From NCBI RefSeq assembly GCF_000170835.1, contig NZ_ABCP01000002.1, positions 62,001 to 126,000 on the forward strand: 64,000 nucleotides of DNA, written 5' to 3'. The first letter of the stretch is position 1. The number at the start of each line of letters is the position of its first letter. A program made the position numbers and the translations under genes. The notes under the pieces are model-generated. The model saw only the letters and a list, made by a program, of their open reading frames with translations. It was not told where the DNA came from and searched no databases. Below are positions 1 through 64,000 of the stretch, piece after piece. Origin of the DNA: Marinobacter algicola DG893. GTDB taxonomy: Bacteria; Pseudomonadota; Gammaproteobacteria; Pseudomonadales; Oleiphilaceae.

Positions 1-1
1 A

Positions 2-70
2 CAGGCTGCCTTATTGGCAGCCATGGATCGGGCCGTGGCCGAGCGCGCAAGGCTCAGTCGCGAAGCGTGA
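2..70 (+). CDS. 3' end of an unidentified gene (partial)
   Basis: A forward frame is open from the window edge to a TGA at 68-70 and encodes 22 residues ending RARLSREA. The composition (Ala, Arg and Glu rich) suits the C-terminal helix of a real protein. It would converge with the SelD fusion and overlap its stop region by a few bases. The fragment is too short to name the product, and it could be chance. Confidence 0.35.
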   Translation, partial: QAALLAAMDRAVAERARLSREA

Positions 71-2330
71 TTGGCTCAATAGGCCCGCTTTCGTCCTGGG
101 GCAAGACCCGTCCGATAATGGCGGTGTGCGGGTAGCCCAGAGCTTTTAGCTCACTGATACAGGCGTCGGCCTGGTCTGCGGGTATGCTGGCGAGAAGGCC
201 ACCGGCCGTCTGCGGATCGAAGATCAACGGGTAACGGGGGTGGTTGACCCACCTTTCCTGGTCACGAATGCCACGCCGCAGACGAATATTGGCAGGCTGC
301 AACGAACTGAGGATGCCTGCTGCCGCAGTTTCCTCTGCGCCAGGCAAAATCGGTATTGCCATGAGATCCAGTTCCGCATCAACGCCGGAGGGGCGTGTCA
401 TTTCAACCAGATGGCCAAGCAAACCGAAACCGGTTACGTCGGTGCAGGCTCGTGACCCATATCGGCGCAGGCACTGTGCAGCGTCCTTATTGGACTGCAT
501 CATGGAGGCCAGGGCGGAATCAACCCAGCGGCCTTTCGCCGCCAGCTTGGCGTGGGCAGCGAACAGCGTCCCGGTGCCGATCGGCTTGGTCAGTAGCAGA
601 ACGTCTCCGGCCCGCAGGCCTCCCTTACTCATGACGTCATCAGGATCAATCAACCCGTTGACCGCAAAGCCCAGTGCCAGCTCACGGCCTTCGCCCGTGT
701 GGCCGCCCACCAACGCGCAGCCAGCTTCATTCAACACTTCCACGGCGCCAGACATCATCTGGTAAACCACGTCTTCCACCTTGGACTCTATGCCGTAGGG
801 CACGGTCGCAACGGCGGTGGCACTCTGAGCTTCGGCGCCCATGGCAAACACGTCGCCCAGCGCGTGATTGGCGGCAACCCGGCCAAACACATAGGGGTCG
901 TCAATAAAGGCCCGGAAGAAATCGACGGTGTGAACCACCGCCTTTCCGGGAGGCACGGTCAGTACGGCGGCGTCGTCCGGTGCGTGTAAACCAATCAGTA
1001 TGTCGTCACGCTCTATGGGTCGTAGCTCTCCCAGCGCCCGCGACAGCACGGTACTGCCGACTTTGGCGCCGCAGCCACCGCAACGCATGGCCACTGCGGA
1101 GATGGCCTGGGACGCTTCCTCAGGGTTTTGTGCGGCGCCAGTGTCGGGCAGGGCGGCATTCTCTTCCATGGCGGGAAGATCATTGAATTTCGCCATGAAA
1201 CGTCGATCGATGCTGTTTTTCCAGCGCCAGACCCAAGAACCAGCCAAAGACAGGTCACCCCGGGAGGCTACTGCGAATTTGTCGCCGGTACTGATCAGCG
1301 CCAGCCATTTTTTCTGCGGCCGGAACGGCTTCGCCGGCTTTCCGAGAGCATGGCGACGGAGGTTGTCCGCCAGTGGGCGGCCCTGACGAACGGCAAATAC
1401 GCCCGCTTTTTCCCGGGGATGATTCACAACGTTGGCAATGTCACCCGCCGCAAAGATATCGCCGTCGGTTTCTGTCTGCAGAGTGTCCGTTACCCGGATA
1501 AAGCCACCGTCGTCCAGGGCCAGGCCAGTGTCCCGCAGCCATTCGGGACCGCCGGCACGGGTGACCCAGAGCACTTCGTTGACCGACAGGGTGTCGCCGG
1601 ATTCCGTGGTCAAGCGATTGGCGGCAACCTCTGAAACTGCGGATCCCAGGTGAATCTTCACTCCACGGCTTGCGAGCGTTTCGGCGAATACTGCACGCAC
1701 CTTGGCGTTGTGGGTGGGGAGGATCTGCTGGTCAGCGTCAAACAGATGGAAATGCAATTGGTCCGGGTCGTGGCCGCGTTTTTCGAGCTCATTTCTTAGC
1801 CGGAACTGCATGGCCAGGGTGAGCTCAACGCCACCCGCACCGGCACCGACCACAGCAACGGTCATCGGGCCGTCATGGTTCTCCAGCCGCGATAGCAATG
1901 ACAACCAGCGATTATTGAATCCGTTGATAGGCTTGACGGGCACTGCATGCTCAGCAGCTCCGCTGACGTCACCTACCTTGGGAGCAGAGCCGATATTCAC
2001 CGACAGAATGTCGTAGGGAACATCCGGCCGGGAACGGCAGACTACCCGCTTACGACCACGGTCTATGCCGATAGCTTCATCGCGATAGAAGCGCGCGCCC
2101 GCGAATTCGGCCAGTTTACTGAGGTCGATATGGACTTCGTCGTAGGAATAATGCCCAGCCACGTAGCCGGGCAGCATGCCGGAGTAGGGGGTGTGGGTAT
2201 CCCTGCAGATGAGGGTAAGGCGGACACCAGGCACGGGGTTCATGGCAAAGCGCTTGAGAACGCCAACGTGGCTGTGTCCGCCGCCAATCAGGACAATGTC
2301 CCGTAAAACAGGCTGTTCGGATTGTTGCAT
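54..2330 (-). CDS. selD: Pyridine nucleotide-disulfide oxidoreductase fused to selenide, water dikinase
   Basis: This is a 758-aa two-domain protein. Residues 10-330 form an FAD/NAD(P)H oxidoreductase of the NDH-2-like class: an N-terminal dinucleotide fold with IGGGHSH at 15-21, a second fold with VVGAGAGGVEL near 160, and the FAD motif FAAGDIAN near 295. From about residue 410 the rest is SelD, which makes selenophosphate from selenide and ATP for tRNA selenation and selenocysteine synthesis. Its catalytic Cys and Lys lie in CGGCGAKVG near 416-424, so the active site uses Cys, not Sec. This domain order is a known natural fusion; the oxidoreductase may feed reduced selenium to SelD, which is inference. 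The ATG overlaps the stop of the preceding gene (TAATG), so the two are probably translationally coupled. Confidence 0.93.
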   Translation of the reverse strand: MQQSEQPVLRDIVLIGGGHSHVGVLKRFAMNPVPGVRLTLICRDTHTPYSGMLPGYVAGHYSYDEVHIDLSKLAEFAGARFYRDEAIGIDRGRKRVVCRSRPDVPYDILSVNIGSAPKVGDVSGAAEHAVPVKPINGFNNRWLSLLSRLENHDGPMTVAVVGAGAGGVELTLAMQFRLRNELEKRGHDPDQLHFHLFDADQQILPTHNAKVRAVFAETLASRGVKIHLGSAVSEVAANRLTTESGDTLSVNEVLWVTRAGGPEWLRDTGLALDDGGFIRVTDTLQTETDGDIFAAGDIANVVNHPREKAGVFAVRQGRPLADNLRRHALGKPAKPFRPQKKWLALISTGDKFAVASRGDLSLAGSWVWRWKNSIDRRFMAKFNDLPAMEENAALPDTGAAQNPEEASQAISAVAMRCGGCGAKVGSTVLSRALGELRPIERDDILIGLHAPDDAAVLTVPPGKAVVHTVDFFRAFIDDPYVFGRVAANHALGDVFAMGAEAQSATAVATVPYGIESKVEDVVYQMMSGAVEVLNEAGCALVGGHTGEGRELALGFAVNGLIDPDDVMSKGGLRAGDVLLLTKPIGTGTLFAAHAKLAAKGRWVDSALASMMQSNKDAAQCLRRYGSRACTDVTGFGLLGHLVEMTRPSGVDAELDLMAIPILPGAEETAAAGILSSLQPANIRLRRGIRDQERWVNHPRYPLIFDPQTAGGLLASIPADQADACISELKALGYPHTAIIGRVLPQDESGPIEPITLRD

Positions 2331-3106
2331 TAAATAACTTTCTTGGCTTCGTCGCTGAAGGTGTTAAAGCCTTTCACGCTGGAAAATGCCTGTAGCTTTT
2401 CTTTGTCCGCATCAGACGGATTGGCGATCTGATCAACCGAGGTGATACCGGCTTCCTTCATTTTGCGGGCGGTAGCCGGCCCAATACCTTTAACCTGGGT
2501 CAGGTCGCCCTTGTCCTTCGGCTTCGGAGCGCGTTTTGCTGCAGCCGGTTTTGTTGCTGGCTTCCGTGCGGCCGTGGGGGTTTTCTTGGGAGCGGTTTTA
2601 GTGGCTGCGGTCGAGCTTTTGGCGGTTGTGGCTGTGCTCGCCTTGGGCTTGGCGGCTTTCTTCGCAGTTGCCGCTTTTGCTGTGGCGGGCTTCTTGGCGG
2701 CAGGTTTTTTAGCAGCTGCCTTACTGCTGGTGGCTTTTTTCGGAGCTGATTTGCCTTTGGTAGTGGGACTCGCCTTCTTGGCGGCCTGGCCGGCAACCTT
2801 TTTCGCTTCTTCACTGGCTTCCTTGCTAGCGATACCAAGACGGTCCAGGATGTTGTTCTGCAACTCGTGGAATTCACCCAGGCGCCGTTCAAACTCTTCA
2901 TTGAACCGTTTCATTTCACGTTCACGGAGATCTTCCACTTCCTTTAACAGCTTGCGGACGGGTTCCTGGATCTGGTTCTGCAGGCTGTCGAACTGTTTGA
3001 GGGCGTCGTTGATCAGTTTTTCGATCTGTGATGATGTCTTATCGAACTCTTTGTTCACTTTCTTGACGACTTTATCAACGCTTGGCTTGTTGGCTTTCTT
3101 CGCCAT
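2330..3106 (-). CDS. Coiled-coil, Lys/Ala-rich histone-H1-like protein with C-terminal helix-hairpin-helix
   Basis: The 258-aa protein has three visible parts. Residues 1-95 are a charged helical or coiled-coil segment resembling phasin or poly(hydroxyalkanoate) granule proteins. Residues 100-200 are a low-complexity Ala/Lys/Pro/Thr tract with AAKKPA-type repeats like AlgP and histone H1. Residues 200-258 form a helix-hairpin-helix domain (LTQVKGIGPATARKMKEAG) of the kind that binds DNA. A strong AAGGAGA ribosome site precedes the ATG. Its TAA overlaps the ATG of the oxidoreductase-SelD gene. DNA or nucleoid binding is inferred from the tail and HhH; a granule-associated role is an alternative. 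Confidence 0.8.
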   Translation of the reverse strand: MAKKANKPSVDKVVKKVNKEFDKTSSQIEKLINDALKQFDSLQNQIQEPVRKLLKEVEDLREREMKRFNEEFERRLGEFHELQNNILDRLGIASKEASEEAKKVAGQAAKKASPTTKGKSAPKKATSSKAAAKKPAAKKPATAKAATAKKAAKPKASTATTAKSSTAATKTAPKKTPTAARKPATKPAAAKRAPKPKDKGDLTQVKGIGPATARKMKEAGITSVDQIANPSDADKEKLQAFSSVKGFNTFSDEAKKVI

Positions 3107-3152
3107 GAGGACTTTCTCCTTGAAGTGCGAGTTGATGTGGGGCGTGGGTGGT

Positions 3153-3551
3153 TCAGGCCAGTTGCCGAATGCTGGAGGCGGGCCCTGAGGAACGTCTGGA
3201 TTTCAGTGTCTGCTTCTTGAGCACCACCTCACGAATGCGCTTGAGTTTTTCGCTCAGGGCAGACGAGGAGTTGTCATTGAGTTCTACGAAATCAACGGAA
3301 TAGAAGAAATTGCTACAGTGTTTCCTGCGTTCCGTTACCAGGCCGGTAATGCCATCCGCCCTGATGTCGTCAAACGGCATTTCCATCACGAGATCCAGGA
3401 TGACCGTATCACCGGGGTTGAATATCTTGTCCGTCTTCATCACACATCCGAAGTGATCCAGCTCGAACAACGCGGCCTGTACACGCTCTCGGCGAAAGAG
3501 GCCACGCTTGATGTGAAAATGTGCGACAAGATCCGGTAGTGCTTCGTTCAT
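3153..3551 (-). CDS. PilZ-like domain protein
   Basis: The 132-aa protein starts with a basic RRERVQA stretch near residues 20-26, followed by beta-rich sequence (GCVMKTDKIFNPGDTVILDL). This layout recalls PilZ domains, which bind cyclic di-GMP, but the canonical RxxxR and (D/N)xSxxG motifs are degenerate, so ligand binding is uncertain. The C-terminus is a basic helix. It lies just upstream of the histone-like/SelD pair on the same strand and may share their transcript. The family call is tentative. Confidence 0.55.
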   Translation of the reverse strand: MNEALPDLVAHFHIKRGLFRRERVQAALFELDHFGCVMKTDKIFNPGDTVILDLVMEMPFDDIRADGITGLVTERRKHCSNFFYSVDFVELNDNSSSALSEKLKRIREVVLKKQTLKSRRSSGPASSIRQLA

Positions 3552-3696
3552 CTAAAAATGATCTCTGTTGCCCCCCGAGGGCGTCCTGACGACACCTCGA
3601 GGGCATGCTCCTGAAGGTATATGGTTAAACAATAGCCACACTCTGTTGGTTTGGCAACGTGTTCAGTGTCATACGATAGAGCTCTCAGGCGGTTCA

Positions 3697-5244
3697 TCAA
3701 CTGTTTTTGTCATTTTGGCCTGTTTGTAGGGTATTCAGCTCGTAAATATCCGTGCGCCGATCTTTCAGGTTGGTCACGGAGCCTTCATTGCGAACCAGCT
3801 TCAGCTTTTCCAGATCCATATCCGAAAACATGATCATTTCCGTATTCGGAGTCGTTTCCGCCATCACCGCGTCATGGGGGAAAGCGAAGTCCGATGGCGA
3901 GAATACGGAGGATTGGGCGTACTGGACGTCCAGGTTCTCAACCTTGGGAAGGTTACCCACGCTACCGGTGATCACGACGTAACACTCGTTTTCAATCGCA
4001 CGTGCCTGAGCACAGTGACGTACCCGAAGGTAGCCGTTCTTGGTGTCTGTCCAGAAGGGCACCAGAATAATATCCACCTCTTCAATGGCAGCCAGGCGCC
4101 CCAGTTCCGGGAACTCGATGTCGTAACAGATCATGATGGCCACGCGGCCGGCGTCTGTGTCGAACACCTGGAACTTTTCACCGCCCTCGATGACCCAGTC
4201 ACGGCGTTCGTGGGGGGTGATATGGATCTTGCGCTGCTCGTCGACGCGGCCATCGCGGTGGCACAGATAGGACACGTTGTAGACCCGATCATTTTCGAGC
4301 AGGGGCATCGAACCGGTAATGATGTTGATGTTGTAACTGACCGCCATTTCCGACATCTGGTTGCGGAACTGCTCGGTAAAGCCTGCCAAAAAGCGAATGG
4401 CCCTTGTCTGGTCCACCTGGTCCGTCAGACCCATCAGCGGTGCGTTGAAAAACTCCGGAAACAGCGCGAAATCGCTCTTGTAGTCCGAGAGCGCATCCAC
4501 GAAGTACTCCACCTGCTCCAGTACTTCTTCCACAGAGGTAAACTCACGCATCTGCCACTGGACCGCGCCCAGGCGCACTTGAGTCTTCTTGACGCTCAGG
4601 ACCGGAGATGGCGGGGTATAGAGGATGTTCCGCCATTCCAGCAGCGTGGCGTAGCCCAGGGACTTTTCGTCTTCCGGCAGGTATTTGTGCATCAGCCGGG
4701 TGACCTGGAAGTCGTTGGACAGCTGAAAGCTCAGAATCGGATCGTAAATATCCTTGCGATCCACTCGCTGGATGTATTCTTCCGGGGAGTGCTGGTCTGA
4801 ATACTTGTGATACCCCGGAATCCGGCCGCCTGCCAGGATGGCGCGCAGGTTCATCGAGCGGCAGAGTTCCTTTCGGGCCTCATAAAGCCGCCGGCCAAGA
4901 CGGTAGCCGCGATAGTCCGGGTGGATAAACACATCGAGACCGTAAAGCGAGTCGCCTTTGGCGTTGTGCCAGATTTTTTCATTGCGCAGGATCAGGTCGT
5001 CGTAGGTGTGCGGGTTACTGAACCGCTCATACTTGACGCACACCGTGAGTGCCACGGCCACCAGGTCACCGGATTCCTCGATACAGATCTGGCCATCAGG
5101 GAATTGCTGCACCAGAGCCTCAATCGTGTCCTCTGGCCAGGCACCGCCAATATCGTCGTAGACCCTGTCCATCAGCCGCTGGAGCTGAGGGTAGTCATCA
5201 TTGGTCAGGTTACGAAGGTTGAGGTGCAGTTCTTCGTGGGCCAT
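3697..5244 (-). CDS. GNAT acetyltransferase-carbon-nitrogen hydrolase fusion
   Basis: The 515-aa protein has an N-terminal GNAT domain (about residues 8-205, acetyl-CoA loop RGYRLGRRLY) joined to a nitrilase-superfamily amidohydrolase (about 225-500). The hydrolase triad is visible: Glu in FPEFFNAP near 263, Lys in RKIHITPHE near 338, and Cys in MICYDIEFPE near 372. Both halves therefore look active. The same domain order occurs widely in bacteria, but I know of no firmly assigned substrate. GGGAG about 10 bases upstream supports the chosen ATG. It appears monocistronic. The region upstream of its start carries a 24-bp tandem repeat. Confidence 0.9.
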   Translation of the reverse strand: MAHEELHLNLRNLTNDDYPQLQRLMDRVYDDIGGAWPEDTIEALVQQFPDGQICIEESGDLVAVALTVCVKYERFSNPHTYDDLILRNEKIWHNAKGDSLYGLDVFIHPDYRGYRLGRRLYEARKELCRSMNLRAILAGGRIPGYHKYSDQHSPEEYIQRVDRKDIYDPILSFQLSNDFQVTRLMHKYLPEDEKSLGYATLLEWRNILYTPPSPVLSVKKTQVRLGAVQWQMREFTSVEEVLEQVEYFVDALSDYKSDFALFPEFFNAPLMGLTDQVDQTRAIRFLAGFTEQFRNQMSEMAVSYNINIITGSMPLLENDRVYNVSYLCHRDGRVDEQRKIHITPHERRDWVIEGGEKFQVFDTDAGRVAIMICYDIEFPELGRLAAIEEVDIILVPFWTDTKNGYLRVRHCAQARAIENECYVVITGSVGNLPKVENLDVQYAQSSVFSPSDFAFPHDAVMAETTPNTEMIMFSDMDLEKLKLVRNEGSVTNLKDRRTDIYELNTLQTGQNDKNS

Positions 5245-5316
5245 ATACGGCAGCTCCCGTTGGGTATGGAAATGACGACAAGAATTGTTAATTGCCTGGG
5301 TATTTTATCAGAGAGC

Positions 5317-5400
5317 GTTAAAGACTTCTTACCAGATAGAGTTAAAGACTTCTTACGAGATAGAGTTAAAGACTTCTTACCAGATAAAGCTAAAGACTTT
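5317..5400. repeat. 24-bp tandem repeat between divergent genes
   Basis: Three consecutive 24-bp units start at 5317, 5341 and 5365 (core GTTAAAGACTTCTTAC), nearly identical, followed by a decayed partial copy at 5389 beginning GCTAAAGACTT. They lie between the divergent starts of the GNAT-nitrilase and chemoreceptor genes. The period is close to two helical turns plus a few bases and divisible by three. A set of regulator binding sites or a slippage-generated spacer are both possible. Confidence 0.85.
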
Positions 5401-5495
5401 GCAGCAAACGCCGAAAACCAGTTTATGAATGATAGGCAGCCGATACGCTGTTTGCTTGACCCCCCGAATTGTATGTCTCGAAAAGGACCCGGAAA

Positions 5496-7382
5496 ATGAA
5501 CCTGAGTTTCGGCCAAAAGTTACTCGTCGCCTTTGGTGTTTTGCTTTTACTTGTCATGGGGGCGTTCACACTCAGCGGAAACCTCCGGTTACAGGACACT
5601 ACGGATACCTATGTTGATGCGCTGATTGAAGACACGGTGGCTCAGAGTACGTCCAGCATCGCGGATTGGCTCAACACGCGCCTTGCCATGACTGAAGCAA
5701 CCGCTAAAGCGCTGGAGTCGGTGGAAACCGATGCCGAGGCGCGGGTTATCCTGGCCGCCGCGACATCCGGTGGTGGGTTCATTGATGTCTATGTTGGCCG
5801 TGACGATGGCTATATGCTGATGAAGGACGACGCTTCCGAAGCCACGCTGCCTGCGGATTTCGACCCACGCACACGGCCCTGGTTCAAACAGGCGAAACAA
5901 AAGGGCTCAGCTTCGTTCACCGAACCCTATGTGGATGCTGGCACCGGCGGTACTATCATCTCCACGCTGGCTCCGGTCAAGCGCGGGGCCTATCAGGGCG
6001 TCGTCGGTGGTGATATTGCGTTGAAAACCATAGAACAGACGCTCTCCACCATTACGCTGGCCAACACCGGTTATGCTGCCCTGATCAGTGACGATGGCAC
6101 AGTCCTGTTTCACCCGGACCAGAAACTGGTTGGCAAGAAGATCAGCACTCTTCTGGGAGAATCACCCCGGCTCAGCGGTGAAGTCCACGAATACGACAGC
6201 GGAGATGCCAGCTGGACCGCGGGTTTCCATCGCATCAAAGGCGCTCGTGGTGTTGAGTGGTATCTTGGCACCTTTATCAATGAGGACAAGATCAATGCGC
6301 CGGTTCACGCAGCCCGCGTGACGGGACTGATCATCGCGGTGATTGGCCTGTTGGTGTCACTGGTAATCCTGCACTTTGGTATCCGCGCGCTGATGGCTCC
6401 TGTCCGTAAGCTCAATGCCGCCATGGCGTCAATCGCCAGTGGCGAGGCGGACCTCACCAAGCGCCTGGATGATAGCGCCAACGACGAATTCGGCAAGCTC
6501 GCGGCGGAGTTCAACATATTTGTGGAGAATATCCAGAATGTGGTCCGGGACGTCCAGCAGGGTACAGCCGAGCTTGGCGAAAACGTGTCCTCCTTACGTG
6601 ATACCGCCAGCACCAGCCGAGACAGCGTTGAAAAGCAGCAAGCCGAGATTGATATGGTGGCCACGGCCATCAATGAGATGTCTGCCGCTGCGGGAGAAAT
6701 TGCACAGAATGCCCAGCAGACAGCGGACGCTTCCAACACCGCCGACGCAGACAGCCGTGCTTCCCTTGAAACCGTTGCCGCGTCCCGGGATGCGGTACAG
6801 AAACTGTCGAAAGAAATTAACGCTGCTGCGGAAGTCATCGACAAACTCGGCAAGGATGTTACCGACATTACTTCGGTTCTCGAGGTGATTCAGGGTATTG
6901 CCGAACAAACCAACCTACTGGCACTGAACGCTGCAATTGAAGCCGCCAGGGCTGGTGACGCAGGTCGCGGCTTTGCAGTAGTCGCTGACGAAGTGCGGAA
7001 TCTGGCTCGCCGCACTCAGGACAGCACAGAAGAAATCAACAACATGATTGAGCGCCTGCAAAGTGGTGCAAACCAGGCTGTGGACGTCATGAAGGCATCA
7101 ACAGCGGTATCGAATGTGAGCATGGAAAAAGCGCAGGATGCAATGGAGTCGCTCAACCGTATCGCTGACGCAATAACGTCGATCAGCCAGATGACCTCGC
7201 AGATCGCAACAGCCTCTGAAGAACAGACCTCCGTGACAGAGGAGTTGAACTCCTCCATCACCCGGATTGCCGACCAGGGCCAGGAAGCCGCCAAGGCTGC
7301 CAGCGAAAACGATGTTTACAGCGGTCAGATTGAATCGGTTGGCCTCACACTCAGCGAGAACGTGTCACGATTTAGGGTTTGA
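5496..7382 (+). CDS. Methyl-accepting chemotaxis protein (dCache-HAMP-MCP signal)
   Basis: The 628-aa chemoreceptor begins at the ATG preceded by AAAAGGA; an in-frame TTG at 5469 is a less likely start. A transmembrane helix near 7-29 leads into a periplasmic double-Cache sensor (about 30-275), a second helix near 280-302, a HAMP domain, and the cytoplasmic signalling coiled coil. The hairpin tip is well conserved ([20 protein letters not shown]). The C-terminus lacks a CheR-type pentapeptide. The ligand is unknown, though dCache domains commonly bind amino acids or organic acids. The 3' end overlaps the convergent next gene by 18 bp. Confidence 0.95.
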
Positions 7383-8315
7383 GTGAGACGCTTTTTTTGG
7401 GGCGGATAGTTTCCGGATTCGTCGTCGGAGTTCGAGAAGGGTTCTGCTGCCAATGGCCCAGGACTCGTCCGTCAGATAAGGATTATCCAGAACAAGGACG
7501 TTCCGGCTGTGCAGGTTCAGCTCGTCGATGGCCTGGCCGTAATACTGGTTGAGGTAGGCGCCGAAGCTGCCATCGAAAATGGCCCGTTCCATGCCCAGTT
7601 GGAGCCGATGAGCCGTCTCATGGTCGTGGCGGTTGACGAAGAAATAAGAGGGCATCGGATAGGCCAATAACAGATCGGGCTCGATGACGAAATCTTCGTT
7701 GTTTTCAAGCTCCAGATCGAAAAGGACCTCGCTGACCCCGCGGGCAAAGCACTCAAAACGATGATTCTCCAGCATGCGGAAAAGGATTTCGTACCGCGAG
7801 TGAGTCACCACGTTGACTCCGTTGGCCTGCAGAATCGACGCGTCTGGCCAGTGGGCGCCCTGGCCGATGCGGACTCCGGACTCCTGAAGATTGCCCAGGT
7901 TCCGGATACCCTTGAACCTGGGCAGTGAATCTTTAAGCACTACGCACACCCGAAGCCCCAAAAGCCCGCCATCAATCGGTATGGGAATCGCCCGCAGGCT
8001 TTCTTCTCTCTGGTTTGATGTCGCGACGTTGGCGATATCAACCAACCCTGATTGCTGGCGCTCAAGTTCCCGGACAACCCGGCCTTGGGCCATCTCCAGG
8101 GTGCGAGTGATTCGATAGGAACCGTATTCCGGTGTTTTGTCAAAGGCGAGGGCGACCAAGGCTCGTATAGGTGGGCTGTCATAATTGCGGTACCACAGAC
8201 GATACTCCGTCGCCTGTGTTTCTCCAGATGCGTATTCCGAAGACACACTGGTTCCCGGGCAAACCAGAAACAATGCCAGGGCCGTTAGCCAGCCTGGCGC
8301 ACGCCTCACTTTCAT
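7365..8315 (-). CDS. Periplasmic solute-binding-like protein (family 3 type)
   Basis: The 316-aa protein has a Sec-type signal peptide (hydrophobic core [12 protein letters not shown]) and a body typical of family 3 periplasmic binding domains lacking a transporter gene beside them. Short motifs such as [13 protein letters not shown] and [14 protein letters not shown] fit the two-lobe fold. No permease or ATPase genes are adjacent, so it may serve as a sensor or orphan binding protein. It converges with and overlaps the chemoreceptor gene by 18 bp. Confidence 0.75.
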
Positions 8316-8490
8316 TGAAGACCTACTCCCGCGTCCATTCGAATTTCTTGTTGTCGCCCGTTTTGTTATCAGAGCAGTTTAGGTGAATTTCCATGTTCGA
8401 GAAGAAAATGCCGTAAAAAATCGCAAAAACAGTTGCGATACCTTTAAAACGGCTGCAATCATGGATGTTAAATCACCAAAAGGAAAAAAC

Positions 8491-9042
8491 ATGGCGTTCA
8501 TCGACAATCTGATAGGTGCAACCGGCCATTGGGTGTCTGAATCGAATCCTGAAGCGCGAATCACCCAACCGATGGCATGGCTCCGTAAAACCAGTGGTTA
8601 CGCGGCCGTTAACCGGATTATTGGCCTGTCGATACCGTTCGCACCACGAAATCGATTCAGTGTTGAGGAGATTCGTCCAGGGTTCGTAAAGGCAAGAATA
8701 CGCCTGAAAGGCAATAAGAACCACTTTGGCAGCCTTTACGCCGGTGCCTATTTCCTGTTGGCGGAGATTCCCGGTGGCGTGTTGACGTTGTTTGATCTGG
8801 GGCCGGCTTATACGCCCATTCTCAAGGAAATGACGCTTCAGTTCCTGCAGCCGGCGAACTCCGACGTGTTTGTTGAGTTCTCACTGGACGCCGCCACGGT
8901 GGAAGCCATCAAGGCTGAGGCCGATGCAACGGGTAGGGCTGCGTTTGAGTTGGAAGGTGCCCTTTACGACAGCGAAGGCAATCATGTGGCTACCTCGATG
9001 GCCCACTATCGTGTTCGCAAGAAAGGCTTCCAGGCGCAATAA
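8491..9042 (+). CDS. DUF4442 / hotdog-fold thioesterase-like protein
   Basis: The 183-aa protein is of the PaaI-like DUF4442 hotdog family. The signature region GNKNHFGSLYAGAYFLLAEI is near residues 73-92, in the position of the helix that carries active-site residues in acyl-CoA thioesterases. An AAAAGGA ribosome site directly precedes the ATG at 8491; upstream in-frame starts at 8461 and 8383 lack one. Activity on acyl-CoA is inferred from the fold. Confidence 0.8.
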   Translation: MAFIDNLIGATGHWVSESNPEARITQPMAWLRKTSGYAAVNRIIGLSIPFAPRNRFSVEEIRPGFVKARIRLKGNKNHFGSLYAGAYFLLAEIPGGVLTLFDLGPAYTPILKEMTLQFLQPANSDVFVEFSLDAATVEAIKAEADATGRAAFELEGALYDSEGNHVATSMAHYRVRKKGFQAQ

Positions 9043-9054
9043 CCTCAGGTTGGT

Positions 9055-10968
9055 TCAAGCGCCGTCCAGTTCCCGCAGAGCGGCGAGGAACGTCTCCCCG
9101 TATTTTTCGAGCTTTGCCGCACCCACGCCATTTATCTCAGCCATTTCGGAAAGGCTGTTCGGCTTTTTGTCCAGGATTTCAAACAGCGTGGCATCGTGGA
9201 AAATCACGTAGGGCGGCACGCCTTTCTCATCCGCCAGCGACTTGCGGCAGGCGCGCAGCGCCTCCCAGCCAGGTTTGTCCGTGATCTGGTCCGCAATCCT
9301 GCGGCGGCCGGATCCTGATGATCCACGGCCGCTGGAGGCCTTCACAACGGGATCCTTGCGTAATTGGATAGCCACTTCGCCCTTCAGTAGCGGGCGGCAT
9401 TGCTCCGTGAGTTGCAGCGCTCCATAGCCTTCCGGATCAGCCCTCAGGTAACCATTGGCCACCAACTGACGGAACACGGACTTCCAGTCGTTCGCAGACA
9501 ACTCGGTACCGATGCCGTAGGTTGATACAGTCTGATGACCGGACTGCAGGATACGTTCGTTTTCAGAACCACGTAACACATCAATCAAATACGTCACCCC
9601 GAAACGTTGGCCGGTTCTGAACACGCACGAGAGCGCCTTCTGAACGGCAACCTTGCCGTCCCAGGTTTCCGGCGGGTTCAGGCAGGTGTCACAGTTCCCG
9701 CAGGGTTGTTCAAGGGTGTCGCCGAAATATCGCAGCAACACCTGTCGCCGGCAACTTGTTACTTCGCACAGCCCCAGCATGGCGTCCAGCTTCTGACGTT
9801 CAACACGTTTGAAGTGGTCATTGCCCATGGAGCCTTCGAGCATCTGCCGTAGTTTGATCACGTCCTGAAGGCCGTAGACCATCCAGGCGGTCGAGGGCTT
9901 GCCGTCACGACCAGCTCGGCCGGTTTCCTGATAGTAGGCTTCCAGGCTTTTGGGAAGGTCCAGGTGGGCGACAAACCGTACATCGGGTTTATCGATGCCC
10001 ATGCCAAAAGCAATAGTGGCCACGATGATGACGCCATCCTCGCGAAGGAAGCGTTCCTGATGCCGCGCACGATCAATGGCATTGAGGCCCGCATGATAGG
10101 GCAGAGCGGTGTAGCCTTTGTCACTGAGCAACTTCGCTGTGTTGTCGACTTTATTGCGGGAAAGGCAGTAAACGATGCCACAGTCGCCATCATGCTCCGC
10201 TTTAATGAAATCCAGTAATTGTTTGTTCGCATTGGTTTTTGGTGAAATTCTGTACTGGATATTCGGGCGGTCGAAACCACTGATAAAATGTCGCGCATCG
10301 GTCAGGGAAAGCCGTTCAGCAATTTCCTTCCGGGTGCGTTCGTCAGCGGTAGCCGTGAGGGCGATACGGGGGACGTCCGGGAATTCATGGGCCAACCGGC
10401 TTAGCTCCAGGTAGTCGGAGCGGAAATCATGGCCCCACTGGGACACACAGTGAGCTTCGTCGATGGCAAACAGCGAAATGGACGCATGATGCAGCAAGTC
10501 CAGTGTGCGAGGCTGGATTAACCGTTCAGGCGCGCAGTAGAGCAAGTCCAGTTCGCCCGTCATAAGGGCGTTTTCAGTATCCCGAGCCTGTTCGAAGTCC
10601 ATGGTGGAGTTCAGGAACGCGGCCTTGACGCCCAGCTCTTTCAGCGCCGCCACTTGGTCCTGCATCAGTGCAATCAGTGGTGATATGACGATAGCTGTTC
10701 CAGCGCGCACCAGTGCTGGTACCTGATAACAGAGGGACTTACCACCGCCGGTGGGCATCAACACCAATGCATCACCGCCGTTAACCAGTTCGCGGATAAT
10801 ATCGCCCTGCAAGGGCCGGAAGGTCTCGTAACCGAAAACACGATGTAGGACTTCTTCCGGGTCCTGGTCGGAAACGCGGGGGCGCTCTGTGCTGAGTTGT
10901 GCAAAATCCATGACTTGGCCAGCGGTGTTGGTTGAGGGTAAAGGATGCCGTTCTGACAGGCGGGCCAT
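9055..10968 (-). CDS. recQ: ATP-dependent DNA helicase RecQ
   Basis: The 637-aa SF2 3'-5' helicase acts in recombination and fork repair. Walker A is [10 protein letters not shown] at residues 71-80, the DEAH box is in [16 protein letters not shown] near 168, and motif VI is [11 protein letters not shown] four-Cys zinc site spans CEVTSCRR and CGNCDTC. A winged-helix RQC region follows, then a C-terminal HRDC domain ending in [12 protein letters not shown]. The true start may be the Met at 10911 (MDFAQ), since the first 19 residues are unlike the family. It is convergent with the thioesterase-like gene. Confidence 0.97.
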
Positions 10969-11061
10969 GATACCAGAAACCGGTCACGGAATCGGCGGAG
11001 ACAAACAAACCTTATAAACGCTACAATGCGCCTTTTTTCTGCACCAACAAACAGGAACTCC

Positions 11062-12273
11062 ATGCAGGAATTTGACGCCATCCGTCCCTACTCGGACGAG
11101 GAAACCGGAACCGCCATCAACAATCTGGTACGGGATCCGGAATTTCTTGACATGATTGGCCGCTTCAAATCGCCCACACTGGCCAAATGGGCACCCGCGA
11201 TGCTTCGGGTATGGGTAAAGCGCTGGCTGGCCAGCCACTTTGGCGGGATTACCCGCATCGACGACCTCCAGGCACGACTGTCGGGGTATGTTGGCGAACT
11301 GGTCGATCACACAACGACCCGCGTTACCCACAGCGGGCTGGATAACCTGGACAAGCAGACCGCTTATCTGTTCATTTCCAACCATCGCGACATCGTCTTC
11401 GACCCGATGGTGGTCAACTACCTGCTGTTTGCGAATGGTTTCAACACCACGCGTATTGCCATCGGCGACAACCTGCTGGCGAACCGCGTGTTTGCGGAAA
11501 TGATGCGGCTTAACAAGAGCTTTGTGGTTCGTCGCAGCATGACCAGCCCCCGAGAAATGCGGGACGCCTACATCATGCTTTCAGCGTTTATAAATCACAG
11601 TATCGAAAACAACGAGAGCATCTGGATTGCTCAGCGTGAAGGGCGCGCCAAAGACGGGCTGGATTTCACCGATCCCGCTATCGTCAAAATGTTCTACATG
11701 AGCCAGAAGAAAAGTGGGTTGGATTTCGGCGAAGCCATGAACAGGCTGCACATCGTTCCGGTCTCCATTGCCTACGAGTATGATCCCTGCGATATGGACA
11801 AGGCCCGAGAGCTCGAAACCCGCTCCCGCACGGGCAAGTACATTAAGGCCGAAGGCGAGGATACTAACCAGATAATGCGCGGGCTCACGGGGTTCAAGGG
11901 CCACGTGCACGTGCATTTCGGAGCACCCATCGCGGATGCCGAAAACACGCCTAAGGAACTGGCTGCCCGGATCGATCGGGAGATGCATGCCAATTATCAC
12001 TTGCACACGTCCAACCTGGTGGCCTATCAGCAAAGAGGCATTCATCCTGATTCACACGCCAGCAGAGACTCTGTAAGCGATGCGGTGGTGACGGCAGAGG
12101 CCTGGTCAGCGGCGGAAATAGAAGCCGCCGAGGCGGAGATGGAGCGTCGACTTGATGCCTGCGACCCGGCGATTCGGCCCTATCTGCTGGATATGTACGC
12201 CAACCCGGTGGTCACGGCGCTTGAAGCTCACAATGGCAACGGCTCGACGGATACACCAACGGAACACCCCTGA
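11062..12273 (+). CDS. PlsC/GPAT-type glycerophospholipid acyltransferase
   Basis: The 403-aa protein carries the acyltransferase motifs of the LPLAT superfamily: NHRDIVFD (HX4D, catalytic His near 108) and the substrate motif QREGRAKDG near 193. It is longer than ordinary PlsC, with an N-terminal helical extension and an acidic C-terminal tail. Closest by look are '1-acyl-sn-glycerol-3-phosphate acyltransferases' of marine gammaproteobacteria, which probably remodel membrane lipid. An upstream ATG at 11026 is less likely because CAGGAAC precedes 11062. Confidence 0.88.
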   Translation: MQEFDAIRPYSDEETGTAINNLVRDPEFLDMIGRFKSPTLAKWAPAMLRVWVKRWLASHFGGITRIDDLQARLSGYVGELVDHTTTRVTHSGLDNLDKQTAYLFISNHRDIVFDPMVVNYLLFANGFNTTRIAIGDNLLANRVFAEMMRLNKSFVVRRSMTSPREMRDAYIMLSAFINHSIENNESIWIAQREGRAKDGLDFTDPAIVKMFYMSQKKSGLDFGEAMNRLHIVPVSIAYEYDPCDMDKARELETRSRTGKYIKAEGEDTNQIMRGLTGFKGHVHVHFGAPIADAENTPKELAARIDREMHANYHLHTSNLVAYQQRGIHPDSHASRDSVSDAVVTAEAWSAAEIEAAEAEMERRLDACDPAIRPYLLDMYANPVVTALEAHNGNGSTDTPTEHP

Positions 12274-12288
12274 TACCCGAGGTATTTT

Positions 12289-12948
12289 GTGCAAGAACTT
12301 CAATATATCGAATTGGAAACCAATCCCAATCCTACTGCCGCCGTTATCTGGCTGCATGGCCTTGGAGCCAGTGGCCATGATTTCGAGCCGGTAGTGCCGG
12401 AGCTGGGGCTGCCCGACAATGCCGCTGTTCGGTTCATTTTCCCTCACGCCCCCAACATGCCGGTCACCATTAACGGTGGAATGACGATGCCAGCCTGGTA
12501 TGACATCAAGGCAATGGATATTGACCGGGTGGTCGACACCGATCAGTTGATGGCCTCGTCAGACGCGGTTGCAAAACTGGTGGACCGGGAAATTGAGCGT
12601 GGCGTGAAGAGCGAGAACATTGTGATTGCCGGGTTTTCCCAGGGGGGCGCCGTGGCCTACGAGCTTGGGTTGAGCTATCCGAAGCGCCTGGCGGGCATTA
12701 TTGCCCTTTCAACATACTTTGCCACTGCGAAGACTGTTAAGTGCTCAGAGGCGAATCGTGATATCCCGATCCGGATCTATCATGGCACCTTTGACCCCAT
12801 GGTACCGGAGGCCCTGGGCCGGCAAAGCGTGGAAAAGCTGCAGGACATGGGGTTTGAACCCACGTATGAGACCTATCCGATGGAACACAGCGTGTGCATG
12901 GAAGAGATCGTGGATATCGGCAAGTTCCTTCGCGTTAACGTACTGTAA
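12289..12948 (+). CDS. Phospholipase/carboxylesterase family alpha/beta hydrolase
   Basis: The 219-aa serine hydrolase of the EstB-like carboxylesterase family has a complete triad: Ser in AGFSQGGA near 117, Asp in HGTFDPMVP near 169, and His in PMEHSVCME near 200. The oxyanion segment is WLHGLGASGHDF. It starts with GTG, preceded by CGAGG, 15 bases after the acyltransferase stop, so the two are probably one operon linked to lipid turnover. The natural substrate is unknown. Confidence 0.92.
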   Translation: MQELQYIELETNPNPTAAVIWLHGLGASGHDFEPVVPELGLPDNAAVRFIFPHAPNMPVTINGGMTMPAWYDIKAMDIDRVVDTDQLMASSDAVAKLVDREIERGVKSENIVIAGFSQGGAVAYELGLSYPKRLAGIIALSTYFATAKTVKCSEANRDIPIRIYHGTFDPMVPEALGRQSVEKLQDMGFEPTYETYPMEHSVCMEEIVDIGKFLRVNVL

Positions 12949-12968
12949 AGCTCGCCTGACGTTCGATT

Positions 12969-13010
12969 GGCGAAGCCTAAGCAGGGCAGGTTGCCTCGCT
13001 TAGCTTCGCC
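12969..13010. terminator. Inverted repeat between convergent genes
   Basis: GGCGAAGCCTAAGC at 12969-12982 pairs with GCTTAGCTTCGCC at 12998-13010, with one bulge, across a 15-base loop. It sits between the carboxylesterase stop and the trkH stop. No clear T-run follows on either strand, so a transcription-end role is only inferred. Confidence 0.45.
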
Positions 13011-14499
13011 AGAACGCTGGTGAAAGCACAATTACCACGCTCAGTATTTCCAGACGCCCCATCAGCATACCCACCGATAGAATCCATTTGGCAAGCTCCG
13101 GGAGCGGTGCAAAGGTGCCCGCTGGCCCAATTGTGTCGCCGAGCGCCGGGCCAACGTTGGTCAGCACGGTGAGTGCTCCGGACAGGCTGGTGATAAAGTC
13201 CAACTGCAGAGCTGCCAGCGCGACCGTTATGATCAGCAGGCACAACAGAAAGATAAAGGTGTAGGCAATCATTGAAGCGATAATTTCGTCGCTGACCGCG
13301 CGGCCATTATAGTTGCGGGTGAATACGGCCCTGGGATGCAGCAGCCGCATCAGCTGCTCCCTCAGTACGATCAATGAGAGCTGGAAGCGGAACACTTTCA
13401 TGCCCCCGGCTGTTGAGCCGGAGCACCCGCCGATAAACATCAGAAAGAAAAACAGCACAAACGCAAGTGGGCCCCACGCAGAGTAATCTTCCGAGGCATA
13501 GCCGGTTGTCGTGACCACAGACGTGACATTGAAGAGCGTCGACACGTAGCCGTTAACGAGGTCGAACTCCACTGGAGAAACGTACCAGCGGTAAAGAGTC
13601 AGTAAGGCAGGTACCACCAGCAGGATGGTCACGAACAGCCGCACCTGCTGATCCCTGAACAGCACGCCGTGCTGGCCATGCATTTCCCGGACAAAAAGAA
13701 AGAACGGCATGCTGCCGATCATCATGAACAGGGTGGCTTCCAACAGAATCAGGTTGGAGTCGAACTTGCCCATGGACAAGTCGGATGTGGAGAAGCCGCC
13801 GGTCGCAATACTCGTCAGGCCATGGTTGAATGCGTCAAACAGGCTCATACCGGACAACCAATAGGTCGTTACCGCAAGCACCGAAAACGCCACGTAAACC
13901 AACAGCAGGCCACGACTGAGGGTTTTCATTCGCGGCAGGGCCTTGTCAGTCCATTCTGAAGATTCCGTTGCAAAAAGCCGCATGCCGCCCACGCGGAGGA
14001 AGGGCAATACGGCAACGAACATGCCGATGATCCCGATGCCACCAATCCATTGCAGTACAGAGCGCCAGAGCAGTAGGTCCTGATCCACGGTGTCCAGGCC
14101 GGTAAGCACCGTGGCTCCGGTGGTGGTGATGCCGGATGTGCCTTCGAAAAAGGCCTCGCCGAGGGTGAGCCCCAGATCACTGAGATAGAACGGGAGCGAG
14201 GAGAGCAGGGCGATAATAAACCAGCTGGAGACGGTCAGCACGAACATGTAGCGGGGCTTCAGGTCTCGTGCCTGGCGGTAGGTCGCGAGAATGCCCAGCA
14301 GCCCCGTGCCAAAACAGATAGCCGCAGACTCCGCAAACGCCATGGCATTCGGCGATTCAGAAGTTACGAGAAGAAGCACAGGTAAGGTCATGAAAATACT
14401 AAGAAGTATAAACATGACGCTCATGATAAAGATTACGGGGTTCAGGTTTCTCAAAGGACGCTCTAGCCGGCTGAACAGAGAGACGGCGTCAGAATACAT
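13000..14499 (-). CDS. trkH: Trk/Ktr-type potassium transporter membrane subunit TrkH
   Basis: The 499-aa polytopic membrane protein has four pore-loop repeats that form the K+ selectivity filter. Three Gly-containing loops are visible around GITTTGATVLTG, SIATGGFSTSD and VVTTTGYASED, and the fourth is VLTNVGPALGD. It takes up potassium together with the cytoplasmic NAD(H)/ATP-binding TrkA, which is not in this window. The gene stands alone, convergent with the carboxylesterase. The start could be a few codons off, as no strong ribosome site is visible. Confidence 0.93.
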   Translation of the reverse strand: MYSDAVSLFSRLERPLRNLNPVIFIMSVMFILLSIFMTLPVLLLVTSESPNAMAFAESAAICFGTGLLGILATYRQARDLKPRYMFVLTVSSWFIIALLSSLPFYLSDLGLTLGEAFFEGTSGITTTGATVLTGLDTVDQDLLLWRSVLQWIGGIGIIGMFVAVLPFLRVGGMRLFATESSEWTDKALPRMKTLSRGLLLVYVAFSVLAVTTYWLSGMSLFDAFNHGLTSIATGGFSTSDLSMGKFDSNLILLEATLFMMIGSMPFFLFVREMHGQHGVLFRDQQVRLFVTILLVVPALLTLYRWYVSPVEFDLVNGYVSTLFNVTSVVTTTGYASEDYSAWGPLAFVLFFFLMFIGGCSGSTAGGMKVFRFQLSLIVLREQLMRLLHPRAVFTRNYNGRAVSDEIIASMIAYTFIFLLCLLIITVALAALQLDFITSLSGALTVLTNVGPALGDTIGPAGTFAPLPELAKWILSVGMLMGRLEILSVVIVLSPAFWRS

Positions 14500-14666
14500 G
14501 CGGCTTGGGGCTTTCGCAAGGTGGAACCCGCAGTGTGTCAGGGTCTTACAGGTACATTAAATCACTGTAAATTCCGCGTAAATAAGGATCCGAACGCTGG
14601 TGTTTGTCGTCAGCCTGATGCAACTTCGAATTGTGAGTTCGGTTTGAAACCGGAAGGAGAATTCAA

Positions 14667-15212
14667 ATGAAAAAGTCGATTGCATTGATGCTTGGTCTTT
14701 CTGCAGCGCCGCTGATGGCGGTCTCCCAAAGCGCCTTCGCTGATGTCTACAAGTCAGGTGGTGGTAGCCTTTATGCGGGCCTGAACTACAGCTTTATCAA
14801 TATCGAAAACGGCAGTGACGACGTTGACGTTGGTACGCTGTCCGCGAAGGTGGGTGGCCTGGTGTCGCCTTTCTTTGGGCTCGAAGCCCGTGCTGGGTTT
14901 GGCGTGGACGATGATCGCATTGGCGGCGTCGATTATTCGCTGGACAATTTCTTCGGCGGCTACGCCACGCTGAATCTGGCGAACGAATCACCCGCAACGC
15001 CTTACGTTATTTTCGGTGTAACCCGGGTTGAAGTGGAAGCGAAGTCGTTCCTGGGTACCACCACCGAGGACGAGTCGGACTTTTCCTATGGCGCTGGTGT
15101 GAATGTTGAGCTTGCACCGGAAGTGTCTGGCAACGTGGAATACATGCGTTACTATGACAAAGACGGCTCCACCGTAGACGGTCTGGGCCTGGGCGTCACC
15201 TTCAACTTCTGA
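14667..15212 (+). CDS. Outer-membrane beta-barrel protein (OmpA-like N-domain type)
   Basis: The 181-aa protein has a signal peptide with a cleavage-like site after SQSAFA and alternating beta-strand sequence (LYAGLNYSFINIE, FFGLEARAGFGVD). It ends in Phe (GLGVTFNF), the usual barrel-insertion signal. This matches small 8-stranded outer-membrane barrels. A very good AAGGAGA ribosome site precedes the ATG. The specific role is unknown. Confidence 0.88.
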   Translation: MKKSIALMLGLSAAPLMAVSQSAFADVYKSGGGSLYAGLNYSFINIENGSDDVDVGTLSAKVGGLVSPFFGLEARAGFGVDDDRIGGVDYSLDNFFGGYATLNLANESPATPYVIFGVTRVEVEAKSFLGTTTEDESDFSYGAGVNVELAPEVSGNVEYMRYYDKDGSTVDGLGLGVTFNF

Positions 15213-15254
15213 TCGGAGCGCTCGACAGCTTTCGCATGACTATCGGGAGCCAAT

Positions 15255-15836
15255 TTGAACCACCTTGCCCATCTTTTTCTCGCTCCGGATTCCCCCAAGG
15301 CTCGTGTGGGCAGCCTGCTGGGGGACTTCGCGAGAGGCATTGTGCCGGGCGAACTGCCCCGGGAAGTGAGGGTGGGGCTGCAGCATCACAGGGCGGTGGA
15401 TGCGTTTACCGACCAGCATCCGCAAGTCATTGCAAGCAAGCGGTTGTTCTCCCCTCAGCGCCGACGTTTCTCGGGTGTGGCGCTGGATATCCTCTACGAT
15501 CACTACCTGTTAAGAAACTGGCAACGCTTTAGTCATGTGAATTCCGATACCTTTGTCGATCAGGTCTATCGGGAACTCGATGAAAACGCGTCGTTGATGC
15601 CTGACAAAATGCAGAGGGTGACTCGGCAGATCGTTCTCCACGACTGGTTCCGCTCATACCAGGACATTGACAACATTGGGTATGCTCTGGACCGGGTCGC
15701 CAATCGCATACGGTTCAGGAATGCGTTCAGCGGAATCATCGAGGAGATCAAAGCCCACGACCAGGAACTCGAACACAGGTTCCTCAGCTTTTTCCCTGAA
15801 CTCAAACACTTTGCCACAAAGGATTTTGAATGTTGA
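15255..15836 (+). CDS. acpH: Acyl carrier protein phosphodiesterase
   Basis: The 193-aa DUF479 protein is related to E. coli AcpH, which removes the 4'-phosphopantetheine arm from ACP. The N-terminus MNHLAHLFLA and SLLGDFARG are family hallmarks of the HD-like metal site. It starts at TTG (15255), because this gives the conserved N-terminus and GGGAG lies just upstream. Its stop overlaps the start of the next gene. Confidence 0.9.
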   Translation: MNHLAHLFLAPDSPKARVGSLLGDFARGIVPGELPREVRVGLQHHRAVDAFTDQHPQVIASKRLFSPQRRRFSGVALDILYDHYLLRNWQRFSHVNSDTFVDQVYRELDENASLMPDKMQRVTRQIVLHDWFRSYQDIDNIGYALDRVANRIRFRNAFSGIIEEIKAHDQELEHRFLSFFPELKHFATKDFEC

Positions 15837-16426
15837 CGGACTCCAAGAGATACGTTGTCGCTGCGCTTTTCGCGTTCCTGATCCCCTCCATCGCCATGGC
15901 TGAGAGCAGCAGTAATGAAAACGCTGTGCCCGAGCGACTTGGCTTTGTTGAATGGCTTGTGCTCGAGGGCACGGGCCTACGCATGAAGGCCCGGCTGGAC
16001 ACCGGGGCCAAAACCTCTTCACTGCATGCCGTCAATGTTGAGCCGTTCATGAAAGGTGATGAAGAATGGGTCAGTTTCCAGTTGCCGCTGGCTGACCACC
16101 AGGATGAGGACGACGCCGACGGCAAGAATCTGGAAGAGGTGATTCTGGAGTTCAGCCTGCCTGTTGAGCGTACGGTTAAGATCAAGCGCAAGGGCGCACC
16201 CTCGCAGCGCCGGTTTGTGGTGGTTATGGACTTCTGCATTGCCGGTACCAGTCATAAAACTGAGTTCTCACTCACGGACCGTGGGAAGTTTTCCTATCCG
16301 GCGTTGTTGGGTCGACGGTTCATGCGCGACGACAATATCCTGATTGATTCGGCGGACGCCTTCATCGCGAAGCAGGACTGCGAGTACAAAAATCTGGCCG
16401 ATGTTGCTGAAGAGCAGGCTGGGTGA
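15830..16426 (+). CDS. Retropepsin-like ATP-dependent zinc protease family protein, periplasmic
   Basis: The 198-aa protein belongs to the family named 'ATP-dependent zinc protease' or RimK-linked (pfam05618), which looks like a pepsin/retropepsin-type aspartic protease. The catalytic motif ARLDTGAKTSSLHA puts Asp near residue 56, and a second conserved patch is PALLGRRFM. A signal peptide ending IPSIAMA suggests export. It overlaps acpH by 7 bp and is probably co-transcribed. Confidence 0.85.
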   Translation: MLTDSKRYVVAALFAFLIPSIAMAESSSNENAVPERLGFVEWLVLEGTGLRMKARLDTGAKTSSLHAVNVEPFMKGDEEWVSFQLPLADHQDEDDADGKNLEEVILEFSLPVERTVKIKRKGAPSQRRFVVVMDFCIAGTSHKTEFSLTDRGKFSYPALLGRRFMRDDNILIDSADAFIAKQDCEYKNLADVAEEQAG

Positions 16427-16438
16427 GTTGTTTGTAAA

Positions 16439-16474
16439 GTCTGCGTATAGACAAAATGTAGCTATAAGTCTACA
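16439..16474. promoter_or_regulatory. Two inverted repeats upstream of the Xre/RES pair
   Basis: GTCTGCGTATAGAC (16439-16452) and TGTAGCTATAAGTCTACA (16457-16474) are adjacent imperfect palindromes about 50 bp before the antitoxin start. Such paired operators are usual for autoregulated toxin-antitoxin operons; binding by the antitoxin is inferred. Confidence 0.55.
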
Positions 16475-16525
16475 ATGATACCAAGTGTTAAGTGGGCGAG
16501 AGCCTGAAAAACAGTGGTGTCCGCT

Positions 16526-16927
16526 ATGAGTAACGCGCAGAAACTCGCAACCGTCCAAAAGAACAACGTCTCCGGCGTTGGCCTTAAAACCGTGTTTAAT
16601 ATTCTGGACCGTTGGGGCTGTACTCCCGAGCAGGTACAGAAAATCCTTCAGATCTCCCGCCCGGCGTACTATAAGTATCGTAAAGCGCCGGAGCAGGCGA
16701 GCCTGACCCATGACCAGATTGAACGTCTCAGTTATCTGGTCAACATCCATGGCTGCCTGCGGATGATCTTCGAGAACCCGAAGAACGTTTACGGCTTTAT
16801 GGCCCTGAAAAACGACAATCCGTACTTCAACGGCAAAAGTCCCCTTGAGATTATCAGTACGGGCCAGTTTGCTGCTTTGTATGAAACGTTCAGGCGTATC
16901 GATGTATTGCGCGGGGGGCTCTGGTGA
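16526..16927 (+). CDS. Xre/MbcA/ParS-type (DUF2384) antitoxin
   Basis: The 133-aa protein has an N-terminal helix-turn-helix region (LKTVFNILDRWGCTPEQVQK) and a C-terminal DUF2384 toxin-binding half (FMALKNDNPYFNGKSPLEII). This is the normal partner of RES-domain toxins. The ATG at 16526 gives the usual family length; two upstream GTG codons are less likely. Its stop overlaps the toxin GTG (GTGA), so synthesis of the two is coupled. Confidence 0.9.
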   Translation: MSNAQKLATVQKNNVSGVGLKTVFNILDRWGCTPEQVQKILQISRPAYYKYRKAPEQASLTHDQIERLSYLVNIHGCLRMIFENPKNVYGFMALKNDNPYFNGKSPLEIISTGQFAALYETFRRIDVLRGGLW

Positions 16928-17616
16928 GTCAGGAACTGCCGCCAACGATCACACCCGAGAGCATTACCGGGTTTCGCCTGATCAACTCGAGGTTTCCGCC
17001 CATCAGCCTGTTTGATGATGTGGCGGACGAAGATGAGTTTGATGCGCTCTACGAACTTCAAACGCTCACCAACCCCCGTCTTCAGACCGAGTTGGGTAAT
17101 CTCAACCTGATCCGCAAAGCGGAGATCCCGTTCGGAATCCCTGGCTGCTCCTACGCCACCGGCCCGTTTACCCATGTAAACCCCGAAGGCAGCCGCTTCA
17201 GCGATGGCCAGTACGGTGTTCTGTATATGGGGGAGAGCATCGATACAGCAATAGCGGAGGTGGCCTATCACCAGTCACGCTACTGGCAGGGCGTTCACGG
17301 TTTGGACTACGACCGGCTGGTGTTCCGGGGGCTAAAGTGCAAGGTAGGGACGATGACCCTGCACGACGCCACGACCCTCTCCTTTGGGGACACTATCTAC
17401 GATGCTGACAGCTACGCTGCTTCACGGAGTTATGGTCGCAGGCTCTACAGGGCAGGCTCGGAAGGGCTTCGGTATCACTCTGTTCGAAAACCCGGCGATA
17501 CCTGCTGGGGATTATTCACTCCCAGGCACGTCCGCAGTGTTATCCAGACGGCGCATTTCGAGTTTATCTGGAACGGTGAGCAAATCAGCACGGTTAACAA
17601 ATTCACCAAGGCGTGA
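16924..17616 (+). CDS. RES-domain toxin (NAD+-depleting)
   Basis: The 230-aa protein carries the Arg, Glu and Ser motifs that name the RES fold. Visible landmarks are a GSRFSDGQYGVLYMGES segment, TAIAEVAYH, and a C-terminal GSEGLRYHSVR stretch. RES toxins degrade NAD+ by phosphorolysis or hydrolysis in characterised homologs (MbcT). The protein starts with GTG overlapping the antitoxin stop. It appears full-length. Confidence 0.92.
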   Translation: MSQELPPTITPESITGFRLINSRFPPISLFDDVADEDEFDALYELQTLTNPRLQTELGNLNLIRKAEIPFGIPGCSYATGPFTHVNPEGSRFSDGQYGVLYMGESIDTAIAEVAYHQSRYWQGVHGLDYDRLVFRGLKCKVGTMTLHDATTLSFGDTIYDADSYAASRSYGRRLYRAGSEGLRYHSVRKPGDTCWGLFTPRHVRSVIQTAHFEFIWNGEQISTVNKFTKA

Positions 17617-17624
17617 GAATACCG

Positions 17625-18509
17625 TTACGGTTTCCATTCACTGACGATCAAATCGAACAGTGCCCGCAATTCTGAACGTTCATAGTTTCGCACGCCGCAT
17701 ATCAGATTGAGGTTGGTGATCATCTCCGGATCATCAAAAATACGCACCCCTCCGCGGCTCTGTGATTGTTCCGCGAACTCCCGCTCCACAAGCCCAAACC
17801 CCATGCCGGATTTGACCATAACCACCGTGGAATACTCGTCGTCGGAACTGGTGGCCGCGTCGGAGAGGCTTGCCTGAGGGCCAAGCAGGTCCTTCATGAA
17901 ATCAAAAAACGGGCAGTCCCGGTTGGGCCAGACCCAGGGCAGGCGCCGACGTGACTCGAAGTCGGCTGGTAGGGTGTCGAGCTCCGTATCCGCAGGGCCA
18001 ACAACGGAAATACGCACTGGCGTGAGTGGCACCACCTTCAACCTCGGGTCCTCGCAGTTGCCATAGACATACCCCAGATCCAGCTCTTCCGAAAGCACTT
18101 GCTCGACAATCTGGGTTGACGCCCGGGTTTTCATTTCCAGGTTGAGGTGAGGGAGAGCGTCCGTCTTCCGGCGAAGCACTTCGTCTACACGAAGGTATTC
18201 AGGCGGAGAGTTCAGTCCAAGGCGGAGTGTTGCGTGGGGCACCGAACGCAAGGAAAGCGCAGTGTTACGTACATCTTCCACGGCGGTAAACACCTGGCGA
18301 ACGGGCATGAGCAAGCGCTCGCCAGCCGCGGTCAGGGACATTCCCTGTTTACTGCGCTCGAACAGCAGAACCTCGAACTCTTCCTCAAGCTGGCGAAGGT
18401 GCTCGCTCACCGCAGACGGTGTCGAATGACGACGAGCGGCCGCGCGAGTCAGATTGGCCTCTTCAGCCACCAGAAGAAAAGACTTGAGCCTGTCCAGCTT
18501 TATGTTCAT
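17625..18509 (-). CDS. LysR-family transcriptional regulator
   Basis: The 294-aa protein has an N-terminal winged HTH (about residues 1-60, LTRAAARRHSTPSAVSEHLRQ) and a periplasmic-binding-like effector domain. It is divergent from a DUF1127 gene about 100 bp away, which may be one of its targets. It converges with the RES toxin gene. The effector is unknown. Confidence 0.92.
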   Translation of the reverse strand: MNIKLDRLKSFLLVAEEANLTRAAARRHSTPSAVSEHLRQLEEEFEVLLFERSKQGMSLTAAGERLLMPVRQVFTAVEDVRNTALSLRSVPHATLRLGLNSPPEYLRVDEVLRRKTDALPHLNLEMKTRASTQIVEQVLSEELDLGYVYGNCEDPRLKVVPLTPVRISVVGPADTELDTLPADFESRRRLPWVWPNRDCPFFDFMKDLLGPQASLSDAATSSDDEYSTVVMVKSGMGFGLVEREFAEQSQSRGGVRIFDDPEMITNLNLICGVRNYERSELRALFDLIVSEWKP

Positions 18510-18612
18510 ATTTTTCGAACACCGGGTTCAAATAATGTCGATGGACGACCTGGTACGGCGGGTCGAGAATGGTTTCATTGTAGTCATCGTTCATATTTAA
18601 AGGAAGATGAAA

Positions 18613-18855
18613 ATGAAAGCCATCCTCGTCAATCAAACACTCAGACAAACACCATCGATTGCATGTGTTCCCTCAAAGAGCTCTTTCATGAGGCGAGCCA
18701 TCGCTGCTATCAAACGCTATGCGGGACGTTGGAGTCGCCGGTACCAATTGAGGCAGTCGCTGTATGAAATGGACACCAGGCTGGTCGAAAAAGACATAGG
18801 GTTGCCTCACGGCAGTCTGGTAGAGGAAGCGCACAAGCCATTCTGGCGGGAGTAG
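18613..18855 (+). CDS. DUF1127 small protein
   Basis: The 80-aa basic protein has a C-terminal DUF1127-type module (LYEMDTRLVEKDIGLPHGSL) ending in EAHKPFWRE. DUF1127 proteins affect RNA turnover, carbon metabolism or stress responses in alphaproteobacteria; no role is certain here. AAAGGA is well placed for the ATG at 18613 rather than the one at 18607. Confidence 0.72.
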   Translation: MKAILVNQTLRQTPSIACVPSKSSFMRRAIAAIKRYAGRWSRRYQLRQSLYEMDTRLVEKDIGLPHGSLVEEAHKPFWRE

Positions 18856-18861
18856 TCGTCA

Positions 18862-18890
18862 CGCTGAGCCTTGTTCACCAGGGCTCAGCG
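18862..18890. terminator. Strong hairpin between two convergent DUF1127 genes
   Basis: CGCTGAGCC at 18862-18870 pairs perfectly with GGCTCAGCG at 18882-18890 around an 11-base loop. It overlaps the stop of the reverse gene and follows the stop of the forward one. There is no long T-run, so termination is inferred. Confidence 0.55.
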
Positions 18891-19076
18891 ATGCGTCTTC
18901 CAGAACGGGCTGTGTGCCTCTCGTAGCAGCTGAGCTCTGGTTGTTCCGATGTCCCATGCCAAACGATCCAGCTCTCTCATGGGCATTCCCCGCAGGCGTC
19001 TTCTTAGGCGTGTGCGGGTTCTTTGGTTCTCAATATAGTGTTTGAGTGTGCGAAACAGGACTTTGTCGATGTTCAT
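18885..19076 (-). CDS. DUF1127 small protein
   Basis: The 63-aa basic protein carries the motif MRELDRLAWDIGTTRAQLL and ends EAHSPFWKTHR, close to the C-terminus of the convergent DUF1127 gene. The two look like diverged relatives. A strong GGAGGTGG ribosome site precedes the ATG. Confidence 0.75.
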   Translation of the reverse strand: MNIDKVLFRTLKHYIENQRTRTRLRRRLRGMPMRELDRLAWDIGTTRAQLLREAHSPFWKTHR

Positions 19077-19247
19077 ATTCCACCTCCGGTGCTTGATAAA
19101 ATTCTATTGGACCGGTGTTGGCGGAACAGACACAGAAGGGTGCTATTGGGGGAGTACAGTTTTAAGATACAGTTGACGCCAGCGAAACGGGTGCTAACCT
19201 TCCGTAGGTGCCGGGCTCCCATATAATTCATTTTTCAACATGACTAC

Positions 19248-19799
19248 TTGTTTCGTGGCCGACTCGTGAGGGATCACCTGAAATATTCTATTTCCCTAGT
19301 TCTCAGCCTGTGTCTCAGCCTGGCGTCGGCGCATGCTTCCATACGCTCGGAATATGAAGTCAAAGCGGCGTTCCTCTACAACTTCACACGTTTTATTACT
19401 TGGTCAAATGGAGCAACCGCTTCCGATCCTCTTGATGTGTGCATCTACGGCGATGACCCCTTCGGCAACCTGCTTGACCCCATGCAAGGTCGTAAATCCC
19501 AGGGCAGGGCGCTTCAGCTTCGATACCCCAACGTTCCGGCCGATATCGCGGGATGCGACGTACTTTATATAGGGCAGTCCCAGTCCAGAAATGTCGACGA
19601 ACTGCTCGAAATGGCCGAGAGCCACGAAGGCATACTGACAGTGAGTGATTTGCCAGACTTCATTCGCAAGGGCGGGATTGTCGGTTACGTGAAGCAGGGT
19701 AATGTTATTCGCTTCGAAATCAGCCTGAAAGCCGCAATGAAAGCGGGCCTGACCATTAACTCCAGGCTTCTGGAACTGGCGGTGAGGGTCCTGAGATGA
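19248..19799 (+). CDS. DUF4154 (YfiR-like) periplasmic protein
   Basis: The 183-aa exported protein is of the YfiR/DUF4154 family, recognised by YEVKAAFLYNFTRFITW after a signal peptide ending ASAHAS and by the C-terminal SLKAAMKAGLTINSRLLELA. YfiR restrains the diguanylate cyclase YfiN in Pseudomonas. Here the gene overlaps a histidine kinase gene by 4 bp (ATGA), so it probably modulates that kinase from the periplasm. The start is TTG at 19248 or GTG at 19266; neither has a clear ribosome site. Confidence 0.85.
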   Translation: MFRGRLVRDHLKYSISLVLSLCLSLASAHASIRSEYEVKAAFLYNFTRFITWSNGATASDPLDVCIYGDDPFGNLLDPMQGRKSQGRALQLRYPNVPADIAGCDVLYIGQSQSRNVDELLEMAESHEGILTVSDLPDFIRKGGIVGYVKQGNVIRFEISLKAAMKAGLTINSRLLELAVRVLR

Positions 19800-21250
19800 T
19801 GGGGCGGTGGCGATACTGGCGACTGAAAACCAAACTGCTATTCCTTACGTTGTTCACCAGCGCACTTGGCATCACCCTGGTCTGCGCGAGCCTCATCTTT
19901 GTTGAGAACCAGAATTACCGGAAACAGCTTGAATCCGAGCTTCATGTCATCGCCGGCATCCTGGCGGAGCAGTCCGCTGCCGCCCTGGTGTTCGAGGACA
20001 ACGAGCAGCTGAGCAGTATTATCACCAGCCTCAAGCGTATCGACACTATTCGGCAGGCCTGTGTCTACAACCAGCAAGGGGACGTGATGACGTCTCTTTC
20101 AGGCCGGCCACAGGGGCAATGCCCGTCGGTTGGTTCGTCGTTGGAAGTAGGGTTCGTCGGGGACGTCTATCAGTTACTGATGCCGGTCACACTGGACAAC
20201 GAAGTGGTCGGGCAGCTTTTCCTCTCATCACACCTTGAAGTTTTGCGGGGCCATATCCGGACCTTTGTATCCGTAGCCTCCGGTATCGGGGCGGTGATCC
20301 TCATCGCGCTGGTATTCCTGGCGCTCAGGTTACAGAGAATCGTATCCGAACCCATTCTCAAGCTTTCGGAGACGGCCGAGCGCATCGCCCAGGATCACGA
20401 CTATTCCATTCGTGCGCCGGTTTCCGGCACCGACGAACTCGGGCGCCTGGGTAACACCTTCAACGAGATGATCAGCACCATCCAGCAACAGAACCGCCGG
20501 ATCCTGGAAAGCCGTGACAGCCTGGAGCGCATCGTCGAGGCCAGGACCTCCGAGCTGAGCATGGCCAACCGTGAACTGGAGGCGTTCAGTTACTCGGTCT
20601 CCCATGACCTCAGGCAGCCCCTGAGAGCCGTTGAAGGGTTTGGGCAAGCCCTGGAAGAGGATTGTGGCGATCAGTTGAATGAGATCGGTAAGGATTACCT
20701 GAAGCGAATCCGCGCGGCCAGTGTACGGATGGCGGGGCTGATCGATGGGTTGCTTGTTCTGTCCCGCGTCAGCCGACAGTCCATGGAAAATCAGACAATA
20801 GACTTGAGCCAGATGTTGGAAGAAATTGCGGAAGAACTGCAAGACATCAGCGATGATGTGCCAACGGAAATTCTCATACAGCCGGGTATGTGGGTTGTAG
20901 GCGACAGCCGAATGCTGCGTGTTGCCTTCCAGAACCTGATGGCGAACGCCTGGAAATACAGCGCCAAAGAAGAAAAACGAATTGTCGAAGTGTTGTCTCG
21001 AAGAGAAGGGCGCTGGGTTGCTATTGAGGTTCGTGATAACGGTGTCGGCTTCGATATGAGGTATATCGACAAACTGTTTGTGGCATTCAATCGACTTCAT
21101 ACGCCGTCGGAGTTCGGCGGCACAGGTATTGGCCTGGCGACTGTATACCGCGTGGTTCGCCGGCACCATGGCGATATTTCCGCTACGTCGCAACTGGGTG
21201 AGGGGGCAAGTTTTGTTGTGAAGTTGCCTGTTTCGGGAGATCAGGGCTAG
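19796..21250 (+). CDS. Membrane sensor histidine kinase (HAMP)
   Basis: The 484-aa kinase has a transmembrane helix near 12-34, a periplasmic sensor (about 40-160), a second helix near 163-185, and HAMP. The HisKA domain has its phospho-His in SVSHDLRQPL near 270. The ATPase lobe shows NLMANAWKYS, DNGVGFDM and GGTGIGLA. It is coupled to the DUF4154 gene and followed by two receiver genes, which form the obvious phosphorelay partners. It resembles phytochrome-type kinases in its catalytic part. Confidence 0.93.
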   Translation: MMGRWRYWRLKTKLLFLTLFTSALGITLVCASLIFVENQNYRKQLESELHVIAGILAEQSAAALVFEDNEQLSSIITSLKRIDTIRQACVYNQQGDVMTSLSGRPQGQCPSVGSSLEVGFVGDVYQLLMPVTLDNEVVGQLFLSSHLEVLRGHIRTFVSVASGIGAVILIALVFLALRLQRIVSEPILKLSETAERIAQDHDYSIRAPVSGTDELGRLGNTFNEMISTIQQQNRRILESRDSLERIVEARTSELSMANRELEAFSYSVSHDLRQPLRAVEGFGQALEEDCGDQLNEIGKDYLKRIRAASVRMAGLIDGLLVLSRVSRQSMENQTIDLSQMLEEIAEELQDISDDVPTEILIQPGMWVVGDSRMLRVAFQNLMANAWKYSAKEEKRIVEVLSRREGRWVAIEVRDNGVGFDMRYIDKLFVAFNRLHTPSEFGGTGIGLATVYRVVRRHHGDISATSQLGEGASFVVKLPVSGDQG

Positions 21251-21304
21251 ACTGTAGTCAGATTCAACCTATTAATGCAATTCATTGAAAGGGCAAATAA
21301 AATC

Positions 21305-21760
21305 ATGGATGGCCATTCAATCCTTGTGGTTGAAGACAACCCGGATGATCAGGTTCTGGCAGTGCGAGCCCTCAAGAGTGCGAGCGAAAACAGCCCTGTC
21401 ATCGTAAAAGAAGACGGGCAGGAAGCCCTGGACTTCCTGTTTGGCAACGATGCCAGGCAGCCGTGTAAAGATCTGGATTCGCTCGGTCTTGTTTTGCTTG
21501 ATGTGAAGCTTCCCAAGGTCAGTGGCCTGGAGGTCCTGAAAGGTATTCGGTCCTCGCCACTGACCAACTGGCTGCCAGTCGTTATGGTTACATCCTCTGA
21601 TGAGCCGGCAGACCTGTTGAATGCATACCGTTTGGGTGCCAACAGCTTTATCACCAAGTCGATCAATTATCGGGAGTTTACGGAACAAATGAAGTTGCTT
21701 GCCCGCTATTGGCTTTTTGTCAATAAAGTGCCGAAGGCAGGTGCGGTTCGCTCGTTTTAA
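21305..21760 (+). CDS. Single-domain response regulator (Rcp1-like)
   Basis: The 151-aa CheY-like receiver has no output domain. The acidic pocket is VVEDNPDDQ, the phospho-Asp is D66 in VLLDVKLPKVSG, and the conserved Thr/Ser is in VMVTSSDEP. The long loop before D66 and the ANSFITKSINY segment are as in Rcp1-type regulators that pair with phytochrome-like kinases. An in-frame start at 21275 is less likely. Confidence 0.9.
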   Translation: MDGHSILVVEDNPDDQVLAVRALKSASENSPVIVKEDGQEALDFLFGNDARQPCKDLDSLGLVLLDVKLPKVSGLEVLKGIRSSPLTNWLPVVMVTSSDEPADLLNAYRLGANSFITKSINYREFTEQMKLLARYWLFVNKVPKAGAVRSF

Positions 21761-21773
21761 AAAGGTAAGGCCA

Positions 21774-23465
21774 TTGACAGACACAGCCAGCCCTCTACGG
21801 ATGTTGATCGTCGAAGATTCAGAAGACGATGCGCTGCTTCTACTGCGAGAGATGCGCAAAGGAGGCATAGCCCCCTATCATGAGTTGGTAGACAGCGAAG
21901 ACCGTCTGTCCTATGCCCTTCGCCGGGGTAAGTGGGATATCGTCATTACCGACCACAACATGCCCGGCTTCTCTTCGTTCAGGGTATTGGAGCTGACCAA
22001 GAAGTACTGCAAGGACCTGCCAGTAATCATCGTATCCGGAACGATCGGCGAGGGCGTTGCCGTTACCGCCATGAAAGCCGGTGCGCAGGATTACATCATG
22101 AAGGACAACCTGTCCCGGTTGATTCCTGCCATTGATCGGGAAGTACGTGAAGGATTCATGCGCCAGGCCAAGCGTGTTGCCGAGAATGCCCTGGAGCATA
22201 TGGCTTATCATGACAGCCTGACTGATCTTGTGAACCGCCGGGAATTCGAGCGGCGGCTGGTGCAGGCGCTCGAAGACACCCATAAAACCGGCCGTCATCA
22301 TGTACTGCTCTATCTTGACCTTGACCAGTTCAAGATCATAAACGACACCTGTGGTCATGTGGCTGGGGATTACTTGCTTAAGCAGGTCGCCGCATTGCTG
22401 TCACTTCAAATTCGCTCTGATGATACCCTGGCTCGCCTCGGCGGCGACGAATTTGGAGTACTGCTGCGCGGTTGCGACGCGGTTCATGCACACAAGGTCG
22501 CTGAAAAGCTGTGTGAAGTGGTCCATGAGTTCCGCTTTGTTTGGCAGAACAAGCCGTTCTCGGTGTCGCTCAGCATCGGTATGGTTGTGATCAACGAAAA
22601 CTACAACAGTGCCGGTGAGCTTCTGAGCCACGCCGACCTGGCCTGCTACGCCGCCAAGGATCGGGGACGCAATAACGTCCAGCTTTACGAAACCGATGAC
22701 AGTGATATGCAGCAACGTCAGCGGGATATGAACTGGACCAGCCGAATTCAGCAGGCTCTGCAAAATAACAGTTTCTGCCTATGGCAGCAGGAAATGGTTG
22801 CCCTTCAGCCAGAAGCCAACGACGGTTATCGCACCGAATTTCTGGTCCGCCTGAACGAAGGGGATGACATCGTACCTCCAGGAGCCTTCATTCCTGCGGC
22901 GGAACGCTTCAACTTGATGACACGAGTTGATCGCAAGGTCATCGACCTGGCATTTGACTACCTTGATCGCACTGGGCTCGGGCGTGAGAGCACAGGAACG
23001 TTCTTTATTAATCTGTCTGGAAGCTCGTTTAACGAACCGGAACTGTTTCTGTACATCAGCCAGTTAGCGGAGCGGTACAAGCTGATTCCCGAGCGTATCT
23101 GCTTTGAAATTACTGAAACTTCCGCCATTGCCAATCTGAACGCGACTCAGAGGTTCATCAATTCCGCCAAAAGAAGAGGGTTCAAATTCGCGCTTGATGA
23201 TTTCGGCGCGGGCATGAGTTCGTTCTCCTATCTGAAAGCCCTGCCAGTGGACTACCTGAAAATTGATGGTGGTTTCGTCCGCAACCTGCTGGACGACCCA
23301 ATCGATTTGTCGATAGTCGATGCGTGCAACCGGATTGGCCACTCCGCAGGACTCAAAACGGTTGCCGAGTTCGTGGAGAACGACGAGGTGAGAGCCCGTC
23401 TGGTTGAACTGGGCCTCGACTTCGCCCAGGGATATGGAATTTCCATGCCTCGACCGCTGGAATAG
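21774..23465 (+). CDS. Receiver-GGDEF-EAL cyclic-di-GMP regulator
   Basis: The 563-aa protein joins a receiver (phospho-Asp in VITDHNMPGFSS), a diguanylate cyclase domain with intact GGDEF (RLGGDEFGVLL), and a phosphodiesterase domain. The EAL signature is varied to EFLVR, but NLSG, EITE, DDFGAG, KIDGGFV, AEFVE and QGYG are all present, so hydrolysis is plausible. TTG at 21774, preceded by AAGGTAAGG and 13 bases after the previous stop, fits best; ATG at 21801 is the alternative. It is the likely output of the upstream kinase. Confidence 0.9.
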   Translation: MTDTASPLRMLIVEDSEDDALLLLREMRKGGIAPYHELVDSEDRLSYALRRGKWDIVITDHNMPGFSSFRVLELTKKYCKDLPVIIVSGTIGEGVAVTAMKAGAQDYIMKDNLSRLIPAIDREVREGFMRQAKRVAENALEHMAYHDSLTDLVNRREFERRLVQALEDTHKTGRHHVLLYLDLDQFKIINDTCGHVAGDYLLKQVAALLSLQIRSDDTLARLGGDEFGVLLRGCDAVHAHKVAEKLCEVVHEFRFVWQNKPFSVSLSIGMVVINENYNSAGELLSHADLACYAAKDRGRNNVQLYETDDSDMQQRQRDMNWTSRIQQALQNNSFCLWQQEMVALQPEANDGYRTEFLVRLNEGDDIVPPGAFIPAAERFNLMTRVDRKVIDLAFDYLDRTGLGRESTGTFFINLSGSSFNEPELFLYISQLAERYKLIPERICFEITETSAIANLNATQRFINSAKRRGFKFALDDFGAGMSSFSYLKALPVDYLKIDGGFVRNLLDDPIDLSIVDACNRIGHSAGLKTVAEFVENDEVRARLVELGLDFAQGYGISMPRPLE

Positions 23466-23524
23466 ATACCTCTCCGCCTTTGTTCACACTTCAATAATGG
23501 ACGTAACCTCCAAAAGGATTATCA

Positions 23525-25261
23525 ATGCTCGAAAATGGTGACTTGATATTACGCTACCTGGAGCGTTTGGGTGTCGAGTATGTGTTTGGCGTTCCTGGCG
23601 GGAGCATTGAACCATTTTATGATGCGTTGGCAAGAAGTGAACGCCGGGGAGGCATTCGGACCATTACTGCTCGTCATGAATCCGGAGCGGCCTTCATGGC
23701 AGAAGGGTATGCCCGCGAAACTGGAAAAATAGGCGTCTGTTGTTCAACTGCAGGTCCTGGTGCCACGAACCTGTTAACCGGTGTCGCATCAGCCTATGCG
23801 GACGGCATTCCCATTCTCGTCATAACGGCGCAAACAGGGCTGGACAAGTTTGGCCAGGGTTCGTTGCAGGAAACATCTTGCACAGGAATTCATACAGTCG
23901 AGATGTTTGCCAAATGTACGCGTTACAACACTCTGGTATCGCATCCTGCGCAACTTGAAACCAAATTGCTTCAGGCTGTAAGCCATGCTGTGAGTAATCA
24001 ACCCGGGCCGGCACACCTTGCGATCCCCCTGGATGTAATGCGCCATCGGATTCCGGATAACGTAAAGGATCAGGCGCTCAATGCTTTTCTCAACCACGAA
24101 GTTGCTCCCAATCAGGCGTCCCTCCAGGCGCTGCTGGACGATTTAGAGTGCACCGATAAGGTCACGCTGGTGTTGGGTGAGGGCGCTACGGGGGCAAATG
24201 ATATATTGGTAGCGTTGGCGGAATCACGTAATTGGCTACTCGTTACCACGCCGCGAGGAAAAGGGCTCGTAGATAGCTTTCATCCACTCTACAGGGGCGT
24301 ATTCGGTTTCGCCGGCCACAATAGCGCGACCGACGCGTTAAAAGTGGAGAATGCGGATCGTGTCGTAGCCATCGGCACAGCCCTCGATGAAGTATCCACG
24401 TGTGGATGGGACCCGACCACCATACTGTCGGACCGCCTGATTCATATTTCCAGCAACCCTTCACATCTCAGCCGTTCAACAATGGCGAGGTTGGTAGTTC
24501 TGGGCTCCCCGAAACTCGTATTTGGAGCGATCGCGGATAAATTGATTGGTGACGCTACTGGAGAGTCCAGACAGCCAGCTACCAGCGATGCTCCCTTGCC
24601 GGAAAATACCCGTTTTGATGAACCTGAGGTTTGTCTTGAAAGATCGGGGCGCATTAAAGCCCAGGCACTGATGAATTTCATGAGTACGATATGCCCCCGG
24701 GATTCCCGAGTCCTTATGGATACCGGAAACAGCTTCCTGTGGGGGATTCATTACTGGAATGTTCGGCGCCCGAAAGGCATGCCAGCTGAAAGGAATCTGT
24801 TCAATATCGGGTTGGGGTTTGCTGCAATGGGCTGGGCGATCGGTAGTTCTATCGGGATGGCCGCAGCCAACCGGGACAAGCCGGTTGTTTGTTTTACGGG
24901 AGACGGCAGCTATCTGATGTCAGGTCAGGAATTGACGATTGCGCTCCAGGAAAACCTGAATGTATTGATGCTCGTTCTGAACGATGCTTCATTAGGCATG
25001 GTCAATCATGGACAGAAATTGAGCGGAGGGGAACGGGTCGCCACGCAACTACCAAGTGTGGATTTTGCCATGATGGCCAAAGCATTGGGTGTTGAGTCTC
25101 ACACAGTACAGACCATGGAGCAGTTGATAGACCTGGACATACCCGAAATTCTGTCACGTCCCGGCCCTTGCCTTCTGGATATCATCGTCGATGGTGATCA
25201 GGTACCTCCATTAGGATCGAGAATGAAGGTGTTAACCGGCTCGATACCCAACGACAATTAA
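23525..25261 (+). CDS. Thiamine-diphosphate enzyme, acetolactate-synthase-like
   Basis: The 578-aa protein has the three-domain layout of the acetolactate synthase/benzoylformate decarboxylase family. The catalytic Glu that activates ThDP is in TARHESGAAFMAEGYAR near residue 52, and the ThDP/Mg motif is GDGSYLMSG with a downstream Asn in LVLNDASLG (from about 460). No regulatory subunit gene is adjacent. It is followed after 15 bases by two citrate-synthase-fold genes, so the substrate may be a 2-oxo acid used with them. The reaction is unknown; ordinary branched-chain synthesis is unlikely in this context. Confidence 0.85.
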   Translation: MLENGDLILRYLERLGVEYVFGVPGGSIEPFYDALARSERRGGIRTITARHESGAAFMAEGYARETGKIGVCCSTAGPGATNLLTGVASAYADGIPILVITAQTGLDKFGQGSLQETSCTGIHTVEMFAKCTRYNTLVSHPAQLETKLLQAVSHAVSNQPGPAHLAIPLDVMRHRIPDNVKDQALNAFLNHEVAPNQASLQALLDDLECTDKVTLVLGEGATGANDILVALAESRNWLLVTTPRGKGLVDSFHPLYRGVFGFAGHNSATDALKVENADRVVAIGTALDEVSTCGWDPTTILSDRLIHISSNPSHLSRSTMARLVVLGSPKLVFGAIADKLIGDATGESRQPATSDAPLPENTRFDEPEVCLERSGRIKAQALMNFMSTICPRDSRVLMDTGNSFLWGIHYWNVRRPKGMPAERNLFNIGLGFAAMGWAIGSSIGMAAANRDKPVVCFTGDGSYLMSGQELTIALQENLNVLMLVLNDASLGMVNHGQKLSGGERVATQLPSVDFAMMAKALGVESHTVQTMEQLIDLDIPEILSRPGPCLLDIIVDGDQVPPLGSRMKVLTGSIPNDN

Positions 25262-25276
25262 CTTAGGGGAAATCGC

Positions 25277-26107
25277 GTGCCCTCAGATTACGTCTATCAC
25301 TCTGATTTCTGGTTTGAAGAGCCGGAAGAGTCCAACCCGTTTGCCGCTAAGGCCAGCTACTGTCATGGCTATGATGTGTATGGCCAGGTGATCGCCAAGG
25401 CTGGTTGGTTCGAGTATTTACTATTGATGTTCAAGGGTGAACGGCCCCGGCCGGATGAAGCTGTGCTACTTGAGAAGCTTGCCCTGGTTCTTGCCAACCA
25501 AGGCCCCAAGGAAGCAAGCATTCGTGCGGCTATGAACGGCGGCGTGGCTGCCACTAACCATAGCTCCGCACTTATGTCAGCACTTGCTGTTGGGTCCGGT
25601 CTGTATGGCGGTTCCCAGGAATTGGAGATCTGTATCCGCTTATGGGAAGAATGTGGTCAGGACGTGGATCGCTGGAAATCAAGGCTGCAGGCCCCAGAGG
25701 AAGATGAAAGAGCCGACATATGGCCCGCGATAGAACATCCTCCAGGGTTTGATCCTAACGGTGATCAGATTCCAACCACGCTCCTGCAGTCGCTGGAACT
25801 TTTGGTGCAGTTCGCGCCGAAAGACGGAGCGTTGCACTGGCTGCAAAAACAACGCGGGGCCTTGGAGGAGTTCTTCGGATGCCCGATATCCATAACATCT
25901 GTTGCGGCGGCGGCGTTCGTTGATCTTGGTCTGGATCGCGACCAGGGTAGCATGCTTTATCTCATGCTTAGGCTGCCCGGTGCAGCGGTCCATGCGTTGG
26001 AACAACGTAAAATGGGATGGAAGAAATTCCCATTTTATAGCTCCGCCATTGAACTGGAAGATGATCCAGGGCCGTTTAAACAGCGAGACGAGGAGGGCGG
26101 ACGATGA
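25277..26107 (+). CDS. Citrate synthase/citryl-CoA lyase-fold protein, catalytic residues altered
   Basis: The 276-aa protein resembles citryl-CoA lyase. WFEYLLLMFKGERP, the AATNHSSALMSALAVGSGLYGG stretch (here split for reading) and LPGAAVHALEQRKMGWKKF align by eye with conserved blocks. The His of the usual PLHGGA motif appears as Tyr (GLYGGS), the second His site reads GFDPNGDQ instead of GFGHP, and the Asp region reads ISITSVAAAAF. A normal citrate-synthase mechanism is therefore doubtful. It starts with GTG after TAGGGGA. Its stop overlaps the next ATG (ATGA). Confidence 0.7.
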   Translation: MPSDYVYHSDFWFEEPEESNPFAAKASYCHGYDVYGQVIAKAGWFEYLLLMFKGERPRPDEAVLLEKLALVLANQGPKEASIRAAMNGGVAATNHSSALMSALAVGSGLYGGSQELEICIRLWEECGQDVDRWKSRLQAPEEDERADIWPAIEHPPGFDPNGDQIPTTLLQSLELLVQFAPKDGALHWLQKQRGALEEFFGCPISITSVAAAAFVDLGLDRDQGSMLYLMLRLPGAAVHALEQRKMGWKKFPFYSSAIELEDDPGPFKQRDEEGGR

Positions 26108-26901
26108 ACCATGAGCAGCTACTTGAAACAGAAAGTCACTGGCTGACCCGTATCGGAAAAGCCTTTCTGACAGAACGTGTGGTTATGCATGGTAAGGATC
26201 TCCACCATGAACTGGATCACCTGGAATGGCTGCATCTATACCTGTACTGCATTCTTGGGAAAGACCCAGGAGAAAATGTCGCTAAGATGCTCAACTCTTA
26301 TTGGGTTGGCACCAGCTATCCGGATCCATCTATCTGGCCCAATCACGTTGCGGCTTTGGCAGGCTCCGTTCGAACAACACCGTCTTTGGGTCTCATGGCG
26401 GGATTAAGTATTTCGGAAGCCTCTATATACGGCCGTCGGCCAGAGGTTAGAGCCCTTGATTTCTTCTACAGAGCAGGTAAATGGTGCGATGAGGGAGGAA
26501 TGTTGGCGGACTTCGTTGACCACGAAAAATCCTTAGGGCGAATTCTTTATGGTTATGGGCGTCCGCTCGCGACAACAGATGAACGCATTGCGTTCACATT
26601 GGATAAAGCAAAAGAGTACGGCTTCTCTGAGGGACGCTACCTCAAGATGGCGTTTTCGGTCTACGAACACTTGAACACGACGTACGGATACTCGATGAAT
26701 GTGGCAGCTGTGCACGCGGCGTTAGCTGCTGACATGGGGTTTAGTTGCGAGGAGTACCAACTTATCCTAACCCCTTGCTTCGTAGCAGGAATGGCTCCGT
26801 GTTTCCGGGATACCAAAAGTCGCCGCGAAGGTAGCTTCTTCCCGATCCGCTGTGAAAGTATCGTTTACCATGGCAGGGAAAAAAGGGACTGGGAAGGTTA
26901 G
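26104..26901 (+). CDS. Second citrate-synthase-fold protein, catalytic residues altered
   Basis: The 265-aa protein looks like a diverged paralogue of the preceding one. VRTTPSLGLMAGLSISEAS, LYGYGRPLATTDERIAF and YSMNVAAVHAALAADMGF line up by eye with citrate-synthase motifs. The GFGHP His is replaced by Arg (GYGRP) and the expected Asp is not seen. It is translationally coupled to its neighbour. A heteromeric complex with that protein, serving the ThDP enzyme, is a reasonable inference but unproven. Confidence 0.6.
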   Translation: MNHEQLLETESHWLTRIGKAFLTERVVMHGKDLHHELDHLEWLHLYLYCILGKDPGENVAKMLNSYWVGTSYPDPSIWPNHVAALAGSVRTTPSLGLMAGLSISEASIYGRRPEVRALDFFYRAGKWCDEGGMLADFVDHEKSLGRILYGYGRPLATTDERIAFTLDKAKEYGFSEGRYLKMAFSVYEHLNTTYGYSMNVAAVHAALAADMGFSCEEYQLILTPCFVAGMAPCFRDTKSRREGSFFPIRCESIVYHGREKRDWEG

Positions 26902-26916
26902 GCAGTCAGTGCCCGG

Positions 26917-29046
26917 CTAAAAGCTATAGGAGAGTTCACCGACTACAGTGCGCCCCGGCATGGGGAAGTCATTTGGAATGGGTGGGGCAGGGTCAGCAAA
27001 CGGGCTGGGGTCTCTCACGTCCTCGTCGAAAACGTTACGAACGGATAGTGAAAGATCCAGCCCTTGCCATAGCCCCCGGGTACGAAGGGTCATATCGACG
27101 GTGGTGTAGTCCGATACGGGCTCTCTTTGGTCGCCAGCGGCCCTTTTTTGCTTGCCCACCCAGTTTACCTGTGAGCTCAGCAACCATTGTGGTGATACCG
27201 TCCAGTCAACTCGGGTGTAAATCTGATGATTAGGGGCTTCGCCAACCGATTGCCCGGTGCCTTCGTCTTTTGCCGTTTGATAAGCGTAGTTCGCTTGCAA
27301 TGACAGGTCTTCGTACACCTGATACGTCAACTCGAGTTCGCCACCGTGCCCGGTACGTTGGCCCGCATTTCTATATTGCGTGGCAATGAGCCCTGACATT
27401 GGGACCGCGTTAATAAGATCATCAATTTCATAGTAGAACAGGTTAACCCCGTAGAGCAGTTGGGCTGTAATCTGATGAGAAACGCCTATCTCGAACGTGT
27501 CGATGGTTTCTGCGTCAAGCTCGTCGTTACCCATGAACACCGGGTTATTGGCGACATATAGCTCGTTCAGTGATGGGGCCCGAAACGCCCGACCATAGAG
27601 CAGCTTGGTCGTGATGTTATCGGTAGTTGCCCATATCAGGGCAGCTCTTGGGTTTAACGTGCTGCCGAAGTCAGAATAGTCGTCAAAACGAATGCCGCTG
27701 ACCAATTGCCAGTTTTGTGCAAACTGCCATTCATCTTGAATGAACGCATAGTAGTTCGTGCGGTCTTCCTCAGGCATCCAGACTTCCGTTGGGTCATCAG
27801 ACACATCCACTACACTGCCTTTGGGGCTGAAATCAGGGTTGAAGTTCTTGCGTTCAGTAACTTCATAAAGATCCGCCCACAAAGTACCAATCCCGGTGTG
27901 TATGCGGTGGTTTTCGAGGCCCCGATAAATAGCGTTCAGATCAAACCTAAACTGATTCTCTTTATAGCCGGGACTTCCAATCAGGCCCTCAGGGAAGTTT
28001 CCGTTAAACGCACCTGGTGGATAGAGAACGATGTCGTTCTCCGGATCCTGCGTTATATTGAAGTAAGAGACCCGTGCCTCGACATCAAGGCCTTCGGCCA
28101 GATCAGACCACCGATAACTGTAATCGGCATTCACACGTCGAGACGAGAACTGTCCTTCAGGATCCAACGCCTGCGCAACGCCTGGGCCGGTGCCGAGATT
28201 TCCTCTGTCCTGCAGGCCTGCCCGAAAAGTCCATCGCTGTCCGCTCAATTCGAATCGAGCATCTACTTGGTCGACACCTGTATTGACTGGGCCGGGGGCC
28301 AACGACGCTGACGTACCAAACGTTTCGTCGAAGTTGGTCTGCGCATCACGTTCTATGGTTTCATCCCAACCATCCGTCGTTTGATATTCCAGTACCAGGC
28401 TGAGCCCCATATCGCCGAATTGGTGGCCCGACTCCAACCAGGCTCCCTGTGTATCAAAGCTGCCAACTCTGCCACCGACGGTTTGGCCGTTGATCGATTG
28501 ATGGTTCTTTGTAGTGATATTAATGACACCGGAGTAGGCATCGGCCCCATAAAGAGCCGAGCCTGGGCCCCGAATGACTTCAATTCTCTCAATGGCCTTC
28601 ACGGGCATACCGCCCCAGGCGTTGCCACGGTTCCCATACATCATGGTCGTTGTAGGAATGCCGTTGATAAGAAGAAGCGCTTGGGCGTTATTGCTGGAAG
28701 TAATGCCCCGAAACACATATTTGGGCGAGAACGCCTGATCAGAGTGATTCACATGGAGCCCAGGCACTGTTTCAAGTACCTGGTCCAAGTCCGTGGCGCC
28801 CATGGCTGCAATATCGTCCGCATTAATGACCGAAGTGATTGCAGCGGCCTTATCGAGAGGTGTTTCGGTTCCAGAGGCGATTGAGACAACACGAATTTGA
28901 CCAAGCTCTTCCAGGGGAATGTCCCAAAGGGAATCATCCGCGGCAACAACGATGGAAGAGGTTGAATAGCAAAGAACGGCGGCTACCACCCTCGAAACCA
29001 CCTTGGGGCGTAAAGCTCTGCTTAGGGGCGATAGACGTTCCTGCAT
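26917..29046 (-). CDS. TonB-dependent outer-membrane receptor
   Basis: The 709-aa receptor has a signal peptide, a plug domain (about 45-170, with ALLLINGIPTTTMM and IERIEVIRGPGSALYG) and a 22-strand-type barrel ending in Phe (GELSYSF). The mature start LWDIPLEELGQIRVVS resembles receptors found beside DUF4154/kinase clusters. The start at 29046 drops five residues of a longer frame. It is convergent with the citrate-synthase-fold genes. No Fur box was recognised upstream, so iron is not the assumed ligand. Confidence 0.92.
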   Translation of the reverse strand: MQERLSPLSRALRPKVVSRVVAAVLCYSTSSIVVAADDSLWDIPLEELGQIRVVSIASGTETPLDKAAAITSVINADDIAAMGATDLDQVLETVPGLHVNHSDQAFSPKYVFRGITSSNNAQALLLINGIPTTTMMYGNRGNAWGGMPVKAIERIEVIRGPGSALYGADAYSGVINITTKNHQSINGQTVGGRVGSFDTQGAWLESGHQFGDMGLSLVLEYQTTDGWDETIERDAQTNFDETFGTSASLAPGPVNTGVDQVDARFELSGQRWTFRAGLQDRGNLGTGPGVAQALDPEGQFSSRRVNADYSYRWSDLAEGLDVEARVSYFNITQDPENDIVLYPPGAFNGNFPEGLIGSPGYKENQFRFDLNAIYRGLENHRIHTGIGTLWADLYEVTERKNFNPDFSPKGSVVDVSDDPTEVWMPEEDRTNYYAFIQDEWQFAQNWQLVSGIRFDDYSDFGSTLNPRAALIWATTDNITTKLLYGRAFRAPSLNELYVANNPVFMGNDELDAETIDTFEIGVSHQITAQLLYGVNLFYYEIDDLINAVPMSGLIATQYRNAGQRTGHGGELELTYQVYEDLSLQANYAYQTAKDEGTGQSVGEAPNHQIYTRVDWTVSPQWLLSSQVNWVGKQKRAAGDQREPVSDYTTVDMTLRTRGLWQGLDLSLSVRNVFDEDVRDPSPFADPAPPIPNDFPMPGRTVVGELSYSF

Positions 29047-29268
29047 GCGCAATCTCAGCACTTTACTCTTAGCATTATTTGAAACGATTCAGTCAACGAT
29101 TGCACTCCGAGACCTGCTACTGACAAACCTGGCGGTCACACTGCCAAGGATGGCACATTTCTTAGCCAAACAGCGATGAAAAATGCAAGCTGAATAGGAG
29201 TTTAGCTGCATTCATCGTATAAGCAAGTCTTAAACGGCATGGAACCTAACGATACGATCAAACCCGCA

Positions 29269-30126
29269 TTATTTGGCAGGAGGAGGGGAGCAGGGCGCCG
29301 CCTTGGCGTCCCAGTTGACCAGTTTATCTTCCAGTATCTGCGCAGTTACTGGTGTGCTGTTCTCGGCGACCGCTTTTTCAATGATGGCTTGGTACCTCCC
29401 GTTGTTGCGCAACGTCACTAATCCATCATTGAACGCCTGCCTGAGGCCGGCTGACTCCGCGTTAAACAGCACGTGGTAAAACGCCTTCCGGAGTGGTTTG
29501 GGATGAAACGTCAGTTGATAAGCCTGGGAAGCAAACTGGTTTCTTATCATCGCTTCACCCACAACGGGGTCCATGGGAAACAAATCAATGCGACCAAGGA
29601 GCAGCTTCTTGAAATTAGCCGCGTCAGAAGTGGTGACGTCAGCGTCGACGAGACCACTCTCAATAACATCACTGAGTGTTTCGCCGTAACTGTAATCCTG
29701 TGTCAGACCAACTTTCTTTCCTTTCAACTCTACAAGGGCTTCCCAGTCAAAAGCCTCGGCAGCGCGGTGATAGAAAACGTATTGATAGGGCAGTAAAGGA
29801 GAAGAGAACAGGAAGTCACGGCTTCTTGATTCGGTGCAAGACCAGATCGCCGAGGCCTGATATTTTCCCGATTTGGTCATTGCCAGCGCCCGCGACCAGG
29901 GAAGAAATGCAAAATCTACGTCGACACCTTCGCTTTCAAAGGATTCACGAATAATCTGGGAGACAAAACCGCCACCAGGTAGATCTTCGCTCAGGTACGG
30001 CGGCCAGTGCCCGGTGCTGATTTTGATGGTGTTCGCTCCAAGCAACGTCGGACTAAACGACACAAATATCAGAATCATTAGGTGCTGTAGGTACTGAAAG
30101 TACCGGCATCTCTTTTGGCCTTTCAT
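29269..30126 (-). CDS. Periplasmic family 3 solute-binding protein
   Basis: The 285-aa protein has a signal peptide (LMILIFVSFSPTLLGA) and typical opening sequence IKISTGHWPPYLSEDLPGGG, with FLPWSRALAMTKSGKYQAS. It belongs to the amino-acid-binding-like class that often stands without transporter genes. It lies upstream of the TonB receptor on the same strand with a 222-bp gap that shows no gene. An upstream GTG start at 30165 is possible. Confidence 0.82.
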   Translation of the reverse strand: MKGQKRCRYFQYLQHLMILIFVSFSPTLLGANTIKISTGHWPPYLSEDLPGGGFVSQIIRESFESEGVDVDFAFLPWSRALAMTKSGKYQASAIWSCTESRSRDFLFSSPLLPYQYVFYHRAAEAFDWEALVELKGKKVGLTQDYSYGETLSDVIESGLVDADVTTSDAANFKKLLLGRIDLFPMDPVVGEAMIRNQFASQAYQLTFHPKPLRKAFYHVLFNAESAGLRQAFNDGLVTLRNNGRYQAIIEKAVAENSTPVTAQILEDKLVNWDAKAAPCSPPPAK

Positions 30127-30350
30127 TTGTCCAAAATCCCGAAATTCCTGCGTTGGAGGATCCACATTTTATACCGTCATCAAACCTCGCAAACATGACA
30201 AAGCCATGTTTCTCGCAACATTATGTAAACGACAACCTGCGAAGAACCGTCACCAAGTGTTATAGAAACGTTATGTTTGGGGAGGAACCAAAGCCGGCAC
30301 CTTTTGCTCTGATCCATTAATACAGATGGCTAATCCGATGAGAGGTTCCC

Positions 30351-31058
30351 ATGACAAAATGGTTTATTGCGTTGCTTTTCTTACTGCCGTCGTTTGCCAG
30401 CGCCGCAGAGTGGACTAGTGGAACGAGTAAAACCGACGTTGTTGAGCTGTTTACCTCAGAGGGATGCAGCAGCTGTCCTCCCGCTGATCGTTGGCTGAGC
30501 TCTTTGAAGAGCAGCCCTGAGCTGTTCAAAGAATTCGTTCCAATGGCGTTCCACGTTGACTACTGGGATTACATCGGCTGGAAAGACCCGTTTGCAAAAG
30601 CTGCTTACAGCGAACGCCAGCGGAATTATGTGCGTGAAGGGCACGTTAGCCAGTCTTATACTCCGGGAATCGTTATCAACAACAAAGAATGGCGCCAATG
30701 GTTTCGAGGGCAACGAACCTGGACAGACGACACCAAACAGGTTGGGGTACTCAAGGCTAGCGTTAATGACAAACGCCGCTTTAAGGCGGAATTTGATGGC
30801 GAGAAGGCTGGCCAGTTGCATATAGCCATACTCGGTATGGGGTTAACAACATCCGTGAAAGCTGGAGAAAACCGCGGCCGGGAACTCACACACGATTTCG
30901 TGGTGTTGAAGTTAATAACAGTACCTGGAGAGAAAAGCTGGACCGTTACACTTCCAGAGTTCCCCGAAAAAGGGCAGAAACGAAATGCCATCGCGGCCTG
31001 GGTAACACCCAGCAATTCACAGACGATTCTGCAGGCAGTGGGTGGTTACGTCGATTAA
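30351..31058 (+). CDS. DUF1223 thioredoxin-fold secreted protein
   Basis: The 235-aa protein has a signal peptide ending SFASAA and a thioredoxin-like start VVELFTSEGCSSCPPAD, whose CSSC pair is the family mark. VDYWDYIGWKDPFA and YTPGIVINN are further DUF1223 motifs. It is probably periplasmic and redox-related; the function is not established. GAGAGG precedes the ATG. Confidence 0.9.
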   Translation: MTKWFIALLFLLPSFASAAEWTSGTSKTDVVELFTSEGCSSCPPADRWLSSLKSSPELFKEFVPMAFHVDYWDYIGWKDPFAKAAYSERQRNYVREGHVSQSYTPGIVINNKEWRQWFRGQRTWTDDTKQVGVLKASVNDKRRFKAEFDGEKAGQLHIAILGMGLTTSVKAGENRGRELTHDFVVLKLITVPGEKSWTVTLPEFPEKGQKRNAIAAWVTPSNSQTILQAVGGYVD

Positions 31059-31078
31059 CGGCTAGCCGTAGTCGGTTT

Positions 31079-31441
31079 TTATCTTTCAGCCTGGTGATGG
31101 CTTTCTTTATAAAGCACACGAGCGAGATCTTCTGGCAAAGGCATTGGCGCAAACGGACTGACGTTCGCACGCCCGGTATTTCCAAGGGGAACCCATATGC
31201 GAGAAAACAACAATGCGGCGAACGTTCGAGTAAGCTGCCCAACGACTTCCCGCATGTCACGCGTACGCCAGCCGAGTTTGAGCATGCGAATGTGGGTCCT
31301 TGTGTGCGCCCAAGCATACTTCTGGCTCAGAATATGAGCTCGCTCAAGGTGGGCGAACGCCTTTGAAAAGTTACGCGACTCTTCAGCTTCGCACGCCGCG
31401 GTGAGTTCCACGTTATAAGCCTGTTTCAGTTCAGTTTTCAT
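31079..31441 (-). CDS. DUF3703 protein
   Basis: The 120-aa helical protein matches DUF3703 by look: AFAHLERAHILSQKYAWAH, HIRMLKLGWR and a Pro-rich end. The family is often found near metal-resistance or mobile-element borders. Function is unknown. It is the last chromosomal gene before the island's left end and is convergent with the DUF1223 gene. Confidence 0.82.
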   Translation of the reverse strand: MKTELKQAYNVELTAACEAEESRNFSKAFAHLERAHILSQKYAWAHTRTHIRMLKLGWRTRDMREVVGQLTRTFAALLFSRIWVPLGNTGRANVSPFAPMPLPEDLARVLYKESHHQAER

Positions 31442-31663
31442 TTCAGAAATGCTCCCATTAAATCTGCGCCGTCAGTGGGTATCAAAAACCCTGTAGTAGC
31501 TGCAGAGTCAATGGTTTGAAGAAGGTGGCGTATGGGAAGAGAGGGGAATTTGACCGGGGCTGCTGTTTCTAACTTTAAAGAGCAACATACACCATTTAAC
31601 ATAATATACATTATGCGCAGTTGTGGTAGTGACTTTGAAACGGTATCGTCGTTTCGATTTGAG

Positions 31664-31744
31664 GTTTAGCACTTTAGACGTCCACACAAAGTACTTAAAA
31701 CTTCAACACAAAGTACTTATATTCCACGCAAAGTGCTTAAAACT
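31664..31744. repeat. Left island end: direct repeat plus three ~21-bp repeats
   Basis: GTTTAGCACTTTA (31664-31676) is followed by the 9-bp sequence CGTCCACAC (31679-31687). Three copies of a repeat with core CACRCAAAGTRCTT then run on the plus strand, their AAAG cores at 31688, 31710 and 31730 (spacings 22 and 20). The same core occurs in reverse at the right end near 54.3-54.4 kb. Tandem sites two helical turns apart suit a recombinase or accessory protein. Confidence 0.82.
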
Positions 31745-32398
31745 GCGTACCCCCTGTTTCTCGTAGGTTTGCGTCATTTGGTTGCCGCCGAAGATTAAGA
31801 ATAAATGATCTGGGGTTTGCACAAAGCATGCAGTAAGTTGAATTGCCTTGCAGTGGCTCTCCTTAGCCACTTCTATGATGGTGAAAGTCTATAGCTTGGA
31901 ACGCTTCGCCAATTCGTAGGTGACTTCGATCTCAGCCTGGAAGCAGGATTCAAGACTGGTCCTCGAGCTCCCATGCCGCCGTTCGTGGATGACGTTAAAG
32001 AGACGCAGCACACGTACGAGCATTGCTCTAGCGCTAACCTATACAGTCCGCTGATGTATGCAGTGATTATCTGGTTGGCATCGATTCCGACTCAATAGCA
32101 AGAAAATCGATTTAGTATTTCGAGTTACTAAACGCTACTAATGTCCTTTTGAATAAGTCGGTAACAGCTGCAACGTTATGTTATTGAGTTGAAATATGGG
32201 AACCTCGACAAGGAAAATAGCGCTTTCGATCAAGGCCACATCTTGCTGTCTGTAAATGCCTCGTTATCGATAGCGTAGATAAACTGATCATGAAATGGCC
32301 TATTTCCCCTATGACAGCAATAAATCCGTTAAAATATTATTACGGATTTTATCTTTACCCTCTCCTAGCATCCGAGCGGCTTACCAGGAGCTTAATCG
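31745..32398. other. Gene-free stretch inside the island's left end
   Basis: About 650 bp between the end repeats and the recombinase gene. I see no convincing reading frame or RNA gene. It is AT-rich close to the recombinase start and probably holds that gene's promoter. CCAGGAG lies 8 bases before the recombinase ATG. Confidence 0.6.
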
Positions 32399-33217
32399 AT
32401 GAGCAAAACCGGCCAAGCACGCGTACTCACGCCCGATCAATTCGCCCACCTTTTGAGGGTTATTCAAGAACATCGCTACCCGGAAAAGAACACAGCGCTG
32501 GTTCAGATCAGCTTCAAGCTCGGACTGCGAGTCCAGGAAATCGCACTTCTCCAAATCAAGGACGTCGCCGAGCTCGGTCCTGAAAGTTCTCGTCAGCGCT
32601 CTTTCAAACTTAAAGAAATTCTGGCGTTGCCTGCGGCTTACACTAAAGGTGCCGATGCGTTGAAGCGATCCAAATCTACCTACCAGCGGCGCCGAATCAG
32701 TTTTAGTGTTCACGATTTCCACCAGCTTGTTCAGCAAATCGAAACCTTGGCCAAGGTCGGCGCCGAGATCCAACCTGAGGATTTTTATCCTGAGGTCAAA
32801 AAACATCGTGGAAAATCGCGCGATCTTCCAATGAATGACGTTGCGCTGAGAACGGCTATGGAGAATCACCTTGCGATCCGCTTAGAGGCGTACCCTTCGT
32901 CGAAAAAGACGGATCCTTTATTCCTGACTCAAAAAGGAGGCCCCTACTCTCCTAACACTCTCCAAGAACATCTAGCTTTAATGCAGAGGCAATGGGCTGA
33001 TATTGAACGGGCCAGCTCACACAGTGGCCGACGAACTTTGATGACCAGCATTATTCACGAACAGAAAAGATCGGTTAAGATTGCTCAGAAGATAGCTGGT
33101 CACGTATCTCCGTCAACAACTCTCATCTATGACGAGCCACCGGAAGAATCAATTAAAGAAGCGCTTGAAGGTGCTGGCTATCTCTATTCCGGTGAACAAA
33201 ATAGGAGCGACTGGTAA
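32399..33217 (+). CDS. Tyrosine recombinase/integrase, catalytic domain only
   Basis: The 272-aa recombinase has the full set of active-site residues: Arg in LGLRVQEIAL near 44, His-x-x-Arg in HSGRRTL near 207-210, His in AGHVSPST near 235, and Tyr in LIYDEPP near 243. The catalytic domain starts almost at residue 10, so the usual N-terminal core-binding (SAM-like) domain is missing. It is the gene nearest the left island end and points inward. It is the best candidate for island excision and integration, perhaps with a partner that supplies DNA binding. Confidence 0.9.
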   Translation: MSKTGQARVLTPDQFAHLLRVIQEHRYPEKNTALVQISFKLGLRVQEIALLQIKDVAELGPESSRQRSFKLKEILALPAAYTKGADALKRSKSTYQRRRISFSVHDFHQLVQQIETLAKVGAEIQPEDFYPEVKKHRGKSRDLPMNDVALRTAMENHLAIRLEAYPSSKKTDPLFLTQKGGPYSPNTLQEHLALMQRQWADIERASSHSGRRTLMTSIIHEQKRSVKIAQKIAGHVSPSTTLIYDEPPEESIKEALEGAGYLYSGEQNRSDW

Positions 33218-33306
33218 TGTACAAGTCGATGGGGCAAATACTCAAAGGCGCCTCAAAATGTCGGGAGGGCGCTTATCTTCCCCTGTATAGATTCACCCTT
33301 ATATAT

Positions 33307-36300
33307 TCAGTGAAGAACCCCCCCCTTACTCCATGACGATATAAATTTTCTTGAATCAAGCCACTGGACCAAATCTTGGTTTTCGGGGGTGGTTTCTAAT
33401 CTCGGCGAATTATACCCAGTTTTTATTTCAGAAAATGGTTTCGGTAGCTCTGCTAGCACGTTACGCACTTCGTCATCAGTCAACAGAGCGTGGTAGTGAT
33501 TGAAGATTGAGATTTGCGTTGCAATTGGTGTGGAATGCTTTATTAGGGATTGCGCAGCAGTACCAGTAAGGTTGGATAATTTAGCGTCACTTTTGCTGAT
33601 AATAGAGCCAATAAGAGCTGAACGTTCGGGAGCTCCCTCAAGCGCGTCTAAGTCCATCAATTCAATAGTTTTTAGCTTAGATGCATCATCAATGTCTGTC
33701 CTAAGAAGCTCCTCTCGAAAGTTATCATCGAGGGCAAAGCTCTCTGAATCGGCTAAGTATTTCTCGATGTTGGTAGATACGAATCGCACCTGCAATTCTT
33801 CCTTGTCAGCAAGAGCGTCAAAGTTTGCTCTGTTAAATAAAACTTTTCCCTCATCGATGAGAATTTTAATTTTTGAGGAATCCAGGCCTTCCGGGAGTGT
33901 CCTTACTGCCCTTGGCAAAGCGCGAATATACTCTTTGTATGCTACATCAGAGAGAGAACCAGTCTGGAACAAAAAGAGACGCAAATCGACTGAATCCGAG
34001 TCACTAGGTATGGGTTGCTCCAGAATAGCTTCGCGGATTCTTTCTTGATTAAGATAAACAATTAAACTTTCCGCCTCGAATCCTTCACCTTGCATGAACG
34101 CTTGGCAGTTTTCCCAAGTTGGCTGGATCACAGCTTCATTAAACAACATTGAATGCAATTCCTCAGGTACATCCGCCAACGAAGGAAGCTGAGTCGTCTG
34201 CCGCCCAAGAAAACTTCGGAGATCATCGTGATCCACTTCATTGTGGCGCACAACTGCAAGAATAGCGGCGGCATCTTCCTTCGAATTCGCAGGGAGCTCT
34301 ACGAGAATATCACGTAGGTACCGGTCGAAATCCCGTTCGATTCTTTTTAACAAGGTTTCGTTATTAACCGAACGTATGGTCGTGAAGTTCCTTTCACGAA
34401 GTGGCTCAAGGTTGTCTTCGCCCAGAATCGCTTGATAAACAAACTCAAGATTCGCGATTGTGAGTTTGAAGAGTCCCTCCTCGACCATGAAGCGTACGAT
34501 CTCAGAGTAATCTTTGATTGCAGCCAGGTCTTTGATCTCAAGGTCAAGGCAAGCAAGGCGTTTCGGTTCCAGTTCCGGTGAATTCGCCAAAATCTCAGGA
34601 AGGTTAGCCGAAACAAATTCTGGTAACTCGTGAAAATCGCCTGCGAGTTTCTTAAGCGACTCTTCCGGTAATTTCGAAACCAACTGAGTGACATGAGAGA
34701 TACTTTCAGGACTCGCTATTACAGCTGGTATTAGGCGTCTCCAAGATTCAGCCAGTCCCGAAAGAAGCTCTTCCACGTAGCAGCCGCTAGTATAATAGGC
34801 ATCGAAAAAGTCCTTGGCCGCCTCAAAGTCTGTTGAGAGATACTCGAAAAGCTTCCTCTTTTGGCCGATATACCGGCTATGGTCACTCAGCAGACTATCG
34901 ACAAGGTTGACATTCAAAACAAAGTTTTGACGGAAATCTTCGTCTCGCATCGCTGCAATGACTTCTTTTGGATTATCGATCGGAAATCCCGGATCAGGTT
35001 GGACGAATGCCCGTATCTGGATAAGAAACTTATTGTCATTGGGCGACAACCGGCCTGAGTGAAACAGTGAAGTGTATTGGTAGTAGGTATCATCGAGATA
35101 GCCCTCCAGAATCAGAAAACGGGCAAGCTCTCCGTTCTCACCGAAGCTTTCTAAAAGATCCTGCACGCGATCAGCATTCAAACGCAAAAGCTCATTAAGC
35201 TTAGTCATGCGAAGCGCTGGGATCTTTGATCTTAGTTCCCGAATTTCGCGTAGGATCTTGTCCTTACTATCAGCCGCCTTGACTTCAATCTCCTCCTTTC
35301 GTTGGTGATAGGTTTTCTGAGAGTTCACCTCTCTTTGCAAATTAGAAACATTTACCGGGTTTTGTTGGTTATTAACGACTCGGCATAAAAGATGGGGGGC
35401 CTCTATGAGTTGATCAAACCTTTCGTGGCCAACCAATTCTTTCAGCGGTATCCATGGTCCGTCGCTGCGAACGCTGGTGATGTTTGCTGGAAGCCGCTCA
35501 ATAAGGGCCATAGTGTAAATTCGCTGTAGTTCTCTTAGATCCGATGGCGTTTGGCGCTCGGCTAGTTCAAGCTTCTTTTCAAGCTCCGCGATCTCTGTCT
35601 TGTAAGTTGCTTCACCATGCCTAATAAGCTCGTCTTGAAGGTTCAATATTTCAGCAAGAGTACCGGCGCCGCGGTGCAGTTGTTCAAAATCCCTTGGATA
35701 AACGTTCTTGTAAATCAAGATTGCAAGAAGCTTATTCGCGTCGAGCAGGTTTTCACCATCTATTTCCAAATTAGCAACATAAATGGCGTACTCATTAAAA
35801 ATGTTCTGAATTAATCTCAGATCGTTAAGGTATCGAGAGACCTCTCTCAGAAACTGTTGATTGAGACGCTGGTCTAGCTCAAGTCTCCTTCCCTGCTTCA
35901 ATACCATGTCGATCGAATTCGATGTATTTATGATTGGTATGACCGGGATGATAAATTCGAAGAATTTGGTTCGATCAGTGTTGATAAACATGTCATCGCG
36001 TAGAGCGTAGAGAAACCTAATGGTACGTTTTACGCCTGCATTCTCGTTCACGAGGCTATTAATTTCGCGCAGCGTCACGAAAATTTCGGCATCTTCGAAT
36101 CGATCAATATCTTCTATAACGACCAGGTCGTAATTGGTTGATTGGAAGAAGTAGATTATTTCGTCTAGGTGACGATTTAATATGGATGCTTGGTCATCAT
36201 GTGCAGGCTTTAACTCAACGTCCTTCAACGAAATACCCCTGAGTGACAAACCTAAGCTCGCGACATAAAAGTGATGCAGTGTTACCCACAGGAATATGAA

Positions 36301-36906
36301 AGCGAATAGAAAGCTTCCCAGGTTGAACCAATTGCTGAAAGAAAACGGCCAGTTGGTGATAGAGAGATCATTGAAAAAGGAGCCGCTGACGAAATATTCC
36401 CGCTGATTAAAGACGTACCACAGAGCGACCACACCCAGCACTATGAAAAACGATTTCAAAAACGACCAAAAACCCGGCGACTGAATTCTTTTGAACCGCG
36501 ATAGTGGGAGCTTGTTGGCATCAGCACCATACAACATCTGTTGCAGGATACTTCTCTCAATCTCTTGGCGGCCCACCTTGTCGCTTCCCGAGTCGGCTTC
36601 CGGAACGAACGCAGCGAGAGAAATACGGAGCGCAGGCCGCGGATACTTTCTCAAGAATGATTGGATGATACTGCTCTTTCCCGATCCGTAAGGCCCCGTC
36701 AATGCAATGTTGGAGACCTTCGGATTGTTCGTCGCAAACAGAATCGCCTCGGAATATACGCCGGACTCGTCAGCCTTATCAGTTGGCGCGAGGTCAACGA
36801 ACTTTGATTGCATCTCGGCGGAGCGGTATTTGCTTTCCAGGCAAGACACTATTCCATAGAGGCCGTCGGCAAGCTGGCGAGTTAGGGAGATCACTGTTTC
36901 TATCAT
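33307..36906 (-). CDS. YobI/KAP-family membrane P-loop NTPase
   Basis: The 1199-aa protein has Walker A GPYGSGKSS at 71-79, two transmembrane helices (about 145-170 and 200-225) inserted in the NTPase domain, Walker B VVIEDIDRFED near 262, and sensor RFLYALRDDMF. This layout is that of KAP/YobI NTPases, with a long helical C-terminal region of about 850 residues that may be a sensor or repeat domain. The family is common in defence islands and is suspected to be antiphage; no mechanism is certain. AGGA 4 bases upstream supports the ATG. A small gene precedes it by 18 bp. Confidence 0.85.
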   Translation of the reverse strand: MIETVISLTRQLADGLYGIVSCLESKYRSAEMQSKFVDLAPTDKADESGVYSEAILFATNNPKVSNIALTGPYGSGKSSIIQSFLRKYPRPALRISLAAFVPEADSGSDKVGRQEIERSILQQMLYGADANKLPLSRFKRIQSPGFWSFLKSFFIVLGVVALWYVFNQREYFVSGSFFNDLSITNWPFSFSNWFNLGSFLFAFIFLWVTLHHFYVASLGLSLRGISLKDVELKPAHDDQASILNRHLDEIIYFFQSTNYDLVVIEDIDRFEDAEIFVTLREINSLVNENAGVKRTIRFLYALRDDMFINTDRTKFFEFIIPVIPIINTSNSIDMVLKQGRRLELDQRLNQQFLREVSRYLNDLRLIQNIFNEYAIYVANLEIDGENLLDANKLLAILIYKNVYPRDFEQLHRGAGTLAEILNLQDELIRHGEATYKTEIAELEKKLELAERQTPSDLRELQRIYTMALIERLPANITSVRSDGPWIPLKELVGHERFDQLIEAPHLLCRVVNNQQNPVNVSNLQREVNSQKTYHQRKEEIEVKAADSKDKILREIRELRSKIPALRMTKLNELLRLNADRVQDLLESFGENGELARFLILEGYLDDTYYQYTSLFHSGRLSPNDNKFLIQIRAFVQPDPGFPIDNPKEVIAAMRDEDFRQNFVLNVNLVDSLLSDHSRYIGQKRKLFEYLSTDFEAAKDFFDAYYTSGCYVEELLSGLAESWRRLIPAVIASPESISHVTQLVSKLPEESLKKLAGDFHELPEFVSANLPEILANSPELEPKRLACLDLEIKDLAAIKDYSEIVRFMVEEGLFKLTIANLEFVYQAILGEDNLEPLRERNFTTIRSVNNETLLKRIERDFDRYLRDILVELPANSKEDAAAILAVVRHNEVDHDDLRSFLGRQTTQLPSLADVPEELHSMLFNEAVIQPTWENCQAFMQGEGFEAESLIVYLNQERIREAILEQPIPSDSDSVDLRLFLFQTGSLSDVAYKEYIRALPRAVRTLPEGLDSSKIKILIDEGKVLFNRANFDALADKEELQVRFVSTNIEKYLADSESFALDDNFREELLRTDIDDASKLKTIELMDLDALEGAPERSALIGSIISKSDAKLSNLTGTAAQSLIKHSTPIATQISIFNHYHALLTDDEVRNVLAELPKPFSEIKTGYNSPRLETTPENQDLVQWLDSRKFISSWSKGGVLH

Positions 36907-36924
36907 ACGGTCCTAGCTTAATCT

Positions 36925-37176
36925 TCAAGATACGAAAATAGACGAAGAGCTGACGTGCATATAAATACTGTTTCCTTGGCAATTTTGCTCGTTGAAAGCT
37001 GGATGCCGGAGCCGAACCCTCGGCAATTTATTGAATAGATCCGCAAGTCCCTTCAGAATTTCTCCATGTTCAGGAAGCCTTGGATACCGGTATGGAGGTT
37101 CTGGTCGAAGAGCGCTGAGTGCAGCTAGAGTGTAGTAGGCCACAATCGGTGGATTGATTTTGATTTCGCTGATCAT
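36925..37176 (-). CDS. Small protein upstream of the YobI-like NTPase
   Basis: The 83-aa frame starts MISEIKINPPIVAYYTLAAL and is preceded by a very strong AAGGAGGGAGT ribosome site, which argues that it is translated. It ends 18 bp before the NTPase start, so the two form an operon. No family is recognised. It may be a regulator, a leader peptide or a component of the same system. Confidence 0.55.
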   Translation of the reverse strand: MISEIKINPPIVAYYTLAALSALRPEPPYRYPRLPEHGEILKGLADLFNKLPRVRLRHPAFNEQNCQGNSIYMHVSSSSIFVS

Positions 37177-37649
37177 ACTCCCTCCTTAGAGTTCTACTTG
37201 AATGGCCTTGTCGCTGATGCATTCAAGCAGCGTAATTTCCGCTGTCATTTTCCCCAAAACCTTCGCTGTAAACCGGGCTTAGGGTGGTTTAAAGTAGGCC
37301 ATTAATGAGACCTGACAGATAAGGTCTCAAGGGCTTGGCAGCTGCGGTCTTTAGATGGTTGCCTCCGATTCACCCCTAAAGACTTTTGATAGGCTTGCTC
37401 GTCGCCCATTACTCCAAAGCGAAGATGTCATCATCTTAGCTACCATATCGAATGATGTCTGTTGCATAAGCTAATAGTTTGAGCTTTCAAAGCTTTTCCA
37501 AATGAAAAAGACAGTAGCCGATATTCAATATATGAGCTGACTTATTAGGGCTAATTTGGCCGGATGCGCTTCCCGAGCGAAACGCAACAAAATGGAGCCG
37601 GCAGCCCAGGATCTAGACAGTTTCGGGAACTCGAAAGCAGATCTATTGA
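37177..37649. other. Gene-free stretch between NTPase operon and second recombinase
   Basis: About 470 bp with no convincing gene. It should contain the promoter of the NTPase operon. No repeat or terminator stood out. Confidence 0.5.
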
Positions 37650-38390
37650 TCAGTGAAAATCCACGCCTTCCAAAAAATGTGCCCCGTCGAACGTTAGCAC
37701 ATTCGTGTACACCTCTGTGGATTCGACGCTCCGATGCCCGAGGAGTTGGCTCACAAACTTCAGCGGCCGTCCGTGCAGCAGTAGATGCACCGCGAAGCTG
37801 TGCCGGAATGTGTGGCACCCGATCTTGAACGGCGGATCTCCCCCCACCTGCTCAATCAGCCTGTCGATATTTGCGCTGACCGCCTGGCGCGTGATCGGAA
37901 AGATCCGCTCGTCCTTCCGAAACTTCCCCATCCACAGATAGCTCTGAATCCGGGTCTGAAAGTCTCTATCCAGAATTGGGATAAACCGCTTGGGCGAGCG
38001 TTGCAGGCTGCGTTTGCTCGGCCGCCCTGCCCCTTGTTTGAGCGTCTTGAGGATCACCCCGAAGTCGTAGCCGTCGTCGTGGAAACTCGCCGACGTGATC
38101 GCCAGCACCTCGGAGACCCGCGCGCCGGTGCACCACATCAGATCCAGGATCAGCCGGTGCATGGGGTGGGTCTCGGCCTCCAGCAGCGTCAGCACCTCGG
38201 GCTTGAGGAGGTACTTGGGCATGGTGTCGAGGGTCTCCAGCAAGAGCGGCCGCTTGTCGATGAGCCGGTCCCAATCGATGGTGACTTCCTGGATCGGGAA
38301 CGAGACCAGCGGACGCTCCTGGAAGCCGAGCGAGCGGGTGTTTCGAGACGGGCGCGGAAATGACCGCGCGCTGGTGATGGATTTTGACAT
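37650..38390 (-). CDS. Second tyrosine recombinase
   Basis: The 246-aa tyrosine recombinase has Arg91 (CTGARVSEV), His193/Arg196 (HTFRHS), His219 (LGHRSV) and Tyr228 (EVYTNV), all in place. The N-terminal DNA-binding part is short (about 60 residues). The gene is visibly more GC-rich than its island neighbours, suggesting a separate origin. GGAGGGG precedes the ATG. It might resolve multimers, move a nested element or cooperate with the recombinase at 32.4 kb. Confidence 0.9.
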   Translation of the reverse strand: MSKSITSARSFPRPSRNTRSLGFQERPLVSFPIQEVTIDWDRLIDKRPLLLETLDTMPKYLLKPEVLTLLEAETHPMHRLILDLMWCTGARVSEVLAITSASFHDDGYDFGVILKTLKQGAGRPSKRSLQRSPKRFIPILDRDFQTRIQSYLWMGKFRKDERIFPITRQAVSANIDRLIEQVGGDPPFKIGCHTFRHSFAVHLLLHGRPLKFVSQLLGHRSVESTEVYTNVLTFDGAHFLEGVDFH

Positions 38391-38613
38391 TTCCCCTCCG
38401 GGGTTCTGTCAATTTTGAAGTGGAATTAAAGGCCCGGCCAAGCGCCCTCTTTCGGTCTCCTAAGTATGGCAACCAACGGGAAAACCGCAATAAACGGGAG
38501 TCGGTTGACGAACTACTAATCACTGTATTCTTGATCGTATTTTGACCAATCACTGAAAGTGGGCTAAATAAATTCAAGACGGAACGGATATGACCATCGG
38601 TTTAGGAGGCACC

Positions 38614-39960
38614 ATGTTGATCATTATCCATGGATGGAGCGACGGGGCCTCATCGTTCAAGTCACTCGCCCGAAAACTGACATCACCTGGACCGGATCGA
38701 CTCTACTCATCGGAAATCCGCCATCTAAGGCTCGCCGACTACATATCTTTAGACGACGAGATTGGTTATGACGATCTAGTTGAGGCTATGCAGAGAGCCT
38801 GGATAAAGGAGGAGCTTCCGACAGCTCCTCGCAGTGTTGATGTGATTATACACAGCACTGGAGGCTTGGTGGTTCGTCACTGGCTGACCAACTATTTCAA
38901 ACCTAGGACCTCACCTATCAAAAGGCTGTTGATGTTGGCACCGGCCAATTTTGGCTCTCCCCTCGCTCATACCGGGAGAAGCTTGATTGGGCGTGCAGTT
39001 AAAGGCTGGAAAGGTACTCGTCTATTCGAAACCGGAACCAAGATTTTGAAAGGTCTTGAAATTGCAAGCCCGTACTCTTGGAGTCTTGCAGAAAAGGACA
39101 TATTCGCCGAGGAACAATACTATGGTCCTGGACGTATTCTCTGTACCGTTTTGGTCGGCAATATTGGATACAATGGAATATCTGCGCTTGCCAACAAACC
39201 GGGAACCGACGGAACTGTAAGGGTCTCCACCGCAAATTTGAACGCAACGAAGCTCGACCTCGATTTCACTCTGGCTCAAGAGTCGGTCGCTATCACTGGG
39301 CGTCGGGACCACGGATCTACTGCGTTCGGGATTGCCGATCAAGAGGACCACAGCTCAATTGCGGCAAAGGACGGAGGACCCCATAGGAGATCGATCTGGA
39401 AACTCATCCGGGAAGCTTTAAAAGTTGAGGATAGCGATTTTTCCAAGTGGCAAGACACGCTCACAAAGCACAACCAAGAAGTAACTCAGAAGGCGGAAAG
39501 ACGACGAGGCACTCACCATGACAGTTACCAGAACACTGTAATTAGAGTTATTGATAATCAAGGTTCCTCTGTTCAAGACTATGTTATTGAGTTTTTTGTT
39601 AACGATGACAGTGGTCGACGTAACCGCCACAGAACAAGACTACTCCAAGAAAACGTGGTGGCCAACGTACACGCCTGGTGTGACGATGCCTCATACCGAA
39701 GCTTTCTTGTCAATTGCACTGAACTTTCCAAGATTTTAGACAAAGAATCAGACGATCTAAACATCAGTATTACTGCCTCACCAGATATTATGAATAGGCC
39801 TGTCGGGTACAGAACTTACACCGATGAAGACATCTCGACTCTGTGCTTAGACCAAAACGCACTGAGGGATTTATTTAAACCTAATCGAACGCTTTTGATT
39901 ACGATGAAAATTAAACGCTATCAGAAAGATAACGTTTTCCAGTTTAAATCTATAAATTAG
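38614..39960 (+). CDS. Lipase-like alpha/beta hydrolase with C-terminal extension
   Basis: The 448-aa protein opens with an oxyanion-type MLIIIHGWSDGASSF and has a nucleophile elbow IIHSTGGLVVRHW with Ser near 81, as in lipases and PGAP1-like esterases. Residues beyond about 270 form an unrecognised beta-rich C-terminal half (VIRVIDNQGSSVQDYVIEFF). AGGAGG directly precedes the ATG at 38614; an ATG at 38590 is the alternative. Lipases of this sort can be membrane-damaging effectors in defence islands, which is inference only. Confidence 0.75.
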   Translation: MLIIIHGWSDGASSFKSLARKLTSPGPDRLYSSEIRHLRLADYISLDDEIGYDDLVEAMQRAWIKEELPTAPRSVDVIIHSTGGLVVRHWLTNYFKPRTSPIKRLLMLAPANFGSPLAHTGRSLIGRAVKGWKGTRLFETGTKILKGLEIASPYSWSLAEKDIFAEEQYYGPGRILCTVLVGNIGYNGISALANKPGTDGTVRVSTANLNATKLDLDFTLAQESVAITGRRDHGSTAFGIADQEDHSSIAAKDGGPHRRSIWKLIREALKVEDSDFSKWQDTLTKHNQEVTQKAERRRGTHHDSYQNTVIRVIDNQGSSVQDYVIEFFVNDDSGRRNRHRTRLLQENVVANVHAWCDDASYRSFLVNCTELSKILDKESDDLNISITASPDIMNRPVGYRTYTDEDISTLCLDQNALRDLFKPNRTLLITMKIKRYQKDNVFQFKSIN

Positions 39961-40076
39961 AAAATACTGGGTTTTTAATTATTTGCGAATTAATTTAGAG
40001 CATACATGAGTAGTTACATAGGTCGAATACCATGTCCATAGTGGACTTACCCCGATACACATGACACACCCCAGCC

Positions 40077-40880
40077 TCAAACGGAGGCCATTTCAAAGGC
40101 CTCTGGGCTGACGCCACCCAGATGGGTATGACGCCGAATTCGGTTATAGAACACTTCGATGTAGTCGAACACATCCGCCTTGGCCAGGTCACGGGTTTTG
40201 TAGATCCGCTTCCGGATACGCTCCTTTTTCAGGCTGCTGAAGAAGGATTCCGCGACGGCATTATCCCAACAATTGCCCCGACGGCTCATGCTCGGGTCTA
40301 GATTGTGGGCACGGCAGAACCGGTGCCAGTCATCACTGCCGTACTGGGAGCCTTGGTCGGAATGCACCAGCACGGTAGCTTTCGGGCGTCGACGCCAGAC
40401 CGCCATCAGCAGTGCATCCACCACCAGGCTGCGGTGCAGCGTGGGTTTCATGGACCAGCCCACCACACGACGCGAGAACAGATCGACCACCACCGCCAGA
40501 TACAGCCACCCCTGCCAGGTTCGCAAATAGGTGATATCGGTGACCCAGGACTTGTCCGGGCGGTCCACCGTAAACTCACGTTGAAGCTTGTTCGGGGTCA
40601 GGATTGACGGTCGTCCGGCAATCACCCTTGGCGCTTTATAGCCTCGCAGCGCTTTGATTTTATGCTCTTTCATCAACCGGGCGACCCGGTTCTTGCCGCA
40701 GGTTTCACCGGCTTCCCGAAGGTCCAGAAACACGCGTGGAGCACCGTAGACACCAGAGCTTCCCTGATACGACGCCAGGATCTGCGCCAGCAGCCGCTGG
40801 TTATCGATAGCTCGGTCAGATAATGGCTTATGCAGCCATTGATAAAACCCGCTGCGAGCCACCTGGAGCACGCGACACAT
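40077..40880 (-). CDS. IS3-family transposase OrfB (DDE integrase core)
   Basis: The 267-aa frame from its first Met has the rve/DDE catalytic core: Asp in WVTDITYLRTWQG, Asp in LVHSDQGSQYGS and Glu in AVAESFFSSLKKE. The frame is open further upstream, past the OrfA stop. It is therefore probably made as an OrfAB fusion by -1 slippage at AAAAAAG on the minus strand (40961-40967). Confidence 0.93.
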   Translation of the reverse strand: MCRVLQVARSGFYQWLHKPLSDRAIDNQRLLAQILASYQGSSGVYGAPRVFLDLREAGETCGKNRVARLMKEHKIKALRGYKAPRVIAGRPSILTPNKLQREFTVDRPDKSWVTDITYLRTWQGWLYLAVVVDLFSRRVVGWSMKPTLHRSLVVDALLMAVWRRRPKATVLVHSDQGSQYGSDDWHRFCRAHNLDPSMSRRGNCWDNAVAESFFSSLKKERIRKRIYKTRDLAKADVFDYIEVFYNRIRRHTHLGGVSPEAFEMASV

Positions 40881-40927
40881 GGTCTTCGTATTGAATTCGT
40901 GTCGGTGATCGTTGATGAACCGATACT

Positions 40928-41212
40928 TTACTCGGGCTCTCTGGCAAAGTACCGAGCGGCCTTTTTTAGGATATCCCGCTCCTCTTCAATCCGGCGCATC
41001 TGGGCCCGTAGCCTTAGAATCTCGCTCTTGGCTTCGACCAATTCGGCAGCCTGTTCGTCAGACTTATCCGGTTTCACGGCCTTAACCCATTTGTAGAGGC
41101 TGTGAGTCGATACTCCCAGTCGTTGCGACACTTCGGCGACGGTATAGCCCCGCTCCAGCACTTGTCGGACCGCTTCGTCCTTGAATTCAGGGGGGTAACG
41201 TTGGCTGCTCAT
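40928..41212 (-). CDS. IS3-family transposase OrfA (HTH)
   Basis: The 94-aa protein has the HTH_Tnp_1 fold (YPPEFKDEAVRQVLERGYT, VAEVSQRLGVSTHSLYKW) and a leucine-zipper-like end (AQMRRIEEERDILKKAARY). The slippery AAAAAAG within its 3' end permits fusion to OrfB. Confidence 0.93.
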   Translation of the reverse strand: MSSQRYPPEFKDEAVRQVLERGYTVAEVSQRLGVSTHSLYKWVKAVKPDKSDEQAAELVEAKSEILRLRAQMRRIEEERDILKKAARYFAREPE

Positions 41213-41232
41213 GGCAATTCCTCCTATGCTCT

Positions 41233-41312
41233 AATCATAGGCTAGGCGTGTCCACTGCACCGGGGTAAGTCCAATCATAGGCTAGGCGTGTCCACTGCAC
41301 CGGGGTAAGTCC
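41233..41312. repeat. Tandem 40-bp duplication of the IS right end
   Basis: Two identical 40-bp units (41233-41272 and 41273-41312) each end GGGGTAAGTCC, the IS terminal sequence. The outer copy is the one bounded by the TAG duplication. Internal duplication of an IS terminus is unusual and could have come from an aberrant transposition or slippage event. Confidence 0.92.
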
Positions 41313-41384
41313 ATAGGCGCTTCCAAACCGTCCGTGGAAACGGGGTAGAACCCGGCGACCTTTTTTGCAATCAAAGAGGTTCCA

Positions 41385-42044
41385 ATGCTTAACAATAAAA
41401 ACCTTGATCTCTCGATCATTCTATCGCTGCTATTTTTCCTTTCAGCAACATCACACGCACAAGAAAAAATAACTTTCAAAGGCTTAAAGTTTGGCATGAA
41501 TGCAGAGGAAATTACTTCTGTTACAGGTGGCCCTTCGAGACATGGCAAGAAAGCTCAGTCTATGGGTCTTAGTCTAGGATGTCTTGCAGCAATCAGCAGT
41601 GACTGGACATACGGTGGTATTGATGGCTGGACCGCACACTGCACGGAACAGTTCAAGAATCAGCCACCTAATTTCGATGGTCTATTCAAGCTGGAGGCAT
41701 CCGTTATTGTGAAGGGTTCGAAACTCTCAAAACTCCTCGGCGAAACCGCGCATGCGTATTCCATTGACGATCTAATCAGTATCTACTCGAACGTTTATGG
41801 TCAGTTCCAAGTGACGGATAATCGAGCAGAGAGCGGCGTCCCAGGAAAGACGGCTACTGCGGCCAAGGGAGAAGCAACAATTATGATTCATGAGCTAAAA
41901 GCTGGCACAGAGGACCATACAATCGCAATTGTAATTATCAGTGATGACTATCTAGCAAGAAAAGAAAACTGGGATAAAAAGAAACTCGATGAAACTTTGA
42001 CCCACGATAGTCAGCGTATGGAGAGTGCTAGATCCGATTTTTAG
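41385..42044 (+). CDS. Hypothetical exported protein
   Basis: The 219-aa protein has a signal peptide (LSIILSLLFFLSATSHA) and a start of the mature part EKITFKGLKFGMNAEEI that resembles small periplasmic proteins of unknown function. Two Cys (GCLAAI, AHCTEQ) could form a disulfide. AGAGG precedes the ATG. It lies between an IS and an IS-end relic, so it may be cargo of a past transposition. Confidence 0.7.
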   Translation: MLNNKNLDLSIILSLLFFLSATSHAQEKITFKGLKFGMNAEEITSVTGGPSRHGKKAQSMGLSLGCLAAISSDWTYGGIDGWTAHCTEQFKNQPPNFDGLFKLEASVIVKGSKLSKLLGETAHAYSIDDLISIYSNVYGQFQVTDNRAESGVPGKTATAAKGEATIMIHELKAGTEDHTIAIVIISDDYLARKENWDKKKLDETLTHDSQRMESARSDF

Positions 42045-42447
42045 CCACGCATCGACAAATTCGAAGAGGCTCGCTCGAATTTACGTCTGCTCGAAATCAA
42101 TGCCCCCCCCGGACGTTATAAGAGTCGTCAGCCCCCATATGAAATTTCTGCCGTAGGCAGGTATTACTTGGGTTCATAGAGGGTTCTATCCCGCTTCGAC
42201 GGATGGCTTTAAATCGGTGGTGAGCTTACCCCACTCTACTGCACCGGGGTAAGTCCAGAAAGATCAAAGCACCTAGGAGGATCTCTCGCTGGATAGTATA
42301 GACACTAACCTAGGACCGCCAAGGCTATCAGCTTAACAAATTGTGGTGTCCCACAGTAAGGCCGAGAAGTGCTAATAGTAGTGACTAATGCATCATTTTA
42401 AAAATGAGCTGCTGACCTGAAAATCCAATAATAAGGACCTCTACCCT
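42045..42447. other. Gene-free stretch containing an IS-end relic
   Basis: Only a 20-bp relic of the neighbouring IS terminus is seen here (ACTGCACCGGGGTAAGTCCA, ending at 42258). The rest has no gene. A promoter for the following gene is probably close to 42.4 kb. Confidence 0.6.
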
Positions 42448-44793
42448 ATGAGTGGCAGGGAATGGACAGAATCTGAATGCTGGGTTTGGGAGCAAATCCG
42501 CGCGGGCAAAGAAGCAGATTTTAATGCCCGTGAAGGGAGAAATGAGCCGCTTCTAGCACCTATCGATACGTTTGGCTGGACTGACAATCGAAAGCTTAGT
42601 TCAAGATTTTTTAGTGAACTCCTTTTTACAGAATCTCTATACTCTTGTATTTCTCGCAAAGGAGTAAGAGTCATAGGGGCTTGGTTTGAGGACGGCGTAG
42701 ATCTTGAATCCGGCCGTCTCAATTGCGACCTATGGCTGGACCTCTGTCGATTTGACGATTCTGCAAATTTAAACGGCGTAAGGATTGAAGGTAGCCTATC
42801 CCTGGAAGGATCATTTTTCTCTATTCCTAACAAAGGCCTAGATATAGCATACGCAAAAATTGGCGAGATCCTCACGCTTAGCAATATTAGAATTAGGGGG
42901 GAACTCAAAGGGAGAGGTGTCGAAGTTGCAAAAACCTTGTTTCTAAATGACGTTGTCTGCAACAAAGATGTTAGTTTGGATTACTGCAAGTTTGGAGAAA
43001 ACCTCAAGTTAACTGGCGGGTCCTTTCACGAAAACTTAGATATCGAATCGACCGAAATTTTTGGTTCATTATTGTTGGACTGTTCTGCAAAGGTCAGGGG
43101 TTCAACCTTCATGGAGTCCATAAAAGTTACAGATAGTATCTTTATGGATGAAGCAAGCTTTAGGTCGGTTAATTTGCTAGGTGCGAAGGTTGGAAACGAT
43201 ATATCCCTCGAAAAATCAACAATTTCTGATGAACTGTTGATGCAATCCGTTGAAGCTCGAAATCTAATCATGGACTCCGTCATCAGCCTGGAAGTAGTTG
43301 ACCTGATAAATGCCAAAATTAGAGGCAAAGTTAGGCTATCCAAAGCAATGGTTGGCGGCGAGATTTACATGGCTTTCATGGAGATCGGCGGATCTTTGCG
43401 AATGGATGAAGAGAGCAAATTTCGAAGCATCAACTTAAATAGTATAAGAATTGGAGGAGACGTTTTCCTCTCCGGGGCCGATGTGACAGGGAGTCTTTCA
43501 ATCGACAGTGCCGAAATAGCAGGTAGTCTCTTTCTTGACGAAGCAGCAAACCTCAGCGATGTACACTTGGCGTCCACTAAGATTCGAGCTCAACTAAGTT
43601 TTTCCGGCTCTAGGGTTACCGGTTTTCTCAACATGAACAGCGTGGAGGTTACGGGCAGCCTAACTATGGAAGAAGGAGCCAGCTTCGGACAGGTAGAACT
43701 GATGGGAGCGCATATTGGCAGGCAGATTCGGCTGTCCGGATCGGTTTTTCGAGGTTCGTTGAGCATGGAGTCGATTGATGTAGCGGACTCAATTTTGGCT
43801 CATAATAATTGCTCATTTCGCTCAGTGATTCTTGCTTTAGCTAATGTTGGCCGGGATATACGTTTTTATGGCGCAATCATTGAGGAGGACCTAGATCTTA
43901 GCGGCGCAAACGTCAGAAGCGAACTGAGAATAGAACAAAGCGTTTTGAATGGCTCGTTGCTCGCTAAATTCGTTCGAATAGAGATGAATCTCTTTCTCTG
44001 TGGCAATGATCTTGGTTCAGTCAATCTCAGCGGCGCTCAAATTCGGGGCGAACTCTGTTTAGGAGCAAAGGTAAAACCACAAAATTTGTGGACCACTGAC
44101 GAAAACCCTATCTTCAAGCTCCGGAACGCACATGTGGGTGCGTTACAAGATAGGAAAGACGGCTGGCCCGAGGTCGTTCAGCTAGAAGGCTTCGTTTACG
44201 ATTGCCTCGGCGGTGGAGATGGAGAGGAAGGGTGGATATTCAAAGGCAGCGGAGGCGAGCAAGGAGACTTTAACATGTTAACTCGAGATACTGAATGGTA
44301 TCTCGAGTGGCTTTCAAGAGATCCTGTCTACAGCCCTAAGCCCTACGTCCAACTTGCTGAAACCTTCAAAGCGGCTGGAGATTCAACGAAATCCAATTTA
44401 GTTCTTTATGATAGTCGTCGGCGCGAGCGAATCGAGGCCTGGAAAAGAGGCCACTATTTAAAGTGGTTCGGATCTATGTTGCTCAATATTACTATCGGAT
44501 ATGGCTTGGGAGCGCGCTATTTCCGTGTTTTGGTCTGGGTAATAATGTTTGCTTCAATAGGCGCGTTGTTACTTTGCCATTTTGACCATGCCGAAAATGG
44601 CCTTGCACAAGATTTTTCAGGTAGTTTTATATACAGTCTTGACATACTCCTTCCTGTCGTTGACCTGAAAAATAGTGAGGAGGTTTCGCTTTCGGGGGGA
44701 GTCGCACTCTACTTTTACTTCCAAAAACTTCTTGGTTGGATTCTTGGATCGTTTCTGGTCGCTGGCTTAGCTGGATTAACGCAGAAACAGTAG
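42448..44793 (+). CDS. Pentapeptide-like beta-helix protein with C-terminal membrane domain
   Basis: The 781-aa protein consists of degenerate pentapeptide-type repeats from about residue 90 to 540 (runs such as VNLSGAQIRGELCLG, GDVFLSGADVTGSLSI), predicted to form a right-handed beta-helix. A conserved linker follows (YVQLAETFKAAGDSTKS, LYDSRRRERIEAWKRG), then a membrane part with about three helices and a pore-like segment (SFIYSLDILLPVVDL). Similar proteins are labelled 'membrane-associated oxidoreductase' without evidence. It is convergent with the STAND NTPase 30 bp away. A membrane effector role is inference. Confidence 0.75.
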   Translation: MSGREWTESECWVWEQIRAGKEADFNAREGRNEPLLAPIDTFGWTDNRKLSSRFFSELLFTESLYSCISRKGVRVIGAWFEDGVDLESGRLNCDLWLDLCRFDDSANLNGVRIEGSLSLEGSFFSIPNKGLDIAYAKIGEILTLSNIRIRGELKGRGVEVAKTLFLNDVVCNKDVSLDYCKFGENLKLTGGSFHENLDIESTEIFGSLLLDCSAKVRGSTFMESIKVTDSIFMDEASFRSVNLLGAKVGNDISLEKSTISDELLMQSVEARNLIMDSVISLEVVDLINAKIRGKVRLSKAMVGGEIYMAFMEIGGSLRMDEESKFRSINLNSIRIGGDVFLSGADVTGSLSIDSAEIAGSLFLDEAANLSDVHLASTKIRAQLSFSGSRVTGFLNMNSVEVTGSLTMEEGASFGQVELMGAHIGRQIRLSGSVFRGSLSMESIDVADSILAHNNCSFRSVILALANVGRDIRFYGAIIEEDLDLSGANVRSELRIEQSVLNGSLLAKFVRIEMNLFLCGNDLGSVNLSGAQIRGELCLGAKVKPQNLWTTDENPIFKLRNAHVGALQDRKDGWPEVVQLEGFVYDCLGGGDGEEGWIFKGSGGEQGDFNMLTRDTEWYLEWLSRDPVYSPKPYVQLAETFKAAGDSTKSNLVLYDSRRRERIEAWKRGHYLKWFGSMLLNITIGYGLGARYFRVLVWVIMFASIGALLLCHFDHAENGLAQDFSGSFIYSLDILLPVVDLKNSEEVSLSGGVALYFYFQKLLGWILGSFLVAGLAGLTQKQ

Positions 44794-44823
44794 ATAAGTA
44801 TCCGGTTAAATGATTGGGGCAGG

Positions 44824-47800
44824 TCATTTGAGCCGTTTTGGCTGCGAAACGTCCAGAACGAACACATCGATTAGTCCCGTGAGCTCCGGCGGCAACTTTG
44901 CTCCGATGTTGTGTTTGAGCTCCAAGGCGCTCTCAATAGGATGTATTTTGCGACCTGCAACTTTTTCCTCCGCGCCAAACCAGATGACCAGGAAAATACC
45001 CTGTTGCTCTGCGTCGGGGTGGATAGAGTAACGTTCGTAAAGTTGGGCGGAAGCGGCGGTGTACAGTTCTTTATGCCACTGCCCTTTTACCTCTGTAACC
45101 AGTAGTCGTCTTTTACCGCCAATCAACTTGGACACCGTGAAATCACTCCGGTTTGCGTTCTTTAACTGATGTTCCGGTGTCACAGAGATATTTTGCGGCT
45201 CAAGTCTCAGATTGAGTCGTTCAGCAATTATCTCAGTAGATCGCACTTCGTCTAGTCGATCACCTTTCGCATAAAAGCGATCTGCGGAGTTGAATTCTCC
45301 ACCATCTATGGCTTTCTGGAAGTCTTGGAGCTCTTGGAGCACGAGTTGACGCAGACCTTCCACCGTAACTACCTCGTCGCGGTCCAGTCGATTTACGATT
45401 TCCTGGGGCGTAGGCGGTTCGAAATCTCGCAGTGCTTTCTTCCTGACTTGACCGGCATGTATGCTCTTCAAGTCCCTGTGCAGGTCTGAAAAACGCAGAT
45501 CGACAAGAAGCCGGTCGAGAACCGGAATCGCATCATCCGGATCATCTGAGCTCATTGACCAGATCACTGTGGTCAAGAAGCGGTATGCGTTTTCCTCTTT
45601 GGGGCTTTCCGTCCCCCAGTGGTTCGGCAGGTCTACCTTTGGCCATTGGCCAATGAGGGCCTCTAAAATGGCTTCAATCTTGCGTGATGCGAGCCTGGGC
45701 CAATAGGAATAATCGTTAAGGTTGATTTGCCCAGACCGCCCATGGAGAAGGAACACAGTGTTTTTATCGGCTTTGAGCCAGTCCCAGTATGTTTCGGGTG
45801 CGTCGTCAAGGAAGTACCACGCGCGCACGAGCCAGAATGTTCTCTTCTGTTCAATATCTTCACTGCCAGTCGGGTTGGGCCAGTTGGACATGAACTCTGT
45901 GCAACGCTCCGCGATGATCTTTTTAAGGTCTTCGCGATTGCCATACCGAGCAGCGACCTCGAATAACGTATCTATTGGCCCAAGAGCAAGCTCATCGAAA
46001 CGCCTCAGCCATTCAACAGATAGCGCGGCGCGCGAATGACTGAAGGCCTCGTCGTAGCGTAGAAGCCCAACCTCAGGGTGAGAACATTCCGACTGGGCCA
46101 GCTGTGGCTCAACGTACTGCCGGAGAAAAGCCTCTGCACTCGCGGTATCAGGAAAGATTAGACGGTCAATTTCGGTCTTTAGCGGTTCACGGTCTTCTTC
46201 GGAAACGGCACTGTAGCCCATGCTAATGTTGGTTCTTAGCGCTTTCAGGAGCGGAAGATCGATGTCTTCCAAGTTGCCTTTAAAACGCATGATCTCCAAG
46301 CAAGCCGCATAAAGGATCGTCTCCGAGTGCTGATACTTCGAATCACACTGTAGTTTAGCGAGCCCGAGTAAATCGGGAACGTGCGGAGCGATGAAGTCGA
46401 GGCAGTTTCGTAGCGCGTTCCGAACAATCGTTTCATCGCCAAACTCGTGCTCAATTTTGTCTGGCTCCATGAGCACAAGCTCTGCAAAACGAACTAAGCA
46501 ATGCCAATGACGCCCCTCTTCGACAAGCTCCCGGTTGTTTTGGACATACTTGATATTTGCTGCACGGATATTATCTTCTTTCCTGAGACGGCGCTTCACC
46601 CTTCGGGAATATCTGAAACGCATTATTCCGTGTTCTCGCTGGAATTGCGCTTCAGCACTGTTGGCTCTTGCCCATTCTCGCATGAATAAGGGTTTCTCGA
46701 GTGCTTGCTCGCGCATATGGCGCCGCAGGCTATCTGGGCCTCGACTTTCCTTGTTTCGATGGAACTTATGGTGAGCTAAAAAGCTCGCCCACAAGTCCGG
46801 GTTGTCGCTCTCAAATGCAAGATCCACTATGAATTGATAGTCATCGGTGTGAAAAGAAAGGCCAGAGTGCGAGTGCCAGTCGAACTTATCTATCTTAGTC
46901 TGAAAAATCTGGTCACGGTCAGTCAGCTTTCCGAATACATGACCAATAATTCCTTGGCGTAGTGCGTCGTCCTTTTGCAGCACTTGGACTGTCTTGCTTT
47001 GGTCAGCGGATTTGTTTTCATGGAAGTTCAGGTTTCCGATCCATCGCCAAACTCGTATTGGATCAAATGGCGGCTTGGCCAGAGCGAAGTACCGATCCAG
47101 CATGGCCCCAACGATCTTGCTTATGCCGTTTAGGCAATCGCACTCGTAAGCCTTCTTTCCGCATTTGCAGGCTAGGTCTTTGGTCAGTTCATCTAAGAGC
47201 CACTCGATAGTCGCCAAGTCCTGACCTGCGATCAAACGTTTCACGAAGTGGCGGGCACCTATTGTGCGCTCACGACGCTCTTTGTGGCCCGGGTAGAGGT
47301 TTGCACAGACCCGGAAAAAGCCTGCTCGATAGGCCCGCCCGAATGTTTCCGGGCCTAGGGTTTCGATAGCCTCAGCAGCCACCCTTAACGACGTATGGCT
47401 TGCCTCAAAAATCAGAACAGCCAAGTCAGCGTGATGGTCATGGCCTACTATTTCGAGCAAACACCTACTTGCCAACAAGCGAGTGTTCTCGCTTTCGTCC
47501 GGCGTTAAAGTAAGTTGACGCAACTCTTTTATTAACTGCTTGATTGCTGGCGACCCCGCCAAAAGTTCAAGGACCAGATTGCGCAAGTGTCCATCACCGC
47601 CAGTAACGAGAAGAGGTTTAATCTCGCCCACAACGTCTTGGGTGAAGAAGCCCGCAACACTGAACCTGCGCCAGAAATCCCCTCTTCGGAAGTGAGGGTC
47701 TTTGGCCTCAATTTCTTTCAATCGATATACAAGTAGGCGCTTTGACGAACGTTCAAGCTGGGAAGGGTCGCCGTTCGCAAGCACTGCGTATGGGTCAAGT

Positions 47801-48858
47801 TCGATTGCAGCTCTTTCTACAGGCATATTGCCTAGCGATGCCATCCAGCCCAGCAGCCCCCGGAGTTCATCTCGCACTGTGGAGTTCGGGGCGATAATAG
47901 GCATGCACTTAGGCAGAGTTAGAGGGTCCGCCGGGTCTGCTATCCGCTTGGTAAGATAGCCTGCTGCACAGTATTCGGCGACGATTTTGTGAACCGGGCG
48001 ATGTTGATCCGCGCTGTCGCCGGGCTTAAAAAGTCGAGTTGCCAGAATTCCATCAGCCAATGTGTCGCTGCTAAACAGTGACACCAGCAAAGGATACATC
48101 CGGTCTTCAGTGGCTTCGCTCGTACCAACGCCTTCAGAACCGGACAACAAGAGTTTGGCGAAAACTTCCGACGAGAGATCGACTTTTTGAGTGGTCGAAA
48201 GTGGCGGATTGGTTCTGACTACATTGGTGTTCGCTTCCTTCGCTAGGCGTTCGACCGCTTGTGCGAAGATTGATCGTTTGTCGGTGAAACGTCTTTCGCT
48301 CTCGATATAAGCGTCAGCAAAAAGTTTCAGAAACTGGGGGTTTGGGAGAAGCGCGTCTAAATCAAATCGAGAAACTTCGGTTTGGAAAACTGCGAAGTCC
48401 TCTCCTTCCAGGTGATGTTCAAAAATCGCCCGCTGTTCCGCCTCATCAAACTCGCATAGTCTAACGACCAGAGGTGGGCACCCGAGAAAGTCTTTGAATG
48501 CATTCGTAGTAGCGTTGTCCCACTCACTGGAACGACTCGACAAATAAACGTGGGTCGGGTTGGCCGCCTCAACCTGGGTCAAAAGTTTATAGATGCCGGA
48601 AGCGTCCACTTTTGCCAGCTCATCGAATGCGTCTATCACTAGGGGCGTATACTTTGATTCTGCTCCTACGTATCCGAATTTACTCGCTGTAACGACTTTT
48701 GTGCCCAACTTTTGGGCAAGGCTCCCCATGAGTTCGGTTTTCCCACCGCCGGGTTCAGCCAGAATGACAACGTAATTCGAAGCAGCCAGCAGCTCTGCCT
48801 CCGTGTATATCTTGTCATTGCTCGATAGTCTGCGTGGAAGGTAGAAAGGCGAACTCAT
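44824..48858 (-). CDS. STAND-type NTPase with C-terminal PD-(D/E)XK-like nuclease domain
   Basis: The 1344-aa protein has an N-terminal P-loop domain: Walker A AEPGGGKTEL at about 34-43, Walker B PLVIDAFDEL near 72-81, and VYLSSRSSEW as a sensor-like element. A long helical region follows, probably a sensor, with a Cys cluster CKCGKKAYECDC near 562-573 that could bind zinc. The C-terminal 110 residues show RSDFTVS and LLVTEVKGQW, the D and ExK of a PD-(D/E)XK nuclease, then YTAASAQLYERY. NTPase-sensor-nuclease chains of this type resemble antiphage STAND proteins such as Avs, but with the effector at the C-terminus. No close family is recognised. Confidence 0.8.
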   Translation of the reverse strand: MSSPFYLPRRLSSNDKIYTEAELLAASNYVVILAEPGGGKTELMGSLAQKLGTKVVTASKFGYVGAESKYTPLVIDAFDELAKVDASGIYKLLTQVEAANPTHVYLSSRSSEWDNATTNAFKDFLGCPPLVVRLCEFDEAEQRAIFEHHLEGEDFAVFQTEVSRFDLDALLPNPQFLKLFADAYIESERRFTDKRSIFAQAVERLAKEANTNVVRTNPPLSTTQKVDLSSEVFAKLLLSGSEGVGTSEATEDRMYPLLVSLFSSDTLADGILATRLFKPGDSADQHRPVHKIVAEYCAAGYLTKRIADPADPLTLPKCMPIIAPNSTVRDELRGLLGWMASLGNMPVERAAIELDPYAVLANGDPSQLERSSKRLLVYRLKEIEAKDPHFRRGDFWRRFSVAGFFTQDVVGEIKPLLVTGGDGHLRNLVLELLAGSPAIKQLIKELRQLTLTPDESENTRLLASRCLLEIVGHDHHADLAVLIFEASHTSLRVAAEAIETLGPETFGRAYRAGFFRVCANLYPGHKERRERTIGARHFVKRLIAGQDLATIEWLLDELTKDLACKCGKKAYECDCLNGISKIVGAMLDRYFALAKPPFDPIRVWRWIGNLNFHENKSADQSKTVQVLQKDDALRQGIIGHVFGKLTDRDQIFQTKIDKFDWHSHSGLSFHTDDYQFIVDLAFESDNPDLWASFLAHHKFHRNKESRGPDSLRRHMREQALEKPLFMREWARANSAEAQFQREHGIMRFRYSRRVKRRLRKEDNIRAANIKYVQNNRELVEEGRHWHCLVRFAELVLMEPDKIEHEFGDETIVRNALRNCLDFIAPHVPDLLGLAKLQCDSKYQHSETILYAACLEIMRFKGNLEDIDLPLLKALRTNISMGYSAVSEEDREPLKTEIDRLIFPDTASAEAFLRQYVEPQLAQSECSHPEVGLLRYDEAFSHSRAALSVEWLRRFDELALGPIDTLFEVAARYGNREDLKKIIAERCTEFMSNWPNPTGSEDIEQKRTFWLVRAWYFLDDAPETYWDWLKADKNTVFLLHGRSGQINLNDYSYWPRLASRKIEAILEALIGQWPKVDLPNHWGTESPKEENAYRFLTTVIWSMSSDDPDDAIPVLDRLLVDLRFSDLHRDLKSIHAGQVRKKALRDFEPPTPQEIVNRLDRDEVVTVEGLRQLVLQELQDFQKAIDGGEFNSADRFYAKGDRLDEVRSTEIIAERLNLRLEPQNISVTPEHQLKNANRSDFTVSKLIGGKRRLLVTEVKGQWHKELYTAASAQLYERYSIHPDAEQQGIFLVIWFGAEEKVAGRKIHPIESALELKHNIGAKLPPELTGLIDVFVLDVSQPKRLK

Positions 48859-48923
48859 AAGCGCAAATTATTATGTGTTGAACCGCACCAGATCGGAGAT
48901 ACTCCGGAGACAATTTTTCTAGG

Positions 48924-49354
48924 TCAGGCAGCGTCAACTGCCCCATCCTGTTGGTGATAGTACGCGATTTCTCGTTTAGTTGGGGTAAACTTCCTGCCGA
49001 ATATGGCATGGGCAATCGCTGAGCCAGTCAGTCCCATCCAGAATGGTATCCACCCTGCCCTCGTTCTTGATTCAGCCAGATCTGGAAATAGCCAGGCCAA
49101 TGGCCCCCCCACCCCACCTGATTCGTTGCAAAGAATTTTTAATATGGGATCAGAAGTGGCCATAGAGGCATTGAAGCAGTACCAGGGCCCGTACACGCTA
49201 GAAAGCTTCGATGAAAGGATCCCTGCAACCCCAACAGGTGGAAAATTCTAATCATCAGTGCAATCACAACAAGGGTGTTTACAGTGACAAGAAACGCTAA
49301 TCTGCGTATCCTTGTTATTACAATGTAGGTACAGAAGCCAGCAATTTCCAACAT
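48924..49354 (-). pseudogene. Small membrane-protein gene, probably frameshifted
   Basis: Two minus-strand frames join well if one frameshift near 49.25 kb is allowed. The first part is hydrophobic (LAFLVTVNTLVVIALMI). The second part has GVAGILSSKLSSVYGPWY and GWIPFWMGLTGSAIAHAIFG. Together they read as one protein of about 140 residues. No family is recognised. The frames may be chance, so this is tentative. Confidence 0.4.
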
Positions 49355-49381
49355 ACGATGATCATGATTAAGGGGGCTCGC

Positions 49382-50008
49382 ATGAGCAACCAGAGCAAAA
49401 AGCAGGGCAAGACCGGGCAACACAAAAGACACTCAAGCCCGACTCACCGGAGCCACCGGGGCGCCCGGGTAAAGGGTGGGTCAATGGGATTTCAGGCAGG
49501 CGGTTCCTGGTCGTCACGCAGCCTTGGGGTGAGTGATCGCAGGCTGGTGCAGGCGGTGACCAAAGATGAAGCGTTCAATGTCCGCACGACGGTTGAGGTG
49601 CGGGATCGCGCCCAGGCGGTCTTCGAGGAACTTGGTCTGTCATTATCTGGCGCGGTGAACCTGCTGATGGCACGGCTGATCAGCACCCGACGACTCCCAT
49701 TTATACCGGAGCCGCTTACAGAAGCTGATGGCTCACCGGCACTGGCTGAGGCGGGCCAGGCCACAGCAGTCCGTATCCGTGTGGATGCAACACTCAAGCA
49801 CCAGGTGACGGTGTTGCTTCAGGCGATGGGGTTTAACCCAACGGTCATCGTCAATGCCTTTTTACGGACGGTCGCGGCGCAACGAGATATCCCCTTTGAC
49901 TATCGCGCCCCCAATGAAGAAACCCGGCGTGCAATGGCCGAACTGGATCAGGGGCAGGGCGAGAGGTTCGATTCTGTGGATGCTCTGTTCAGCGATCTGG
50001 AGGATTGA
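49382..50008 (+). CDS. RelB/DinJ-type antitoxin with two ribbon-helix-helix domains
   Basis: The 208-aa protein carries two RelB/DinJ modules in tandem: NVRTTVEVRDRAQAVFEELG (about 62-105) and AVRIRVDATLKHQVTVLLQA (about 130-180), each ending in a (LPFIPE / IPFDYRAPN) motif. Typical antitoxins have one. The acidic tail RFDSVDALFSDLED would bind the toxin. A basic Ser/Gly-rich N-terminal stretch precedes the domains. The gene overlaps the YafQ-like toxin gene (TGATG). Confidence 0.85.
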   Translation: MSNQSKKQGKTGQHKRHSSPTHRSHRGARVKGGSMGFQAGGSWSSRSLGVSDRRLVQAVTKDEAFNVRTTVEVRDRAQAVFEELGLSLSGAVNLLMARLISTRRLPFIPEPLTEADGSPALAEAGQATAVRIRVDATLKHQVTVLLQAMGFNPTVIVNAFLRTVAAQRDIPFDYRAPNEETRRAMAELDQGQGERFDSVDALFSDLED

Positions 50009-50277
50009 TGCTGGCGCTCAAGCAAGGGAGTCGATTCAAAAAAGATATGAAGGCGTGTCGGAAGCAAGAGCTAGACTTGCAACAACTCAAGGATGTTATC
50101 GAGACACTCCAGAAAGGGGAGCCGCTAGAAGATAAACATCGGGATCATGGTCTTTCCGGGCACTGGAATGGCTGGCGGGATTGCCATATTGCACCCGACT
50201 GGGTGTTGATCTATCGGGTGGAGGGAGACGAACTCGAGCTTGCCCGAACCGGATCACACGCGAAGCTGTTCGGATAA
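50008..50277 (+). CDS. YafQ-family mRNA interferase toxin
   Basis: The 89-aa RelE-superfamily toxin has the YafQ core GHWNGWRDCHIAPDW and LIYRVEGDELELARTGSHA, which includes the catalytic His residues near the end. It is the cognate toxin of the upstream RelB-like protein. GGAGG 4 bases before the ATG favours 50008 over the TTG at 50005. Confidence 0.93.
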   Translation: MLALKQGSRFKKDMKACRKQELDLQQLKDVIETLQKGEPLEDKHRDHGLSGHWNGWRDCHIAPDWVLIYRVEGDELELARTGSHAKLFG

Positions 50278-50619
50278 CCAGATCAAAACATCATTCTGCA
50301 CCCTGCTACCTTTTTTGTCCGTGTAAAGTTCAAATCGATGGTTGAAGTCGGCATCTTGCCAGATGATGTTTTAGTGGTGATCTAAGCACGCATTGAGTCA
50401 AAGGGAGGCTGATATCTAGCGATGGAAACGCTTAAAGAATTCGAGCTTTGTCACCCCTGTGTGGACCTACATAAGATCCCGCATTTATACCGATTCAAGA
50501 GCATCAAGGGAGCGGAGGATTCACACCTTGAAGATTTTTTTGTCCACGGAAAGCTTTATCATCCATTACCCACTCAATTAAACGATCCTTTCGAGTGCAA
50601 ACTGACCTGCCCCCAGTGT

Positions 50620-51465
50620 TTAATCCAACTGCTCCCTAGTAATGTCCGTTACTTTTGAATCTGTTTTTCCAAGTCGGAGAGCGGAGGCAAATTCCAGGGG
50701 TGTCTGATACCCCAGGGATGAATGCGGACGCTGCTCATTGTAGTCCAATCGCCAGTTACTGATTTTCTCCCGGGCATGAGCAAGGTCCCGGAACCAGTGT
50801 TCATTCAGGCACTCATCCCGGAATTTTCCGTTAAAGCTCTCGACGTAACCATTCTGCATCGGCTTTCCGGGCTGAATCAGCTTCAGTTCAACGCCATGGC
50901 GGTATGCCCATTGATCGAGCGCTCTGCCAGTGAATTCCGGCCCCTGGTCGGTTCTAACGGCCTTCGGGTAGCCTCGGAAGGCCGCTATACCATCCAAGGT
51001 GCGGGCGACCTGTTCACCTGAAATGCCCATGGCCACGGGAATGTCGAGGCACTCCTTCGTGAAGTCATCCACAATCGTCAGGCATTTGATCCTGCGGCCG
51101 TTGGCCAAGGAATCCATCACAAAGTCCATGGACCACGTGTGGTTCGGCGCACCAGGCAACACCAATGGCTGCCGTTCGACCATCACACCTTTACGGCGCT
51201 TGCGTTTGCGGACGGCCAGGCCGGCCTCTCGGTAAAGTCGATAAACCTTCTTGTGATTCACCTCAGCACCCTCACGACGCAGCAACTGGTGAACACGCCG
51301 GTACCCGAACCGGCGGCGCTCGAACGCAATGGCTTTGATGCGCTCTGTCAGCTCACGCTCCTCTGGAGAGCGCTGAGACTGATATCGCATCGTTGCGCGG
51401 GATAACCCGACGAGTGAACAGGCTTTGCGCTCGGATATCGTCGTCTCCGACAGCATGGTGCGCAC
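50620..51465 (-). CDS. IS407-like transposase OrfB (DDE)
   Basis: The 281-aa frame shows the catalytic triad: Asp in [13 protein letters not shown], Asp in [12 protein letters not shown] and Glu in [27 protein letters not shown] is the usual C-terminal motif. The frame is open upstream into the end of OrfA and is probably expressed by frameshifting. Confidence 0.94.
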
Positions 51466-51488
51466 AGCCTCGCGCTTGTTCCCGACGG

Positions 51489-51758
51489 TTAGTACTTTCG
51501 GTTGAGGGCGGCCTTCAGGGCTTCTGTATCCAGCATGGACTCGGCCAGCAACTTCTTGAGCCGGGCGTTCTCTTCCTCAAGGGCTTTCAGGCGACGGGCT
51601 TCTGAGACTTCCAGGCCGCCATACTTCTTGCGCCAGGTGTAGAAGGTGGCATCCGAGATGTTGTACTTCCGGCACAGCTCTTTGACCGGAAGGCCGGCCT
51701 CGGCTTCCTTGAGAATGGGAATGATCTGTTCTTCGGTGAATCGCTTCTTCATGTTCAT
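51489..51758 (-). CDS. IS407-like transposase OrfA
   Basis: The 89-aa HTH protein ([39 protein letters not shown]) has a leucine-rich end ([19 protein letters not shown]). The true start may be the Met at 51752. It is the DNA-binding part of the transposase. Confidence 0.93.
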
Positions 51759-52616
51759 CGTCCTCTCTGGTGATGAACATTACTAAGATCAGGATGGATT
51801 AGAAAGTTGGGTGCAGGTCATGTACGGCCCTCCTCCGCCTCAGAGGCCAGGGAGCTTCGGAAATATCTCGCCAAACAGCTCCGCAGTCACCAAGGCATGC
51901 CCTGGAAGCAAGCTAAGGAACAGGCGAAATTGATGATGACCGATCAGAATCGAACGATCGAAATGTTTAGGAGAGCAGCTGCAACAACCTACGGTCGAGC
52001 TCGACTATGCAGTTTCACCACTTCGAAAGAAAACCTCTTGTTCTGGTCACACTATGGAGACTCACACCAAGGCATGTGTCTTGAGTTTGATTCAGCTGGT
52101 GGCCCGATGCGAAATGCCCGACAGGTAAAATACGACGATTATTATCCGAATGTTGATGTTCCACAACCAGCCGATGAACGCGCTGCAAAACCGGCTTTGG
52201 TTAAGTCGCGGAACTGGAAATATGAAAGCGAGTATCGTAGCTTCATCATCCCTGACATTACAGAGGACGAATCCAAATGGATTCGATTCATCGAGCTGGC
52301 ACCATCAAGTCTCACAGGCATCTATTTCGGAGCCTGTGCTCAGGATAAAGACAAAGATCGAATTTTGGACCTGGTGGAACGTGGAATCTTTGATCCAAGG
52401 ATCTACGATGCGGAATTAAGTGAGTCGACCTTTTTTCTCAAGTTTAAAGAAAGAACTTGTGCATGATTTTCTGAATCGAAGAAGGTGTTCATCGAGGACC
52501 CAACTTTTTCAGCGGTGAAGACTAGGCTATCGGGATCAACAGAGACATATTGGACAGGTCACGAATCCCTCCAGGGGCGATGAACGGACGTCCTGATTTT
52601 TTGTTTATTGTCACTC

Positions 52617-52693
52617 GGGGTTGGCTGCTTATGACGATTCCTCCTATGCTCTAATCATAGGTTAGGAGCGTCATGCGTATCGGGGGAAGTCCA
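52617..52693. mobile_element. Relic of the right end of an IS related to the 40-kb element
   Basis: This stretch matches most bases of the orfA start plus right terminus of the element at 40-41 kb. ATTCCTCCTATGCTCTAATC and a final GGGGAAGTCCA are shared, with differences in between. No transposase remains. It marks a past insertion or deletion. Confidence 0.75.
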
Positions 52694-52777
52694 TCGCCCA
52701 CATACTAGTACCTCCTAAGCTACAAGACACTGGAAATCCAGACTGGTGGAGAATGTGCGTTTTATTGGAGGAAGTGT

Positions 52778-53983
52778 ATGACCAACAAAAATGCAGTTCT
52801 TATTAATCCCACCGATACAGTGGTTTCGCTCGGGGATCTCGCTTACGCTGGAACGCTTCTCATGGATTCTAGGCCTCCCGAGCATCGTTTAATTATGGCG
52901 CTTGCGAGCTTATCCCATTTGTTGACCGCTGTTGTTCTCTCGGAACGTATCCTCGTCATTGGCCACGAGGACAACATGACTGAGGCCCCAAGTTCCTTGA
53001 TGTACTCATTATTAAAGAAGCATTGCAGAGTGCTGAATATTTCCTTAACAGATGAGGCACTTACAGCAGGTGCAGCAGTCTGGAATGATCCTGTTAAAGA
53101 GTTTGGGACAAGAACCTGTGCTGTGGCATTCGAGTCAGAACACCTGTTAGTTACGGGGCGGCCATTACCAGAACCAACCCGAATGTTCATAAGTGATCTA
53201 TTGGATGCTCCGGGACTGTCTTCTTTGGCCTTTGACGCTCTGCCTCTGTTTCAAGGTGTCAGGGCTACTCTAGCAGAGTATTCGATATCACAGGCGTTAT
53301 CGCTGCCATTCGCGCCGAATCCCGTACTTTCCGTACCAATTTTGCTTAACGAGTTACGAGCAAATACCGCGAAAGAGGACCTTGTACGTTTAGTCGACGA
53401 AATGCGCCATGAGACCGCAACGTTGTACGATCAAAGCCGAGCAGGCGCGACTTTGGATCTTCATCGAAATGCGAACATCTACTGTCTACGGCTACCTGCG
53501 ATACTAATGTCGATAATAAACCAGTCAAAGAGTCTTCCCGATGCGGTGAAGATAGCTGCCGACATTAGCAATACGAGTGAGGCGGCGGCTTTCCGAAATT
53601 GGTGCAAGAATATGGAGACACTTGCTGACCCTAAGACGTATGTCGAACGCCTCCAGGCGGCGAGGATGACCTTGGAGCGCCTGGGACGCACTATCGATAC
53701 GGGTGCTGGATCGGAACTTACGGTGACTGCCGGACCACTCAGTACACAGCTGCCTGTTCCTTCAATAAAACGGGCAGTCCATTGGGCGAACGTGGATATC
53801 CGATTCGTGAAGCCACGACGTTTTCTTCTAAACATGCTTTCGCAAGCACGGCAAATGAATTCTGTCGATGAAAAGCTAGCAAACATTCTTGGTGTAGATA
53901 GGCGCTCGGCGTTAAATGCGGCCGCGCTTTTCGTGAAAAGTTCCAAAGAGATCTTGGATGCCAATGTTAAGCGAATCCATTAA
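52778..53983 (+). CDS. Unrecognised 401-aa protein
   Basis: The protein is soluble-looking, helical and without signal peptide or transmembrane helix. LVRLVDEMRHETATLYDQSR and ERLQAARMTLERLGRT look like helical segments, and the C-terminus is basic. No family or catalytic motif is recognised. GGAGGAAG 5 bases upstream supports the ATG. It is the last cargo gene before the right island end. Confidence 0.75.
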   Translation: MTNKNAVLINPTDTVVSLGDLAYAGTLLMDSRPPEHRLIMALASLSHLLTAVVLSERILVIGHEDNMTEAPSSLMYSLLKKHCRVLNISLTDEALTAGAAVWNDPVKEFGTRTCAVAFESEHLLVTGRPLPEPTRMFISDLLDAPGLSSLAFDALPLFQGVRATLAEYSISQALSLPFAPNPVLSVPILLNELRANTAKEDLVRLVDEMRHETATLYDQSRAGATLDLHRNANIYCLRLPAILMSIINQSKSLPDAVKIAADISNTSEAAAFRNWCKNMETLADPKTYVERLQAARMTLERLGRTIDTGAGSELTVTAGPLSTQLPVPSIKRAVHWANVDIRFVKPRRFLLNMLSQARQMNSVDEKLANILGVDRRSALNAAALFVKSSKEILDANVKRIH

Positions 53984-54282
53984 AGCTTGAACATTAATGG
54001 GTTCCTCGGATTTTCAGTATCCGTCAAGAATTAGCCGCTGAGTATCGTGTGGTGGTCAACTAGCCCTAGACAGCACTTCGAACTGGGTTTTTCCAACTCG
54101 GGGGGGGTGGACTTAGATACGAGGTCAGGGTCACTTATCAAGTTCACCTATAAACTGTCACCAATTCCTTAGACACGCCCAATTGTACCTTCTTTTAGAA
54201 GTGTCGGCAGTGATTGGATAGAACTCGCCCCGTTGACTGCGATGTCCGTAAAATTCGGCTCCTGTGACCTGCGCCGGACGAC
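53984..54282. other. Gene-free stretch before the right island end
   Basis: About 300 bp with no convincing gene. A run of eight Gs at about 54102 is followed by TGGACTTAGATACGA, which weakly resembles the left terminus of the IS at 40 kb but is too short to call. Confidence 0.5.
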
Positions 54283-54427
54283 AAATTTAGTACTTTGTGT
54301 GGAAACTGAAAGCAACTCGATATTCTAGAATTTACTTTAAGTTTGTTTAGCACTTTGCGTGGAATCTCATGGGTAAGTCTCTGAAATGCGGTTTCAGAAG
54401 TTTAGTACTTTTCTTGGTCGTCCACAC
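54283..54427. repeat. Right island end: inverted copies of the end repeat plus direct repeat
   Basis: Two good copies of the end repeat lie on the minus strand (core AGTACTTTGTGTGG from 54290; core GCACTTTGCGTGG from 54350), with one weak copy near 54334. A terminal arm GTTTAGTACTTT (54400-54411) is followed by CGTCCACAC (54419-54427). The orientation is opposite to the left-end repeats. TTACGCTAAA follows outside and supplies the second arm of the rebuilt attB. Confidence 0.8.
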
Positions 54428-54521
54428 TTACGCTAAATTGAGTTCATACTAGGCGTTGAAAGCATTGGCATCAGGCAAGGCGTAATGCCAATGCACCCAC
54501 AACTAAAGGTGGACAGATCCC

Positions 54522-54638
54522 ATGAGTAAGAGTCAGGACAGAAAAAAAGACATTAAAAAGAAACCGCTTTTAACCCCCAAGGAAAAGAAAAAGGAGAAGA
54601 ACGCAAAGAAAAATGAAACCGATGTACTGGGACATTGA
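54522..54638 (+). CDS. Lys-rich 38-aa microprotein
   Basis: ATG at 54522 follows AAAGGTGGA. The frame encodes MSKSQDRKKDIKKKP and ends in a further Lys-rich stretch, NETDVLGH. Very similar short Lys-rich proteins occur in pseudomonads, to my recollection. Function is unknown; RNA or ribosome binding is possible from charge. It lies about 100 bp outside the right island end and is convergent with selO. Confidence 0.65.
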   Translation: MSKSQDRKKDIKKKPLLTPKEKKKEKNAKKNETDVLGH

Positions 54639-54677
54639 TTTCAGGAGCCGCTGAAAGCGCCTGGATCAGGGGCGCGA

Positions 54678-56393
54678 TCACGATGAGCAGCTAAGGTGCG
54701 ACGCCCCGCCAACACCAAAGAGCTCCAGCGGCTTCAGCCTATAGTATTTTCTATCTACGGCCTCTGATTGCTCGGCGTACGGCTGCGTCATCACGTCCTG
54801 CAGTTCTCGCAGCAAAGCGTAATTACCCTCTGCCGCTTGCTGATAGGCGGGCACAACGAACCACTCTCTCAAGCTGTACTTCGGGTTAACGAGCTTCATC
54901 TGACTGGAAAGCTCCTCACGCGTGCCAGGCTGAATGAGCGATTGCCAATTTGTGAGCCACGCTGACCAACGCTTGTCTAGCCCTTCGGGATCAGCAGCAT
55001 AGCTCGGGCCTTTGTAGAAGCTCTTCTTGAGTGGCTCAATGTCATCTGGCAACGAGGAGAGTTCCCGGAAGAACATCGTGTAGTCAACAGACGTTTGCAT
55101 CATCAGCGTTGCCAGCTCGCGGAATAAAGCCGCGTCAAACGCGTCGAGTCCGAGTTTGGCCGCCCACATCGTCTCCATTTGCGCCTGCATAACCTTTGGG
55201 AAATCACTTTGAATGTCCTTCAGCTGCTGTAGACACTCTGGATGCCCTGCCAACAAAGGCCGAACCGCCGAACAGAACGAGTAGAAATTGCGTTCGGCTG
55301 CTGCTGGTTGGTTGAGGAACGCGAAGTGATTTCCCCCGCCCGTCCATGGCTGGTACTGCGGATCAAACACATCGCAGAACCCGAAGGGTCCATAGTCGAG
55401 CGTGAAGCCGCCCGCGGCACAGTTGTCGCTGTTGAAGTTACCCTGGCAGTAGCCAACACGGATCCAGTTGGCGACAAGCGAGGTCAGTCGTCTGCGGAAC
55501 TCATGTGCGATCGACACCACTTTTTCAGCTGTGGTCCGCGACCGATCGATAACGTCATCGTACTCGCGATCAATCAGGTGCAACACGATCCTCTCGAGCT
55601 CCTCCATCGCCTGCGGGTGTTCCTGCTTGCGGGCACGACGACTAAAGAGCTCCAGCTGCCCTACCCGAATGAACGAAGGTGCAACACGTGTCGAGATGGC
55701 CACTGGCTCGGATACGAGAATATCGGGATCTACCGAGCGTGAACCCTCCGAATACCAGGGGCGCCTGACTTTCTCGGTTGTCGACACGTACAGACTCAGA
55801 GACCGTGACGTGGGCACGCCCAGCGCGTGCATATGCTCTTGGGCCAGGAACTCCCGCACACTGGAACGCAGAACTGCCCGGCCGTCTGCGCCGCGGCAGT
55901 AGGGCGTGCGTCCTGCCCCTTTTAACTGCATTTCCCAGCGCTGCTTGTTGATGACAGCCTCGAGCACGGAAATCGCGCGGCCGTCGCCGTAGCCATTGCC
56001 AGTCTGGAACGGGCATTGTTGGTAGAATTCGGTGCCGTAGATGGAAAGTGCGTAGCCACACGCCCACCCCACGTGGCGCAGGGGCTCCGGAACCTGGGAC
56101 AAATCGCCGGAGAACATACGGACGAAGTCGCTGGACTGCGCCAAGCTGTCGTCGAAACCCAGCTCGTGAAACAGGTTTTTGCCGTGCGCGACGTATTCTG
56201 GGTTTTCGATAGACGTGGGCTTGACCGTAACATAGTGGCCCGAGAAGACTTGCCGTGGCGCGTGGTCAGCTCCGTTTGCTTTCCCCTCAGGGTCGCAGTT
56301 GAGCGTGTCCATGAGTGAATAGTCTGCCAGCGGTGCGAGATCGTCGAGAGTCGCGACCGTCGTGGACATTTCCAAATGATGTCGCGTTATCAT
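54678..56393 (-). CDS. selO: Protein adenylyltransferase SelO (YdiU)
   Basis: The 571-aa pseudokinase-fold enzyme transfers AMP from ATP to Ser/Thr/Tyr of target proteins. Visible motifs are [19 protein letters not shown] (nucleotide and glycine loop region) and [11 protein letters not shown] with [10 protein letters not shown] (metal-binding Asp/Asn). The end ...HLSCSS has Cys at the third residue from the end, where animal SelO has selenocysteine. GAGGAG places the start at 56393; a longer frame begins at 56423. Confidence 0.94.
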
Positions 56394-56463
56394 AATAGGC
56401 ACTCCTCTTTGTCTATCATACACTTCTAATTCACGGATACAGTTTCAGGGACGACATTGAACC

Positions 56464-57621
56464 ATGTGTAAACAGCGTTTTCGTTACTCTGCCAGCATTC
56501 TCAAAACCAGCCATTTGTTTGCAACCATCGGAGGCTTGCTGACGATTTTGCTCGGAAGTCTGCTGCTATTGGAACTGCCTAACGTTGGTGAACTGGATTT
56601 CAGCCAACTATACCTGGACGAACACGGTAACGTGCCTTTCGAACTGCACCTAATGGCATTGTGTCTGCTGCTGGGTTGCGTGGTGGCGTATGTTAATCGC
56701 CAGGTTCGGTTGGAATTGGACGGCGAGAATCTCACAATTCATATCCCGCGGTTGACCGGCCTCGGGCTCATGGGATTCACCACCGGAGACCACCGCATTC
56801 CGCTAAACGCGATCCGGAAGATTGAGTTGGCCCCGGTTACGGGGTTCCGGAATATGGCGCAGGCGCTTCAGCAGTCAAAACTTAGCCTCGTTACTGATAG
56901 GCAGACCTATCGGTTGCAGCCGTACCATTTTTTAAGAGAGGGCCACCCGGATCACCGCATAGGCATCGGTAGCGCGTTTGGAAAACCCAAGTCGAAGGTG
57001 GAAACCCTCATTAATGAGGCGCCTCTTGTCCGTGCCCTGTCCGGGGTCATCGACCATGTGGACTTTACGTCAACCCCAACTGACCGAACCGGGCCATTGG
57101 CAAAGCACTTCAACCTATTGAAACACAAAGGCATGGTGCTGCAGTTAGTTCTGCTGGCCGCGCTCGGCACCTATGCCCTTGTTGATTACGTCATGCTCAC
57201 CAACTACAACATTATTGGTGAACTGCCACTTTGGCCCTTTGTTTCGACGGGCTTGCTGGCCGGTGTTTTGGGTATCCGGCTGGGGAACGGTGCTCCCCAA
57301 GCAGAGCGCATCGGCCTTGCTGGCCTGCTCTGTGTCATCGCCATGGCGGCCACCTATCCTGGCCTGCAGCGATACACGTTGGTGGTGTCGTCCGAACCAC
57401 ATTCCGTTGCCTACGACAGCACTGAAACTGGCTACTTTGAACATTCCCATTACCCTGCGATCGACCAACGGGAAAGCAATATCCCAGAATATTGGCAGAG
57501 CCTTCCCTCAGGAGAGAGTTACACCTTCTTGTTGCATGAATCGGGGTTGGGGTTTGTGCTCATCGATATGGCGACCGTTTATGAGAAAAGCCGTGAATTT
57601 TATCGGACGGATGGCCGCTAA
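56464..57621 (+). CDS. Hypothetical membrane protein
   Basis: The 385-aa protein has N-terminal transmembrane helices (LFATIGGLLTILLGSLLLL, LMALCLLLGCVVAYV), a cytoplasmic beta-rich region resembling a PH-like fold (LELDGENLTIHIPRL), then three further helices and a soluble C-terminal part. No characterised family is recognised. It is divergent from selO with about 70 bp between the starts. Confidence 0.75.
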   Translation: MCKQRFRYSASILKTSHLFATIGGLLTILLGSLLLLELPNVGELDFSQLYLDEHGNVPFELHLMALCLLLGCVVAYVNRQVRLELDGENLTIHIPRLTGLGLMGFTTGDHRIPLNAIRKIELAPVTGFRNMAQALQQSKLSLVTDRQTYRLQPYHFLREGHPDHRIGIGSAFGKPKSKVETLINEAPLVRALSGVIDHVDFTSTPTDRTGPLAKHFNLLKHKGMVLQLVLLAALGTYALVDYVMLTNYNIIGELPLWPFVSTGLLAGVLGIRLGNGAPQAERIGLAGLLCVIAMAATYPGLQRYTLVVSSEPHSVAYDSTETGYFEHSHYPAIDQRESNIPEYWQSLPSGESYTFLLHESGLGFVLIDMATVYEKSREFYRTDGR

Positions 57622-57696
57622 CCACCTTGAAATCGAGTCTCAGACCATCACAGTGGAGTATTGAGGTAGCCATTTCCTCAACGAAGGAGAAACGCT

Positions 57697-58023
57697 ATGA
57701 AGAGCATTAGCCGTGACGACCTCAAACAAATGAACGAGACTGAGCATGAAGATTTTGTGCTCATCAATGTCCTGCCGAGGAACGCCTTCAACCGAGAGCA
57801 TATCCGCACATCCATCAACGTTCCTGTGGAGGAACCGTCCTTTCTGGAGCAGGTAGAGGCCGTTGCCGGCAGTAAGGACCGGAAGCTCGTCGTTTACTGC
57901 GCGAATTTCGACTGTGATGCTTCTCCCAAGGCAGCCAAGAAGCTCGAAGATGCCGGCTTTACGGAAGTCTACGACTATGAAGGCGGCACCGAGGACTGGT
58001 TTAGCCGGAAACGTGCCGCTTGA
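57697..58023 (+). CDS. Single-domain rhodanese-like protein
   Basis: The 108-aa protein has the fold and active-site loop of rhodaneses: Cys68 in LVVYCANFDCDASPKAA, LINVLPRNAFNREHI, and GGTEDWF. It probably carries persulfide sulfur or acts in sulfur or cyanide handling. AAGGAGA precedes the ATG. It may share a transcript with the membrane protein upstream (75 bp gap) and is followed by a terminator. Confidence 0.9.
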   Translation: MKSISRDDLKQMNETEHEDFVLINVLPRNAFNREHIRTSINVPVEEPSFLEQVEAVAGSKDRKLVVYCANFDCDASPKAAKKLEDAGFTEVYDYEGGTEDWFSRKRAA

Positions 58024-58054
58024 CTGGTTGCAGTAGTGAGGGATGAATCTCAAG

Positions 58055-58081
58055 GGCTGCTCAACAGGGGCAGCCTTTTTT
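58055..58081 (+). terminator. Rho-independent terminator after the rhodanese gene
   Basis: GGCTGC (58055-58060) pairs with GCAGCC (58070-58075) around a 9-base loop, followed directly by six Ts. It ends the rhodanese transcript. Confidence 0.85.
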
Positions 58082-58104
58082 ATGACATACGCACATGCTT
58101 CGGC

Positions 58105-59019
58105 CTAATCCGACGGTGAGATTCGGATGTTGTCGTACAGAAAATCCAGGAAAACCCGAACCCGGCCCGGCATCAAACGGCCCTGCCCCAGAAAAACCGC
58201 GTGGACTTCTTCTCGGTCTCCGGGGTTGTGCTCCTCCATAACCGGAACAAGTCTTCCCTGGCGGATGTCTTCATCAACCAGGAAACGGGTCAAACGTGCG
58301 AGGCCTACACCCTCCATGGCCATTTTGCGCATGGTTTCACCATCGCTGACTAGCAAACTCCCCTGTGGAGCGAGTTCAGTTTGCTCTCCATCGAAAGTCA
58401 GGGGCCAGGTTGCTGTATGCCTGGAAAAATTGAAACCCAGACGATTGTGGGTCCGCAATTCTTCCAGAGTGACCGGAACACCACGCCGTTCAAGGTATTC
58501 CGGTGCTCCCACTATCACCATTCGGGTTTCACCCAGCTTACGGGCTACCAAGTTGGAATTACCGAGAGGACCATTTCGGATAGCCACATCAGTATGCTCA
58601 GCCAGCAGGTTGACCACCTGATCCGTCAACGATAGCTCCAGTGTAATACCGGGGTACCGTGCCAGAAACTTCGTCACTATCGGTATCAAGAAACCGTGGC
58701 CGACAGGGAAACTGGCGGTAATCCTCAAGTGCCCGGTAGGCTCTACCGAACTGCTTGCTCCCTGTTCCGCCTCCTCCAGGTCACTAAGAATGTGGCGGCA
58801 ACGTTCGTAGAACCATCGGCCCTCCGCCGTCAACTGCATTTGCCGAGTGGAGCGATGAATCAGCTTGGTTCCCAGCCTTTTCTCCAGGCGCGTGATTGCT
58901 TTGCTGGCGGCCGAGGGAGTCAGTCGGCAGACCCGTGCGGCCTTCGAAAAACTGCCCTGCTCTACCACAGTGCTGAAGATTTCCATTGCGGCCAGGCGAT
59001 TTGTGGAGGATTGAGGCAT
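58105..59019 (-). CDS. LysR-family transcriptional regulator
   Basis: The 304-aa regulator has an N-terminal winged HTH (GSFSKAARVCRLTPSAASKA) and a substrate-binding-like domain (TASFPVGHGFLIPIV). It is divergent from an aldo/keto reductase gene about 100 bp away and probably controls it. The effector is unknown. It resembles the DhmR/AaeR-like subgroup of LysR regulators. Confidence 0.93.
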   Translation of the reverse strand: MPQSSTNRLAAMEIFSTVVEQGSFSKAARVCRLTPSAASKAITRLEKRLGTKLIHRSTRQMQLTAEGRWFYERCRHILSDLEEAEQGASSSVEPTGHLRITASFPVGHGFLIPIVTKFLARYPGITLELSLTDQVVNLLAEHTDVAIRNGPLGNSNLVARKLGETRMVIVGAPEYLERRGVPVTLEELRTHNRLGFNFSRHTATWPLTFDGEQTELAPQGSLLVSDGETMRKMAMEGVGLARLTRFLVDEDIRQGRLVPVMEEHNPGDREEVHAVFLGQGRLMPGRVRVFLDFLYDNIRISPSD

Positions 59020-59038
59020 GGTGAAGTCAATTCACAAA

Positions 59039-59071
59039 TATTATGAAGATAGGATGTCTATATCATAAATA
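59039..59071. promoter_or_regulatory. Imperfect inverted repeat between LysR and aldo/keto reductase genes
   Basis: TATTATGA (59039-59046) is matched by TCATAAATA (59063-59071), giving an interrupted dyad in the AT-rich divergent intergenic region. It is a plausible LysR regulator site; no binding is shown. Confidence 0.5.
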
Positions 59072-59118
59072 TAAGTGCCTGTATCGTCGAGTTACTGATG
59101 AGATGAGAGGAGGATTCT

Positions 59119-60153
59119 ATGGAATATCGGCAACTGGGCGCTTCTGGCTTGAAAGTGCCCGCATTGAGCTTTGGAGCAGGTACGTTTGGTGGACGGGGCC
59201 CTCTGTTTAGCGCCTGGGGCAAGATCGAGAGTAATGAGGCACGCCGCATGGTGGATATCTGCCTCGATGCTGGCGTCACCCTATTTGATACTGCGGATGT
59301 CTACTCAGACGGCGCCTCCGAAGAGGTGCTCGGGAAAGCTATACAGGGAAAACGACAGCAACTGATGATCTCCACCAAGACGACCTTACCCATGGGAGAT
59401 GGTCCCCATGATGGCGGCTCGTCAAGAGAGCGATTGATCCGTTCATGTGAAGCGTCGCTACGGCGTCTGAACACGGACCATATCGACCTGTATTATTTGC
59501 ATGCATTTGATGCCCGTACCCCGGTGGAAGAAGTATTGAGCACGCTCGATATGCTCGTTAGACAAGGGAAGGTCCGCTATGTGGGCGTCTCCAATTTCTC
59601 CGGCTGGCAGGTTATGAAATCTTTGTCAGTGGCTGACCGATATGGTTACCCCCGTTACATTACGAACCAAACCTATTATTCCCTTGTAGGCCGGGATTAC
59701 GAATGGGAACTCATGCCCCTGGGGCAGGATCAGGGGCTGGGCGCTGCTGTCTGGAGCCCATTGGCCTGGGGACGCCTGACCGGAAAGGTCCGCAGGGGGC
59801 AGCCGTGGCCGGCGAACAGCCGCTTGCATGAGACGGCACAGTTTGCGCCCCCGGTAGATGATGAACACCTGTACCGGGTTGTCGAAGTGATGGAGGACAT
59901 CGCGGCGGAAACCCAAAAGACTGTGCCACAGATCGCCATAAACTGGCTGTTGCAAAGACCCACCGTGGCCACTGTGGTCATGGGTGCACGCAATGAGTCT
60001 CAGCTTCGCCAGAATCTGGGAGCCGTTGGATGGAATCTGAGTCAGGAGCAGATGGCCCGGCTTGACCAAGTCAGTTCGGTGACGCCGCCTTATCCCTATT
60101 ACCCTTATCGAACGCAGGAGGGGTTTGCCCGTGTGAATCCACCTTTGGTGTAG
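59119..60153 (+). CDS. Aldo/keto reductase
   Basis: The 344-aa (beta/alpha)8 reductase of the AKR superfamily uses NAD(P)H to reduce carbonyls. The catalytic set is seen as Asp/Tyr in FDTADVYSDG, Lys in ISTKTTLP and His in DLYYLHAFDAR. QLGASGLKVPALSFGAGTF is the usual start, and GARNESQLRQNLGA contacts the cofactor. The substrate is unknown. GAGAGGAGG lies upstream. Confidence 0.94.
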   Translation: MEYRQLGASGLKVPALSFGAGTFGGRGPLFSAWGKIESNEARRMVDICLDAGVTLFDTADVYSDGASEEVLGKAIQGKRQQLMISTKTTLPMGDGPHDGGSSRERLIRSCEASLRRLNTDHIDLYYLHAFDARTPVEEVLSTLDMLVRQGKVRYVGVSNFSGWQVMKSLSVADRYGYPRYITNQTYYSLVGRDYEWELMPLGQDQGLGAAVWSPLAWGRLTGKVRRGQPWPANSRLHETAQFAPPVDDEHLYRVVEVMEDIAAETQKTVPQIAINWLLQRPTVATVVMGARNESQLRQNLGAVGWNLSQEQMARLDQVSSVTPPYPYYPYRTQEGFARVNPPLV

Positions 60154-60213
60154 CCTCTGAATAGCCTGCTGCGAATGCGATAACCACGAAACCTTTATCG
60201 TTGAGAGACTGAT

Positions 60214-60579
60214 TTAACCATCAAGGGATCTGTTATCGACCTTCGCATGCAATTCACAAAGCAAAGCATGACTTTCCTGAAGGCGCAGGATTTTATCAGC
60301 TACAAGTGCCATCTGCTCTTTCAGGATGTCTGTCAATTCATCGCAGGGCTCAAACTCCCCACGCGTATCAAGCGCACAGGGCAGAAATTTTTGGATCACG
60401 GGCAGCGTCATTCCGGATGCGCCCAGCATTTTTATGCGCTCTACTGTGTCTCGATCAGCCGAGCCATAGTCCCGATACCCGCCGCTTGTCCTGGCCGGCG
60501 CCAGCAACCCTTCAGCTTCATAATACCGTAGCATACGGACACTGACCCCCGTTTCCTTCGCTAGCGCTCCAATCTTCAT
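60214..60579 (-). CDS. MerR-family transcriptional regulator
   Basis: The 121-aa regulator has the MerR winged HTH at the N-terminus (MKIGALAKETGVSVRMLRYY) and a dimerisation helix (EQMALVADKILRLQESHALL). Two Cys (LPCALD, EPCDEL) near the end of the DNA-binding domain could sense metal or redox stress. It is divergent from a class IV aminotransferase gene. Confidence 0.92.
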   Translation of the reverse strand: MKIGALAKETGVSVRMLRYYEAEGLLAPARTSGGYRDYGSADRDTVERIKMLGASGMTLPVIQKFLPCALDTRGEFEPCDELTDILKEQMALVADKILRLQESHALLCELHAKVDNRSLDG

Positions 60580-60588
60580 AAATACCTC

Positions 60589-60621
60589 TTGACCCTGACA
60601 TCGCTGTCATAGTTTAGGGTC
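60589..60621. promoter_or_regulatory. Probable MerR operator/promoter
   Basis: TTGACC (60589-60594) could be a -35 box. GACCCT (60591-60596) is mirrored by AGGGTC (60616-60621), with an inner dyad TGACA/TGTCA. The long -35/-10 spacing and central dyad fit MerR-type promoters reading towards the aminotransferase gene. Confidence 0.6.
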
Positions 60622-60662
60622 TATCTACCAAGTTCACCAGGTAACCTATGAGGAGCACAGAG

Positions 60663-61475
60663 ATGTCGAAGACGACACCCTATAGAACAATGATTGATGG
60701 ACACGAAGCGCTAATGTCAGACCTCTCCAGCCTCGCCTTTTCAGGGTTTGCACATTTTACCGCAATGCAGGTTCGTGACGGGGCGATACGAGGGCTTGAT
60801 CTTCACCTGCAACGTCTGCGTTTGGCTTCAATGGAAATGTACGGGCAGGCAAATTCCGATGATGAGGTAAGAGCATATTTTCGCTCTGCAATTGAGTGCG
60901 GGCCTGTAAATCTATCGCTGACGGCAACTGTTTTCTCACGAAGTGGGGAGTTCACCCCAGTAGGTGCATTTAACGACCCTGGAATACTTATTCGCACCTC
61001 GCCGGCCGCCCAAGGCCCTACCGGGCCTCTGCGGCTGGATGCTGTTACACATGAGCGCCTTTTACCATCAATCAAGCATGTAGGCGAAGCGACGAAAACT
61101 TATTATCTCCGGAAGGCAGTCGAGAAAGGGTTTGATGATGCGGCTTTTGTGGACAAACGTGGCCATATCAGCGAAGCAACCATCTGGAATCTGGCTTTCT
61201 GGGACGGCCACACTGTTGTATGGCCCAAGGCTGAGTTGCTTAATGGGATCACTATGCAGATTGTTAAGCGGCAATTGGAAGCACTTGGAGCCCCTCAGCG
61301 TGAGGAGTATTTGACATTGGAGGCGGTTCAAGAGTTATCAGGTGGAGTCGTCATGAATTCCTGGACCCCGGGTATTCCCGTCAGCGGGATTGGTGAAACA
61401 ACCTTACCGGTTTCAGACAGATTCGGTGACTTGCTTCATCAAGCTTACCAAATGGAGCCGGAGGTACTCATCTAG
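60663..61475 (+). CDS. Class IV PLP aminotransferase
   Basis: The 270-aa protein is of the branched-chain aminotransferase/aminodeoxychorismate lyase fold. The PLP Lys is probably in SIKHVGEATKTYYLRKA near 138, and GHISEATIWNLAFWDG is the conserved Glu/Asn cofactor segment. The substrate is unknown. AGGAG 7 bases before the ATG at 60663 is better than for the ATG at 60648. Confidence 0.87.
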   Translation: MSKTTPYRTMIDGHEALMSDLSSLAFSGFAHFTAMQVRDGAIRGLDLHLQRLRLASMEMYGQANSDDEVRAYFRSAIECGPVNLSLTATVFSRSGEFTPVGAFNDPGILIRTSPAAQGPTGPLRLDAVTHERLLPSIKHVGEATKTYYLRKAVEKGFDDAAFVDKRGHISEATIWNLAFWDGHTVVWPKAELLNGITMQIVKRQLEALGAPQREEYLTLEAVQELSGGVVMNSWTPGIPVSGIGETTLPVSDRFGDLLHQAYQMEPEVLI

Positions 61476-61631
61476 TTCCTACTGGCTTTGGTGGCTCTGA
61501 ACCCATCATCGGGTGTGATGTTCTGTATATCCCAATGCAATTTTTTCTGCAGCTGGGAAACAGAGAGAATTTCAATCAAGCCAATGAGGTGACGTTGTCT
61601 AATCTAATTCTCTTAAAAGGTGGAATATCAC

Positions 61632-61775
61632 ATGAACGCAATCAACAAGTTCTTTCTCGTTTTTTCTGTACTCGCTTTCTCTGCATTTGCGCAAGCCGAA
61701 GGTGTTAGCCAGGGAGATATCGAGCGCGGCAATAATCCTGCAGTTGAAACTGTCGAACTGGGTACTAGCAACTAA
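61632..61775 (+). CDS. 47-aa secreted small protein
   Basis: ATG at 61632 follows AAAAGGTGG. The frame encodes a signal peptide (FFLVFSVLAFSAFAQA) and a mature acidic part of about 25 residues (EGVSQGDIERGNNPAVETVE). No family is recognised. It is directly followed by a strong hairpin, supporting a transcribed unit. Confidence 0.65.
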   Translation: MNAINKFFLVFSVLAFSAFAQAEGVSQGDIERGNNPAVETVELGTSN

Positions 61776-61776
61776 G

Positions 61777-61824
61777 CCGCCCAACACGACAATGGGCGGT
61801 CCTGGTGGCCGCCCATGAATTTTT
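61777..61824 (+). terminator. Terminator with an alternative, mutually exclusive hairpin
   Basis: ATGGGCGG (61792-61799) pairs perfectly with CCGCCCAT (61809-61816), followed by GAATTTTT: a terminator-like hairpin. CCGCCC at 61777-61782 can pair instead with the same GGGCGG and so prevent the terminator. The arrangement could be an attenuator or just nested repeats. Confidence 0.6.
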
Positions 61825-62033
61825 GATACAAAGCCCTCCTTCTTCGATACAATTTCCGCATTTCCCGGTCCAGCCCTTGCAGTCAACCCTCTAGCGCTGT
61901 TTTAGCCTTGATTACCCATTGACTCAATAAAGGCGTCCACCTCCGACTGCGTGCGTGTGGGCCATGTTGGGCTCCTGAGGTTTTCATGAATCTGTTTCCC
62001 CATTTACTACCAGTAACTATTTAGGCTCTAGTG

Positions 62034-62975
62034 TTACGTCTTGTCGTCACTATTCAATACTGAATAGAGGCCGCCTTTAGAGTTTTTGATTTCCTCAGCC
62101 TCGGAGCCTCTTGGGTTTTCATTCATGCCTGCAGTTAAAGAACCAACCACGATCAGAATGCTGGCTCCTACCACTGCAACAGTCGCCTCGCCGAACCCGG
62201 CCGCGATTAGCAGTACCACCGAAATCAAAGGCGCACTGTAGGCCAGGGTTCCGAGCAGTTGGATGTTTCCGTGTTTTACCCCGTAATCCCAGGTAAAGAA
62301 CGCGATGCCCACCGGGCCAAGCCCCAGCCCTATCACGCCTACCCACTGGCTCCCGTTACTTGGCCAGACTGTGGGCTCCCACATCAGGTGGCAAACCCAC
62401 GCCAACACCGCAGTCACCCCGCAGAACCAGCCAACGGCATCTGTGGGCACGGATTTAACCAGCCGACTCAGCACCGAATAGGAAGACCACATCAGCGCGC
62501 AGGCAAATGCGACCAGGTATCCGTCCAGGTTCTCCGCGCTGAAACCGCTGATGTTTCGGCCGATCAGCAACCAACACCCGACCAGGGCCATAACCGCGCC
62601 CGCAATGTGCTGTGGGCGCAGGGATTCGCCGGGTAACAGTGCAGAAAACAGCACTATGAACAGGGGCCAAAGATAGGCCAAAAGGCTCACTTCGACAGCC
62701 GGTGCCAGAGTCATCGCTTTAAAATAGGCAAAGTGATACCCGAATAGGCCAATCACGCCAATGCACCAGGCAAACGCCGACTGGCGTGCGAATCGGATTC
62801 CCGTGTGCCCTGCTCGCAACCAGCGCGCCAACATCAGGAGAAACGCGATGGTGAACGTCATTGCCATGAGCTGGAACTCCGGAATGTGGCCGCCAGTCAG
62901 TTTGGTCAATAAAGCCAGCGTGCCCCACAGAAGTACCGATATTGAGCCAATCCAGGTGGCTGTTGCGGTTGTCAT
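62034..62975 (-). CDS. EamA-family (DMT) transporter, exporter-like
   Basis: The 313-aa membrane protein has about ten helices in two EamA repeats (SVLLWGTLALLTKLTGG, FGYHFAYFKAMTLAPA, and LGLGPVGIAFFTWDYGVKH). It resembles YddG-type amino-acid exporters. The substrate is unknown. GAGAGGAAAC supports the ATG at 62975. It lies 90 bp downstream of an AraC gene on the same strand. Confidence 0.88.
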   Translation of the reverse strand: MTTATATWIGSISVLLWGTLALLTKLTGGHIPEFQLMAMTFTIAFLLMLARWLRAGHTGIRFARQSAFAWCIGVIGLFGYHFAYFKAMTLAPAVEVSLLAYLWPLFIVLFSALLPGESLRPQHIAGAVMALVGCWLLIGRNISGFSAENLDGYLVAFACALMWSSYSVLSRLVKSVPTDAVGWFCGVTAVLAWVCHLMWEPTVWPSNGSQWVGVIGLGLGPVGIAFFTWDYGVKHGNIQLLGTLAYSAPLISVVLLIAAGFGEATVAVVGASILIVVGSLTAGMNENPRGSEAEEIKNSKGGLYSVLNSDDKT

Positions 62976-63064
62976 TGTTTCCTCTCCCAATCACGAATGA
63001 GTGAACTCAAAGAGAAGAAGCATAAGGGGCAGTACCCGGTGCCGACTTTCGGAATTCGGATGGG

Positions 63065-63796
63065 TTATTTCGAGAATCTGCGGAAATAACTGGGCGAGTG
63101 CCCAAAGTGCTGAGAAAAACGATCACTAAAGGCTGACAGCGAACTGTAGCCGACGGCATCGGCAATACTCTGGATGGACAGCTCACCCTGTTCGAGCAGT
63201 TGCCAGGATGACTGCATGCGGAGTTCCGTGAGGTAATGGTGAGGAGTGAGACCGACCTGCTCCCGGAACAGCTCGTTTAGCTGCCGCGGGCTAAGGTGTG
63301 AAATAGAGGCCAACTGGCTGACGGTGATTTTCCGGCCGTAGTTTTCATCAATAAACCGCTTGGCGGTTTCTACCCGCCGGTCCAGTCTCAGTTTGTCGCC
63401 AAAACGTTCCTGCAGTAACTGAATCAGCAACAACAGCATCTGGTGCTGGGTTCGAGAGGAATCCCCGCCCTGTTTCAACTGGGAATGCAAAAACGTAACG
63501 TACTGCTCGAGGCCAGCGTCCAAGTGCACAAAACAGGGCAATTTTTCCAACATCGGCGCCAGCGCCGCCGGGATATCCGCAACCACGAAGCGGTTGGCAT
63601 CCGCAGCCGCAAAATCGTGATCGTGGCCGGCGGCGATGATCGCGGCTTTGCCACTGCTCACCTCCCCGGCTTTGCTGTCGACAGACAGCGATAGCGTCCC
63701 AACGAGCGGCAACACCAGTTGATGGTGATCATGGGCATGTTTCTGCCCATGGTCACTATAGCTCTTCAGCTTGAGGTTTGGTCTGGCGTTCGACAT
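63065..63796 (-). CDS. AraC-family transcriptional regulator
   Basis: The 243-aa regulator has an N-terminal cupin-like domain (HAHDHHQLVLPLVGTLSL) and two C-terminal HTHs (KITVSQLASISHLSPRQLNE and SIQSIADAVGYSSLSAF). The start may lie at 63796 or 63829. It probably controls the EamA transporter downstream. Confidence 0.9.
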   Translation of the reverse strand: MSNARPNLKLKSYSDHGQKHAHDHHQLVLPLVGTLSLSVDSKAGEVSSGKAAIIAAGHDHDFAAADANRFVVADIPAALAPMLEKLPCFVHLDAGLEQYVTFLHSQLKQGGDSSRTQHQMLLLLIQLLQERFGDKLRLDRRVETAKRFIDENYGRKITVSQLASISHLSPRQLNELFREQVGLTPHHYLTELRMQSSWQLLEQGELSIQSIADAVGYSSLSAFSDRFSQHFGHSPSYFRRFSK

Positions 63797-63846
63797 GTTA
63801 TTCACGACCCACTCCCTAGAGCAGGCCATTATAACCAGAATACCGG

Positions 63847-64000
63847 TTACTCGAACCCTTCCAGCACTATCTTGCCCACGGCCGTACCGGACTCCAACTC
63901 CGAATGCGCCGCACGCAGGTTTTCAGCGTTGATTACCCCGAGATTCTTGCCTGCGGTGGTACGAATGTGGCCCTGATCCACAAGACTCGCTACCGTCTCA
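63847..64000 (-). CDS. Zinc-type alcohol dehydrogenase/quinone oxidoreductase, C-terminal fragment
   Basis: The last 50 codons read ETVASLVDQGHIRTTAGKNL and SGTAVGKIVLEGFE before TAA. This is the usual C-terminus of MDR-superfamily NADPH:quinone reductases (GKIVL motif). The gene continues beyond the window. Confidence 0.85.
   Translation of the reverse strand, partial: ETVASLVDQGHIRTTAGKNLGVINAENLRAAHSELESGTAVGKIVLEGFE

Follow-up and report, generated by a model that had tools for sequence, protein, structure and literature searches.

An EruA-family protein with a NACHT-like NTPase and a predicted C-terminal nuclease in a putative integrative element of Marinobacter algicola DG893

For all STAND NTPases, a 2025 paper states in the excerpt consulted that the effector is N-terminal and the sensor C-terminal (PMC12169576). 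The Avs proteins and bNACHT25/32 follow this order in the descriptions at hand, and the latter two, of bNACHT clade 6, combine a STAND/NACHT switch with a PD-(D/E)XK nuclease, an N-terminal domain that is required and degrades DNA according to the same excerpt (PMC12169576). Precedents for the opposite order, with the NTPase first and a predicted or shown effector last, appear in excerpts of other papers. One mentions DUF1703 and a single Mrr-NACHT fusion (PMC1913061), another NTPases of the CDC6/ORC clade that end in an REase (PMC10853773), and a third gives GT4 effectors predicted at the C-terminus of proteins with NACHT or other STAND modules (PMC8195603). ATPase-Shedu, as far as its available description goes, likewise has the NTPase first and a predicted or shown effector last. 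The DefensePredictor paper includes a NACHT system, DS-8, that has a metallophosphatase (PMC13092281).

Two further families have been named in NCBIfam as 'NACHT domain-containing antiphage protein', namely EruA (NF058535) and HyoA (NF058534). In this paper, we report the analysis of an EruA-family gene within a stretch of 64,000 nucleotides from Marinobacter algicola DG893, hereafter the window, to which all coordinates refer.

The EruA gene and its family

The gene, a single open reading frame of 1344 codons, occupies 44824..48858 of the minus strand, stop codon included, and the plus strand at 44824-48858 is closed, its translation being full of stops. An earlier note on this DNA had described a single 1344-aa chain, which is indeed present, and had left out the strand. 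The protein scored 1463 bits against the EruA model, an equivalog model with a curated cut-off of 1000 bits (NCBIfam release 20.0), and the match runs from residue 13 to 1338 of the protein and from position 10 to 1318 of the 1318 in the model, nearly its whole length. By this match the protein is a member of the already named family EruA, which bears out at the level of sequence the earlier reading as a candidate defence protein. A search of the open literature did not find an experimental antiphage paper behind the name. The founding EruA protein and the experiments on it did not come to light either, so that the antiphage function is carried over by the family name; as far as the model shows, nothing sets the present protein apart from EruA. 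The name is also used for a SlyA-type regulator in the part of PMC12839154 consulted, apparently an unrelated protein.

No family in PADLOC-DB 2.0.0 matched the 1344-aa protein at E≤1, whatever Avs types that library holds, and a sequence search of solved chains gave no match. Homologues at E≤1e-3 numbered 1061 among 7993 scored candidates; because of these and of the motif residues kept among them, the reading frame is not a chance one.

Residue conservation was counted in a 79-row alignment, which consisted of 71 rows, five more (L002, L003, L006, L007 and L008) that brought the set to 76, and three distant members added by hand (L004, L009 and L010). A filter for an ORF of at least 1200 aa had removed seven of 78 loci (L040, L061, L066, L067, L072, L075 and L103). 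One of the two patterns used to collect loci contains the ExK residues, and two extra sets were therefore used, one of 120 listed database proteins and one of 8 rows obtained via the family model or the plasmid search. Each of the three sets retains the motif residues, namely the 79 aligned homologues, the 120 listed proteins (save gapped rows) and 8/8 extra rows. An interrupted or shortened frame was observed in L067 (8001-13719), L075 (8001-12029) and L085 (8001-13355), with longest ORFs of 930, 810 and 1298 aa, respectively; in L067 and L085 the match extends over a long span, which suggests inserts there.

Domain order and the comparison with HyoA

Residues 1-461 (47476..48858, minus strand) are predicted to form a NACHT NTPase followed by a winged helix and a helical domain, a fold that was found in the structure model of this region. 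The P-loop claimed earlier is there, with the Walker A motif GGGKT at residues 37-41 (48736..48750, minus strand; K40 in 78/79 rows, with one gap) and the Walker B motif LVIDAFDE at residues 73-80 (48619..48642, minus strand; D76, D79 and E80 in 79/79). STAND and NACHT families share a conserved arginine after the fourth strand and a histidine in the winged helix, which we take to be R109 and H290, both conserved in 79/79 aligned homologues. The Pfam models stayed below their gathering scores (nSTAND3, 16.2 of 27.2 bits; NACHT, 13.6 of 26.7 bits). The front half is predicted to resemble the switch of human inflammasome proteins and is NLRC4-like, at 11-13% identity to the vertebrate NLRs NLRC4, NLRP3 and NOD2, and Avs4 was among its Foldseek matches. 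Residue 1 of the model pairs with chain residue 125 of NLRC4, where the NTPase of that protein begins, and the P-loop is already reached at residue 37; the EruA chain therefore has no N-terminal effector or adaptor.

The middle region, residues 462-1190 (45289..47475, minus strand), may, as a guess, be the sensor. A long helical sensor-like region had been proposed for it, and this stands in part, since residues 407-560 and 1060-1190 are mostly helical in models that span the chain up to residue 560 and from residue 1060. The Cys cluster of the same proposal was recovered as CxC-x6-CxC at residues 564-575 (47134..47169, minus strand), formed by cysteines 564, 566, 573 and 575. The four occur together in 75/79 rows and are lost together in four distant ones (L004, L007, L009 and L010); the cluster may bind metal.

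Residues 1204-1336 (44851..45249, minus strand) are predicted to fold as a PD-(D/E)XK nuclease. The model contains a helix-three strands-helix-strand core with a predicted active site of E1204, D1239, E1256, K1258 and Q1272, in which D1239, E1256 and K1258, kept in 79/79, are placed on the second and third strands. The terminal D...EVK motif of the earlier note thus corresponds to D1239 and E1256-V-K1258 (45085..45093, minus strand; 79/79, with E1256 and K1258 in 8/8 extra rows and in 120/120 listed proteins), and the nuclease that it had suggested agrees with the predicted structure in both core and motif placement. Foldseek gave no match for the nuclease model at E≤0.001, and a Pfam PDDEXK family was matched, weakly, in only 2/56 C-terminal pieces.

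HyoA is homologous to EruA from end to end. The hhalign comparison of the two families gave a probability of 99.2 with an E-value, for this single pair, of 7e-20 over 1199 columns at 17% identity, and the C-terminal domains alone aligned at a probability of 95.4 (E 1.9e-8) with the catalytic residues in register. Common to both in that register is the pattern E..D..ExK..QLxxxY, which in HyoA corresponds to E1293, D1327, E1342, K1344, Q1362, L1363 and Y1367, present in 120/120 listed proteins (120 of the 1096 found). HyoA is about 1430-1450 aa long as against 1344 aa here, and the present protein reached 75.5 bits over residues 324-781 against the HyoA cut-off of 1200 bits; judged by sequence it is homologous to HyoA and belongs to another family. 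The two named antiphage families are thus predicted to share one plan, with an N-terminal NACHT and a C-terminal nuclease.

The Avs arrangement, an effector N-terminal to the STAND NTPase, was not found in this protein. Whereas Avs and bNACHT25/32, as described in the excerpts, have the effector first and the sensor last, EruA has the switch first and the predicted nuclease last, in agreement with the earlier remark that its order differs from that of known Avs proteins. DUF1703, the Mrr-NACHT fusion, the CDC6/ORC-REase proteins, ATPase-Shedu and the GT4-NACHT proteins are compared with EruA by their partial descriptions, and those descriptions do not include the NLRC4-like half followed by a middle region of ~730 residues that EruA has.

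Island, neighbours and distribution

The gene and ~245 bp upstream of it form a block (minus strand, 44827-49103, or 44827-49097 in a second comparison) that Marinobacter maritimus CK47 shares at 94% DNA identity. Within the 40-kb stretch of CK47, the matches beyond this block are confined to the integrase at window 32398-33187 and a segment at 54275-54364. The island is flanked by inverted copies of TTTAGYACTTTKYGTGG, 2-3 per end, at putative terminal repeat sites on the left (31682..31740, motif on the minus strand) and on the right (54286..54417, motif on the plus strand). The 17-base motif has 5 matches with at most 2 mismatches, where 0.06 are expected and the largest count in a shuffle was 1. 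Because the motif was derived from the repeats at the right end, the two exact matches there are not independent; both sites on the left and the third one on the right are. The copies are possibly the recombination sites of a tyrosine-recombinase element. Related copies were also seen near the EruA gene of CK47.

The left flank is collinear, with gaps, with another genome (G225) up to about 31550. A counterpart of the right-hand repeats at 54268-54427 is also present near selO in that genome, ~4.6 kb off the selO flank, and another such block lies ~0.6 kb from selO in a further genome (G210). In G225 (L149, 3656-8288) the intervening ~4.6 kb is other DNA, while repeat block and selO flank are contiguous in the window, and this separation indicates an insertion-prone site. 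Window positions 50000-54268 had no match in the G225 and G210 stretches compared. selO was found in 45/61 genus genomes at ≥73% identity; 60/61 gave some match, many of them only a paralogue at ~35%. A clean empty site was not obtained because the window flanks are 2.7 Mb apart in G225. The region is thus putatively an integrative element of ~22.7 kb beside an insertion-prone site, and the mobile island assumed at the outset is supported by the putative inverted terminal repeats, two tyrosine recombinases, two transposase genes and a patchy distribution.

One tyrosine recombinase lies near the left end (32399..33217, plus strand; Pfam Phage_integrase, 55 bits) and the second at 37650..38390 (minus strand; 65 bits with the same model). 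A YobI/Tmn-like P-loop NTPase of 1199 aa (33307..36906, minus strand; Pfam YobI-ATPase, 403 bits) is a candidate for a second defence gene of the island; its PADLOC Tmn match (281 bits) covers residues 31-651, the first half only. A DUF2971 protein assigned by Pfam and by PADLOC (candidate system PDC-S31) is encoded at 51807..52466 (plus strand). RelB-type antitoxin and YafQ-type toxin genes, which overlap by a few bases (49358-50277, plus strand), sit between EruA and the right end. The island also holds two rve-type transposase genes and encodes a protein whose match to alpha/beta-hydrolase is below threshold. Short repeats adjoin the two transposase loci (41200-41313, 42235-42257 and 52620-52693), among them a tandem 44-base direct repeat (41230-41313) with an 84% copy at 52620-52693, which can fold into hairpins.

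A pentapeptide-repeat protein of 781 aa (42448-44793, plus strand; Pfam Pentapeptide_3), whose C-terminus looks membrane-spanning by eye, is encoded convergently with EruA and its gene ends about 30 bp from the EruA stop codon; being convergent, it was ruled out as an operon partner. A two-gene system was considered and rejected: a simple ORF caller placed a same-strand neighbour within 50 bp upstream in 10/66 loci and downstream in 9/67, and 15 of these 19 close neighbours are under 125 aa. The comparison took in 104 loci, 78 of them from species genomes, and no other family turned up at more than 10 of those 78. Up to two ORFs of at least 120 codons per side were taken from 69 loci, giving 261, of which 144 fitted the size limit and 140 were aligned and scanned. 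Among the best 25 of 324 PADLOC and the best 25 of 144 Pfam families were a few restriction-type members, namely Specificity_I (2), GajB-like (2) and ResIII (3), together with integrase (3) and HipA (2), alongside housekeeping ones; flanks alone were counted and no enrichment is claimed. EruA has no conserved partner gene and is apparently a single-gene system.

The distribution of EruA is patchy. In the host order, 4/194 genomes, the present one included, hold a protein over the cut-off, as many as hold a HyoA over its own (4/194), and matches at E≤0.001 occur in 21/194, many of them short and weak. Relatives were found in 2/61 genus genomes, again with the present one included. The nearest is that of M. 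maritimus CK47 at 93%; the Marinobacter halophilus copy (L088) is only 40% identical, which suggests separate acquisitions within the genus. In species genomes, relatives are encoded in 135 stretches, from which 78 distinct loci were retained. These are mostly from Pseudomonadota and also from Thermodesulfobacteriota and Cyanobacteriota, and single contigs from Kiritimatiellota, Verrucomicrobiota and Opitutales carry relatives as well. When 3990 bases of L043, the relative from Salmonella diarizonae, were compared with 5,426 E. coli genomes at distant-blastn sensitivity, no match was obtained; relatives with less than about 65-70% DNA identity would escape such a search. In a FastTree tree of 72 rows, Pseudomonadota, Cyanobacteriota, Thermodesulfobacteriota and Kiritimatiellota fall together in one starred set of 17; as the program warned that branches were long, composition was odd and bins were mixed, the tree serves only to illustrate the patchiness.

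Proposed mechanism and its meaning

We favour, with somewhat better than even confidence, the reading that EruA is an NLR-like single-protein system which senses phage infection and whose predicted C-terminal PD-(D/E)XK nuclease would cut DNA. At rest the protein would be autoinhibited, with nucleotide in the NACHT pocket; binding of a phage product by the middle region would lead to nucleotide exchange and oligomerisation, upon which the C-terminal nuclease domains would be paired or released and DNA degraded. Degradation would bring phage production to a halt and would probably cost the cell its life, as in abortive infection. The trigger, oligomer, substrate and cell fate would follow by analogy those of bNACHT25/32.

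The same domains could instead make an ATP-gated restriction-like enzyme that binds foreign or modified DNA, with the NTPase gating or moving the nuclease and the cell being spared, an account that we consider unlikely while giving it some weight. That the receptor logic holds and the C-terminal domain cuts RNA, not DNA, seems to us distinctly improbable. The main target might also be not phages but plasmids or other mobile elements: the gene lies within a putative mobile element, and relatives occur on 29 of 72,556 plasmid records, 19 of them typed conjugative. A single match spans 80% or more of the query in just 4 of the 29, and just 2 reach 60% identity. The family, however, bears an antiphage name, and we regard this account as very improbable. 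A relative was found in 1 of 50,697 phage records, a distant and partial one (25% over half of the query) that is uninformative on targets.

Returning to the NLR-like sensor of phage infection, we propose tentatively, at a little under even confidence, that EruA and HyoA form one superfamily of back-to-front NLR-like receptors, with the NACHT first, no N-terminal effector and the nuclease behind the sensor. If this is true, activation would have to proceed by way of the sensor end, where a ligand might, for instance, free or pair the C-terminal nucleases.

The EruA family was already named, and what is added here is that its predicted fold is NLRC4-like and has no N-terminal effector, and that it has the reversed plan in common with HyoA. 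EruA is a conserved, apparently single-gene and transferable system, with K40, D76, E1256, K1258 and the Cys cluster as residues to mutate. Its predicted effector lies at the opposite end from the order stated for all STAND NTPases in the excerpt of PMC12169576, and the reversed order in EruA and HyoA therefore allows a direct test of whether a STAND receptor must have its effector beside the N-terminus of the NTPase ring in order to fire.
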